Below are positions 1 to 64,000 of a stretch of 64,000 nucleotides of DNA, piece after piece. The notes below the pieces were generated by a model. The model had not been told where the DNA came from and did no database searches. It was given only the letters and a program-made list of their open reading frames with translations. Location of the stretch: positions 124,001 through 188,000 of the forward strand of contig VCMS01000144.1 in NCBI GenBank assembly GCA_022539475.1, read 5' to 3'. The position numbers and the translations under genes were made by a program. Position 1 is the stretch's first letter; each line of letters opens with the position of its first letter. Source of the DNA: Gracilaria domingensis. Its lineage: Eukaryota; Rhodophyta; Florideophyceae; Gracilariales; Gracilariaceae.

Positions 1-640
1 CTTTCTACAATATCATTAAATAGTTTTTTAACCACCTTGCCTTGACCTAGATTACTCTCTCATCGAACGATGAGAACACTTTAAAGCTGCCTTCAATGAT
101 TCACAATTCTCTTTCAAGTTTTGCAAGACAGCTTTGTTTCTTCTCACTGGTCGTTGTTTCCGAGAGCGCCATGCAATAGTTGTTAATTGTTGTTATGACA
201 TATGCATCAGCTATAGGATCGTTAGAAACATGGTTGGCGAATGTTGATTGCTGGTCAAGCGTGAAGGATGAGTGGTCACGGCGGAATGGGGAGGATTGGG
301 AAGCAGAAATGTTTGGCTGTGCCCTAAAGCAGCTGTGAACTGTTTCAGGCGATTTATTATATATGTCTGTTCTACAGTTGAATGAAGACTTCAATCATTC
401 GTGCCGTTATGAAAGTTTTATGATAGAGGTGGTTGTTGTGTTTTTAGAAGACGTATACACGCAGAGATTGGAATTCAAGTGAGCAGGACGATGCAAGTAG
501 CTGCAGATTGTTTTCGTTTTGTGTAGCAGAGACATGGTTTACATGTGATGAATTGCGGGATATAAGTAGTGCGACAGGGACGAGCTCCTGTGCGCTTGCT
601 CTCGTGAAAAGCACGGCAAGCACAATAGCTCGGATGCTGT
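1..640. other. Unassigned flank
   Basis: No gene is recognised. On the minus strand 101-394 is open for 97 codons, rich in Ser and Asn, without a domain I know and starting from a non-ATG codon. It may be the tail of a gene or chance. No repeat or RNA gene was seen. Confidence 0.3.
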
Positions 641-1240
641 ATGGCAGTTAAAAGTGGAGAGTTTTAGTTTTACTTCTGGCTTGAATTTTGAAATGAAACT
701 CAACGACGCTTACAAGGGTGAAGATCTCGAGCACTGGAGTCTTTTTCAAAAGCACAGAGAAGAACTCGCAAGAGCGTAGAGTCACCACTGCGCACGACCA
801 ACGTTGATGCTCTTCACTTGACAAATGCGGGCAAGAGCGAAATGTACGTGCACACACCGACGCGCACCTGTACACATCTTATACTGAAAAGGGGCCGAAA
901 GATAGGCAGCACAGCTACGCCACGTGCGCGCCACCCGCGCAGCGCCGCTGTGCGCTCGGCAACAATCTATCAAACAGCGCCCATTCGCATCGGCGGTCTC
1001 GCTCGCCGCGCGCTCGCGAGCTGCTCATCGCCGCCAGCCGAACGCCATGGGCGCCGCCTCCTCCATGCACGCCCCGCGCCGTCGCGTGGGAGCCTAACAT
1101 TTTGCACGTACAGAGAGTCACCGGCCTGTACCGCGCCGCGCTGCGCACGTCGCGCGACTGAACCATTGACTACTGCATGTGAGTCAAGGAGTGCGGGCAG
1201 ATTCAGCAGCGCTTTCCAGCCAACGCTTGCGGAGAATGGT

Positions 1241-1477
1241 ATGGAGGAGCTGTTTAGTATGAGACATCCGGATCTTTACATTCCAATCTATAAACCGGGC
1301 TCTTCTAGCTATCAACAAAATGTGCCGCCGCCTCCGGAGGTATGTTTTGCCTTTTGACTGCGCGTCGCTGCCGTCCTCATTGCGTGCTGTTGCTAACTCG
1401 CTTGCGTTCGATTCTGTGTCACTGTTTCGTTCGCTTACCCACAGTCCATGACCCCACCGCATGAAGAAATTCAGTAG
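1241..1477 (+). CDS. Possible small two-exon gene, 43 residues
   Basis: An ATG at 1241 opens 33 codons (MEELFSMRHPDLYIPIYKPG, then a Pro-rich tail) that end at a good splice donor, GAG|GTATGT, at 1340. A branch-like GCTAAC, a pyrimidine-rich run and the acceptor CCCACAG follow, giving a 105-base intron (1340-1444). The second exon keeps the frame and adds SMTPPHEEIQ before TAG at 1475-1477. The GC-rich reading frame that runs in from 818 is probably 5' leader, not protein. I do not recognise the product. The early stop could mean a genuine micro-protein, a broken gene or a sequence error. Splice signals and the sensible composition after the ATG are the only support. Confidence 0.25.
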
Positions 1478-1635
1478 TTCAGTACCAAAGATTCAACGGT
1501 AGATCAAGACCAAAGTGCTTCATCAACGTTTTTGTCATCTTGTACACATCATCCTTGACCACACCATCCCCCGCCGCTTCCCCTTTGCGAGTCCCCGCGA
1601 AGCTCTTGAAAAAACGAAAACCACAATCATCGGTG

Positions 1636-3090
1636 CTAGATCTTCAACAGCTTATCCTTGCGCGCAGGAACAGCTCTCTTCCCATCCGTACTCCAATTCA
1701 CCGTGAACACCTCATCACTATGTCCAGGCAGATCCATCTTCAATTTCTTCGTCCCCATATCCCAAACCTTGCAGGTACTATCCTTCGAACCACTCATCAA
1801 GAACCGTCTATCTGCCGACCAAACCACTCCATTCACGGCCGCAACGTGTCCGCGGAACGTGAAGCAAAAGTTGCCAGTCTTGGCATTCCAAAGTCTCACA
1901 CTCTTGTCAAACTGGCCGACGCAATATACTGTCCATCCAGACTTAACGCCACGCAGTTGACCGGCTGCTGATGGCCGGTCATGCGTGAAATGGGCTGTAT
2001 GCCCTCAGAGTGAAATCATCAGAACCACTTACCCTAAGTTCCTTCTTGCCCGTACTTTGCGTCTTCATCTTTTCAAAGCGCTCCAACGCCTCTTCTTGCG
2101 ACAACTTGACCGGCATGTATCCGTTCTGCTCGTCCAAAGATGCAAACGCGTCGCATAGGAGCACGTAGTCGGTAGAAACCCTGATGGAACTCAGCCAGTG
2201 AGCATGTGCATTTATAGTAGACACAGGATGGCCGGTATCATACCGGCCATCCTGTGTCTACTGATGATCAGCATTCCAGATCTTTATACTACGATCCTGA
2301 GAAGCAGAACAAATAGAACCGTCTCCACTCTACACAGCAGTCGTGACGGCGGTAGTATGTCCCGCGATCATCTTGACCGCGCTCATGCTAGCCCCGTTCC
2401 AAACTTCGACGTAGCATCCTTCGAAGCAGACACCACCAAACAACATCGTTCATCCAAATGATACGCCTTCCAACACAAATCTGCCACCTACTTGCGATGG
2501 GAAGCCAAGCTCTTACGCGTTCCTTTCTCAACGTCCCAGATCCACACCCGACCTTCCTTCGAAGCAGAAGCGCATCGGCTTCCCTCTGGGGATAACCCCA
2601 ACGCCAGCACCCAATCGCGATGATCGACAAAAGAAAGCTTCGGCAACTGCGCCTTCGTACTTCACAATCTGACGCTAGTATCGCCAGACCCCGTCCCTAT
2701 CAAAGGACAATCCGGCGAGAAAACACGTCACCAAAACCGCCTCCTTGTGTCCAGGTAAGCTTGAACTACACCTCAAAACAGGCTACATGCGAAACAACAA
2801 CAGCGGCACAAATTCCATCTCCGCCACGCTCTCTCTCACATGCGAAGCAGCCTTCAAAGTGGCTTCCAAGCTTCGGTCACTGGCTCGCGCGAAGATCGCA
2901 GAAAGAATTCATACGGCAACGGCGTGTCATTGTTCAGAAGGTGGTTGAGGAATCCCGCGAGCTACTTGGGCGTGGAACTAAGTCTTACGTCAAAGACAGC
3001 GCGTACGGAGTCGACCTCTTGCGAGAAAAGCTGCACAAGTGGGCTTGAATGCGCGCGCGGCGCGTCGTCGGCGCCATCCGACTGCACCGC
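1636..3090 (-). pseudogene. NLE1: Notchless/Rsa4 homologue, heavily disrupted
   Basis: Notchless is a WD40 protein that works in maturation of the pre-60S ribosomal particle, where the AAA ATPase Midasin/Rea1 pulls on its N-terminal NLE domain. The minus strand shows the whole protein order. An NLE-like start is near 3040-2880 (LVQLFSQEVDSVRAVFDVR, then FLNHLLNNDTPLPYEFFL). WD40 blades follow: LRCSSSLPGH and GSGDTSVRL near 2750-2660, HRDWVLAL and GRVWIWDVEKG near 2620-2530, SASQDRSIKIWN near 2300, NAHAHWLSSI near 2200, SGSDDFTLRAY near 2000, RGHVAAVNGVVWSAD, SGSKDSTCKVWD and LPGHSDEVFTVNWS down to 1640. The reading frame changes many times. Examples are an in-frame stop after the first NLE strand, one base missing near 1912 in the ASASFDKSVRLWN blade, a palindrome inserted at 2216-2262, and a stop one residue before the usual final Trp. 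It is either a pseudogene or a gene with very poor sequence. Identity is strong; the functional state is not. Confidence 0.85.
2216..2262. repeat. Perfect 47-bp palindrome inside the Notchless remnant
   Basis: Arms of 23 bases (2216-2238 and 2240-2262) are exact reverse complements around a single central base. The arm begins AGTAGACACAGGATGGCC. It lies between the codons for KIWNADH and TINAHAHWL, where the family normally has only a few residues, so it looks like an insertion or fold-back duplication. Confidence 0.9.
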
Positions 3091-6000
3091 GCGCCGCCCA
3101 ACCCGGCGAAGAGGACGGCGCAGAAGCGGACGCAGTATGGAAGACTCAACGACGACGACGCCGTGCACATGGCAAGTGACGCGTGTATTCGAGCAGGCAT
3201 TCACAGCCGTAGCGGCCCCAGCCTGTGGCTCACTTGCCGCGGAAGCGTCTCGCGACACCTCTTCCAGCCGACTATTGGCGATGATCGCAACTGCCCATTC
3301 ACGTGCTGACCTCCGCAGTCCGCCATCATCTGCCGATTCCGCGCAGCTTTCACGCGACGCGTCGCACCCTCAAGGTGTGCGCGCGGCCGTTCGCCATGAA
3401 GGCGACGTACTTCCTTCCGCCGCTTCCGTCGCTTCGGACCGGCCGTTCTCACGCCGCCACGCACGCTCTCCGTCGCATCGCGCTCATTCCCCCCAGCCCC
3501 GCACGCCGTGCCTCCCTGTAGAGCGCCGCGACCGCTCATGCTGCCGGCGCTCACCGACGCGTTGCGCGACGCGCAGCTCACGCTGGCGATTTTCGGCGCC
3601 GTCAGGCTGTCGCTGGGCGTCTGGCAACGGGTAACAGCTCCTGAACTGGTTTCCTCGCGCACGACGAAGGAAGATTATCCACATCAGTTGTGGGCCAGCT
3701 TTCCTTGCGTTCTGGCCACTGTATACCGCGATCACCCACGCGCATCTGTGTGCTGCCTGCTTGCCGCTGCTGTTCTCTTCTGTGCTTGTAGTGTGTGGCT
3801 TGTTGTAGCACAAGCGACAGCACTACGACCGGTTGCCGTGAGCCTGTTGCGCATGTGCGATCGATTCGTCGCGCACGGCATATGCTCTCCTCAGACACAG
3901 CCTCGAAACGTGATCCAACGTGATTCGCAGGCGACACAACAAGGCTACGTCCTTCTTGGAGGCGCCCCGAGCCAGCCTGGCGTCGGCGTCGGCCCCCATC
4001 GGCGCCGTCGTGAACTGCAGCGCATTAAGTTCGTTTCTCGCCTTGTTTAGCCGGCTAGCAATGCCCGACAGCTGCACCAAGCAGGTGTTGATCGCTACGC
4101 CGCGAACGCGCCAGCGGCGACGGCGTGAGCGGCATGGTCTGCAAAGGCAAGCTGTCGTGGTGAGAAACACGCTGCGCAGCAGCGGCGGCTTGTTTGACGC
4201 GTCCGACGAAGACGCGCTGCATGGCGGCGACGACGATGGCGATAGCGAGCGGCTGGAAGACGTGCGCACGGGCGACACGGAGTACGGCAAGTCAAGCTGC
4301 GCGCGCGAGCGCGCGAGCGCTTGCAGAGAAGGAGGAGGAGGAGGAGATTGAAGGAATGATGACGGGCGAGGAAGAAAGGCTGATGGAGGGAGAGGAGGGC
4401 GCGTTTATTTACGGCGACGGGGGTACGCAGCGCATGTTGCGGAGGATGTGGCCCGCGACGCAAGGCGAAACAGCGGCATGCGCGGGCAGCTTTGGCGCGT
4501 TAGCATGAAGCGCCAAGTGGGCCGGTGCGGGTGGGGGCTGGGGGGGCGGCGTCGGAAAGCTGCGGACAGGCGAGAGTGGCGGCGCGCTACGCAGCGCAAG
4601 CTCAACAACTCAGTGCGCAGCATTTCAGTGGGAGAAATACCACTTGCTTTCTGTCGCACCTTGCTGCCCTCCTTGGTATACAGAGGTATTGCACCAGTAC
4701 CAACCAACTCTGTACAAAAACGCGTGTGCGGCTATTTACATCATGTCTACAGACGTTGCTCTCCCTTAAACAGTTTCTATTGTTGCTGTGTTATTCACAG
4801 ACACTACGTTAGCGTTTGACTGCCCCCGCGCGCGGCCATATACATGCTTTCAGATACATTATGCACGAGCGAGGTTCTTGTAGCGGCGCAGCCGCCACTG
4901 ACGTACAATGTTCCACCAAGCTCCCATGTTGTACTGCTCCCCCGCGCCAAACTCACTCCCCGCCTCAGTCTTCATCTCCATTTGTTCCTTCAGGTGCACC
5001 ACTCGCTTGCCTTTCATTTGCTCCTGCCGCACGTCTCCAGCGTCGTTCTCATCGTTGCTATCAGCACCCTCAGTCTAGTCCGCAGAGCACGCGATTGTCT
5101 AAGCCTGCAGCGGCGGCCCTGGAGACGAAAATTGTGATGGCGACGGACTTTACATTGGACAGCGAGAGAGCGGCTGCAGGTTCCTGACACATGTAATCAA
5201 AGCGCAACAAAAGGGTATTTCTGAGGGTGGTGCCCTGCGTGCCGCCCATCGCGCCAAGCGCCCAAGATGCAACATCCACAGTCCGGTTGCCACACGTCAG
5301 AAACTGTGGAGAGCAGCGGTGTTCGCGACACATTCAGCGGCGGCCGGCGCGAGAGACGCAGGAGTTGCTTGCGGTATAGCTCCGTGCCGTCTGACATGAC
5401 GGCGCGACATACGCGTAATAGTTTGGACGCGGGCATCACCGCCGGGACCATAGTGACTGCAGCGGCGGAGGCGAGATCGGGAGCTGAGACCATGAAGACG
5501 GCAGAAGCTGGTTTGATGTGGCACAACGGCGTCATAGCAGGCGGCACGCAGCCCGCAGGCCGTGCTCTTGGCAAGATTAGTCACCAGTGCACCGCCGCTG
5601 TCGTCGCGCTGACACACCGCGCGCGGCCATGAGTGCGCGTGGTCCGAATGGCCGGCGAAGAGCGCGACGGCGATAATATCTGCCTCGGCGCGCGCGCCCA
5701 GCAGCGTCGCGTGGCTCTTTGTGTCTGGTGGTCTTGAGCTCGCGGGCGGCGCGCGGTGCGCGACAAGCCAGTAGTGCGCAAGTTGGCCGCGCTGCCACGC
5801 CGAGAAAAGCAGGGGTGGCAGCCCTCGAAATCCACAAAGCCGCGGATTGCACTGCTAGCACAAGCCTGGATCTTACGGTGTCGATGCGCTGATCCATGCA
5901 GCCCGGCGACAGTAGCAGAGCCGAGAGATCGCAGAGAGGCTCGCCATGCACCGCAGCGACGAGAAAGAGGGCGGTGACGAAGGCGGCTGGCTACGGCGGT

Positions 6001-6480
6001 CAAGGAGGGACGATAAAGGCGAGGGATATGCCAACAGCGGCGGTGAAACCGTGATCATATGCAAATCGCACGGGTACGGCGGCCGTATGAGCGCAATCGG
6101 AAGCGAAGCATGCAGCGACGGCGGCCGTGGTGTATATGACCAAGAGCAGAGAACATGGCAATGGCGGCGGAGGTGGATCCACCAAGGTGCGGTAGCTGCG
6201 GCAGCGTGACCAAGATGCGGTACCTACGGTGGCGCAATCAAAGTGCGCTAGCTACGGTAGCGCTATCGGGGAGCGGTAGCAAAACTAAACTCATAAAGAA
6301 CGCCGCAGAGACCCGCATCGCGAGAGAAGAGCGACGCGAGTTCTACGGCGCAACGACGCACCGCCTGCAGGAATGGCGCCGCGCGCTCTATGGGCGGCGC
6401 GGAGGTTCGCTGGCGATGGGTTGTTGCAGGCGGGTGTCATCAGACATGTCGTAACGTCATTCTGGCGTATTGGCAGCACG
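3091..6480. other. GC-rich unassigned region
   Basis: This stretch is clearly richer in G+C than its neighbours and has many CG dinucleotides, so it is open in several frames by chance. I recognise no protein. The minus strand from about 6000 to 5070 gives the most protein-like text (for example RAVMSDGTELYRKQLLRL and VDVASWALGAMGGTQG) but changes frame repeatedly. It could be another broken gene like Notchless next door. A plus-strand frame at 3508-4050 has one hydrophobic stretch (CCLLAAAVLFCACSVWLVVA) and no other support. Confidence 0.3.
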
Positions 6481-6486
6481 CGAGAT

Positions 6487-6900
6487 CAAGTTGTGTTAGG
6501 GTCGCTACCCTAACACAACTTGACCACCCTGCCCGCGGGGACGTTACGTTTTGGCTCGATTTGCGTGCGGTGTGTGTTTTGGGAGGTCTGTAGACGCCAC
6601 CAGAATGAGGCGAAAACGAGCCCGCGGGCGGGGGGCTCGGTCGTGTTAGGGTAGGTACCCTAACACGACCGGACCCCCCCGCCCGCGGGCATGAAATCGC
6701 ACATTTTTGAAAAAATCGGCCAAAACCTGCCCGCGGGCATAAAAAAGCACATTTTTTAAAAAACCGGCCAAAACGTGCCCGAGGACGGGGGGGTGCGGTT
6801 GTGTTAGGGTAGCCACCCTAACACAACCGATCCCCCCCACGCCGGCGGGCACGTTCTGGCCACATTTTGGCACCATGCCGAGACCTCCCAAAATCCCTTC
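6487..6900. repeat. Palindrome array A, three units
   Basis: Three palindromes with core TTAGGGT...ACCCTAA lie at 6487-6522, 6638-6671 and 6796-6829, with arms of 15-16 bases and spacers of 2-4. Between them run GCCCGCGGGC blocks and A/T stretches of the type AAAATCGCACATTTTT. The outer ends, TTTTGGGAGGTCT near 6575 and AGACCTCCCAAAAT near 6885, are inverted copies of each other. The same organisation recurs at 40985-41760 beside the second transposase copy. Confidence 0.85.
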
Positions 6901-8100
6901 CTCAACACTTCTTGCACTCATTACCATGCACCCGCCGCGAACACGTTGGCACCGCTGTCTACGTGGATTGGCGGGATGGCAAAAAGCTGTACATTAATTA
7001 GAGTATATCTTGAGTATTAGGAGCGCTTCAAAACGCATGAATGGAGAGCGCTTCCATTGTTCGCATAAATCTACGTCCACCAAAACCCTTTGCCAGAAGG
7101 AACATTTTGAGGCCATTCTGTAGCGTTTTGATACCTCCCGAAACACAATCGGTTGCATTCCTTGCAACGATTTTGTTGCGAGCTCAGTACAGATCTTTTT
7201 AGAGATAAATCAACTAGTTTTTCCATCCAATTGATGCTCAACCCGTAACACAATACGCGACCTTGTTACAATTTGTGTAGTTTCTGACACACTACATTAT
7301 TAAAACTGATCAAAGTGGCGAAGAGACGTACCACCGAAGCGCGCCAACACCCACACGCACAAAAGTGGTAATGCGCCGGGATGAGATGCATAGAAACAGA
7401 GTGACGACAGTATGTAGCTACTTAGATATTCGCCACCACTTTTTCCGGTGAAGATACAAATTCTACCGATGATGAAGATAAGGTATTATCTAAAAGCATG
7501 AGCGCTTCCGCTCTAGCGTTCAATTTATATATCTGAATCTAATTTGTTCGTTGTGACGGTCTGACAAACAGCGATGAAGCCCTCGAACGACCAAATAATA
7601 CCAGATTTATAGGGTTAATAGAGCGAGCTCTCTGCCAAACACCATAAATAATTAAATGGAGTCCTGATAGGCTAACTACTACATGATTTTCAGAGGTTTA
7701 GAGAACGGGGTTTGTAGCAGCCTTTATATGCTAAATTCATTCAGTATAAAACTCTATGAAACAGAATGGCGACGAGAGTCGTCGCGGAAGCAAAACAGAT
7801 GGTAGGCATGAAAACTGTTCAGCCCGGTGTGCTTGAGCTGGTAGCACATGATTATCGTTCCAATTTTGAAATCGTATCGCTTCACCTTCCGTTAACAAGG
7901 CCTGTCACCAACAATACAAGAGAAGACATTAATCGACGTGTTGCGGAGATGCCGTAAAAGGCTGCCAATGGTGTTAGTTTTTCTTCTGTTGAGAGTTGAG
8001 ATAGAACCTCAGACTCCCAGTTCTAGAGCTATGAATTTCTGCCCACGACATTGTCGAGGAGCGTTAAAGGCTTCAATCTGCCACCGAAGGGACGAAATAG
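6901..8100. other. AT-richer stretch beside transposase copy 1
   Basis: No gene is recognised. By position it should hold the 3' end of transposase copy 1, but beyond the phrase ACACAATACGCGACC near 7245, shared with copy 2 near 41850, I cannot follow the match. It is either strongly diverged or replaced by other DNA. Confidence 0.3.
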
Positions 8101-10500
8101 AGTTTTCATTACATCATGCGCCACGATTGCACCTATAACTAGTCCAAGCGACGCCCGAGTACTGAGAGAAAACTGTTTTGATTGAAGCCCTGTCCTGCGC
8201 TCCCTATCAGATTTCAAAGAATTCCTTCACGAAAGGAAAACCATGTCAAGGTTTTTGTATGCTTTGGCCTCCATCATTCAAAAGAGATCTGCCTTGTTGA
8301 AGGTTCCATTCAGTGACCTGCCTTTCTTCGGCGTGGACAAATCTATATGTAAACCTTTGGCAAAAAGTTGCATTGCATTGGGGATAGATTTGCGTTTGTA
8401 AAGTTGCTGACTTGAGACGTATCGTTCGAAACCTGAGCTATCGGCGGGAGGATATCTTTTGAGCCTAGGCGCTCCTCCGTCGACTAGACGTTATCCGCCC
8501 AACTATTTACCTCGGCTCGCATCTCTCCACTCTTGCAACACTTCAGCTTACTCTCCCTGTTGTCTCCGACCAGGAGAGCTCTCCACATCTCGTACAGTTT
8601 CCCACGAGACTGCATAGATACAAACACTGCCCTGGATTCAATCCTCCCCGTCCAAGAGGTTGCACGGTTTCGATACAGTGAGAAAGCGACCGTCTCAATG
8701 TAATGAACAAGCATACTATTCATGTAATTCACCTGAGTGAGACAGTAGCCCCGCTGTAGTCACTCACAATACGCTCCCCTCGCACAATGATGTTTTCCGA
8801 TGCTACCATTACTCGCTTTCGCCGATCAGCCCCTTCGCTCTTCTCTGTGGTGCACATCTATCTCCATGTACCCTGCAGTAATGCATAACTGCTCTAACGC
8901 TTGTCTGATGTGTGCGGTTTGATGAGGGACGTCCAGCTCGCGCCAACGAATACTAGCTGGCATAAAGATGAGGCGAGGGGCCTTGACGACTCGCTCCGTT
9001 ATGACAGGGAGCTCCCCGGTTTACGGTCGCCATGGAAGGACTAAACAGGAATGTCTTTAGGTCCTGCCAAAATATGGTCCAGCACGGGAAAAAAAGCTGT
9101 GCAAGGAGGATGGCACAGCGTCGAGCTTAGTTATAGTCCTTCGCCGATGACTGCGAAAACTTTGCTGCGTTTTGATTTTAGAATGGGCTCCGAGGATTTG
9201 ACGAAGCGACGTCTTTGAAGGATTTGCACCCTGGACCTCGCCGGTAGAGGACTTGCTAGAACACGCAAATAGCATCTGCTGAGTCATGCTTCAGATGGCG
9301 GAAACCTGTCCGATCAGTGTGTAGGTAAGTATGCCACTACTGACGTCATCACGGAATGCACTCTACGGCGATAAGGCTCGTCGAGAAGTGAGAAATATGT
9401 AGGTGAGAGGATAGGCGGTAACCGATAGTGCTTAATGAGTGTGTTGAAGACTCTAATCACGGTGTTACCTTGCAGAACCTAACGAAAGATTCACTGTACA
9501 ACTTATTTCTTGGGATTAACCACACTATTTTCTTACTATCCATTAAGAGCCAGTTACCACCTTTCCTTAAGTTTTGAGTGCGCGTCTCTTTGCCGAGAGA
9601 GCCGGACAGGGGGTGAGATACATTTTCGTGCGAGTGGGTCTGAGCGTATAGGGTGAGTCAGAATGTCGCTGTTTTCGTATGTTATAGCTCAACTGAGACC
9701 TGTGTGTTCCAAGTGTCTCTCGAACGGACGGTCCTCTCGCTGGTATGAGCGGTGGCACGGCTTGAACTTACATCCTCGGCGAGACAGTTCTGCGAATTGC
9801 AAAGCCGTGGTTGAGGAGCGCATATCGTTTCGAAAATGGCGTCTTTCAGTTCTGCTACAGCGCCTTGGAACTTGTTATGGTCTCGTTGAATCGCTTTTGC
9901 GAGAATCGCGGGTCTCGGAAAGTAGCCCAATTAGCTCGTCCTGCCTCACGTGACCGAAGGTTGGAAGCGTACTGAAGCCAGGGACCAACCGTGAGATAAT
10001 CCATATGCAAATCACCAAGGCCTCCTCAGAAGGCCACTGGGCGGGAACTCTTCCGTGTTCTCGCAATCTTAATGACGCGGACCCGGGGAGGAGAAACACA
10101 TGCGAAGTTGTCCGAATGGGAGGGGCGCAACGGAGTGGGTCGACGATGTCCTCGGGGACACCGGAGGCTCCGGAAGGCGACAAGGGGGGCAGTGACCGTT
10201 TCGGAAGATGCGGGCGCGGGCGCGGAAAGCTTGAGACGGCTTGACTTCTCCGAATGGGCCCGGCTTATGTCGTCTTCCAGCGCTGCTTTCAGGTCGAAAT
10301 GGCATATTGACATGCGTGTATTGAAGAGATAAGTCTCCTCGGCGCAGACGAAGGGGCACCCACGCTCTTATGTGGACAGTAGTAGACCATGGGAAGAAGA
10401 AATAACGAGAAACGAACGACAAAGACTGCAAGGGGAAGGTTGTAAGAAGGGATGATAGGAGGTCGCCAGCGACAGTCAGATCGACGTCCATGCTGAGAAC
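8100..10500 (-). pseudogene. Plavaka/CACTA-like transposase, degraded copy 1
   Basis: On the minus strand this is a copy of the transposase gene at 41771-44783. Matching blocks include 8150-8440 with 42745-43025, about 8960-9960 with 43380-44270, and 9960-10480 with 44270-44770. No frame stays open for more than about 100 codons. The differences are mostly single extra bases, often doubling a neighbour, scattered every 10-20 bases. About 8470-8950 has no counterpart in copy 2 and includes a frame reading RALLVGDNRESKLKCCKSG, possibly from a related transposase. The insertion-heavy pattern points to raw long-read error as much as to decay. Confidence 0.7.
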
Positions 10501-10504
10501 GGTA

Positions 10505-12287
10505 ATATTATTTTGAGTTTTAAATCACGTGCTTTCTTCAAAAAAGGGAACGTAGGGACACGTCGACCTCAACTACAAGGGGTGTACATTCTCGTGATTA
10601 TTCTACCACTTGTTATAAACCTGTGGGTTTTTCGCAACGTTGTAGGCTGTACACTTGTCCCAATGTCGCACAGAAAAATAAATCGCTTCCCCGCCGCCGC
10701 CCCGCCCGTCCGACGTCCCGACCTTCTGTTACTCGTCGTGAATCCTTGACCGATTCTCGCGTTCCTTACTCCGCTCCGTCGTACTTTTTTCCGCCCTCGG
10801 AACTGGCTACGAGTAGCGTGCAGGGAAAAAGACGGAATGAATGTACGCTTCATCTCGTGCTTAATGGATTCCAGTTAAGCGGACATGAAGGGTACCCTCA
10901 TTCTCTTTCTCCGCCCGTCGTCGAACGCCTTCCATAAGACGGACAGCATCCGTATCTCACGGATGTATTCGCGATGCGTCTTTCGGTGCAGTCTTATTCG
11001 TACGTGCGTTCCAGTATCCTTCTACGTATCTTTGTTTAAACTAACCAATCCTCCACCTCGTCTGTTCGCCGCTCTGCACATGTAAACGGCAGGAAAACGG
11101 CTTTGGCGTTGACTCTTTGCAGTTACTACGATCCCCTCGAACCTCTTTTCTAGCGCAACGTTTCTGTTTTGCTCTAATCAATGGGTACGTTCTATCGCAT
11201 TTCAAACTGTATTCCAAACGGTAGCTTGCTACTAACTTCTGGATACTTGCTGCTTGCGTATCTACGGTAAAACGGACCATTTCATTTCGTCTCTCAAGAT
11301 CGATCTCTTTGCCTGTTTGGATACGGCGTCTGTGCTTGTGCTTGGGGACATAGGCTGCTCTTTCGTTTATCGCATCTTGCGGTAATGTTTGCCTGCAATG
11401 GTCATTCTTGGTGTCCTTGCTTGGGGGAGTTCTCGCTTCGACCACCTTGTCGCGCTACAATGATTGGTGGGCTGGGTAATCTCAACCGATCCCTATCTTC
11501 TTCTGGCTTCCCTTTGCGAGTTTACTAGATGCCCTCGACTTCTCTAGGCGCAACGTTCGTCTGTTTTGGCTTTATCCATGTGGTACGTTTCCATCGCATT
11601 CAAAAGTGGTATGCAACGAAGCATTGACTAGACTTATGAATACTTTCTGCTGGCGCTATACACGGTAACGACCAATTTCATTTCGTCTTCTCCAAGCAAT
11701 CCAGATCTCTGGCTGTTCGGGATTAGGCGATTTGGGTATTTGCGTGGACATGGGCTGCTGTTTCGTTGACGCAGTCTTGCCGTATGGTTTGCTGCATGGG
11801 CATTCTGGTGATCCTTCTTGTGAGTCTTCCTCGCTTCGACACCTTTCGCGACTTTACAATGGATGGTGGCGCTTGGTAATCTATACCGATCCCTTTCCTT
11901 CTTCTTCTTCCCTTTGCGAGTTCACTAGGTCCCTCGACTTCTCGTAGCGCAACGATTTTCTGATTTTGATTTTTATCAATGTACGTCCATGTCGCATTTC
12001 AAATGTATGCACGGAGCATTGACTTAACTGTATGATACTTTCTGGCTTTTCGTATTACAGAGTAAATGACTTTTGATGCGTAGTAACGGTTCACGAGTTG
12101 CAGGTGCAGTTCCTTCAAGTAGGGAACCATGCTCTCTGGGCATGGTTCCCTACATTTGAGGAACGGGAGAGGATTGAGGCGCTTCGCGCTTCATCCTCTC
12201 GGAGTAGCGTATTCGTTCTACCGGATTACAGCCACTATGGTGGAGGTGCAGCTGCGGCATCTGCCGCAGATTGCGCCTACACCCACT
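10505..12287. repeat. Upstream tandem repeats of transposase copy 1
   Basis: Counterpart of 44816-46490. Three repeats starting near 11114, 11513 and 11913 (GCGAGTTACTAGGTCCCTCG-type) have a period near 400 bases against 373-375 in copy 2. The excess is scattered added bases. The end holds degraded versions of the hairpins seen at 46336-46476. No gene is seen. Confidence 0.7.
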
Positions 12288-12288
12288 N
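12288..12288. other. Ambiguous base N: probable assembly joint
   Basis: The only N in the window. Left of it the sequence matches 46268-46490 with many added bases; right of it the match to 46750-46895 is nearly exact. About 260 bases present in copy 2 (46490-46750) are missing across it. Confidence 0.85.
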
Positions 12289-12290
12289 CC

Positions 12291-12445
12291 ACCAGTATTT
12301 TCTGCACAGCGATTCTGGACGACCCAAGCAATTATCTGCAGATTTTGAAATAATTGATCTCGATATTTTTTCAAAAAATTCACTGGACGACCCTTGCCAA
12401 TTTCTGGACGACCCTCGCCAAAAACTAGCATCTGCAAGACACAGA
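12291..12445. repeat. Right end of transposon copy 1: TGGACGACCC repeats
   Basis: Nearly identical to 46748-46895. It has three copies of TGGACGACCC, each followed by a (A/T)GCC-like tail, and ends with CTAGCATCTGCAAGA. These look like the subterminal repeats CACTA-type transposons keep near their ends. Immediately after it element I begins inside its antisense reading frame, so this marks the junction of the DNA transposon with element I. Confidence 0.65.
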
Positions 12446-12458
12446 CGTTCCCCGCGCT

Positions 12459-12842
12459 ATGCCGGTAGGTCATCCAGTTGGGTTTGTGTTCTCTGAGGAC
12501 TATGCCGTGCCCTCGGATGTCCCTGATCCAATGGTGGATAATGATGAGATCGCCGTCGTTGCCGGAACAGGCCAACTCACTGGCATTCCGAATACGGACC
12601 CGAACGCAACTGCGGTCCCGACGGAGGGCGCTCCTGCCCCTGAGGGATGGTCCTTGATAGCTCCCACCGCACAACCGGCAAATTGGGCCGGAAGCGTGGC
12701 TTCCCTTCGGGCCGATCTCCAGGCTCATGGCGTGCCAATCCCTCCGGGCGTGAACACCATCGCAGGGCTAGCTGCCCTCGCGAGCGAGTACTTCTCACAG
12801 AATCCCAACGCGGGAAGCGGGGCTCCTCCGACCAGCGGCTAA
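12459..12842 (+). CDS. Antisense reading frame of element I, C-terminal part
   Basis: A plus-strand frame opposed to the element's own genes. It matches the C-terminal parts of the antisense frames of elements III (26569-28534) and A (54687-56501): HPVGFVFSEDYA and DPMVDND here correspond to HPTGFVNSDEYY/DPMVDNE and HPIGFMFSDNYY/DPMVDDT. The tail is rich in Ala, Pro and Gly and contains a VPIPPG motif shared with A (VPVPPD). The upstream part is lost where the DNA transposon end meets the element. Function unknown. Confidence 0.6.
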   Translation: MPVGHPVGFVFSEDYAVPSDVPDPMVDNDEIAVVAGTGQLTGIPNTDPNATAVPTEGAPAPEGWSLIAPTAQPANWAGSVASLRADLQAHGVPIPPGVNTIAGLAALASEYFSQNPNAGSGAPPTSG

Positions 12843-13276
12843 ACCTTATAGAGGTCTTACTCTCCCCACCATAGTATCTTGAGGTAGTACTGAGTAAAGC
12901 CAGCTAGTGGCGCTTTCTTCTTAGCCCTTTTTAGGGATTCTTCTCGGCAACGAGCTTCTGCTTCATCTCCTTCTTCATCTTCCTTCTTCAGGACCTTCTC
13001 CTTCTTCCTTCCATAGGATTCTCAGCATCCTTCTTCTCTTCCATTCCATGGCTTCTCGGCGTAGATATCTTCTTTCTCCTTTTTAGGCATTTTCTACTTT
13101 CCCGCAATGCTGCATTGTCCCGATAATTCGGTGGTTACTACTACTAACACTTCTCTCCTATTATACAGAGGATCTCTTCCTACTTCTTAACTTCATCTTC
13201 TCTTCTCGAGCGTCACTCCTCTCTTCTTCAAACCGCAGAGCGGGCACGAGAACTGTAAACTGCACCGGTTAACGGG
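12843..13276. other. Pyrimidine-rich spacer between convergent frames of element I
   Basis: Runs of CTTCTTC on the plus strand (purine runs on the coding strand of the element) separate the antisense frame from the chromodomain. No gene is seen. Elements III and A have spacers of similar length, 28535-28870 and 54298-54686. Confidence 0.6.
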
Positions 13277-13478
13277 CTACCCCACCATCGCATTGTCCAA
13301 CGTTGGAGGCAATGGTGTCCGAGATCGGCGATGATACGACAACACCTTGGACCTAGGGAGGTGTTCAATTGGCTCCCAAGTGTCCTCCTCTGGGGAATAG
13401 CCGTACCAACGGACTCTATACAGTAGCTTCCCTTCGGGGCTTTTCTCTTGTTCCACGATACGATCTACCACGAATTCC
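13277..13478 (-). other. Chromodomain of element I
   Basis: The C-terminal 66 residues of the pol product form a chromodomain: EFVVDRIV, RVRWYGYSPEEDTWEP, IEHLPRSKV, ending LDNAMVG. Chromodomains on integrase direct chromoviruses to marked chromatin. The same 66-residue block without length change closes elements III, A and IV. Confidence 0.9.
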
Positions 13479-14229
13479 TGTGGGTATACGCCATCCTTGG
13501 CATCTCCTGGTGCTTCTCCCGACATTGGGCAGTGATGTCCAGTGGTACCCACGCGGGTTAGTGGTCCTTGGAGGCGTTGAACCGATCTTCGGGGCGGTGG
13601 ACAGGTGGACTTCGGTCTTCTCAAGCCGTCCTGACGGAGTGCGCTAACTCCCGACACGGGCGTCCAATTGCCTCACAAGTGAGTTCAACCGAAAACTCTC
13701 GATCTCCGGAGTCCGGCGAGCTCCTTTCTTTCCCAAACGGGCGGCCAACCGACGAACGGTAGCGTCCGTTTTGCGGAACCACTTTCACTTTGGTCGCAGA
13801 AGAGCCGTTGCGACGGAGAAGTAGCCTACAGCACTCCCTGCGCAGGGCGGCGGAACGCTGGGCCACGGCGCATATCCGGCCGTGCACTCCATTTTCATTG
13901 GATGGTGGCGCGCGCGTGTGTGCCACACATCCCGTGAACGGTATCTACAGTGTCAGTTTCCGACAAGCGGTCGCTAAGCGGCGGGAACCACTCTCCAGCA
14001 ATGGCATGGGATTACAGTATTCAATCTCGAATCTCCCGCCATAGGGCTGCGCATGCGCACTGCGCGCGGTGCCATTTACCGTAATTCCGGGTCCGACGCA
14101 CTATAGCGTTCCGTCTGCTAAGCAGCGCCCTTCATGGGACTTCTCCACTTCCCGACCAAGGCTTTCCAGCACAATCCACAAGGATTCTTTTCTTCTTAAC
14201 TCTCCCACTGCGGGCCATTCCCAGGTGGG

Positions 14230-17200
14230 CTATGCGTCACTTTCCATGCCGCTTCGTCCCGCGAAGGGGTCAGCGGATACTGCACGTTCGCGCGAGCGAG
14301 TTACAGCGCGTTCCGGCGACTTGGATTGCATCCCAACGGGGCCACTAACATCCTTAGCAGCAGCACTCCCAGCAGGGGATTCTTCACTTCTTCTGACTTC
14401 GTTCCTCGCCGAGGTTTCGGAATCACGCGACGTAGCGCCAGCGCGATCGTTCCCAGCGGAGGATTCCATCTCACTCTGAGACTCAGCACCTCGGGTAGGT
14501 CCAGCGGATGCCGGAGCAACCGGAGCGCGATTTACACTGTCCTCCCTCTCCTTAGGGTGCGATACGGCTTCCGCATTTCGCGCCAATACCGTAGACGAGG
14601 GGTGAACCTCATGTAACTCAGTAGAGGGCGTAGGTGTAACCCGTGAGAGTCCGGGGTTATCCTTGGGCAACTCTGTTGTTTCAGGCAAGTCAGCGAGACC
14701 GCGCTGCGGGTGGGGCAAAACTGATGGACGGTTTGCTGCAGTACCCGTCTGTTCGGTAACTTGATGCGACGATGGACCGTTTCCGGTATCCGGCGCGGCG
14801 ATAACTTCCTGTATAGGGCTCGGTGCGCGATATACTCGATCTCGCGATACCCGCTCGTGCTGATTATCGATATCAAGCACGACGGTAGTTTCCTGTATGG
14901 ATACAACCCGATAGGGGCCACTGGCGATTGGAGAGAGCTTATAGCGCTTCTCCTTCTCAGGATTGTAGTACTCCTTCCTGAGGAACACATAATCACCAAC
15001 CCGAAGCTGCGGTAGCGGCCTACGGATTCGGCTATCGAAATTGCGCTTGTAGGCGAGTTGAGCTTTCTCCATAGAGCGCTTAGCAATAGGCACCATCGTG
15101 GTTAACCATTTCTTCCACGCTTCGCGGTGTAGCCTCGGTGTCGAGTACTCGTCCATGGTTGGCTGTGCCTCAATGGCAAGAAGAGGTGGTCTCCTTGACA
15201 GAACTAACTCGAAAGGGGACAACGACGTTACCCGATGTACCTGGGTGTTGTACGCGTATGTAATGGCGTCTGTGTACAAATCCCAAGTCTTTGGGTGTTC
15301 CGCAACGTAGGATCTCAATGCACCAAGAATGGTTCGATTAAATCTCTCTGCCTGACCATTAGTTTGGGGGTGATACGTTGTTGTGAACAGATTCCTAATG
15401 TCGAGGACGCGACAAACGTCTTGGAAGAATTTCGACGTGAACTGGGAGCCGTTTTCGGAGAGCACGTGTACCAGTGGTCCATAGACAAAGACCCAGCGGG
15501 TAACAAACGCCTGAGCCACAGCAGCAGCAGTTATCCGCTTGAGCGGCACAGTCCGTACCAGCTTTGAGAAGCGATCGGTGATCACCAAGAGGTATTGATT
15601 CCCTTGCGAGGTTTTGATCAATTCGCCAAGAATGTCAATGGCGACAGACTCTAGCGGGGCCCTTGCAGGGAATAACTTCAACTTCTTTGAATGCTTCCTC
15701 AGCTTGATGTCGTTTTTGGCACATTCCTGACAGGATCGACGTACTGCATAGCAGTCGAATGCCATTGCAGGCCAGTAAAAATCCTTTCTCAATGTGAGAT
15801 AAAACTTTCTTCCTCCCGGATGGGCTCCCAACTTCACATAGTGAGAGAGGTGAAGAACTCGACTCTGTAAGGAGTGCGGCACCACTATTTGTGGGTTCGG
15901 TGACACCTTTCTTATTAAGTAGCCTTGATTATTCACCTGAAAGGGCAAGTGGTATCCACCGTTCAGACGGGCTCGTACCTGTGTACAGAAGGGATCCATC
16001 TGCTGTTCCCGTATCATCTCCTCGGGCGTGATGGGTATAAATGACCCGGTACCCGGTTCAGTGGATCGTGTGACAAGTATAACGTCACAAACGTCATCCG
16101 TCACAATTTCCATACTCCCCTCGAGGTCGCCAACCATAAAACATGGGATGTCGGCGTCCTCGGTACGCTCGGCTTCAGCTGATGTGCCCAAACGGGATAG
16201 GGCGTCCGCCTGGAGGTTAAGGGACCCTTTCTTGTACACTACTTCGAAGTCGAATTCCGACAGTCGGAGTCTCCACCGCATCAGGCGTCCCGATGGTTCG
16301 GTGATTTCCATCAGCCAGCGAAGGCATTTGTGGTCGGTGTGTACACGAAAGTGGGTCCCCATCAAATATGGTCTGAGTGTCGACAATGCCCAGACTACGG
16401 CAAGACATTCCTTCTCGGAAACTGAGTAATTCCGCTCATGGACGTTTAGCGATCTCGACCAGTACCCAATAGGGTGTCGTTCCCCGGTCTCATCGGTTTG
16501 AAACAAAGCGCACCCAACCTGGTTTGCGCTAGCGTCAGTGTCGACCTCATAGGGTAACCCAGGTTTGGGGAGAGCCAGAATCGGCGGAGACGTCACGGCT
16601 TCAACCAATGCCGCGAACGCGGAGGCCTCTTCGCCTCCAAAGGGGTGCAATTCAACAGGTTTTCCTTTCGTAAGGAGCTTGTTCAACGGTGAAGCAATGT
16701 CCGCGAAGTTCGGAACGAAACGTCGGTATACGTTACACAGTCCTAAGAAGGATCGCAGCTCTGTTTGAGTTCTCGGGTGTTTCGCCTCCTTCAAGGATTT
16801 GACCCGCACTTCATCGACTGAAAGCTTTCCGGGACGGATTATGTGACCCAGATACTTGACCGATTCGGTGAAGAACTCGCACTTCTTGAGTTTCAATGTT
16901 ATCCCTGCGTCACGCAGTACTGGTCAGATGATCATCCAGATTGTTGGAAAAAACGACGATATCGTCCAGATACACCAAACATGTGGTCCACTTAAATCGC
17001 GCCAGTAGGATATCGACCGCACGCTGGAATGTAGCGGGTGCATTAGTTAACCCAAAGGGCATTCTCCGGAAACGGTATAGGCCTTGATGGCATACGAACG
17101 CCGTCTTATCCCGGTCTTTCTCACTAATGGGAACCTGCCAGTATCCCCAGTTAGCGTCAAGGGTGGTGAACACGTTCGCGCTCCCAAGAGAATCGATATA

Positions 17201-18694
17201 ATCGTCCATCCGGGGTATCGGATATACATCTTTCACTGTCACCGCATTCAACTTTCGGTAATCGATACAAAATCTCCAAGATCCATCCGGTTTCGGAACT
17301 AGCACTACTGGTGACGCCCAAGGGGATCGAGCGGCCTCAATAACGCCAGCCCGCAACATCTTCTCAACTTGAGACTTCTCTTCCTCCCGAGCCTTCGGTC
17401 CGGCCCGATACGGGTGTTGTGCAATCGGCCGAGTGTTCGGAAGTAAGTCAATGCAATGCTCAGTTATTCCAATCGTTCCTAGAGTTCCGTCCCACATGGG
17501 AGTGAATTCCCGCAGCATCTCGCGAAGCTTCTCCCGATGGGATTCCGGTACATGCTCCAAATCAAGCTTCATCAATTCCGCAACAGGATCCTTCAAATCA
17601 CTGCCAGGTGGCACAGGACTAACCTCTAGAGGTCTCGGATTGTCTGAACCAGTGTCTTCTTGGGCTTCTTCCGTATTCACGGCTTCAACAACTTGCGGTT
17701 CGGCGCTCTCTTCCCCCTCCTTAGGGTCAGACACTCCGAGAACCTTGGCGATAGGTATTTTCGTCGGAACGACCGCAGTCGGGTGTGGCAGCACAGTACC
17801 AATCACTTGGTTCTTTACCAGCCACTGAGTGGATTTTCCCAAGTTGGCGACCATGACCTTGAAGGGTTGATCTGGTTGGATAGTGACCACTTCATTAGCG
17901 AGAGCGATTTGGCGCTGTTCATATAAAGCCGGTAACGGTTGTATCGTGTGGAGGCCCCATTGTTTGGTGTTGACGTCGATCCATACCTGGGATTCTGGGG
18001 GCAACTGCACGGACTTCGTGACGTGTAGTTTTGTCGACCCCATGCCATCGTTGGAGGCTTGTTGCGCGGCCGGCAGCGGTACGTGCTTCCGCGTAGCGGC
18101 TCGCAACGCTTTCCGAACAATCGGCAGTATCGACCCGTCTTCCATTTCCACTTGGCGTTTCCGCGGACGGATGGCTTCCACGAACCGATCGCAGAAGTCA
18201 CAACCGAAGATAATCGGTGCAGCCAATGAGTCACAGACGACAAAATCAAGTTGTACCAAACAATTTCCTAATCGTACAAGGAGTGTAATATAACCAGCCG
18301 TTCTCAACGGCATATTGTTCGCATCGGCGAGATTTAGAGCAGGGCCGAAACGGATTGTCTCCCGAAGAGTGGGCGGGATTAGCTTCTTGTTGATCAAGTT
18401 GGGGGCAACTCCTGTATCCAGGACAGCTAATTGCCTGACCATGAATTGGGTGGACAGGCCAAGGTCTGCATACACCTTGTAGTTCCTCTTGGCCATTACC
18501 AGGATTCTATCCGGGGCACGGGAATTTCGGGACCGTACCCACGGGCGACGAAGAACACCACAGTGTTTCGAATCCACGTCAGTGGCAGCCATCTTCCTTG
18601 TTAGGATTCTAACAGCCGGGGAGTGAAGCGGAGGCGCCTCGGGCGTCTTCAGCTTCGGCTCAGAAGACGCCCCTCCCGTTGGGGAGACTCCCAA
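14230..18694 (-). other. pol region of element I: PR-RT-RH-INT
   Basis: Order along the minus strand: retropepsin-like protease with LDTG near 18415 and the flap-side GCDFCDRF; reverse transcriptase with YPIPRMDDYI, MPFGLTNAPATFQ and the YLDD box near 16960; RNase H around 16540 (VDTDAS); integrase zinc finger around 15840-15720 and core around 15650-15300 (AIDILGE, TTYHPQTNGQAERFNR); then a long variable linker to the chromodomain. Pol begins in the -1 frame relative to gag. Confidence 0.9.
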
Positions 18695-18696
18695 GT

Positions 18697-20830
18697 CTAG
18701 TTTTTCGGAGCAGGACCAGCCTGTCGGGGCCGATTCCCGTCCTGGGCACCAACTTGAAGACCGTTCGCGGATTCAACTCTTCCCTCCATTTTCTGGGCTA
18801 CCACAGGAGCGGCTTGATTCGCCATAGATCCACCACTCAAATGAACTGCCATTGCGTGCTTTGCGCCTTCGTAGGAAGTTCTCGGCACACGAGCTTGGTT
18901 CTCTGGGGAGAGAGATTCGAACTGAGCGATGATTTTCGACCTTTCCCGCGAAGGGAGCGTACACTGCGTTGAGATATGCCCGTATTGGTAACATTCATAA
19001 CAGATAACTGGGGTCGAATAGTCCTGTGGACCTCTATCCACACGACTCTGCGGGGTGTTATCCCTCCATCCTGGGCGAGTAAACCTCATGCCACGACCTC
19101 CATAGGGAATTGGCGCTGCCGGAACCCGGTGTCCTTGCGCATAGAATGCGGGATCCGTTTCCGAAGACGGGACAGAGGTGGACGGGAGGTCAGAAGTACC
19201 CATAGAGTCGGGGTTGCTACCGACGAGGTTAACGTTATCGTGATCCAGATTGGAACCATTCCCGTCAACATGGGCAGAAGAATAATCCGATTCTTCGGCG
19301 AAGAGTACCTTACGAGGTTTCGTTCTAGAGGGATGCCTAGCTCGGAGCGTGTCACCTTCGGCTTGGGCATACTGTACTAATTCCAGGTAGGTCATCTTCC
19401 TATTATTCTCCCGATGTCGGGCGACAAGTGCCCGTATTTGGGGATCCAACCCATCCACGAACAGGGAACATCTCTCTCCAGAGGAATGTACATTACCGCA
19501 GCGGTGGAAAGCCTTATTCAGGCGCGTTGAATAAGCTGTTTCCGTTTCTCCCGGACGTTGCTTCGTATCCCTTAAGGCGGAAGTCGCCTTTTGGATGGCA
19601 TGACCAGTAGCATATGACCTTAGGAGGTAGTGTACCGCTTCGGGCCAACATGTAACTCCCCCTTCCGAGGCTCTTGACGATCCGCGGACGGAATTAAACT
19701 GATCTTCTGCCAAACCTTTGAGGTAATACGGGAGGGCTACATACGCCTGGCCCTCGCTCATTCCGAGTATATCGGCTTCTTGAACAAACCTTGCGAGGAA
19801 GTCCAGGACCAGAATAGGGTCCTCTCCTGCACACTCTCTCTTATTCAGAGTAACGCCGAGTTTTCGGATGTAGTCCCGGACCTTTCCGGTTCCCCTTGAG
19901 GTCCGAGCTTCGGAGGTATCCTTAAGTCGGTAATAGCGATATGAAAGCAACTTCCGATACAGCGGATTAGATGGCTTCAACTCCTTCAAGCCAGGGTGCT
20001 TCTTCCCCTTCTCCCGGGTGCGGATTGCTCCCTGAGAGGTAAAAGTAGCCTTGGACCGTGACTTCGATGAACGGGGACGCCGACGTCGGCTATCATCCGA
20101 AGAGTCGGAGGACGACGACGAGGACGAACTGTCCGAACTACTTCGGAGTCGGAGTCAGACACATCCGAGTAATCACGGGAATCCTTCATGGACCTACGAC
20201 GGCTTCTCCTAGTGGATTGGCGAACTGAACTTTCGTTCTCCGAACTGTTCCGCCCGGCGGCTTCTGCTTCCTCGTCCATCCGAATGGTGGCTTGGAGGGT
20301 GTCCAAGCGTGCGTGGATCCGTTCCACGGCGGCTTGAGTATCCTCTTGTACGAGGCGGTTTTCCTCCACATAAGCCCTTGGGGAGCCGAAGCACTCCATG
20401 AGTGAATTCATCTCCTGCCTCAGGATACGCACCTCTCCTGAGACGTCCTTATCTAGGAGTTTATAAACCTGTCGACGGAGTTCCTCGACTGACTCAATGA
20501 GGGATATGTGGGCAGCGTTAGCAATACTAAGGCGAGTGCCCAGATTACTGTACTCCTGAGAGTCAAGTCTTTCCGGCGGTGCGGCAGAGGGTGTCTCCAC
20601 GACTGGAACTTCCTCTTCAGGTTGTGGTACTGCCTGCGGAGGGAGTTCTATAATCTCCCGTCCATCAACTGATGCATTCCGGTTCTCGGAGTTGTCGCGA
20701 TTACTTCCCGATCCAGGGACCGATATTCTCGAGCGGGTACCACCTGACCGCGCAGGGGCATTCGAGGTAACCGATCTTCCTTTCGAGGACGTAGCTCGGC
20801 GTGGCATACTGCAGCTTGCCAACCGAACTC
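18697..20830 (-). other. gag region of element I
   Basis: N-terminal basic and acidic low-complexity part, a coiled-coil-like stretch (SVEELRRQVYKLL, EVRILRQEMNSLM), a Ser/Asp/Arg-rich stretch, a capsid-like core (LDFLARFVQEADILGM, ALPYYLKGLAEDQF) and one CX2CX4HX4C zinc knuckle (CYECYQYGHISTQC). Gag ends PKN-stop at the sequence GAAAAACTAG, identical to that of element A. Confidence 0.85.
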
Positions 20831-21000
20831 GGGGGCTATTACGCGAACAAGTGCGAGACTTCCAAACTGCAGCCAAAAAGGGGTGAGAGATCTCGTATCA
20901 CAACCAGGTGAACGGGGCCGCGACCTTCAATCTCCCAAAAAGGGAATTCCAAGTGTCCAGATTCCAAGCGACACAACAAACCCAGTTATGGTCCTCCACC

Positions 21001-21019
21001 GTTCTAGGTCGGGAGACCA
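21001..21019 (-). promoter_or_regulatory. Primer-binding site of element I
   Basis: TGGTCTCCCGACCTAGAAC lies three bases inside the 5' LTR. The site after the 5' LTR of element A differs at one base. TGG at the start fits pairing with the CCA end of a tRNA; I cannot name the tRNA. Confidence 0.6.
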
Positions 21020-21022
21020 AAA

Positions 21023-22011
21023 TGTAGAGCAAAACCCTGCGCTAGGCGCGATGGGGAATCTCCACTAGGATGTCCGAGTCCTACTCCCTGGATGGGATAG
21101 AAACAGCGGCAGAACCCTCTGTCCGTGCTCGAGTCGCGAGACAAGCCGGGTGTAAGACCGGAGACGGTGACTGGATATACCTACAGAGGTGAGATGCTAA
21201 GAACGGTGTAGATCCAGAGGTGAAGTGTGATCCGAACCTGGAGAGATGGAGAAAAAGGGGACCGTGTCAACGGGGGGGGAAGCTCACGGTGCAACCCACC
21301 GGAGCGAAGCTACGGACCGTGCCAACCGGCGGAAACAGGTCCGATAGCGGAGCGATGCACAAAGGCGTGCCAAAAATATACCCAATACTGGGGCGGAAGC
21401 AATACCTGAACCAGGTGAACGGGTGACAACAACAGTCACGAAAGTGAACAACAAAATACAATGACAACAACAAGGGACCGATACAACGGTAGATATAACA
21501 AAGATTCTAGAGATGGCAAGATGCAAGCTTCCTAAGTGACCCTGAGGGTAGTAGTGCCGAAACCAATCGTGGTTACTCTCCGAGGGGAGTGGTAAACCTA
21601 CGTAGGCAGCTGTCTACTATAGCCCGATCCTGAACAGGACGCGACTCAGTTGTCCATTTACTCGTCGTCTCCAGGGTGAGATCACCCGAGCATATATACT
21701 ACTACTACTACGGTATCTACAATGCACGCCTCCCGAGGGTCATACACGTGGACGACCCACTGTCAGGGTGCGGGGTATTCCCCAACGGGCGTGGCACAAA
21801 TATCTAACTAGCCAGCTCCACCACGTGGCCTACTATCACACCCACTAGGCACTTCCCACGCAGGGTCTACCTATTAAGGGTCCAACCAAACCATCCCAAC
21901 GATACCCAAAATTAAAGGGAGTTTTCATAACTTAGCCACGTCACCGGCCATCGGTACCATCTCATTATGAGAACCGTGATGCATCCGATAGCGGAAAGCC
22001 GTTGCTCCACA
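21023..22011 (-). repeat. 5' LTR of element I (LTR type B)
   Basis: About 989 bases, starting TGTGGAGCAACGG at 22011 on the minus strand and ending GGTTTTGCTCTACA. It has a TATATATGC box followed by CTCGGGTGATCTCACC. The split LTR at 33959-34400 plus 57568-58174 matches it over nearly its full length. The outer limit is set from similarity to that copy and could be shorter, near TGAAAACTCC. Confidence 0.75.
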
Positions 22012-22139
22012 GATGCAAGCGGCTTGTGAAAGTCGGGAAGCACGGCTACATGAGACCAGAGGGAAGCACAAAGTGCCCAAGCTGCAAAGGTGGAGGGGAC
22101 CATGGGTTTACTAGTAGGAAAGATTTTTCGCTGCCGCGG

Positions 22140-23240
22140 CCAGACCGGGAGCTGCCGTGGCCAGACCGGGTGGCAGCGGCGGTTGTAAGCGGCGGCAGCT
22201 GCGCCACCGCAACTCACAGCGGTGTGCGGCGGAGGAGCTGCCGCGGACCGAGCGGTTTCCGAGGGCTGCGGTGAGCGGCGGCGGTGAGCGGCGGCGGTGG
22301 GTTGCGCAGCTTTGCCGCCGAGGCTCACGGCCTTGTGGGGCAACGGAGCTGCCCCAGCCGGAGCAGCGGCGGTGAGAGACGGCGGTGGGTTGCGCAGCTC
22401 CGCCGCCGAGGCTCACAGCGCTGTGCAGCGTCGTAGCTGCCGCGACCCGAGCGGTTTACGGGGTTGCGGGGAGCGGCGGCATTTGGTTACGCGGTTTGCG
22501 GTGGCAGCGATGGGTTGCAAAGCTCCGCTGCCGAGGCGCACGGCGGTGTGGGGCCGGGGAGCTGAACCGGCCGGAGCGGCGGCAGTGGGTTGCGCAGCTC
22601 CGCCGCCGAGGCTCACGGCGGTGTGCAGTGGCGGAGCTGCCACGGCCCGAGCGGTTTAAGGAGGCTGCGGGGAGCGGCGGCGGTGGGTTACGCGGTTGGC
22701 GGTGGCGGCAATGGGTTGCACAGCTCCGCTGCCGAGGCTCACGGCGGTGTGGGGCGGCGAAGCTGCCCCGGCCGGAGCGGCGGCGGTGAGCGGCGGCAGT
22801 GGGTTGCGCAGCTTCGCCGCCGAGGCTCACGGCGGTGTGCGACGGCGGAGCTGCGGCGGCCCGAGCGGTTTGCGGGGGCTGCCGGGAGCGGCGGTATTGA
22901 GCGGCGGCCGTGGGTTGCGCGGTTTGCGGTGGCGGCGAGGGGTTTTGCAGCTCCGCCGCACAGGCTCACGGCGGTGTGCGGCGGCGGAGGTGCTGCAGCC
23001 GGAGCGACGGCACTGAGTGGTGGCGGTCGGTGGCGAAGCTCCGCCGCCGAGGGTCGCGGCGGTGTGCGACGGCGGAGCTGGCGCGGCCGGAGCGGTTTGC
23101 GCGGGCGGCGGTGAGCGGCGGCGATGAGCGGCGGCGGTGGATTGCGGCGGCAGCCGTGGGCAGCGACAGAGCTGCCGCCGCCGGATCTCTGATTTTCAAG
23201 AGATCGGGGTTGCGGAGGCGGCTGTGAGCGGCGGCAAAGC
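22140..23240. repeat. GC-rich satellite with alternating unit lengths
   Basis: Eight copies of GAGGCTCACGGCGGTGTG-type blocks start at 22320, 22408, 22533, 22608, 22734, 22822, 22960 and 23049. The spacing alternates short (75-89) and long (125-138), a higher-order repeat of about 200-225 bases. Most frames on both strands are open only because stops are rare in this composition. A short frame just before it (22002-22130) contains TKCPSCKGGG, unrecognised. Confidence 0.85.
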
Positions 23241-25024
23241 AGCTGATTTTCAAACAGGCGGCGGACATCTCGAGCGCACGCTAGTGTAATTGGGGACCAC
23301 CCAAACACGACACTTGTCACACACGAGGTGTTGCGTGGCGTGTTTGGGTAGTCGCCAGTTTTGGTAGTGGGTCTTTCTGACATCCCCTCCGATAGCAAAG
23401 CTCCTAGCCACACTGAGTTTGATCAATCTAAATCTAAAGTAAAGGTAGTTTACAAATTTTTCTTGTTTTATGATAGCAACAAGGTGGTTTCTGGCACATC
23501 AACCATACCTTTTGGTACATCCCCAAACTTGGTCGTTTATATTTAGAACTTTCCGATTTTCTTTGACAAAACTGATTGCGTACAATAAAACCTTTTTAAA
23601 ATATGCGCCGTGTCTTACGGCGCATTTCGGGTTCTTTTTGGACAAACCCCCTACATCGGATCATTGCACTACCAACAAATTAAAATTCAAGCAGAAAAAA
23701 ATCCATCTATGCACATCTTTGGGAGTATACCTAAGGTTGTATCCAGATTATGAATGTGCACATAGCGCAACTGTATAACTTTTTCTTGCAACAATTCCAA
23801 TAAAATGGAAGTATCTCAAATAAGCAGTGCCTAACAGTTTTGCATTAAAAAGTGTTTAATTTTTCTTCCTAAAAACCTCAACAAAGTTTGAAAAACTTAA
23901 ATCTAATGATGTTTTGTATTTATTCTTCTAAAAAATTATACTTTAAGCTTTTTGTACTTAAGGAACAAACAGAACGAAATGTTGGATTATAAGCAATAAA
24001 AGTCACTGATTTAATCTTTTTGTTCCTTTGGTTAGGGACCATCGTAATTTGCGGCCCATTTTAGGACTTGATTGAAAAGAATAGCCTTTGTGACCCCAGT
24101 ATCTAAGGATAAAAAAATAGAGTCCGAAGGCCTTTCTTATTCTGGATTCTATGTCCACACGAAAAGTATTCTCTGCAAATTACATGAAATTCAAGATTTG
24201 TCATGTTTTCTCCAACAATTTCTAAATGCCATATTTCCAAAAACATGTTAATGCGAAAGAGGGTGTAAATATATCAATCCAAGACAACTATGTTTCGAGA
24301 AACATATATTAAATATAGTTTTTCTTTGTGACATTTAATCTAGACCTTCTTGCAAAGGTGCTTTGCGACCTTTTCTTAGAGAAGCAGGCTTCTCTAAGTA
24401 CTAATATGTGTGAGATAAAAGAAAAGGACCTTTATTCAGCAGAACAGGAGAGTCCTAAGCGTCCAGCAAGCGGGCTTCCAGGGCCACGGGTAGGACCAAT
24501 TTGAGGCCCGTTCTTAACAAAGCTTTTTTTTGCGTGAACGTGAACGTGAACGCTACGTAGCAAGGGCTGATTGGTTTGCCTTTAGAAGCCCGCAGCTTTT
24601 CTTAAATTTCCCTTTCCGGGCACAATCCTGAAAGAAAATGTGCTAAAGTGTTGCTTGAGGGGACCGTTGGTCTCTAGAACACCAAAAGCATTTAGGGTGC
24701 ATAATACAGTTCTAGTCATTGCTGTTGGCTCCGAATATTACGGCGACTCCGTCGCTGCGCATTTGACGTTCCCTCTAGAGAGTATACAGAACTCTATCCT
24801 GGCTGCCCTTGGTACGCAAATCTTGCCGCCCTTCAAGCCCTGATCGTGGCGCACCAAAACGCTCTGAAAAACTTTCACCCTTCCCCTCTTTTAGCATCCG
24901 TAGACCCACCATAACCCTCTTTCTTCACAACTCCACTAGCAAGTACCAACACAGCTCGTACATTTTTCCCTATGCTTTGTCTCACAAAGCCTGTCAAACA
25001 CGAGCATCACCTCCAACCCAACAA
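23241..25024. other. AT-rich intergenic region
   Basis: No gene is recognised. An imperfect inverted repeat of 18 bases (16 matching) lies at 23296-23313 and 23335-23352 (CCCAAACACG / CGTGTTTGGG). A short run GTGAACGTGAACGTGAACG lies near 24537. Short open frames near 23470-23778 look like chance. Confidence 0.5.
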
Positions 25025-25792
25025 ATGATCCCTCCAGATCAAGAAATGCCAAAGCAATGCAAGATGCGCTTAAATTGCGCATTTAAAAGCCAAGCCGGCC
25101 AAAAGACAGCTCGCAAACTGCAGCAGTTGTTTCATCAACAGTTTCAAGTGGAACGCTTTGCCTCTGTCGAAGTCCTCAAAAACAGTAGTCTATACCGCAC
25201 AATCAGCAATTTAGCCAAGCTGACATCGCTGTGGAACAAAGATCGATCAGCTCCAATCCGAAATGTAAACCTTCTTCTTTTCCACCAAACCAAGCAGAAG
25301 CTAACGAAAGCCGTTCCTTTCTTGCTTACTACCGATTTAATGGCGAAGGCAGGGGTACGCTTTTTTTCATTCTTACAGCAGCTTAAAGTTAAGAAACTTC
25401 AGCAAGTGAGTAGGACGTGGAAGCTCAAGATTCATAAGCGTTCGAGAAGTCAACAAATTCCACGATTTTCGCTCCACATCGTTATGGAAAACAGCAAAGG
25501 AACTATACTCTCTCAGCTATTTGCTAATAACACAATGTTGGAGGATTTTCCGTTGTGGGAGCAAGAGGCATCTAGTCAGTTGTTTACGTGGGGAATATTG
25601 CCAGAAGTAAGGAATCTGTTATAACAGCTTAATGCAGCGGATCGCAATGCGGTTATTGGCGCAATGAAAAAAGCGAGCAAAGAAGGAAAAAAATATGATG
25701 ATAAGGAGACAGCTCCCAATTTTACATTGGATGATTTTGCGAGATTGATAGTGCTGCTTCGTGACGACGAGCGATGTAAGTTTTCATTAGTT
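25025..25792 (+). pseudogene. Unknown gene cut by an LTR
   Basis: From ATG 25025 the plus strand codes a basic, Lys/Gln/Leu-rich protein (RKLQQLFHQQFQVERFASVE, KLTKAVPFLLTTDLMAKAG). A TAA at 25622-25624 interrupts it. The same frame then goes on in convincing protein text (NAVIGAMKKASKEGKKYDD, FTLDDFARLIVLLRDDERC) until the LTR of element III begins at 25793. The frame is also open upstream of the ATG to about 24809. I do not recognise the family. The gene, or a captured piece of one, was broken by the LTR insertion and has one further stop. Confidence 0.45.
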
Positions 25793-26525
25793 TGTAGTGC
25801 AATGCCTGCAAGCAGGAAAACAGCATGAAGACGTTCGGGATCTTCCTCTACTGAGGGCAACCCAGAGAACAGAGCCTCTCTGAAATAGCACAACTAGCCG
25901 CGTGTAAGACCGGGGCCAGACCGTCACGACGTAGCGTTGAGAGTTGAGCAGAGAAGTGTGACTCACACGTGAGTGTAGCAGCCTCGAAAGAGGGACGAAA
26001 CCACAGAGTGGGGAAGGGAAAGAGAGGGAAAGAGAAAGAGATAAGAGAGGTACGGCGTATCGCCGGGGTATTCTCTATACACGGTCGAACACAAACAACA
26101 AAGTTGAAACACTCCCAAAGTTGGGTTCTGCGGGGACGCAGGGTAGATAGCCGCACCGTGACAACGGGGAGTCCCTCCAATAAAGAGTTGTGCACCGCCG
26201 AAGGCGAGAGTGGCTACAGCCAAGATCCTTGAAGTAGGATCACCCTTGGTTGGGGAACTTTACGGGTGCGACGGCGGCGACGCCGTCGCACTAAGTAGTG
26301 TCCTCATTAAAAAAATGATATTAACTAAACATCCCACTAATTGTGGCAAACGCCCACGTGTAGTGGCCAACCTCCGATCAGCTCCACCGTGTCCCACGTG
26401 TCCAAACCATCTCGATGCAACCACTAGTTACTACTAGTCATAAACTGGTGTGTACTAGGCAAACCCGTGAACGGGAATTATGACTAAGTCCAGCAAAATT
26501 CCTCATAGAGGAGCGTTGCACTACA
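25793..26525 (-). repeat. 3' LTR of element III (LTR type C)
   Basis: 733 bases with matching inverted tips TGTAGTGCAA at 25793 and TTGCACTACA ending at 26525. It is directly preceded, on the minus strand, by a polypurine tract. Confidence 0.75.
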
Positions 26526-26540
26526 TCTTCCCCTCCTTAG
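26526..26540 (-). promoter_or_regulatory. 3' polypurine tract of element III
   Basis: CTAAGGAGGGGAAGA on the minus strand, touching the LTR. It would prime plus-strand DNA synthesis. The CTAAGGAGGG core recurs inside this element at 33264-33281 and 30044-30061. Confidence 0.8.
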
Positions 26541-26568
26541 GCGGCAATACAACCTCGAAGAAGGGAGG

Positions 26569-28534
26569 ATGGCGTCGAGCGAAAACGATATAAGTGCGGT
26601 GCTCCCCGGTCATGCGGTATGTTGTTCTAATTCTCCCGTCAAAGACGTGCTCCCTGCACCTGCAGTAGCCGCACCTCCTCAGAGTACCGAACGCTCTCTC
26701 GCTCCTGCGGTCAACCTTCCTCCGACACCGGAACTAGACCTTACTATGAGGGGCGTCCCACCGAACCAGCCTCCGAACCAACCGCCATTCCCCCAAGGGG
26801 GTTTCACCGGATTCCGATGCGTTCCACTCCTTCAAAAGGGCTCCAACACGTCCGCGGGGCAACAGAACAACGCCGCTGGGTTCTCTGCGCAACATGCCGC
26901 TCTCGCTGGGCCCGTCGTAGGCTTCCACCGGGGCGTGGTCTGGCCATCTTTCAACTCCCTTGTAGGGCTCAACCCGGCAAACCGGCGACATGCGAGGCAT
27001 TTCCGGCCTGAGCCGTGGGTCCACCCGACTGCGGTGTTCAACGAAAGCCTCATTACTGAGTATGCCGATGGGCGCAGCACCCTTCTGGGGGACCGCCCGG
27101 CAATGGTGACCACTTCGTGACATAGGCGAAGGCGAATCGCGATCCGTGTTCATTAGGTTACACGAGAGAACCGGCAATCCCGCGAACAGGCTCACGCAAA
27201 GTTCGTGTCGTTGGCCTACAAACGGCAAGGCCGGGCGCCCTTCGAGTCCCCAATCCCACCGGGGATGGACTTTGACGTGGCCTATTACCGCACCCAGGGT
27301 GAAATTAGTTACTGCGACCGCTTAGCGAAATTGGAAACCTTCGCCTGGCGAGGTATGCCCGTTGCACGGCAGCAAGCCATGTGCTGGACACGACCGATTT
27401 TTCGGGCTGAGTTTCGCTATCTTCCGCACCATCGCTGTCTAACTTCCTTCAGAACGTCATCCCCCATGAGAGGCGGTCTCGATCCCAACTTGGGTATTTC
27501 GCTCTGTATCAGAACGTTGAAATCCGCCACATCCCGGCGGCGCCCCTCAAGGTCGGTATGTTCCTCTACCAGAGTGGTGGAGCTACCTAGAGGCGTCCCG
27601 GGGGTGCTAAATCGAGTTGCCCCCTGTCTTCACCTATCTAGGGTCTTATCTGCTCACAGATCTCCGTACCGGGCTGTGGTCCGTCGTCGTCACCCAGTGC
27701 GCGCTCCGCACGGAGGCGTTCATCCTCGTCGAAGCATATGACCAGTATCGAGTGTGGTTCGTTCCCCCCTGCGTGCGTGCAGCCATTCGAAGTTTGCACT
27801 TGGAAGTCCCCCTCGGGGGTCGCGCCAACAACCAAGAGATGCTAAGCCTTCTCGATTACATCGATAGTGTCGACTGGACTCAGGTGCTTCTGTCTCAGAG
27901 TGATCGTGGTGATTCCCCGAACTCGGGTATTTACGGCTCAGGTTTGGAAAGAAATACCGCTCTCGCGGGCGATTTCGTCTTCCTCGACCCGTGGGATTAT
28001 CGGGAGGTCTCCGCAAACGAGGCCGGTGAGCTCCGTTCTGCTCCCCGGCGCGTGCCGGCCGATCACCCGACCGGGTTCGTGAACTCTGACGAGTACTACC
28101 GAGAGTACCTCGGGAATGACCCAATGGTGGATAATGAACCCGAGGAAACGGGAGACCATGACATCGAGATTATCGAAGAGATCGACGCGACCCCTGTGGG
28201 GGAGAGCGCCGGCTCTGCTCCGGTTTTCGGTTCCGCCTCTGCGGCTGACTTCATCGCTCCCGCTCCTGCGGTTCTTCCAGTACCCATCTCAGCTCCTATT
28301 CCGACTCAGCCGGCTCCTGCGGCTCATCCCCCGCCTGCGCGTGTCAACAAAGGTGCGATTATCGCTCGTTTCCTCCGCGGCACGGGCTCAGGCGCAAATG
28401 CAGCCTCTGGCGACGTCACTGCTATGGCGGACGCCTTAGCTCAACGCCTCGGCGGTATGCCTCCTTCGAATGAGAGCGATGGTGCCGGCGAGTCAAGCTC
28501 TTCCCATTCGTGGGTAATTACCTGTTCACAGTAG
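26569..28534 (+). CDS. Antisense reading frame of element III
   Basis: A roughly 650-codon region opposed to the element's genes, starting 44 bases from the LTR and converging on the chromodomain. Shared with element A are HPTAV, RPIFRAEFRYL (A: RPILRAEFRYL), EAYDQYRVW (A: EAYDQNRVW), GDFVFLDPW (A: GDFVYYDPW), DHPTGF (A: DHPIGF) and DPMVDN. The N-terminus is Pro/Ser-rich and the C-terminus is an Ala/Pro-rich tail. No membrane segment or known domain is visible. A few breaks are present. It is not an accidental mirror of pol, because it lies outside the pol coding region. Confidence 0.7.
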
Positions 28535-28870
28535 TATAGCCTTGAGGTAAAAGATCCTTCCTTTCCTACACGTCTTCAACGGTGTTTTCCTTCCTTACTG
28601 GCACAGCCGGCTAACTGCGATGCGCTGCGATGCGAAGAAAGCACTCTTCCGAGGGGAAAAACCATGCTCGTGGTGTGGCCATGATGGTGTTACCAGCGAT
28701 CTGGATGAAAAACTCTCAGGCATGAGCCTTCGTTCCGAAATTCGGTGTTCTCACAGCGCGAGCCGGTTGAACCGTCAATGCGGCGGAAATCCCACCAAGG
28801 TGGTATGGGCTCAATTCCCGCCTCACGACGTGTGTTATCAACATGGTATCCATCCGTTTCCACGGCAACC
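28535..28870. other. Spacer between antisense frame and chromodomain of III
   Basis: No gene is recognised. It corresponds in place to 12843-13276 and 54298-54686. Confidence 0.5.
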
Positions 28871-29071
28871 TTATCCCACTTGAGCGTTGTCCAGTGTCGC
28901 TGGTGTGGCCGTTCCCGCGTTGCTGTGGTACTCTACGACCTTCGAGCGCGGTAGGTGCTCGATGGGTTCGTCGGTATCCCACGATGGGCCATAGCCGTAC
29001 CAACGGACGTGGTATCGTAAAATGCCATCCTGGTCCCAGGCGTGCCCGATAATTCGGTCGACGATGTACTC
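28871..29071 (-). other. Chromodomain of element III
   Basis: 66 residues: EYIVDRII, YHVRWYGYGPSWDTDEP, IEHLPRSKV, ending LDNAQVG. It is preceded by a long Ser/Thr/Pro/Arg-rich linker to integrase. Confidence 0.85.
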
Positions 29072-30154
29072 TTGAACGTACACCTGCGGGCCTTGCCGTA
29101 TTATGGTTACTTCATCGGTCGACAAACCTTGCGGGGGAACTGTTCCCGTGACGGAGGTAACAGCACGCGCCTGGCTTTGTGTCGCCAGTTCCCTCCGAGG
29201 AAGAGCGTTCCGAAAGGCGCTGCGTACCGCCAGTTGGTGTGGGTCCTTCCGCTTCGGCGGTGTTGGCGGAGCTGCATGCTCACCGTTTGCGGCGGAAGGT
29301 TCCATCTCAGGTGGCTTTACAACCGTGCATGCACGTGATTGTAGCGACGGTTGGCTGTCAAGCTCCCTCGGGAGAACCGCCTCCCTGTTACAGGTGTCCT
29401 CCAACGGCTGCGCCGTTGGCCCTTGAGCTTCCTTGCTCGAATTTCGTTTCTGAACGGTTACTTCCGGGGTTATCTGCACCACAGGCGGCTTCCGATCTCG
29501 CGATCTCGGCGTGCTACACTTGCGCCGATATTTTCTTTCCAGTATGTGGTGCTGTACCGTCCATGACGTGAACGCTTCCCGGAATTTCTGGCATTCCCAC
29601 GTCTGTTCTGCCGGTTTCCACCGAGTCGCTCGGGACTTCTCTTCACTCATCTCGTGCCTGCTCCGCAGGATTTCACAGGCTTCCTGGCTGTTCCGCGTCG
29701 CGTTGCACCGTGGATCGCGATGTCGCTGGGCTTTCTCTAGTGGGGCTTCGTTCCGACGACATCGGGTTGGTGCCGGCGACATCCTTCGACTTCGCTTCGC
29801 CGAGCGCGGCTGGTAGGCCACGAGGTTCTGTTGACTTGACCGAATCCGCTTCTGCGTGAGTGCTCTTACCATGCGACGGTGTGGAATTCCGGGCAACGGG
29901 GCTGTGTGTGCGGCGAGCGAGTGCGCGTTGCGGACGCGATGCCCGCTGGCGTACCGGAGCATCTGGAGAGCTCCGTACGGTCCGTGCTGCTCGGTTGTCC
30001 TCACGTCGCGACGTCGGCAAAGAACTCTCAGCAGGGCTGATAACCTCCTCCCCCTCCTTAGATGGAGCAGCGTGAGGAGTACTTGAATGTCCCGCATCGC
30101 GGGTAGGTGAACCCAGCGATGGGACAGAAATCGGGGTGCCATGTTGCTGATCTT

Positions 30155-33100
30155 TTACCGAGTCAGCGGAGCCGACTCTATTGAGAGGTCTGTAAGGCCT
30201 CGATGGGGGTTGGGCAGGGCAGAGGGTCGTGTTACCACATTTGTTTCCGGTGTTACCGGCATTATTGACTCCGTAGATACCGGCTCTGTACTAGACGGGG
30301 GAACCTCAGACGAGGGTGGAGGGACCAATACCACGCGGTCGCGGGAAATCCGCTCATGCGCGTCAGCGATCTCGACCACCACAGTTTCCTGTGCGACCAA
30401 GATTACCTTACAAGGTCCATCCGCCGCAGGCGAGAGCTTATGACGTTTGCCCTTCTCATGGTTGTAGTGTTCCTTCCGTACGAAGACATGGTTGCTCACG
30501 GTGAGTGGTTCAGGGGTTCTTCGTCGCAAGCGAGCATCAAAATCTGGCTTGTAAGCGGCTTGGGCTTTCGCCATTGATTTTCGGGCGGCCGGTACTAACT
30601 TCGATAGCGAAGCCTTCTATTGTTGGCGATAATCACCCACAGATGGGAAACTGCCCAAGGTAGCTTGTGATTCTAACGCCAATGGCGGGGGTGTCCTTGA
30701 CAAAACCAGTTCGAATGGGAAAACACCAGTAGTCCTGTGTACCTGCGTGTTGTACCCAAAGGTTAACGCGTCGGTGTATAAGTCCCATGTTTTTGGGTGC
30801 TCAGCAACGTAAGAACGGAGAGAGGCCAGCATCGTACGATTGTACCATTCAACTTGCCCATTATATTGGAGATGGTAAGTGGTGGTGAAGAGGTTCTTCA
30901 CGTCCATGATGCGGCATACATCCTGGAAGAACTGGGATGCGAATTGCTTTCCGTTATCAAATAACAACTCCACAGGAGAATAATACACGAAGATCCAGTG
31001 CGTGGCGAACGCCTGCGCGACTGTGAACGCAGTGATCCTCTTTAGAGGTACTGTCCGAACCAGTTTCGAGAGCTGATCATTGATAACGAGAAGGAACTTA
31101 TTGCCTCTCCGAGTGGTAAGAAATGGTCCGAGAATATCGATTGCCGCAAAATCAAGCGGCACCCTTGCAGGGAAAAGTTTTACTTTCTTCCAATTCTTTC
31201 GGAGTTTCACATGATTTCTCGCACAATAGACACAGAAGCGTACCGTAGCGTAACAATTCACCGCTATGGCGGGCCAGTAGAAGTCTCTACTCAAGGTGAG
31301 GTACCACTTTCCTTCACCTGCGTGGTCACCTAGCTTTGCGTAATGCGAAAGGTGTAGGATCCTCGTCTGCAACGAATGTGGTACCACAACTTGTGGGTGT
31401 GACTCGACTGTCCTTACGAGATAGCCGATGTCGTTGACCTCGAATGGGGGGGTGGCTCCACCGTTAAGTCGGGCACGGATCGTGATGCAGAACGGGTCTC
31501 CATGTTCTTTTCCGATCATTTCTTCCCGTGATACCGGTAGAAAATTCCCCGGTAGGGGCTTTACAGCCTCGGCTTTGCCTGCAACAAGCAGTTCATCAAA
31601 CTCAGCGTCCATATCGTCCCAGTCATCTGGCCAGTGGTCAAGCCACCACTCCGGGAGTTCCGGTTCATCATAGTCGACGACGAAGAAAGGAATATCATCG
31701 TCCTCAACGACCAAAGCTTCCCCATTCGTGAGTGAGCGCGACAGCGCCTCCGCCTGGGTGTTCAGGGTCCTTTTTTTGTATACGACGTCAAAGTCTTATT
31801 CCGCTAGGCGGAGCCTCCACCGCATAAGGCGGCCTGATGGATCAGAGATATTCATCAACCACCTCAACGAGGAATGATCCGTGTACACGGTGGAGTGCAC
31901 ACCTAGCAGATATGGATGGACCCATACGACTGCAAGGCACTCTTTCTCTTAAACGAAGTAGTTCCGTTTATGAACATTAAGAGAACGTGACCAGTACCCT
32001 ATGGGTTTCCGTTCTCCCTCGGGAGTGGTTTGGAACAGCGAGCAGCCTACTTGGTAGTCGCTCGAGTCCGTGTCCACGGAGAACGGCAATCCCGGTCTTG
32101 ATAACGATAGGATCGGTGCTGATATAACAGCCTCTTTCAAGGAGTTGAACGCTTCCGCTTATGCGGGCGTGAAGAGGTTCAGTTTCGGTGACTGAAATTT
32201 TCGCAAGAGAGCGTTAAGGGGAGCCGCAATGTCCAAGAAGTTCGGTACAAACCATCTGTAGACGTTGAGCAACCTAGGAAGGAGCGTAATTCCGTTTGAG
32301 TTCGCGGTTCCATCGCCTTGGCGAGTGACTTGACGCGAGCTTCCTCGATCGTCAGCCGTCCTGGACCGATAATGTGTCCAAGACACTTGACGGTGTCGGT
32401 GAAGAATTCACACCTCCTCAACTTGAGGGTTATTCCTGTATCACGCAGAGTAGTCATCACGTCCCTGTCATGGGTGAGATGATCGTTCGGATTACAGGAA
32501 AACACGATGATATCGTCAAGGTAGACGAGACAGCTCCGCCACTTGAAGCGGCTCAACTAGATGTCGATGGCACGCTGGAACGTAGCGGGCGCGTTGGTTG
32601 GGCCGAAAGGCATCCGCTCGAAGCGGTAGGAGCCCGATTGCCACACGAACGCAGTCTTATCGCGGTCTTCCTCCCTCACGGGGACTTTCCATTATCCCCA
32701 ATTGGCATCCAATGCCGTGAACACGGTAGCGTCACCGAGCGAATCGATACACTCGTCCATACGAGGGATTGGGTAAGCGTCTCTTACCATCACGGCATTG
32801 AGCCGGCGATAGTCGACACAGAACCTCCAGGTTCCGTCGGCTTGGAGAGCCAGTACCACTGGGGATGCCCACGGCGATTGCGCGTGTTCGATGACACCTG
32901 CGCGTAGCATACTGTCCACTTGGAACTGTTCTTCCTCCCGAGCCTTCGGTCCTGCCCTGTAAGGAGATCGTGAAACCGGACGCGTGTTCGGTAACAAATC
33001 GATACGGTGTTCCGTTGCATTTATCTCTCCAAGAGAGCCATCTCACATTGGGGTAAACTCCCTTAACTTGTCTCTCAGACTTTCACGGTGCGACTCCGGT

Positions 33101-33945
33101 ACATGACCGAGATCAAGTTCCTCGAGCGCCTTCAAGGGTTCAACCTTGTTGCAGCTCGTGGGCTTACGCTCTTATGTCCCTGACACAGGGTGTAGTTCCG
33201 AGTCAGTCGGTTTCTTCTCCGTTGTGACGGTAGTGGTACCCGCAGAAACAGCAGTAGCTGCAGCTCCCTCTCCCTCCTTAGATGGGGCGACGTCCTCTTC
33301 GGAGGTAACTAGTCCGAGGACATCGGAAGCCGTCATCTTTGTCGGAAGCGTCGCGAGTGGGTGCGGTGTCACAGACCCTATGACTTGGTTCTTCACCAAA
33401 TACTGGGGGATGCTGCCAAGATTGACAACGAGTATCCGAAAGGGAGTATTCGGTGTGATTTGCACAACACCATTCCCGACAGCGAGTTGGCGCTTCTCGT
33501 ACAACGAGGTAAGTGTTTGAATAACCCGAAGACTGTGTCGACGGGAATTAACTGACACCATAACTTGGGACTCAGGTAGGATGCGAATCGACAAAGCAAC
33601 GCGGAGCTTGGTGGACTCGCGCGACGCCGGTGCCGGGGCTTGCGAAGCAGGGAGTAGAACCTGCTTCCGCGATGACCGCTTCAGCGGACGACGGACGATC
33701 GGTACCGATGAACCATCGTCGAGTTCTACACGCCTAAGGCGGGGCCTGATTGCATCGAAAAACCTGTCGCAGTAATTGCAACCCAAAATGACTGGGGCAG
33801 CCAATGACCGACAAACGATGAAGTCGACCCTCACCACGGAAGTTCCTAAACGCCGGACAAAGTCGATTGTTCCCACCGTTGTTACCGGGTTTTTATTGGC
33901 GTCAGCGACATCGGGAAGCAAGCTGCGCCGGATAAGTTCCCGCAA
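30155..33945 (-). other. pol remnant of element III
   Basis: Protease side (AAPVILGCNYCDRFFDAIRP), reverse transcriptase (YPIPRMDECIDSLGDA, TALDANWG, CLVYLDDIIVFS), RNase H (VDTDSSDYQVGCSLFQT) and integrase (AIDILGPFLTTRRGNKFLLV, FTTTYHLQYNGQ) follow in the usual Ty3 order. Many frame interruptions are present. Confidence 0.85.
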
Positions 33946-33958
33946 TTGCAGTGTGAGA

Positions 33959-34400
33959 TGTGGAGCAACGGCTTTCCGCTATCGGATGCATCACGCCGCT
34001 CATAATGAGATGGTACCGATGGCCGGTGACGGGGCGACGTTATGAAAACTCCCTTTAATTTTGGGCAAGTTTTGGAGGGTTTTAATGGAGCCTTGATAGT
34101 TGAATCCTCAGGTAGGAAGTGTATAGTAAGTGGAATAGTTGGCCACGTGTGGAGGTTGGCCTGCAGATAGTTGTGCCACGCCAGCTGGAAATCCCCTCCC
34201 CCCCCCCGCCCCTGACAGTGGGTTTTCCACGTGTAGAACCCTCGGGAGGTGTGCACCGTAGACATAGTAGTAGTATATATGCTCGGGTGATCTCACCCTT
34301 GAGCCTCCAAGTAAATGGACAACTGAGTCGACATTCAAGTCGAATCCTGTTCAGGTTTGGGCTATAGTAGCCTGCTGCCTACGTAGTTCTACGACTCCAT
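33959..34400 (+). repeat. LTR type B, left part of a split copy
   Basis: Matches the first part of the 5' LTR of element I, from TGTGGAGC through the TATATAT box at 34274-34280 to TCCAT at 34396-34400, where LTR A begins. The rest of this LTR resumes at 57568. It is the host site of element A. Confidence 0.8.
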
Positions 34401-35383
34401 TGTAGAGCAAAACGTGCTCGCCCGATACACGGGGATTGTTTTCGTAAACCCCTGGTAAGGATGATTCCGGGTACTCGGAAGGTATGAGTATTGGCCCACG
34501 GATGGGATACTTTTTGGCAGTATTGAGGTATGGCACCCTGAGGGGTCGGCCATGACGTGGGGCGGATGAGTATTGGTAGCGTCTACGCCTGTGTGGGAAT
34601 GGGTGTGTTCACACATGTCTTGTTATGATTGTCGGATATTTTACTGGCCGCTGCCGCGGGTTGCACACCTTCTACGTGTGTGGACCTGCACAAGCGTGCA
34701 CTTTATTTATTTAATTTGGTTTAACTAAGTAATCGGTTACGATATAAGGAGGTGACTTCGCGGCCACCTCCGCCCCTCAGTAAAAGGTAACCGAGTTCGG
34801 CTCTGAACTAGTTCGCCATCGCGAAGTGTACAACTCCATCCGGAGGGTCACCGCGTACGGTACGAGTTAGTTTCATCCCTCGGGACCACTCAGGCAATAC
34901 TGACCATTGTGGCCTTGCCTTCGGGCTGATTTATTCCGTGTCTTCGGACTGTTCTTGTTTCGTATTTGTGCAGTTGTACTGCTTTCACCACAATTGGTAG
35001 CGTTTCGGTCTCTGTATAGATTTGTGCCGCGTGGGCTTAATACACATCGTCGTCTCCCGGCGCCGGGTCTGTTGCCGCTTGTCGCACGTCCTTCCGCGGG
35101 ATTCCTCTCTCTTCCTCCTTTGGTTTCCCTTCCTTTTCCCCCTTTTACCTAGGGCTTACACCGCTCTACGGTACCTCCCTCCTCAACCATTCCGTCGCTT
35201 TTCGCCGGATTCCTGGATCAGGCCCGTTCGCCCATCAACCTCCGTAGGTATATCCCGCACCACGGGCGGTCTTACACCCGCACTATCCGTCTTCGGAGGG
35301 CTCACCACTGAGTTCACCTCGTCTAGGGGGCAAGGACTCGAACGCCTTGTGAGACGATCCCATCGCTGGGGTTTTGCCCTACA
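34401..35383 (+). repeat. 5' LTR of element A
   Basis: 983 bases from TGTAGAGCAAAAC to a matching inverted tip. It is about 3 percent different by eye from the 3' LTR at 56582-57562. A primer-binding site, TGGTCTCCCGACTTAGAAC, follows at 35386-35404. Confidence 0.85.
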
Positions 35384-35599
35384 AGTGGTCTCCCGACTTA
35401 GAACGGGCTGGATTCTTTCTTTCGTTCTCGTTCTTGTCGAGGAGTCTCACGATTAGTGATAAGTTGGTTTTTGGGAAGCTACTGTGGAACAGTGGACTCT
35501 CTAGAGTGTTTTATTTGTTGTTCGTTACTTACTCTTTGGAGTATCGAGACCTCTCGTTGTTAATTTGATCTCACCGCTGTTCGGTACACCGTGGCCCGG

Positions 35600-35815
35600 T
35601 ATGGCGCCACCTGCGCTGAACCCTCGAAACGGTGTAGCCAGAGATGCTGGTGTGCCTCCGCCTAGGCCTCCGCGTTCTCGCGCCTCCGTACCTGCAAGGT
35701 CGCCTGACAATGAACAGGTCCCGGAACCCCGGAGAGCTTCGTCAGTCACGTCGGGTCCGATGGCCGCTTCTACGGCAGGAGCTCCGCCCGTTACGGGTAC
35801 TCCGTCTGTGTTCTG
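35600..35815 (+). other. Start of gag, element A
   Basis: A Pro/Arg/Ala-rich N-terminal stretch in the position of the low-complexity gag start of element I. The coding text ends at the junction with the inserted segment near 35820; the downstream gag text begins again near 46900. Confidence 0.55.
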
Positions 35816-36239
35816 CAAAGTGGAATATAGTCTGTTGCTTTGGAAACTAAGCTAGTTTTGGGTCTATTTGGGGCGCGCGAGGGGGTAGCAGGGGCTGGCA
35901 CTCAAAAAATCAAGAAATTTTGGAATATTAAATTCCATCTCGCGCAGTTTAGTTCTTGGGTCCCCTAGTTTTTGTAGAGGTTCTACTTCGCCGCATGGTC
36001 CCATTCACTCTTTTCCGCGACCCTCTCTCAAAACTGCACTCGTGCTAGTTTGCGTTTCCATTTTCTCCCATGTTGCAATGCCAATCGCAACTCATCCCAC
36101 CTCAATCATCCCATCACTTCTTCCCAGTCCACACCACCCCCGCTATTTACCCATTTCTCGCCCCTCACGCGTTCATTTTGTAGAAGTCAGGTGCACAACT
36201 CTCCCCCTTCTCGTATACCCGCCTCGCCCCAAAACGGCT

Positions 36240-37169
36240 TCAAATCCCTCCCATCCTTCTCTCCTCCTGTCCCCTCAGAATCCCCTTCGCAGTCCTCGCT
36301 ACCTCTGCCGCACTCCTAAACCCAGTCACCACCGGAGCTCCCACTCCCTCCCGCGGCACCTCCTCCACCACCTTCTTCATCTCCTTACGCCTCTTCTTCA
36401 GACGGCTCTTCCCATCCCCAACCCCACCACCCTTTGTCTTCGGTGTCACAGGAGACCCCTTCTGCACCGCCACCCTTCCCACACTTCCCTTCTCCGTCTT
36501 TCCCTCCACACCTCCTTTCACCGTCTCCTCTTCCACCAATCTTTGCCTCTTGCACAGCTCCTTCACCTCCTTCTCCAGCACGTCCAACCTCTCGTTCAAA
36601 ACCCTATTCTCCTCCCGCAACTCTCCAACCTCCCTTCCCGCACACTCCACTATCCCATACACATGATTTCTCATCTCCACTCCCAATACCGACAACGAAT
36701 TCCGCAGGCTCGAAATCGCCTCAACCGAAACATCACTACCACCCCCACTCAGCACCACACCGCCCATTTCCGTTATAATCTGCACAATTCCATCGTCCAG
36801 TCGCTCCTTCATCACCAACCCCAACATCCCCACCCTCGCCTTCATCTCCCCCACAAACCGCATCTCCCTGTCACCCTCTCCGCCCCCACTCTCTATCTGG
36901 TCTCCAACCTCTAACTGACTCAGATGCACCGCACCCCTTCTCTCCATTGCGACCCCCTCCACCTCCAATTCTACCCCCTTCTCCACCTCATCACCATCCC
37001 CTCTCCTCGCCTCACACTTCTTTCCTTCATCGGCCACTTCCTTCTTCTGCGACATCCGACCAGCCGCCGTAATCACGTCCTCTTCCCGCTTTGGTGACGG
37101 CGTCTGCGGTACCTCCTCCCCCTCCAACAGCGCCAACAGCTCCTCATCCTTCACGTATCCGTTCGACAT
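36240..37169 (-). CDS. Coiled-coil protein of unknown function, 309 residues
   Basis: An intact minus-strand frame. I take the ATG at 37169 (MSNGYVKDEELLALLEGEEV) rather than the open but low-quality codons upstream, because charged, protein-like text begins there. Residues 20-110 are acidic and Lys/Glu-rich. About 195-235 forms a leucine-zipper-like coiled coil (VGELREENRVLNERLDVLEK). The C-terminus is basic (KSRLKKRRKEMKK) and could enter the nucleus or bind nucleic acid. No known family comes to mind. It is the only one of the four host-like genes inside the 11-kb segment without an internal stop, so it could be an accessory gene of the transposon. The plus-strand frame over it (36042-36914) is only its mirror. 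Confidence 0.5.
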   Translation of the reverse strand: MSNGYVKDEELLALLEGEEVPQTPSPKREEDVITAAGRMSQKKEVADEGKKCEARRGDGDEVEKGVELEVEGVAMERRGAVHLSQLEVGDQIESGGGEGDREMRFVGEMKARVGMLGLVMKERLDDGIVQIITEMGGVVLSGGGSDVSVEAISSLRNSLSVLGVEMRNHVYGIVECAGREVGELREENRVLNERLDVLEKEVKELCKRQRLVEEETVKGGVEGKTEKGSVGRVAVQKGSPVTPKTKGGGVGDGKSRLKKRRKEMKKVVEEVPREGVGAPVVTGFRSAAEVARTAKGILRGQEERRMGGI

Positions 37170-37395
37170 CTTCAGAAGAAGAAGTAGTAGTTGGATCGAA
37201 GTTTCCGCTGCGATACAGTGCAATCGAGCTAAACTGTGCTGTCCACCCCCACTGTCCAACCACACGGGCTATATCCAGCACCATGATTGTCCCTGTTTCC
37301 CTCATCCTATTTCCCGCCAAAACATCTACTGTACACCTCCGCATCTTCCAATATTTAAGCGCCATCTCTCTGTCCCCTCTTCACATAGTCCCCAC

Positions 37396-37763
37396 CCACC
37401 TCGCCTCGACCGGCGATATTTTTCTCTTCCACCATAACCTCACTCGATGGTTATAGCAAAACAGGAAGATATTGCCAGTGGAGGCAAGCTAGGGACTAGT
37501 GATTGTACTTAGAGTTGCTCACCCTCTGTCTCGACCGGGGGCATGTTCTTCTTCCGTCACATCCTTTGTGGGTTGTGACAAAAATCGAATATGTCACCAC
37601 TCGACACCGGATGGGTAACTATGATAGCACGTAGAGTAGTTCATCCTCCCTCTCAGCGTCCACTGGGGATATATTGATGTTCTCTCACATCCTTTCCCGG
37701 TTGTGCCACTAGAAAAAAACATCTCCAATAGAGACGGTGAATAGAGTCGTGATAACACGTAAA
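37396..37763. repeat. Three diverged tandem repeats, period 122-123
   Basis: Units start near 37396, 37519 and 37641. They share CTCGACCGG-like starts, TTCTTCC(G/A)(T/C)CACATCC in the middle and GATAGCACGTA-like ends. Similarity is perhaps 60-70 percent by eye. No gene is seen in them. Confidence 0.55.
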
Positions 37764-37802
37764 GGTAACAATGTAATAAACAATAAATTTATGCTACTAT
37801 CT

Positions 37803-38124
37803 CTAACCAACCTTTCGAAAACCAGCTATGACATGAGCTGGGTTACTCGAGCCAAAGATGGCAGATCCTGCAACTAAAATGTTTGCACCGGCCTTCACTA
37901 CTCCTTTCACAGTACTCAGTCCAATACCCCCATCCACCTGTATCCCTATTCTTGGGTACAACTCCCTTGCATGTCGCACCTTGTCAAGAACACCCTCCAT
38001 AAACGCCTGTCCTCCAAACCCTGGCTCCACCGTCATCAACAATAACATGTCTACAACTCCTTCGTTCATAAGTGCTTCTACGACCTTTATAGACGTATTC
38101 GGGCGCAATCCAACTCCATCCTTT
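37803..38124 (-). pseudogene. RPE: Ribulose-phosphate 3-epimerase, C-terminal fragment
   Basis: The minus strand codes the C-terminal half of the Calvin/pentose-phosphate enzyme that interconverts ribulose-5-P and xylulose-5-P. GVGLRPNTS, DMLLLMTVEPGFGGQAFM (the catalytic/metal-site loop), IGIQVDGGIG with the conserved Asp, and GANILVAGSAIFG are all diagnostic, and the natural C-terminus follows. There is no ATG: an in-frame TAA lies just upstream of KDGVGL and the N-terminal (beta/alpha)8 half is missing. This is a truncated gene piece of about 105 residues, probably carried here by duplication or capture, since it sits beside other fragments inside an insertion. An unseen upstream exon is possible but no matching text was found. 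Confidence 0.8.
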
Positions 38125-38520
38125 TAATTATGGCAATCCAAGTGAAGCTATAGAACCCGTTCACGTCATTTATGAAGCCGAAATGGCTCCTTTCATCCTG
38201 TATTCAAGCTCCCCGTAACTCGTACTTTACAACTACTTTACAACTCAGGTTCGAAATCAGTTTCATTCATTGTACACTTTCTACTCTTCCACCTACTTTT
38301 CATAAAACATCATCACACTTTGTGGCTTGTCGTCTCATACAAGCCCTATCATTCCTTCAGTACAATCACATATCATACATTTCGCTCACTTTCACAAAGT
38401 GAACCATGTTCCCGTTCTGCGCTTCCCAACCGTTTGTACTTAAGTATCACTCTTTACCCCAGCAGTTCTCCGCCCCATCTTCCATTTCTATCGTCACACA
38501 AAAACATTCGAACACTTGCA

Positions 38521-39423
38521 ATGAACTCCCAGTCCGACATGCCTCCGACTCCGCCTCCGAGTCCCAGATACTCTGACGTCCCTCAGGCCTCATCTCCCGC
38601 CCGAAGGACTCGAGCCGTTATTGTTGGAAGGGGGCGTATAGGTACCATGCTGGCGAACGAAGAAGATACGGTCATTTCCGCACTCGAATTCTGCAGCATG
38701 GCTGCTACCTCTCATCTTTCTGATGCACCGATACTAGTTTGTGGAAGAACGAACACCCTGGAGACCGTAATTCAGGCTTGACCTTATTCGCTCAGAGAGA
38801 ATCTCGTTTTCTTCCAGAATGGAGACATCATACCATTGCTTTCGAAGCTCGGTGTGGACAAATGTTCAAAAGTTGTCTTATACGTTGGTGTCCCCTCAAG
38901 AAACGCAGCTCCGCAGGATGGTGTCACTCCTCAAAGTCCGGATGGTCTCACTGTCGTAACAGGAAAGTGGGCCTCCAACGTTGCAGACAGGTTTAGGTCT
39001 ATGGGTCTCACTTGCGGGGTTGTTGACGAAGATACATTTCTCGTAAGCTATTATGAGAAGCTCGTGTGGCTATCATCGTTCAACATCGTCGAAGCCTCCA
39101 GAGGTTTCGTTCCTATGGACGTAGTCGCTACGGAGTGCAGTACGGTTGTGCTCACAATAATGAAAGAGCTGTTGAAGATAGTTTCGCTTAAGACAGGTAC
39201 TACTTTCAACCTGGAAGAGACCGTTGGGCGACTTCTTGCATATGGGAAAACTCTCGTTGGCTTCCCTACTTCTTTCTCCGACTTTCAGTTTAGGAACGCG
39301 TACTTCTACGACTTTTCCCGCCAAGAAAGAAACATTGTAGGCGGTGACCCCGCTCCTTTTCATACAAACTACGTCAACGTTGTTAAGGAAAAGTTATCCC
39401 CCTCCCCATTCCCCCAGCTTTGA
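38521..39423 (+). pseudogene. Ketopantoate-reductase-like (PanE/ApbA family) gene with one stop
   Basis: An ATG at 38521 starts a Ser/Pro-rich leader, then the Rossmann motif AVIVGRGRIGTMLA for NADP(H), then VCGRTNTLETVI. After a TGA at 38779-38781 the same frame continues with ENLVFLQNGDIIPLLS, TVVTGKWASNVADRF and YYEKLVWLSSFNIVEA, in which the Glu-Lys pair fits the family's catalytic Lys region, and reaches a stop at 39421-39423. This is about 300 codons, the normal length. The protein resembles plant and algal relatives of PanE more than bacterial PanE, so the substrate is uncertain. Apart from the single TGA the frame is clean, so it is a recent pseudogene, a captured copy, or a sequence error. 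Confidence 0.65.
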
Positions 39424-39482
39424 GGTTAGAAAACATGACTTTTCGGTGTTGTAAACCTTTTAGAGATAGTTAAACATAAAAG

Positions 39483-40601
39483 TTACTTTATCGAAATGAC
39501 CTGTTCCCTAACTTCACGTACAATGGACTGTCGAAGTGAAAACCGGAAGTTATCCACAATTTCGCAACTTTTATCGCCGGGATAGATAACAAACGCATCC
39601 ATCTTCTGCAACAGGTCTCCAATAGCAGAATCCACTTCTTCTCTCCACTGCCACAGTTTGTTGTACACGAAATTGGAATTGAGGTTCACCTTTGGTACCT
39701 TCTGACGAATTCGTCTGTACGTCTTGCTCCGAGTAGGTGTCCCTTGTGTTCCAGACCGCTCGCCAGAAACACTTGAACGTGCCATTCTTGCGGACAGAAG
39801 CACAACGTCATCGTCCTGCTGCTCCGCAGTTTCTGGTGCAGTTTGGGGTACAGATGGACCAGCTCCTTGTGCGGATTGCGCATCCGCGTCTGGAAGGGGA
39901 CCTTTTATGATCTCATCTTCCTCCTCTTGCACAGCCGTCCCCTGCTGAACCGTCTGTTTCGACGCAGAAGATCCCCTTGTGTCGACGGTTTGATTCATCG
40001 CAGGAGAAGCCCTTCTCGACCCAGTGGGCTTCGTAACGGAGGTAGACTTTGTTTGACCTGTCCGCTTCGTGGCTGGGGATGCTCTCGTCTTCATAGACCG
40101 CTTCGTAACAGACGACGGACCTGCCCGTGGAGGTGCTACTGATGCGCTACCTCTCGGTGTTGATGAACTTCGAATTGGCTCCGTGCGGCTTGTCGGCGTC
40201 ATCACCTCACTCATAGCGCTCACTGTTCCTCGCTTGGACGCCGGAATGCTGGCTGCCACCGGTTCCATCATTTTCCCATCCCAAGGAGCGGCCGTCCGGA
40301 GATCCTGGATATATTGTGGAAGATCCAGGCCCTCCGCCCGGTAAGGGTAGAACGTCTGACCGCTTCGAATGATGAGAATATTATGAACCATCACAAGACC
40401 TGGGTCCAATTGCTTCCCGAGCAACTCGCGGCGTAGAACACTTCCAATTCCATGCAAAAACGCTTACCCCACTATCACCTTTCCTTCATTCTCAATATCC
40501 ATCTGCAGAGAAACCCGCATTCCACCTTGCAATAATCGAGTGCTACGCCGAGTGCGAGGAGTCACGCTTTGCGTACGCTTTCGAACACGAGTTGGCTTCA
40601 T
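39483..40601 (-). pseudogene. Ser/Thr-rich basic protein of unknown function, one stop
   Basis: The ATG at 40601 (MKPTRVRKRTQSVTPRTRRS) opens a basic N-terminus. After a TAA at 40466-40464 the same frame continues with FLHGIGSVLRRELLG, then PGLVMVHNILIIRSGQTFYP. The middle (about residues 120-210) repeats a motif of roughly 20 residues (S-x-T-K-x-T-x-x-R-x-S-P-A). An acidic patch (QEEEDEIIKGPLPDAD) and a more globular C-terminal end (NFVYNKLWQWREEVDSAIGD) follow. Several SP and TP sites would suit a phosphorylated nuclear or chromatin protein, but no family is recognised. GGGTAAGCG at the stop could be read as a splice donor, yet the frame runs on unbroken, so a point stop is simpler. Confidence 0.5.
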
Positions 40602-40984
40602 GTTGAACAGCTATTGCAGTGAAAGGTGTATATCAACAATACGTTCGCTCTGGACGATACAAGAACGGATGCGAGCCTTTTAAATGGCGACTTACGCTGG
40701 GCACCCCCGCTTTCGGCAGCTCCTCCCAGCGCACTGCCAGTCTCGTCCGTGTCCTGTCCGTGGCCGCTCGCACGCTAATTGTACGCTTTAGAGTCGTGGA
40801 GTTCGCGCAATGATGACTCACGCGAGCAATGGTCGCGCTCTCTAATCATGCTCTTCAAATGCTTTGCATAGTAGTCAAGAGAACACTCATTTACTTCCAT
40901 GTACAGCCTACTCCCGCGAATACACGTGGACAGCGGCGCCAACGTACCGGCGGCCGGGTGTAACGAAATCACTGCGGGGCGGCG

Positions 40985-41760
40985 TGTTTTGGGAGGTCCC
41001 GGGAAGGCGCCGAAATGTGGCCAAAACGTGCCCGCGAGCGGGGAGGGGTCGGTCGTGTTAGGGTACCTACCCTAACACGACCGGACCCCCCCCACCCCCG
41101 GGCATAAAATCGCACATTTTTCAAAAAATCGTCCAAAACGTGCCCGCGGGCGGGGGGGTCCGGTCGTGTTAGGGTAGCTACCCTAACACGACCGAACCCC
41201 CGCGCCCGCGGGCATAAAATCGCATATTTTTCAAAAAATCGTCCAAAACGTGCCCGCGGGCATAAAATCGCACATTTTTCAAAAAATCGTCCAAAACGTG
41301 CCCGCGGGCGGAGGGGTCCGGTCGTGTTAGGGTAGCTACCCTAACACGACCGACCCCCCGCGCCCGCGGGCAAAAAATCGCACATTTTTCAAAAAATCGT
41401 CCAAAACGTGCCAGCGGGCGGGGGGGTCCGGTCGTGTTAGGGTAGCTACCCTAACACGACCGACCCCCCCCGCCCGCGGGCATAAAATCGCATATTTTTC
41501 AAAAAATCGTCCAAAAGGTGCCCGCGGGCGGGGGGGGGTCCGGTCGTGTTAGGGTAGCTACCCTAACACGACCGACCCCCCTCCGCCCGCGGGCATAATA
41601 TCGCACATTTTTCAAAACATCGCCCAAAACGTGCCCGCGGGCGGGGGGGTCCGGTCGTGGTAGGGTAGCTACCCTAACACGACCGACCCCCTCCGCCCGC
41701 GGGCACGTTCTGGCCACATTTCGGCACCCTCCGGAGACCTTCGAAAGCACTCCTCCCGGC
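40985..41760. repeat. Palindrome array B, six units
   Basis: Palindromes of 34 bases with core TTAGGGTAGCTACCCTAA lie at 41050, 41161, 41319, 41429, 41541 and 41652. The spacing is 110-112 bases except one of 158. Those at 41161, 41319, 41429 and 41541 are exact. Between them are GCCCGCGGGC blocks and a TCGCACATTTTTCAAAAAAT stretch. The array is bracketed by an inverted repeat of about 55 bases: TTTTGGGAGGTC...GAAATGTGGCC near 40988 and GGCCACATTTC... near 41712. Confidence 0.9.
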
Positions 41761-41770
41761 TCTTCTGGCA

Positions 41771-44700
41771 GTGATTTCGCTGCACACGCCGTGCACACAT
41801 ATCAAACTAGGGAAAACTAGCGCTTTACACCCACTTGATCCGCGACTTTTAGCACAATACGCGACCTTTGCAATAGCTCCGAATCGCGACGTGGCCGACA
41901 TCAGAGCGACTACCTGGGCAACCCAAGTCTCTGAATCTTCTCCGCTTACCAATACAGTGGAAAACTTTGGCTTTCTACTGGGACCAAATGCTGGAGAAGC
42001 GAAGACACGTTGGATGATGGGGTATTTGGGTCGTCCCAGCTTAAGTGCCTTAGAAGACGAATCGAAGTGTTCAAGAGTCGGAACGAAACCGCCTTTCACG
42101 AGGGCCGAATTCACCAGAGTTATCCTTGTCTTTTCTGAGAAGTATGTAATAGAGTGCTCATCCAGTGTTTCTTTCACGAGACTGAGGAAAGGAGGAAGGG
42201 CCTGTTCACCAATTTGATCAAGAATCGACCTTGTGTCCGTACTTGAGAACATTTCTCTAACAGCAGTCCATGTTTTTGAACTGGACATACTTGAAACACA
42301 ATGTTGAAGAGCTCGTAAAGTGAAAGAACGCCCTCTCATTGCAAATCGAGGAAGCTGTGTGGAAGTTCCTGGTAAACCTGGATTACGCTGGTAAGGAGTA
42401 TTGCCATTCCATTGCTTTCTAACATGTCCGTGCTCAATGGAGCGAATAGTCTCCTCCACAGCCGTTGCTGTTCTTCTGGACGTCTTTTTGTAGTGTCTCT
42501 TAAATAGCAGGTGTGCATGTTCGTATATGCCTGCGTCGTAGTACTTGATACTTCCCAGACGGCGAATATCGTCCACGAGATGATCGAGAAGATGAAACTT
42601 CAGAGTTTCCAGTCTGGAGGGATGAAAATCCGCCAGAGTCTTTGTTGCGGAACGCTTGAAGGTTTCAATCTCCGAACTAAGACACAGGAGAGAGCTTTCA
42701 GTCCAATACGGGTCACGATTGTATCTGAATAAGGTCGAGAGCAAGTCCGAGTACTGAGAGAAAACGGTTGTGATTGGGGCAACGTCCTGTTCTCCACAGC
42801 ATATGTCAAAGAATGCTCCTATGAAGGGAAAGACCATGTCAAGTGCTTTGTAGTTTTTGGCCTCCAGCATTCCACGGAGACCGTCTTTCGTGAAGATACC
42901 ATTCAAAGATTTCCTTTCTCCTGCGTGGAGAAATCGATATGTAAACCTTTGGCAGGAGAATCGCGTTCTATGGCAGCTAGAATTGCGTTTGCATGGTTGA
43001 GGAGTTGGGTGCGTATCGTTCGAAATGAACGCGATGCAGATGTTCCTATTGTGGTGCACAGGGTGTCTGACTGCAGTCTCTCGATTGTGGCCGTTTTTAT
43101 CAGCTTTGAGATGCCGAGATGCAAGTTGTGTAATGGTTCGAATGAGAACAGACTGTATGGAGACAATCCCGGGATCATTCCAAGGCTTACGGAAGTTTCG
43201 AGGAACGAAGGAATGAGAGATATGGAATTTGAATGCATCAGAGTATCCTTTTGAGATCTCCTCTCCCTCGCACGACGAGGACGTCTTTCCGCCTCGTCTT
43301 TTTGTGCATGTTGCAAGATAGCTGTGTATGTCTTTCGGATGCTTTTCGTGTGCTTTTGAGAACGTCCGTTGAATGAGGTGGGAATAGGACTGCATAAAGA
43401 TGAGCGAGGGGCTTTGCATCTATGACACGGGCTTTCCGTTTTGGTCCCATGAAGAATGGACAGAATGTCCTTAGCCTCAGGAATATCCGCACAATAACTT
43501 GCAAGCAGAGGATGGCACACTCGACTTAGTTTGTCTTCCCCGATGAACTGAAAACCTTTCTGCGTGAGATTTAGAATGGGCTCCAGGACTTGACGAAGAG
43601 ATTCTTGAAGGATTTGCATCCTGGACTCGCGTAGAGACTTGCTAGAAACAAATGGCATTGCGTCTGCTTCAGATGCGGAAACCTCGATCAGTGTGGTAGG
43701 GAAGTATGCCACTACTGTGAGGTCATCACGGATACACTTACGGCGAAGCTCGTCGGAGAAGTTGAGAAATATGAGGTGAAGAGGATAGGCGGTAACCGAT
43801 GTTTGCTTTAGAGTTGTTGAAGACTTATCGGTGTATACCTGCAGAAGACCTACGAAAGATTCACTGTAACTTATTTCTTGGGAGTACCACACTATTCTAC
43901 TATCCAAAGAGCCCATGACCATTTCCTTAAGTTTTGAGGTGGCGTCTCTTGCGAGAGAGCCGGACATGGGGTGAGATATTTTCGTGGAGTGGGTCTGAGG
44001 TATAGGGTGGAAGAATGTGTTTTCGTTGTTAGCCAACTGGAGCTGTTTCACAAGTGTCTGAACGGGGTCTCTCGTGTAGAGGGTGGCGCTGAACTTACAT
44101 CCTTCTGGCGAGACAGTTCTGCGATTGAAACCGTCCTTTGAGGCGTATCGTTCGAAAATGGCGTTCTTCAGTTCTGTACAGCGCTTGGAACTTGTTATGG
44201 TCTCGTTGAATCGCTTTTGCGAGAATCGCGGGTCCCGAAGTAGCCCAATTAGCTCGTCCGCCTCACGATGACCAAGGTTGGAAGCTACTGAAGCCAGACA
44301 AACCGTGAGATAATCCATATGCAAATCACCAAGGGCCTTCTCAGAAGGCACTGGGCGGGAACTGGCTCCGTGTTCTCACTCTAATGACGCGGGACCCGGG
44401 GAAGGAGAAACACAATGCGAAGTGTCCGGAATGGGAGGGGCGCACGGAGTGGGGTCGACGATGTCCTCGGACACTGGAGGCTCGGGAAGGCGACAAGGGG
44501 CAGTGACCGTTTCGGAAGATGCGGGCGCGGGTGCGGAAAGCTTGAGACGCTTGCTTCTCCGAATAGCCCGGCTATTGTCGTCTTCCAGCGCTGCTTTCAG
44601 ACGAAACGGGCAATGGTTGACATGCTGTTGAAGAGATAAGACTCCTCGGCGAGTAACGAAGGGGCACCCACGCTTCTTATGTGTACAGTAGTAGACCATG

Positions 44701-44783
44701 GGAAGAAGAAATGAACGAGAAACGACGACAAAGACTGCAAGGGAAGGGCGTCCGAAGGGAGAAGGAGGTCGAGCGACAGTCAA
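41771..44783 (-). pseudogene. Plavaka/CACTA-like transposase, copy 2
   Basis: A transposase read on the minus strand. The N-terminus (44783) has a Cys/His cluster (YYCTHKKRGCPF...HVNHC) typical of a DNA-binding finger. A disordered Ser/Pro stretch follows, then the core: YPLHLIFLNFSDELRRK, SPCHRCKAPR, PLHNLHLGISKLIK, and in the C-terminal part KFHLLDHLVDDIRRLG and YEHAHLLFKRHYKKTSRR. These match in order the Plavaka branch of CACTA transposases (Tnp2-like DDE enzymes), which cut and paste DNA by their terminal repeats. Length is about 1000 codons. Two breaks are visible: an in-frame TGA at 44378-44376 and one frame change near 42910. The last codons run into palindrome array B, whose TTAG supplies a stop at 41674. 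It is the better-preserved copy. Confidence 0.7.
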
Positions 44784-46322
44784 TATCGACGTGTTGCTCA
44801 GAATGGAGAATATATTTTGAGTTTAAATCACGTGCTTTCGTTCAAAAAGGAACGTAGGTACACGTCGACCTCAACACAAGGGTGTACTTCTCGTATTATC
44901 TACCACTGGTTATAAACCTCTGGTTTCCCAACGTTGTACGCTGTACACTTGTCCAATCTCGCACAGAAAAATAAATCTCTTCCCTCCGCCGCCGCCCCCG
45001 CCCGTCCGACGTCCGATCTTTTGTTACCGTCGTGATCCGTGCCATCCTCGCGTTCTACTCCGCTCCGTCGTACGTTTTTCCGCCCTCGCACTCGCTACGA
45101 AGTGCGAGGGCGGAAAAAAGTACGACGGATTACGAAGTAGCGTGCTGAGAATTGATTCCATTAAGCGGACATGAAGCGTACCTTATTCTCTTTCTCCGCC
45201 CTCGTCGGACGCCTCCATAAAGCGGACAGCATCCGTATCTCACGGATGTATTCCGTGCAGTCTTTCCGTGCAGTCTTTTCGTACGTGCTTCCATTTCCTT
45301 CTACGTATCTTTGTTCTAAACTAACCAATCCTCACCACGTCTCTTCGCGCCCTGCGACATGTAAACGGCAGGAAAAAGGCTTTGGGTTACTTTTGCGAGT
45401 TACTAGGTCCCTCGACTTTTCTAGCGCAACGTTTCTGTTTTGCTCTTATCAATGGTACGTTCTATCGCATTTCAACTGTATCCAACGGAGCATTGACTAA
45501 CTTATGGATACTTTCCGCTTGCGTATACAGGAAAACGACCAATTTCATTTCGTCTCTCAAGATCGATCTCTGGCTGTTCGGGATAGGCGATTCTGGTACT
45601 TGGTTGGGACATAGGCTGCTCTCTCGTTTATCGCATCTTGAGGTATGTTTGCTGCATGGCCATTCTTGGTGTCCTTGGTTGTGAGTTCTCGCTTCGACAC
45701 CTTTTCGCGCTTTACGATGATGGTGGGCTGGTAATCTAACCGATCCCTTTCCTGCTTCTTCTTCCGTTTGCGAGTTACTAGGTCCCTCGACTTTTCTAGT
45801 GCAACGTTTCTGTTTTGCTTTATCAATGGTACGTTCCATCGCATTTCAACTGTACCCAACGGAGCATTGACTAACTTATGGATACTTTCCGCTTGCGTAT
45901 ACAGGAAAACGACCAATTTCATTTCGTCTCTCAAGATCGATCTCTGGCTGTTCGGGATAGGCGATTCTGGTACTTGGTTGGGACATAGGCTGCTCTCTCG
46001 TTTATCGCATCTTGAGGTATGTTTGCTGCATGGCCATTCTTGGTGTCCTTGGTTGTGAGTTCTCGCTTCGACACCTTTCGCGCTTTACGATGATGGTGGG
46101 CTGGTAATCTAACCGATCCCTTTCCTTCTTCTTTTTCATTTTGCGAGTTACTAGGTCCCTCGACTTTTCTAGCGCAACGTTTCTGTTTTGCTTTATCAAT
46201 GGTACGTTCCATCGCATTTCAAATGTATCCAACGGATCATTGACTAACTTATGGATACTTTCCGCTTGCGTATACAGGTAAATGACTTTTGATGCGTACG
46301 TAGCTCACGAGTTGCAGGTGCA
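44784..46322. repeat. Upstream region of transposase copy 2 with 375-base tandem repeats
   Basis: GCGAGTTACTAGGTCCCTCG begins units at 45395, 45770 and 46143 (two full units of 375 and 373 bases and a partial third), over 95 percent alike. They lie 5' of the transposase, where CACTA elements carry subterminal binding sites. No gene is present; all open frames here are repeats of one another. Confidence 0.8.
45065..45128. repeat. Inverted repeat, 28-base arms
   Basis: Arms 45065-45092 and 45101-45128 (CCGTCGTAC...CCGCCCTCGCACT) pair with one mismatch around an 8-base loop. The corresponding place in copy 1 (about 10777-10820) has only one arm, so the second arm is a fold-back duplication unique to copy 2 or lost in copy 1. 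Confidence 0.85.
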
Positions 46323-46476
46323 GGTTCCTCAAGTGGGGAACCATGCATCTGGGCATGGTTCCCTACATGACGAACGGAGAGGATGAGGCGCTTCGCGCCT
46401 CATCCTCTCGGAGTGCGTATGTGTTCTACCGTTACCGCAATTTGGTGCAGGTGCCCTCTGCGGCATCTGCCGCAGA
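46323..46476. repeat. Cluster of three hairpins near the transposon right end
   Basis: GGGAACCATGC/GCATGGTTCCC at 46336-46363 (6-base loop), a 15-base perfect stem at 46377-46391/46395-46409 with loop TTC, and TCTGCGGCA/TGCCGCAGA at 46457-46476. Degraded versions occur at 12128-12275. Confidence 0.85.
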
Positions 46477-46747
46477 TTGTGCCTACACCCGATCCATCAT
46501 GGGGAAATGGTACATGTAATATAGCGAAGTAGTGGTTAGCAAAAGCGGTCGATAGAAGAATAGATACGAATAAAACGGTATGATTTCATAATGGGCATCA
46601 TCTGTACTAGCACTAGTATTCCATGCGTTGCAGGGTATCATTCCGCAGAAGGTATCATGTAATGTGCACCTTAATGGAAACTGAACCTAGACTTCGCGAA
46701 ATACAGTTCAGGTAGCCCTCGACTAAAGAACTAGCACGAGTTGAAAA
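46477..46747. other. Stretch found only in transposon copy 2
   Basis: No gene is seen. In copy 1 the flanking sequences meet at the N at 12288, so this part is either missing there or hidden in an assembly gap. Confidence 0.6.
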
Positions 46748-46895
46748 CCCACCAGTATTTACTGCACAGCGATTCTGGACGACCCAAGCAATTATCTGCA
46801 GATTTTGAAATAATTGATCTCGATATTTTTTCAAAAAATTTACTGGACGACCCTTGCCAATTTCTGGACGACCCTCGCCAAAAACTAGCATCTGC
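46748..46895. repeat. Right end of transposon copy 2: TGGACGACCC repeats
   Basis: Three TGGACGACCC repeats and the end CTAGCATCTGCAAGA, nearly identical to 12291-12445. Gag of element A resumes directly after. Confidence 0.65.
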
Positions 46896-46899
46896 AAGA

Positions 46900-48801
46900 G
46901 ACAGACGTCCGGCCACGGAGAGACCAGACGATGTGGTTGAAACCTCTGGATACTCGTACCTCGAGGCTCAACTGCGTGTCAGTCAGCTCGCCTAAAACTC
47001 GTTGTTCGAGGATCTGCAGTATCTCAGACGGAAGCTTGACCAAGCTGAAATCGGAGATCCGACCAATGACATTCGTGTCTTACGTCAAGATTTGAATTCC
47101 ATTTTGGAAAGTCTGGGTGCACCAGCCGCTTTTGTTCAAGCTTACCATTCCTCTATTCAGGAGCATCGAACTGAAATCGATCGCCTAACCACTCGGTTGT
47201 CTAATCTCGAAGAGATCATCCGGATGGCTAACGCATCTGATGCGAAGAATGCTAAGGAAGAAGCCTCCAAGCGCTTGGCACGCCAACCTCCGTATCATGG
47301 AAATCGACGATCCAAAAAGGAACTCCGTTACGACTCGGATTCGTCTAGTTCCAATTCTAGTGTTCGCTCTGCGAAGTCATCGTCTGATTTGTCTGACAGT
47401 GATGAGGACCGACATCGGTATAGCAGTCGCTCCCACGGAACGAATTCGAAGGCGACGTTTACCTCTCAAGGTGCTATTCGCTCACGCGAAAAGGGTAGAC
47501 GACACCTTGGTCTGAAAGAGCTGAAACCAACGAATCTCCTCTACAGGAAGCTGTTGTCGTATCGTTATTTTCGATTGGACGATTCATCGTCAAGTCGCAC
47601 CTCGCTAAGCACCGGTAAGGTGAAGGACCACATCAGAAGACTGAATATCGTCTTTATGAGGAAATTCGATGGCGAAGATTCCATTATGGTTCTAGATTTC
47701 CTGGCCCGCTTTGTGCAGGATGCCGATATTCTCGGTATGAACGAGGCTCAGGCGTTTCTCGCTTTACCCTATTTCTTGTCAGGGATGGCTGAAGATCAGT
47801 TCAATTCCGTTCGCGGATCATCCCGTGCGTCTGAGGAAGGTGTTACTTGTTGGCCGGAAGCGGTCCAGTACCTCTTGAGGTTGTATACGACAGGAAACGC
47901 GATTCACAACGCGACGCTCGCTCTGCGAGATACGAAGCAGAAGCCGGATGAAACCGAAACGGCATACTCAACTAGGTTGAACAAAGCGTTTCATCGCTGT
48001 GGTAACTTTTATTCCGCCGACGAAAGATGCACGATGTTCGTGGATGGATTGATCCCCACAATCAGGGTTTTAGTCGCGCGTGTTCGCGAAGACAAACGTA
48101 GAATTACGTATCTGGAACTGGTCCAGTTTGCCCAAGCGGAGGGCGAAGTCTTGCGTGCTCGCAACCCTAAGAAGTCCCACCGTTCGAGGGCTCTTCTCGT
48201 ACACGAGTCATCTCCATCTTCTTCACTGGAACGTGGGAATTCCATCAATCCGGATTTGGATAATGTGCATTTCATTGCAGGTCATCCCGATTCGTACGGG
48301 TCTTCTGAGATTCCGTCGTCGACAGCTCCGACTTCGGAAAGTGACCCAGCTCTTTATATGGGAGGACAACGGGTACCGGCCGCCCCACTCGCTTATGCGA
48401 ATAACGGAAGCCGTTTCTCACGCCCAGGATGGATTAATGCGCAACCGCAGCGTCGGATGGATGGTAATCGATCTTTCGATAAGCCGGTAACGGCTATCTG
48501 TCACATTTGTTACCGACACGGTCATATTGCACCTGTGCGCATGTTGCCCGCTCGGGAGTTACCGAAAATTATCGGGTGGTATGAATCTCTGTCATCAGCT
48601 GACAAGGCTCGTGTACCGAGTAAGAATTATGAAGCGCAGAAAGCCATGTTTGGCAACCCTGGTACAGGACAGAACGTTCGTGTAGACGAAACTCGGAATG
48701 CGACCGAACAGATGACTGCGACTCACCCCGATACCGGGAATTCAGTTCCTAACCCTGGCCAGGGAATGCCTTCACCGGCGGAACCAGCCCAGAAAAACTA
48801 G
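46900..48801 (+). other. gag of element A, main part
   Basis: Coiled-coil-like stretch (LFEDLQYLRRKLDQAEI, IRVLRQDLNSILESLG), a Ser/Asp-rich stretch, capsid-like core (LDFLARFVQDADILGM, ALPYFLSGMAEDQFNSV) and a knuckle region (CHICYRHGH). It ends QKN-stop at GAAAAACTAGAC; pol starts in the -1 frame, so a -1 ribosomal frameshift as used in the family is likely. Confidence 0.85.
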
Positions 48802-48803
48802 AC

Positions 48804-51800
48804 TTGGGAGTTTCCCCTATGGGAGGGGCGTCTCCTGAGCCGAAGTTGGAGACGCCCGAGGCGCCGCCGCTTCGCTCTCCGGCCGATTTCCTGAAGAGGA
48901 TTGTCCTGACAAGGAAAATGGCTCAGTCAGACGTTGACTCAGGACCGCTTGCGGTTTTACGTCGTCCATGGGTGCGTGTACGCAATCTCCGTGCCCCGGA
49001 TCGAGTCCTTGTGATGGCCGAGAGGAATTATAAGCTTTTTGCCGACCTCGGCGTTTCACATCAGTTTATGGTTCGACAACTGTCTGTTTTAGACACTGGC
49101 GCGGAGCCGAATCTGATTCACTCAGCTTTGCTGCCACCCGAACTTCGGGAGTGTGTTCGTTATGGTCCAGGGTCGGATATCGCCGACGCGAACAATAACC
49201 CCTTGAAGACGGCTGGGTACATATCTCTGAATGTCAGATTAGGCACCTATCTGGTGAAGCTGGATTTTGTCGTTTGCGACTCTCTCGCAGCACCGGTAAT
49301 TATCGGTTGTGACTTTTGCGACCGCTTTGTTGAAGCGATACGCCCGAGGGCGAAATCCGTGGAAATGGAAAACGGAACTACTATTCCGATCGTTCGGAAG
49401 CCGCTACGGAGGGCTATCCGGAAGCGTGTCCCGTTACCTGTGGCACAGGAAGTTCCGAACATGGATCCGAAGTCTACGAAGCTTCGCCTCGCGAAATCCA
49501 TTTCAATCCCGCTGGAATCCCAGATATGGGTGCAGTGTATCTCCAAGCAGCATGGAATTAGGTTAGTGCAACCGTCATCGTCGTTATACGACCAATGCCA
49601 ATTGGCCGTGGTAACGGTGTGGTTTACATCGAACCCGGTGAACCTTTTAAGGTACTTATCGCCAACTTTGGCAAAAGCACGAAGTGGTTGGTTAAACACC
49701 AAGTACTGGGTTCAATTCTCCCGCATCCGCAGGCTATCGTGAAGACGAAGATACCCGCTTCCGAGGTTCTCGGTATTCCTGACACTAAGAAAGGGGAGGA
49801 GCGTCCGGTTTCTTCCGGTTCTTCCACGAATGGAAACGATGTGAACTCCGCTGTTTCGGATGACGTCGCACTTGACGAAGTGGCTTTGGTGAATTCGTGT
49901 CACGAACAACCGGTCACCTCGGTAATTAGGGCCTTGCCGCCAGGCACCGACCAGACAGATCCTGTCGAGGAGTTAGAGAAGTTAAATCTGGAACATGTTC
50001 CTGAATCCCACCGTGGGAAGTTGAAGGACATGCTCCGTGGCTTTACTCCCATGTGGGATGGTTCACTTGGAACAATTGGAATTACGGAACACCGTATTGA
50101 TCTGCTACCAGAAACCCGACCTATTGCGCAACACCCGTACCGGGCTGGCCCGAAAGCGCGGGAAGAAGAGAAGTCTCAAGTCGAGAAGATGTTACGCGCT
50201 GGCGTAATTGAGCCCGCTCAATCTTCCGGAGCATCTCCAGTCGTGCTAGTTCCGAAATCGGATGGATCGTGGCGATTCTGTATCGACTACAGGCGTCTGA
50301 ACGCCGCGACCGTCAAAGACGTGTATCCGATTCCACGGATGGATGAGCACATTGACTCTCTTGGCAGCGCCAAAGTCTTTACAACCCTCGATGCCAATTG
50401 GGGTTACTGGCAGGTTCCAATAAGGAAGGAAAACCGCGACAAGACCGCGTTTGTATGCCATCAAGGCTTGTTCCGTTTTCGACGGATGCCCTTCGGTTTG
50501 ACGAATGCTCCCGCTACGTTTCAGCGAGCTATCGACATTCTGTTGGCCAGATTCAAGTGGAGGACTTGCTTGGTGTATCTCGACGACATTGTCGTATTCT
50601 CCGACAATCTGGATGATCACATCTCCCATGTGAGGGAAGTTATGCAGTTGCTGCAAGACGCAGGTGTTACCTTGAAGCTCAAGAAATGCGAATTCTTTAC
50701 CGATTCGGTGAAATACCTGGGCCACATTATCCGCCCAGGGAAACTCTCGGTCGACGAGGTAAGGGTGAAGTCGCTGAAGGAAGCGAAACATCCGACAACT
50801 CAAACGGAACTCCGATCATTTCTCGGTTTGTGTAATGTCTATCGTCGGTTCGTCCCGAATTTCGCTGATACTGCAGCTTCTTTCAATTCTCTCCTCAGGA
50901 AAGGACAGCCAGTTAAACTGGAACCATTGGGCGATGCGGACGCATCCGCCTTTTCGGCGCTTGTCGCCGCCGTAACGTCTCCGCCAGTCTTGGAATTACC
51001 GACTCCTGGGCTTCCTTATGAAGTGGATACTGATGCAAGTCAATACCAAGTTGGTTGTGCGCTTTTCCAGGTTTCGGAAGATGGCGTACGACGCCCAGTG
51101 GGATACTGGTCCCGTTCGCTGAATGTGCATGAGCGCAACTACTCGGTTTCCCAGAAAGAATGTCTTGCCGTTGTATGAGCACTCTCAACTCTGAGACCGT
51201 ACCTCATGGGAACCCATTTTCAGGTGCATACCGATCATTCGGCACTCCGTTGGCTTATGGAGATATCTGAGCCATCAGGTCGCCTTATGAGATGGCGTCT
51301 CCGCTTGTCCGAATTTGATTTCGAAGTCCGTTACAAACGGGGAACCCTGAACTTGCAGGCAGATGCGCTCTCCCGCTTGGGAACTTCTGGTGAAGCAGAA
51401 CCTGCCGATGACGACGACATCGCCTGCTTTTTGGCTGAAGAATTCGAGGAAGAACCAGACTTTCTGGACGACGTCTGCGACGACATACTCGCCACCGGAG
51501 CGGTTACAGCGTTACCCGGTTCATTTGAGACCATTACGGCTGAAGAGTTGATACGTGAACAACACTCGGACAAGTTCTGTACACAGATAAGGGCCCGTCT
51601 TAACGGGGGGATGAACTTACCCTTCGTGACAAACGATCAGGGATTCCTGGTAAGGATTGTCGAATCTCGACCACAGATTGTGGTACCGCACTCCTTACAA
51701 TGGAGGATTCTCCATATGTCACATCACGTAAAGATTGGAGCCCACCCTGTTGGCAGGAAGTTATACCGCAGAGACTTTTATTGGCCAGCCATGGCATTCG

Positions 51801-52756
51801 ACTGCTATGCAGTGCGCCGTTCCTGTACGGAATGCGCTAAGAACAGCGTCAAGTTGAGGCGTCACTCAAAGAAACTATCGCTGTTTCCAGCTCGCTCCCC
51901 GTTGGAGTTCGTCGCCATCGACATTCTTGGTGAATTGATCAAAACCGCCCGCGGTCACCGTTACCTTTTGGTTATCACGGACAGGTTTTCGAAGCTCGTG
52001 CGAACTGTTCTGCTTAAACGGATAACCGCCAGTATTGTGGCACAAGCGTTCGTGACGCATTGGGTTTTCGTTTACGGACCACCCGTTCATCTGTTATCAG
52101 ATAATGGCTCGCAGTTCACATCGAGATTCTTTCAGGACGTTTGTCGTATCTTGGATATCAAGAATTTGTTTACAACAACATACCATCCCCAGTGCAATGA
52201 GCAGGTAGAACGGTTTAACCGTACGATGCTAAACGCATTGAGATCCTACGTTGCGGATCACCCAAAGGATTGGGACCTGTACACTGATGCGATAACTTAC
52301 GCATATAACACCCAGGTACATCGGTTTACGTCGCTGTCGCCTTTTGAATTGGTCCTCTCAAGGATTCCGCCACCTGTGGCAATTGAATCTCAAGCGACGC
52401 TATCGTCTTTACCGTCGACGGGTTTGTACAGGGACACCTGGAAAAATTGGTTGAAGAAGATGGTACCGGTAGCCCGGAAGGCCATGGAGAAGGCTCAACT
52501 CGCGTACAAGCGAAATTTCGACAGCCGGTTACGCGGCAAACCATCAATGGTGAAAGCTAATGACTACGTCTTCCTATGAAAGGAGTATTATAATCCTGAG
52601 AAGGTACGACGACATAAGCTGTCTCCGATCGCCGACGGACCGTATCACGTTATTTCTGTTACTCCAGATACCGTCGTGATCGACATTGATGAGCAACACG
52701 AGCGTGTATCGCGTGATCGCGTCGTACTGGCACCTCCTTCGCCTTCCGGATAATCT
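48804..52756 (+). other. pol of element A: PR-RT-RH-INT
   Basis: Protease with LDTGAEPNLI near 49092; reverse transcriptase with YPIPRMDEHIDSLGSAK, MPFGLTNAPATFQ and YLDDIVVFS near 50577; RNase H (VDTDASQYQVGCALFQ) near 51020; integrase zinc finger near 51725-51860 and core with AIDILGE, LLSDNGSQFTS and TTYHPQ near 51915-52220; GPY-like end (LSPIADGPYHV) near 52625. Element I has the same organisation. Confidence 0.9.
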
Positions 52757-54097
52757 ACAACCAATACCCAATCAGGGGATCCTCAACAGGAGGCAAAACC
52801 GTCAACGGCCGCTACACTACCGTCGCGCCGGGCGATTCTCCCGCACCCGGATCGAGGATTAAGAGATCTACCTACAGTAGTTACTTCTGCCCACAGAATT
52901 GAACTCCCTGCTACTTGGACGAATTCCAACGACTCTGCACGAGTATTTACAAGAGTCACCCCCCCACCCCATCTCCTGATGGAGCCCGTGGCGCCACCTA
53001 AGGAGGGAGAGGATACCGCAGCTGCTGCGAATGGCACTGACGCTCCGGTGTCGTCCGGTTCTCTAACCACGGGAAATGTGATCCACACTGACAACCCAGT
53101 CGCTCCCGTGGGAGAATCTAGTGGCACAGTTGCCTTGTCGCACCCCAACCGTGAGGACTCCGCCGCATCGGTCTCCGTTACCACGGAACGTGCCTGTGAG
53201 AGGCGAAACGTCGCCGCAGAAGCAGTTACCCATCATGGGATTGTTAACCGCTTGAAGTCGCGTAACCGCGTCGAGGATGACAGTCGAACTGTGAAGACAG
53301 TTTCCGCTGATCCGGACCAGCCGTCATACGTGGAATAATAGCGCTGCAACACTGAAAAGGGAAGCCTCGTAAGCGAGTTGTGTCAAATGTGACCACTCAT
53401 TGTGAATTCCCTTGTGGGATTTTGAACGCTTTCTTGGAAACCGACACTCCACAGTGTGCACCACTTTGTGTGTCGTATGGAGCCGTGGCGCTCAGCCACC
53501 TCTGCACGCGTGCAATCTCCGTGACACGGGGCCTGACAGAACCAGGGGCGTGCCACGCGGTGGCACTTTACAACGTGGAAAGCCCTAATGAGCTGTCGGC
53601 GACCTTTCGCGAACGGATGGCCGAGCACGGCACGCGCACGGTTGTCGTGGTGGCCAATCTGTGGCGCGGAGCCAATTAGAGCTCATGGCACATGCCCCGT
53701 GGACCGGGTGAACCGCCGCCCAGCCCAGATAGTGTTGTACATACCTCCGTCACCGAAACGGTTATCCCCGTGAAGGCCGGGAAGTCAGTCAATCGGAAGT
53801 ACTACCGTTTGTCGGTCTTTCGACTATCGTCGACGAACGTTGAACCGTTGAACTCGTCAGTTCGAGAGCTTTCAGAACATCCCTCTAGCTGGAGGACAGG
53901 ACGCGTAGGACGCGAGTTACAGTACGGCCGCCGCAGCGGGATCTGGCGAGGAACGCGGAAGTAAGCACGTCTCCAACACTTGGAAAGCCTCACCTGAGGG
54001 ACGCGAGCGCATTTGCACAACCTCCCTAGGTGATACTGCGTCAGCAGGAGTGGCCCATACGCCATGGAGGCCCGCGAACGGGAAGTGTTCCCACTGG

Positions 54098-54297
54098 AAT
54101 TCGTTATCGAACGCATCGTGAGTCACGTCGTGAACCCCGATGGGAAGACTGAATACCAAGTCCGTTGGTACAGATACTCCCCTGAGGAGGATACTTTCGA
54201 GCCGATCGAACATCTACCTCGATCGAAGGTTCTCGCCTACTACCGGCGTAAGCGGCTAGCGCTGCCTCCAGATTTGGATAAGGCCCAAGTAGGGTGA
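54098..54297 (+). other. Chromodomain of element A
   Basis: 66 residues: EFVIERIV, YQVRWYRYSPEEDTFEP, IEHLPRSKV, ending LDKAQVG. A linker of about 1.3 kb, rich in Ser/Thr/Pro, separates it from integrase. Confidence 0.9.
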
Positions 54298-54686
54298 CAA
54301 TGCCGCCGGGTCGTAAGGGCAATCGACGGACCCACTTGTGGGAGAATCATTGATGGTACTACCAAGAAGTTTGGTTTGTTCCCAAGGAAGGAAATATTGA
54401 AGGGATGAAAGAAGAAAGATGATTTCCGTCTAACTGACGCCGATTTATCGGAAAGAAGCGAACTACCGTCTAACGGTCCATGTGAACATGTCGTGAAGCT
54501 ACACGCGTAACGCAGAATCGTATTGGAACGATGGTGCGCCAAAGGCATTGAACCGTAATCCAGTTATGAAGGAACTGATATCGAAGTCGATTTTATTCTA
54601 AAGAGAAGTTGTACAGCTAGCTATTGCGGAGTGCGTTGGTCGCAGAGCCAATCGCAGCCCATCATGGAGGGAACCCACCGTTGGGA
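54298..54686. other. Spacer between chromodomain and antisense frame of A
   Basis: No gene is recognised. It is the convergent spacer, as in elements I and III. Confidence 0.5.
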
Positions 54687-56501
54687 TCACTGCCATCCTG
54701 TCGAAGTACCGGCACCTCCAGGGTTGGACGGCCCCGCTTGGAGAGGCTGACTCGCGAAAGCCTGCGCGCCCAATGCCAACAGCTGGCCGAGATCGTACAT
54801 ATCCGGTGGAACCGGCACCCCAAGTCCGAGGAGTTGGTTGCGCATCGCTACCACGCGAGGGTCAATACTCCCCTGCGAAGGGCCCACGCCCCAACCGAAA
54901 GGAGCAACTGGCGCAGCCGCCCCTCCGACAACCGGAACTCCTGCGGAGGCCGTCGACGAGCCTCCCGTTGCCAGGTCTCCCACAGTGTCATCCACCATTG
55001 GATCGTCCTCCTCTGCTACGGAGTAATAGTTGTCGGAAAACATGAACCCAATAGGGTGATCGCTCGGAACCACTCGAGGAAGTCCGCGTAGGACGAGAGC
55101 CCGCTCCTTCGGGACGGTAACTCCCTCCCAGGGATCGTAATACACGAAGTCACCGGCACCCGGATGTCTTCGCCCTGGGGAACGGTCGTAGTGCGAACGA
55201 GTGCCCCTGGGGACTTTCTCCGCCGGAACGGTACTCCAATCAATGGAATCGATGAGATCGATAATGCTGATGGCCTCGCTGACGTTGTTGTCCGAACCGA
55301 GCGCGGTGTATAAGTCCAGTGATCTAATCACATTCCGTAACCTCGGAGGCAAATACCAAACGCGGTTCTGGTCGTATGCTTCCCACAGCATAAACGCGGC
55401 AACGCGAGCGGCTCATTCGGCGATGAAGAGCATCCAATACTCCGAGTGCGGATTCGCAATCATGCGTGACCCCACATAGGAGATGCACGGAGGCAATTCC
55501 GGGAAATACCCCCGTGGTACCTCATAGTGAGCCCACCACGATGGGAAGGGAGCAATTCGACCCGCTAGTGCGTCCGAACGCAAACGTTCAACCTCCATGT
55601 TCTGGTGTGGAATCAGGTACCCGAACCGAGATCGCCACTTGCGTTCGTTTCGCAATCGGTCGAAGAACCTTCTCTCTCCCGAAGGGCGATGTAGATATCG
55701 GAACTCCGCTCGCAAGATAGGCCTGTTGAACAGGAGAATGTCCGCCGGCATCGACTCCGGGAAGTTTTCCGCCGCTTGGAAGTCCGCGAGGTTCGCGCCA
55801 TACTTGATCTCTCCGTAAGTTCGGAACCGGGAAAGGTCGAACCCGTATGACTCAGGGATCCTCTCGGAGAACGAGGCTCGGTCCTTCCGAAAGTATGCCA
55901 AACGCGCCATAGCCGCACGCGCTTCATCTAGCGTTTCGTATCCACGGCCGCGCCGTTCCCGTGCCAACACGTGGGGTGCAATCGCCACGCGGTGTCTCCA
56001 ATCCCAGGAATCCACCATATCTCGGTGCAGGCCGCCAGGCAGCATACCGTTCTCGGTGTATGAATCCATCAACGCACTGTTGCGAACCGCTGTCGGGTGA
56101 AACCAGGGCGCTCTGGAATAGGCCCAGCTTCTTCCGGTAGTCGGATCTTGAACAAGGAGCGATTCACGCGCTATCCAGCCAGCTGGAGTCGCCAGTAAGG
56201 GCACCGCCTGAGCGGAATTCCACGCCGCGACGTCGACCGGATTCGGTGTAGAGGTGTGATGTTAACTCTGAGGCAGAGGAGCGGAGGCGAAACCGCCGAG
56301 ATACCCTGTCGCAGGAGTTGCCGGACCCGAAACGTTTGGAACCCCGGTTTGAGAAGGCTGCTCGTCGCCCTGGTGAGGGTTCATCGAATCTTCGATCGCA
56401 GAAGAAACTTCAAGTACTGAATCGTCTGAATGCAGAGAAGTTGAGTGCGCTTGCGCGTGTGTCTCGTTGTGACGAGGAACCGGAATCTCGGATATGTCCA
56501 T
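54687..56501 (-). CDS. Antisense reading frame of element A
   Basis: A region of about 605 codons on the strand opposite to gag-pol. It starts 80 bases from the 3' LTR and ends about 390 bases before the chromodomain. The N-terminus is acidic and Ser-rich (MDISEIPVPRHNETHAQ). The middle has HPTAVRNSALMDSY, FRTYGEIKYGANLADF and RPILRAEFRYL; then EAYDQNRVWYLPPRLRNVI, IDLIDSIDW, GDFVYYDPW, DHPIGFMFSDNYY and DPMVDD; the tail is Ala/Gly/Pro-rich. The order and spacing agree with the frame of element III. It has very few breaks. The family is unknown. Expression would need an antisense promoter in or near the 3' LTR, as for HBZ of HTLV-1, to which no sequence similarity is claimed. Confidence 0.7.
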
Positions 56502-56567
56502 GGTGGACCGTGCTTATATACTCCCTCGCTAATGAGTCTCCGCTTGCAAACCGGATGTTTCCTGCGC

Positions 56568-56581
56568 TAAGGAGGGGGATA
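56568..56581 (+). promoter_or_regulatory. 3' polypurine tract of element A
   Basis: TAAGGAGGGGGATA directly against the 3' LTR. Related tracts occur inside the element at 49785-49800 and 52998-53012. Confidence 0.85.
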
Positions 56582-57562
56582 TGTAGAGCAAAACGTGCTC
56601 GCCCGATACACGGGGATTGTTTTCATAAACCCCTGGTAAGGATGATTCCGGGTACTCGGAAGGTATGAGTATTGGCCCACGGATGGGATACGTTTTTGCA
56701 GTATTGAGGTATGGCACCCTGAGGGGTCGGCCATGACGTGGGGCGGATGAGTATTGGTCGCGTGTACGCGTGTGTAGGAATGGGTGTGTTCACACATGTC
56801 TTCTTATGATTGTCGGATATTTTACTGGCCGCTGCCGCGGGTTGCACACCTTCCACGTGTATGGACCTGCACAAGCGTGCACTTTATTTATTTAATTTGG
56901 TTTAACTAAGTAATCGGTTACGATATAAGAAGCTGACCTCGCGGCCACCTCCGCCCCTCAGTAAAAGGTAACCGAGTTCGGCTCTGAACTAGTTCGCCAT
57001 CGCGAAGTGTACAACTCCTTCCGGAGCGTCACCGCGTACGGTACGAGTTAGCTTCATCCCTCGGGACCACTCAGGCAATACTGACCATTGTGGCCTTGCC
57101 TTCGGGCTGATTTATTCCGTGTCTTCGGACTGTTCTTTTTTCTTATTTGTGCAGTTGTACTGCTTTCACCACAATTGGTAGCGTTTCGGTCTCTGTATAG
57201 ATTTGTGCCGCGTGGGCTTAATACACATCGTCGTCTCCCGGCGCCGGGTCTGTTGCCGCTTTCCGCACGTCCCGCCGCGGGATTCCTCTCTTTTCCTCCT
57301 CTATTTTCCTTCTTTCTCCCCTTTTGCCTAGGGCTTACACCGCTCTACGGTACCTCCCTCCTCAACCATTCCGTCGCTTTTCGCCGGATTCCTGGATCAG
57401 GCCCGTTCGCCCATCAACCTCCGTAGGTATATCCCGCACCACGGGCGGTCTTACACCCGCACTATCCGTGTTCGGAGGGCTCACCACTGAGTTCACCTCG
57501 TCTAGGGGGCAAGGACTCGAACGCCTTGAGAGACGATCCCATCGCTGAGGTTTTGCTCTACA
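56582..57562 (+). repeat. 3' LTR of element A
   Basis: 981 bases with tips TGTAGAGCAAAAC and GTTTTGCTCTACA, followed by the target duplication TCCAT (57563-57567). Confidence 0.9.
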
Positions 57563-58174
57563 TCCATCTGGAGAGTAACCACGACTGGTATCGGCACTAC
57601 TACCCCTCAGGGTCACTAAGGAAGTACTTGTCTCGCCATCTCTGGATATTATTTTTGTCTTTACCGCTGTGTCGGTTGTCTCTTGTTTTCCGTTGTTGTC
57701 TGTTGTTGTTCTTTGTTTTATTTTTGTTGTCGATTCTTGTTGTTGTCACTCTGTTGAGTCTTGTTGTTTACACTTGTTCACCTAGTTCAGGTATCGCTTC
57801 CGCCCCAGTATTGGGTTTATTTTTGGCGCCTTTGAGTGCGTCGCTCCGCTGACGAACCTGTTCCCGCCGGTTGGCACGGTCCGTAGCTCCGCTCTGGTGG
57901 TTTCTACCGTGAGCTTTCTCCAGTTTACACGGTCCCTTTCTTTCCTTCCCTTTGTTCAGGTTCGGATCAAACTCCATCTCTGGTTCTGCACCGTTCTTTG
58001 CATCCCACTTCTGTAGGTATAGCCAGTCACCGTCACCGGTGTCACACCCGGCTTGTCACTCGACTCGAGTACGAACAGAGGGTTCTATCGCTGATTCTAT
58101 CCCTCATAGGGAGTAGGACTCGGACATCCTAGTGAAGATTCCCCATAGCGTTTACCGCAGGGTTTTGCTCTACA
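57563..58174 (+). repeat. LTR type B, right part of the split copy
   Basis: Continues the LTR interrupted at 34400 (GGAGAGTAACCACGA onward) to GGTTTTGCTCTACA at 58174. No primer-binding site follows, so it was a solo or downstream LTR. Confidence 0.8.
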
Positions 58175-60600
58175 TTAATGCCCTTTTTGCGGTTTTTAAA
58201 TTTGCTTAATGAGCGCTCTATAAGCGTCCGATAGTGTAAAAGGCTCGTACGACAACAAAAAGCGGTAGACCTGTGAATGACATCAGCAGAACACAAAATC
58301 AGCGAACAAACCGCTTTTTTGAAGCTTTTCAGCACGAGTTGTAAAGGTTGTCTGAGTCTTTACTAAAAGATGCCTCCATGATGCACAATCTTTAATCAAA
58401 CTTCAGGCCAGTTTTAGGCACTGCTTAGAACTGTTTGCAGTTTGATTTTAGGCTGCTACGTTTTTCTTTCTCGTCAAAATGTTTTTTGTTTTCTTTCAAA
58501 TGGATTAAGATTTAAAATTATTGCATGAAACAGAGCTATCTACCTCGTTTCACTTCTTCACAATATATCAAGAGTAATATTGTTTTCAAGTGAATCATAA
58601 TTGTTGCAATTGTGCATGGAAAAGTTACACGTTATGAAAGGTATGTATTTGTACATTTACTGATATCATTTAAGAACATAACTGTTCATTCCCTTAAATC
58701 TGTACCCACCTTATACCCCTAATATGAAACAAATTCCAACCCCTCCAAACACCCCTAAAATCGTGGGTTCAGAAGGTTCAGATTGCAATTGCCCACTATG
58801 GACTCTCTGATCTGTACCCACCGAAAAGGGTACAGAACGGACATCAATATACCATTGACGTTAATTGCGTGCGCAACCTGCGATATAGAAGTTATAAGTT
58901 TCTATCCAATAAAATAACGTCTCCAGTTTTAAACTCTCATCTTTATTTTAAAGTTCTCTCAGCGATCACTCTTCCACTGTGTTCAATTATCAATTAAAGT
59001 TTAGAAGTTTTTCTTATTATGCTGAAACTCGATACTTCGATGACATTTGGTTTTAATTATAGTTTGATTGTGGTAGAAGAAATATATTGGAAATTGGAAT
59101 ATAGAATTTTGCGTGTACATCCTTGCATTACTCAGGAAGTGAGCTACTGTCTGAGCGTTAAAAACTTTTGATTCATACGACTCAGAATGCATTGCTTCGA
59201 AGTAGATAGAAGCATAATGAAAACCAGGTCATTTCTTTTGCACTTCTTTTTCCTATTTAATGCGGAGAGAAGTTTTTTATTACAGTACTAAATTAGAACT
59301 ATATAAAAATAGTTTTTTCTCGATAAGAACGCTAACAATTGATAGTGTTCTCTATCAAAACGTTTGCAAATATAAATCTCGATGTCTTTGCCTACTTATC
59401 GCTAATGCAACAGAGTAAAGGTTGATGGCTGTCTGGCCTTTTCAATTGTAAAGAAGGACGCCTGACATGTCGCAGTGTAAATACGCAATCGTTAAAACTG
59501 AGCTACAATGTGCTCGAAGCATCTATACAGAGTGACCTACTACCTCCTCTAGCGTGAGCTACAAGCCAATCACAGTGACCAAGACTGATATGGGCTTGTA
59601 AGTCTGCCTATTTGTTACAAATAGATCTCTTGCAATCAAATATTGCATTTAGAAAACTTCGTGACATCCTTCACTTGACCTATTTGATGTCACAAAATAG
59701 GCGGTAGAAAGAGGCTCTTAAGTTGCATAAGAGCAGGGTGCGACAACTAGTGCGCTAGCAATATACGATCCATCCCCATTTCTGTTTCGATTGGAGAAGC
59801 GCAATATGGAAGGTCATTTTTTCAAATCTTTGCTACCCAATCAAGATGTTAAATTTGCCTTCCAAGTGTCCAGCAAGCATGGAACAAAAACGGAAGTTCG
59901 TTATCACTACAATTAAGAAGAGGAGGATGAAAATCAACAATTACGCACTAGATCGACACAGCGAGAAAGAAGATCATTTCAAGGTCAATACAAAGTTGTT
60001 ACGAAAGTGGAAAAAGTAGAGGTGTTCAGTCACTTTCATACATACTGTGAGAAAAAAAAAGGAGGGGGCGGAGCGGACATGTTGGGGAAGTGGCTGAGAG
60101 TGGCCGTGACAATTAGAGGGATGCGAGAAGCCCTCACACTAATATACAAGTGCAAGCCAACCTGCTGAGAGAGAGAAGACGTCACGGAAGCAGATGTCTA
60201 AGGCACGGTAAGCACTCTCAGCAACGGTAAGAACTCTCGGCAACGGTAAGCAATTTCAGCAATGGTATGCCCAGTAAGCAGAACGGGCAATAAAACGCGA
60301 AATGACGAAGCAACGGAACAGAAGCAATACGTAGAAATAATGGGAGTGTTGCGTGGAGATGTCTGGTGGTTCTAGAACACTCCGAAATGATTCTTGATTG
60401 GACGAAGACATTATTTTCCTCCCTGATTCTCATGACATCGATCTGGGGAAGATCTTTCAGAACTCGCAACGTGGAGAATTGTCTGGAACCTTCTAAACAC
60501 CTCGTCAGAAGGCTTTGATTCGCTGGAAATGCCGGAGGAGGATCTAATAAGCGGCTTGTAGGGCGACAAAATGTCTACAAAATTCTTGCGAGGTGCGTAG
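58175..60600. other. AT-rich region without recognised genes
   Basis: Only short open frames are present. Three 19-base tandem units (ACGGTAAGCACTCTCAGCA type) lie at 60205-60261, with a weaker fourth to 60280. A purine run at 60050-60075 (AAAAAAAAAGGAGGGGG) could be an old polypurine tract. Confidence 0.5.
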
Positions 60601-60677
60601 AAATTAGAATAACGTAGAAATAATTTCTACAATATGCTATCCTCAAACAAAACCTAGGATAGAGTGTAGCAATCGTC

Positions 60678-60685
60678 TATATAAG
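60678..60685 (+). promoter_or_regulatory. TATA box of the element IV LTR/leader
   Basis: CTATATAAGC about 570 bases before the gag start, in a position expected for a promoter in the U3 part of an LTR. LTR borders were not found; a candidate right border is TGTTACA at 61236-61242. Confidence 0.4.
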
Positions 60686-60960
60686 CTGGTTGTAATTCGA
60701 GTTGACCCTTCTTCGGTCCTCTTCAACCATCCATCACCCACCACACCCCCACATAAACAGCAGCCCCTGCTGGTCAACCTTCCACTGAACGTTTTCCTTT
60801 CTTCTTCCATTTAGTGTGGTGGGCTTTCCTAAATTATTACCTATCCCCCCTTTTTTGGCCACTTGATGGTTCTGGCCTTTCTCTATTTTTCTTTTTTCTT
60901 TTCTTCTTTTCCTTCGCCTACCTCTCGGAATTGGCTAACGTTATTTCCTTTTATTATTTC

Positions 60961-61130
60961 GAGTTCGTGTCTGGATTTTGACACGGACTTTTGCCGAGTG
61001 GAGTCGAGCTTGTGTCTGAAGTTTGGCACGAGCTCTAGCCTTTTGGTTTTGAGTCTGTGTCTGGAGTTTGACACAGATTTTAGCCGAATTATTTCACGTC
61101 CTCGTCTGGAGTTGGCGTGGGCCCTAGCCG
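60961..61130 (+). repeat. Four tandem hairpin units in the element IV leader
   Basis: Units begin at 60961, 61005, 61051 and 61096 (period 44-46). Each has a GTGTCTGGAGTTTGACAC-like hairpin. The stems change together: TCGTGTC/GACACGG, CTTGTGTC/GGCACGAG and CTGTGTC/GACACAG. Confidence 0.6.
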
Positions 61131-61245
61131 TTTTCTTATTTGTTGCTTATTTTATTGTGCACATCTGCATATTGCCATTAATTTGGCTGGTACCCCCTGG
61201 CACTTCCGTTGGGTTTGTCATCACCGGCGTCATTCTGTTACAAAA

Positions 61246-63281
61246 ATGACGTCCACATGGTACCCCCAGCAAGGCCTCGTACCGCGTGAAGCTATTATGT
61301 CATTCAACGGGTCTTCCACAGATATCAGGAAGTTCCGCTTCTATTTTGCGAATGTTGCTACTCCTGGCATGGATGACGCTGACAGAGCTCTGAAGCTTCT
61401 TGGTTATTTGGAGGGAGAAGGTTTCCACTTTTGTTACGACACCTATGCCCCCGAATGGGTCTCTGACGAGCGAGCTTATGATTACGAGGGAGTGAAGCAA
61501 GCCCTCATTGACCGCTTTATGGCTGCAGTAGAACCGGAGGAGCAGATCCGTCGTGCCGTCGCTGCTCGTATAGACTACGAGGACCTTTTGGGGTCTCTAA
61601 AGAAGATGGACGCCTGCTTTGAGTTAGCAGGGTTCAATGAGAAAGCACATTTTGGCCTTCTCCGTAATGGTGCTATGGAGTATGCGGATCTGGCCCAGTT
61701 TCTGATCTTTCGCGGGTCTGACAATTATGAAGCCTTCAAGCGTCTCGTCAAATCCTTCGTTGCTGGAACGAAAGCCCTGGGTTCCTATGGAGCATTGAGT
61801 GCGCTTCCGCCGCCCAAGCAACTACTGCAGAGGCCGTGGAAGTCGAAGACCGCACGCCCGAGTGCAGCGCCACTAGAAGACAAAGTTGAGCGACTGGCTG
61901 AGCAGATGGCGGAGCTTCACCTCCTTGTGAAGAAGAACCAGAGTGGTGGACCTCGGCAAGAAATGGATCAGACGTGTTCTTACTGTCAGCAAATGGGTCA
62001 CTTTTCCAATCTTTGTGAGTTGAACCCACACCGCAGCACCCGTTGCGGTCGTTGTGGGAGACTGAGACATTCCGCCGTGACTTTTTGATCTTAGCCTAAG
62101 GACGACGCAGAACGCATATATCACTTGAAGGGGCGAGGCCGGAGTCAGCCGCCGAGAGGCCCTTGAAGGAGAGAAATGCCCTCAGTAAGGTTGAGGAGAA
62201 CCACGTTTCAGTTGTGGTTAATGACTTCGATGATGAGGAAGTTGTTACTGCAACGAAGAGAGATGCGGATGGTGCTCCTCTACCGAAGCAGCCGCGTATG
62301 GATGCGCTACCTGGTACCTCACCAGCGATGTTCCCACAGAACCAAGGCAATGGACCGGTCCCTAAACCTCCAGTCGGAAGCTCAAAGAACAAGTCAAAGC
62401 GCCGTAACACGTCGCGCTCGAAATCAAAGACCAAGCCTACAAATATCAAGATCCAGGAGCACATCGGCAAGTACAACGTCTACAAGGAACTTGCCAAAGC
62501 CCCGTCGGGTATTACATTCGGCCAGTTGGACCGTGATGATGCTGACGAAGCGAAGAAGGATCTTCAAGTGTCGAGCTTCGTGGGAGATCCGCTTCCAACG
62601 GAGCATTACCGTGCGCAAGCCGGACACGTGCCAGCCACAGACCTGGTGCCGCGAAAAAACAAAAATTCCGAATTTGAATCGGCACGCGCCCGCCATGAGG
62701 CGGTGCATAGCTCTGCTACCGTAACGCGCTGCGAACCGCCGCCACGGCACATGCCAGAAAACCACTAGTTGGCACGCCGCACAGCGAACCGTTCACAGTT
62801 ACTACGGGAGATTGCGCCGGAACGCCGGAAACTCGCCGTTCGAGAAGACCGAAGTTCGGTTACAGCCCCGCAACTTGGGAGCGAGAACCAGGAGCCTGGA
62901 AGCATGAGTGTCAGGAGAACACCATGGTCAAAATGGCCCTCGCCTGGCGTACAGGATGCATTGCCGTCAGGACGGAGGCCGCAAGCAACTGGTGAAGCCT
63001 ACGACGGGGGAAGCAACAATGACGCCTCGGGAGAGGATACATCGACAAAGCCGCATCCTGATCGGAAGTTCCTCGATGAGGAGTATGTCATCGACCGTCT
63101 GGTAAGTCACGGCTACGCCCCTGACAGGGAACTACTGTATCGAGTCTGTTTGTACGGCTACGCCTCTTCAGAGGATACGAACGAGCCCATTGAGCATCTG
63201 CCTCGCACCAAGGTCTTGCAGTTCCACCGTCGCACATGGACACCGATACTGGCTACGCTGGATAAATCACAAGTGGGTTGA
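61246..63281 (+). mobile_element. Element IV: gag plus chromodomain, no RT or integrase
   Basis: Gag from ATG 61246 to about 62090 has a capsid-like core (FNGSSTDIRKFRFYFANV, LKLLGYLEGEGFHFCYD) and zinc knuckles (CSYCQQMGHFSNLC and a second Cys/His cluster). It is unlike gag of I and A. The region 62163-62768 has the pre-protease linker pattern YNVYKELAKAPSGITFGQLD found upstream of retropepsin. A chromodomain (63081-63281; EYVIDRLV, IEHLPRTKV, LDKSQVG) follows with no polymerase or integrase between. It is a large internal deletion derivative or a parasite of a related chromovirus. Few breaks lie in the parts kept. Confidence 0.75.
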
Positions 63282-64000
63282 CCACCCACAACTTATGAGA
63301 TATGCGGTCTCAGACGTAATATGGCGCTTCATGCGGATGCAACTACGTTGATACTAATATGCCGCTCTATGCGGAAAGCCTTTGCTGAACAAACAAGCAG
63401 CGAAACGCGGAAGCCACTTACAATGGAGAAAAAGATGATGAAGAAAGAAGCCTAGGAAGAAGGAGAAGAAGCCAGGAAACTGGAAGGGAGACTACGAGGT
63501 TTTGTCGCTACAGCCGCTCTGCGAAGAGCTAGCCTTCTCTTTTGGGCCATTTGCAACAGCCTCGAACGGGGTATTGCCAACTGAGAAGGGGGAGAACAAG
63601 AAGAAAATTTTGAGCCATGCCGGCAACGGCCTAATGAACTACCTCTACTATACGGGCCATTCCTTGCCGTCTATACCCCCCTTTGGTGCCACTACATATC
63701 GCACATTGCCGAATCTCGTCGGTTTCTTTGCCGCAAAGAGGGATTTACATTTGCCATTACTGAGAAATTGCGCTTGACCGTTTTAGCTGTTCACGGTTTC
63801 ATGACCCAATTTATTTTTTTAGATGTATGCGCGCTCATGAATGCCTGCTATCTGTTTCACCGTTCTACGGCATGTACGCAGTCCGTTCGTTAACGGTACG
63901 GCTTCATTCGTGATGAAGGGTTGAGCTCTACAGTGCTAGTACACTGCACCGGACTTGTGCCGTATCCGTCACACCGCATTTCCGAAGATCTCGACATCAT
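63282..64000. other. Downstream part of element IV or flank
   Basis: A purine-rich stretch lies at about 63430-63500 (AGAAGGAGAAGAAG). A 91-codon frame at 63502-63777 has no recognised domain. The downstream LTR of element IV, if present, is not identifiable before the window ends. Confidence 0.35.

What the first reader, a model, noticed from the sequence alone, without database searches (positions are those of the whole stretch)
54687..56501. A conserved antisense gene in three chromoviruses
Seen: elements I, III and A all carry, between chromodomain and 3' LTR, a frame on the opposite strand coding related proteins (12459-12842, 26569-28534, 54687-56501). Shared blocks in the same order include HPTAV, RPI(F/L)RAEFRYL, EAYDQ-RVW, GDFV-DPW, DHP(T/I/V)GF and DPMVD. 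In A and III the frame starts 44-80 bases from the LTR and converges on pol. Known: antisense genes from a 3' LTR exist (HBZ of HTLV-1), and extra antisense frames are reported in a few plant LTR elements. Inference: protein-level conservation between clearly diverged elements suggests selection and an unknown accessory function.
Basis: partly seen in the sequence, partly recalled or inferred. Interest (0 to 1): 0.88.

Follow-up and report, generated by a model that had tools for sequence, protein, structure and literature searches.

The report
Antisense gene in algal retrotransposons
Jumping genes that look like those of a red alga carry a real extra protein gene written backwards at their far end; natural selection has kept the protein, yet it resembles nothing we could match and some recently spread sister elements lack it.

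Summary
Frame A (54687-56501, minus) starts 80 bases from a 3' LTR (56582-57562), antisense to and converging on a pol with chromodomain. The window copy has two in-frame stops, III is frameshifted, I keeps only its last 131 codons; other natural copies are open (604 codons in 5 of 40 A copies; sister families 681 and 685 from the first ATG). It is a gene: dN/dS is 0.16-0.19 against three copies of the nearest sister group; changes private to one copy look neutral (omega 1.03), those shared by five or more copies do not (21 N, 35 S, 0 stops). aORF and pol trees of four families agree. Database searches gave 17 relatives (one named: Gracilariopsis chorda), no Pfam match above cut-off and no fold match in PDB. 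A TATA-like box precedes the first ATG in 5 of 8 families, outside the LTR. Of 113 pol ends, 78 have the aORF on the opposite strand, 0 on the same strand, 28 carry a 2.3-kb non-coding module instead, 7 neither. So the gene is dispensable in cis. Best reading: a trans-acting accessory gene, placed like plant aORF-3R genes (Grande gene23), from a new protein family; its function is inferred.

The parts
54687..56501 (-). antisense frame (aORF) of element A, 604 codons plus stop; this copy has two in-frame stops
55413..55415 (-). premature TGA, codon 363 (window copy)
56262..56264 (-). premature TAA, codon 80 (window copy)
56513..56521 (-). TATA-like box (GTATATAAG on the minus strand) just upstream of the first ATG
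   Evidence: TATA-like box in 5 of 8 families
56567..56581 (+). polypurine tract next to the 3' LTR
   Evidence: LTR/PPT motif in 38 of 40 A copies
56582..57562 (+). 3' LTR of element A (TGTAG...CTACA)
54061..54294 (+). chromodomain at the 3' end of element A pol, convergent with the aORF
   Evidence: match to L041 pol, whose Chromo domain is shown
49601..53053 (+). element A pol (match to L041 pol residues 269-1413), broken into several frames in this copy
46996..48801 (+). element A gag-like frame (601 aa, stop to stop; no Pfam scan of it was made)
   Evidence: compared with that of I
26569..28534 (+). aORF of element III, damaged by frameshifts and stops; the last 307 codons are open (27611-28534)
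26527..26540 (-). PPT of element III (complement seen on the + strand)
28874..29266 (-). chromodomain end of element III pol, convergent with its aORF
12447..12839 (+). last 131 codons of the aORF of element I; the rest is cut off by a repeat
13280..13492 (-). chromodomain end of element I pol, convergent with its aORF

Best explanation
The frame is a true accessory gene of a clade of Ty3/gypsy-type elements with chromodomain. SHOWN: it is protein-coding, under purifying selection, in the same antisense place in at least four diverged element families, and its tree agrees with that of pol. SHOWN: it is not needed in cis, because sister elements with the same pol end and most of the same LTR amplified recently without it. 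INFERRED: it is transcribed from its own TATA promoter between PPT and ORF, towards pol, giving an mRNA of about 2 kb. INFERRED: the protein (disordered N-terminus, a conserved globular core of about 380 residues, disordered linker, short helix-loop-helix tail) acts in trans, probably on transcription or nuclear steps of its own element family, as plant gene23-type proteins are thought to do.
For: dN/dS between families; private changes neutral but widely shared changes constrained among 40 copies; open frames of 604 codons and, from first ATG, 681 and 685 codons in sister families; 22 of 134 rows have a 721-codon stop-to-stop frame; of 113 pol ends 78 have the aORF on the opposite strand and 0 on the same; quartets of aORF and pol agree, 100 of 100 bootstraps each; relatives in other sources; confident core model (mean of the 10-residue blocks about 88 pLDDT for residues 81-460 of P0003); TATA-like box in 5 of 8 families against a background of 152 of 11768 40-base strand windows; aORF-less sisters; no transmembrane-like stretch (highest 19-residue hydropathy 1.54 among 7 proteins).
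Against: No transcript, localisation or binding data. The TATA-like box starts only 7-19 bases before the first ATG, so a start site 25-30 bases downstream would fall inside the frame and translation would have to begin at the second Met; three of eight families lack the box, the strict TATAWA form is in two of eight, the pattern was chosen after seeing the sequences and the families are not independent. No nuclear or DNA-binding domain was found; weak hits of the tail to unrelated small families are below cut-off. Elements without the gene are also young (22 of 41 module rows at 99-100% identity), so its benefit may be small. Most A copies are broken (34 of 40).
Confidence: 0.6

Rival explanations
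1. Structural or assembly protein: the aORF makes a particle or nucleoprotein component rather than a regulator.
For: Its rate of amino-acid change (pN 0.378, A versus I) is nearer to gag (0.295) than to RT (0.111); it is long, with a folded core.
Against: Structural genes are normally made from the sense RNA in large amounts (general knowledge); gag is present separately; aORF-less sisters exist; no fold match to capsids or other viral models.
Confidence: 0.18
2. The antisense RNA matters (dsRNA, interference with sense transcription) and the protein is secondary.
For: Convergent geometry; PMC7264820 raises this for plant aORFs.
Against: Selection acts on amino acids: omega 0.16-0.19 and phase-specific change; frames stay open for 604-685 codons.
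Confidence: 0.06
3. Env-like protein for cell-to-cell transfer, in reverse orientation.
For: It lies between pol and 3' LTR, where env-like genes lie (PMC7264820).
Against: No hydrophobic segment in 7 proteins, antisense, no viral fold match.
Confidence: 0.03
4. Chance open frame kept by composition, or a nested unrelated element.
For: Moderately GC-rich DNA can give long frames; 34 of 40 A copies lack an open frame of 600 codons.
Against: dN/dS, other frames closed, relatives elsewhere, same strand relation at 78 of 113 pol ends, tree agreement.
Confidence: 0.02
5. Captured host gene whose role is host-derived, for example suppressing silencing.
For: Faster change than pol would fit a host interface; aORF-less sisters could rely on it in trans.
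Against: No relative with a known function or a known non-element setting was returned; context of the relatives is unknown.
Confidence: 0.11

Closest known systems
Plant antisense aORF-3R genes: Grande gene23, RIRE2, Retand ORF4 (PMC7264820 parts 1-2 of 3 read; PMC11963269 passages)
   Same: Between pol and 3' LTR, antisense, in several element families, presumed accessory; for gene23 a promoter upstream of the gene and a nuclear protein are reported there.
   Different: The Retand lineage is described as non-chromovirus and 97% of its clusters carry Transposase_28 (PF04195); here pol ends in a chromodomain, the host is probably a red alga, and the protein matches no Pfam model above cut-off.
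Plant eORFs in the Neumann survey (PMC6317226, passages)
   Same: Extra frames in either orientation near the 3' end.
   Different: There the eORF proteins of Ty3/gypsy elements fall into 314 groups with little in common and their function is questioned; here one family spans at least four element families and other sources, with measured selection.
brtn of Boty elements in Botrytis (named in PMC8365987 passages and PMC7264820; the original paper not seen)
   Same: Antisense gene in an LTR element.
   Different: Sequence not compared here; fungal.
HBZ of HTLV-1 (PMC11963269 passage; start in the 3' LTR is recalled)
   Same: Antisense accessory gene of an LTR element.
   Different: HBZ is a nuclear regulator of a retrovirus; no direct sequence comparison was made, and the Pfam scans of our protein gave no match above cut-off.

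Membership tests
antisense aORF-3R of LTR retrotransposons | lies between pol and 3' LTR | tested here: met
antisense aORF-3R of LTR retrotransposons | opposite strand to gag-pol | tested here: met
   78 of 113 pol ends opposite, 0 same, 35 without
antisense aORF-3R of LTR retrotransposons | present in most copies of the element | tested here: inconclusive
   78 of 113 pol ends of the L041 type; 28 carry a non-coding module instead and 7 neither; the 40 A copies were collected by the aORF itself
antisense aORF-3R of LTR retrotransposons | transcribed antisense from an own promoter | not testable with these tools
   only a TATA-like box
Retand-type Transposase_28 (PF04195) protein | matches PF04195 | tested here: not met
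   not among matches at E up to 1 or 10; HMMER's filters drop most matches above about 0.1
Ty3/gypsy chromodomain element (chromovirus) | RT, RNase H, integrase, chromodomain in this order | tested here: met
   L041 pol: RVT_1, RT_RNaseH, Integrase_H2C2, rve, Chromo
Ty3/gypsy chromodomain element (chromovirus) | groups with chromoviruses in an RT tree | not tested
   no reference RT set was aligned
env-like gene | transmembrane segment | tested here: not met
   7 proteins, hydropathy only
LEM/SAP-like helix-extension-helix tail | profile match | tested here: inconclusive
   single members only, all below cut-off: Thymopoietin 0.031-0.2, Ish1 0.2, but also HipN 0.099 and Sas-5 0.0096; 4 rough scrambles gave none

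The most novel reading that the evidence does not exclude
A previously undescribed protein family with a fold not matched in the PDB is a trans-acting factor of red-algal chromodomain elements, made from an element-internal antisense promoter. Sister elements have swapped the gene together with the first part of the LTR (U3) for a non-coding module, so gene and U3 form one regulatory cassette and the gene-less elements either escape that control or parasitise it.
Probability: 0.3. Interest if true: 0.8.

Novelty: new variant of a known kind. Interest (0 to 1): 0.66.

Why it matters
The function of antisense genes in LTR elements is unknown and in part doubted (PMC7264820, PMC6317226). Here one homologous protein is followed through four element families with measured selection and a tree that agrees with pol, and natural gene-less sisters in the same genome serve as a control. 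That makes the open question 'what do antisense retrotransposon genes do?' directly testable: compare RNA, small RNA and copy gain of carriers and gene-less sisters.

Full report
WHAT IS THERE. The minus frame 54687-56501 reads 604 codons from MDISEIPVPR to GTSTGWQ, with two stops inside in the window copy. On the plus strand a gag-pol with chromodomain ends before it (54061-54294), and a PPT (56567-56581) and LTR (56582-57562) follow. Elements I and III have the same order on the other strand. The window's assembly is 77.9 Mb in 680 contigs; DNA search with the frame gave 41 rows there (40 of 266 candidates scored), read as 40 loci. Five (L006, L007, L020, L028, L035) have an open 604-codon frame, one (L014) 612, and 34 are shorter. 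Protein searches returned 74 rows with the A query (73 of 1327 candidates scored), 130 with III (129 of 895) and 150 with I (150 of 520), so copy counts are lower bounds.

IT IS A GENE. Among the 40 A copies, changes seen in one copy only are N 580, S 214, stop 27 (omega about 1.03), as expected for dead insertions. Changes shared by two or more copies are N 275, S 172, stop 23 (omega 0.70); those shared by five or more N 21, S 35, stop 0. So mutation after insertion is neutral but the replicating lineage is constrained. Intact A copies compared with each other give omega 0.52-0.80 (4 pairs), diluted by the neutral part. Between A (L006) and the nearest sister group (L043, L044, L045) omega is 0.157, 0.189, 0.178 over 588-600 codons; with remoter loci (L046, L047, L042, L041) 0.245, 0.265, 0.313, 0.254, where dS is high and imprecise. 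The first 40 codons are less constrained (0.36-0.62) than codons 96-480 (0.13-0.21). The aORF changes somewhat faster than gag (pN 0.378 versus 0.295, A versus I) and much faster than RT (0.111).

DESCENT. For A, I, 721 (L041) and III the aORF (530 columns) and pol (886 columns) both give (A,I),(721,III), 100 of 100 bootstraps each. The simplest reading is that the gene predates these families. Homologous proteins: five, six, fourteen, together 17 (P0003-P0019); one is named, Gracilariopsis chorda BWQ96_10156 (P0004). Each search scored only the ~8000 candidates sharing most words, so more may exist. Their DNA context could not be read.

PROTEIN. Alignment A3 shows conserved blocks such as RPILRAEFRY, ERR.RSR.G, EVPRG, ELPP.LTY.G and EW.ARVAA..LWE.YD..R. 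The model of P0003 has pTM 0.67 and block means averaging about 88 pLDDT over residues 81-460, mostly helical, with disordered ends and a small helix-loop-helix tail; the core of P0010 is similar in secondary structure (pTM 0.71). No fold match in the libraries searched, no Pfam match above cut-off, no membrane-like segment.

START AND PROMOTER. From the start of the PPT complement to the first ATG are 39-75 bases in the seven loci where the start is clear (L049-L052 without a gap in the frame, L056-L058, counting L049 39, L056 60, the others 75). A TATA-like box (ATATAAG, TATTTAA, TATAAAT) begins 7-19 bases before the first ATG in five of eight family representatives (A, 721, 703, L043, L046) and not in L049 (III), L056, L057; L047, a relative of L046, has lost it; the strict TATAWA pattern is in two of eight. 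Background for the broad pattern is 152 of 11768 windows; the pattern was chosen after inspection and the families share descent, so the nominal probability (2e-8) is not to be trusted. A second Met (MNPN or similar), at codon 40 in A and further in for other families, recurs across several families and is where P0003 begins; if the box works at the usual distance, translation starts there. The first Met region (IPVPR-like motif) is also shared by several, which speaks for use of the first Met. This is unresolved.

NATURAL CONTROL. Starting from pol rather than the aORF: of 142 rows matching the last 278 residues of L041 pol, 113 reach residue 276 or beyond; 78 have an aORF (134 rows) on the opposite strand within 2.5 kb downstream, none on the same strand, 28 have instead a 2.3-kb module, 7 neither. 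With the stricter end 278 the numbers are 74, 0, 28 and 7 of 109. Four of the gene-less loci were read (L061-L064): pol end 92-94% identical to L041 in DNA, LTR 99% identical from L041 position 8689 on in three and 94% from 8581 on in one, but everything between, including about the first 150-250 bases of the LTR (which by my reading starts at about 8433 in L041), is not alignable; no aORF trace at E 0.01, and the PPT motif AAGGAGG was not found there. The module is 99.4-100% identical among these four and 22 of 41 rows are 99-100% identical, so it spread recently. In diverged copies (L065, L066, L067) 1 of 7, 1 of 14 and 2 of 9 gaps are multiples of three (end gaps counted) and changes show no codon phase, so it looks non-coding. 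Three of the four gene-less loci read (C476, C33, C176) lie in 1851-codon pol frames. The aORF is thus dispensable in cis; whether carriers supply it in trans, or it was given up together with its U3, is open.

WHAT IT WORKS LIKE. Geometry matches plant aORF-3R genes (PMC7264820, parts 1-2 of 3 read; PMC11963269 and PMC6317226, passages). By that review, gene23 of Grande is transcribed antisense from a promoter upstream of the gene and its protein is nuclear; for Retand a regulatory role is proposed. I commit to a trans-acting accessory, probably regulatory or nuclear, protein. The coding claim I hold at about 0.97, own antisense promoter 0.55, regulatory role about 0.4.

LIMITS. No transcripts. 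Host unnamed. Gene-less and carrier elements were compared only in the L041 (721) type clade. Stand-alone gene copies outside elements were not sought as such.

Noticed in passing
L061-L064 (C476, C33, C176, C139): Sister elements with the same pol end and most of the LTR but a 2.3-kb non-coding module and another LTR start in place of the aORF; 22 of 41 module rows are 99-100% identical.
   Followed up: yes
9100-12448 and 43500-46908: Two copies of one repeat: 9100-12284 against 43500-46490 at about 85%, plus an end piece at 98%. One cuts the aORF of element I; the other lies just before the gag frame of A.
   Followed up: partly
12288: Single N at the edge of that repeat, possibly an assembly join.
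   Followed up: no
34401-35383: 96% copy of the 3' LTR of A, near element III; solo LTR or part of another element.
   Followed up: no
61084-63281: Another element-like stretch with a gag-like zinc-finger frame (by eye) and a chromodomain hit at 62979-63278.
   Followed up: no
45392-46286 and 41021-41705: Tandem repeats of about 374 and 110 bases.
   Followed up: no
36001-38000: Strong GC skew (-0.49) over a 2-kb stretch.
   Followed up: no
P0005-P0009, P0011-P0018: 13 of the 16 unnamed relatives lie on contigs of only 1.9-6 kb, some barely longer than the frame; they might be assembled transcripts, which would be evidence of expression.
   Followed up: no
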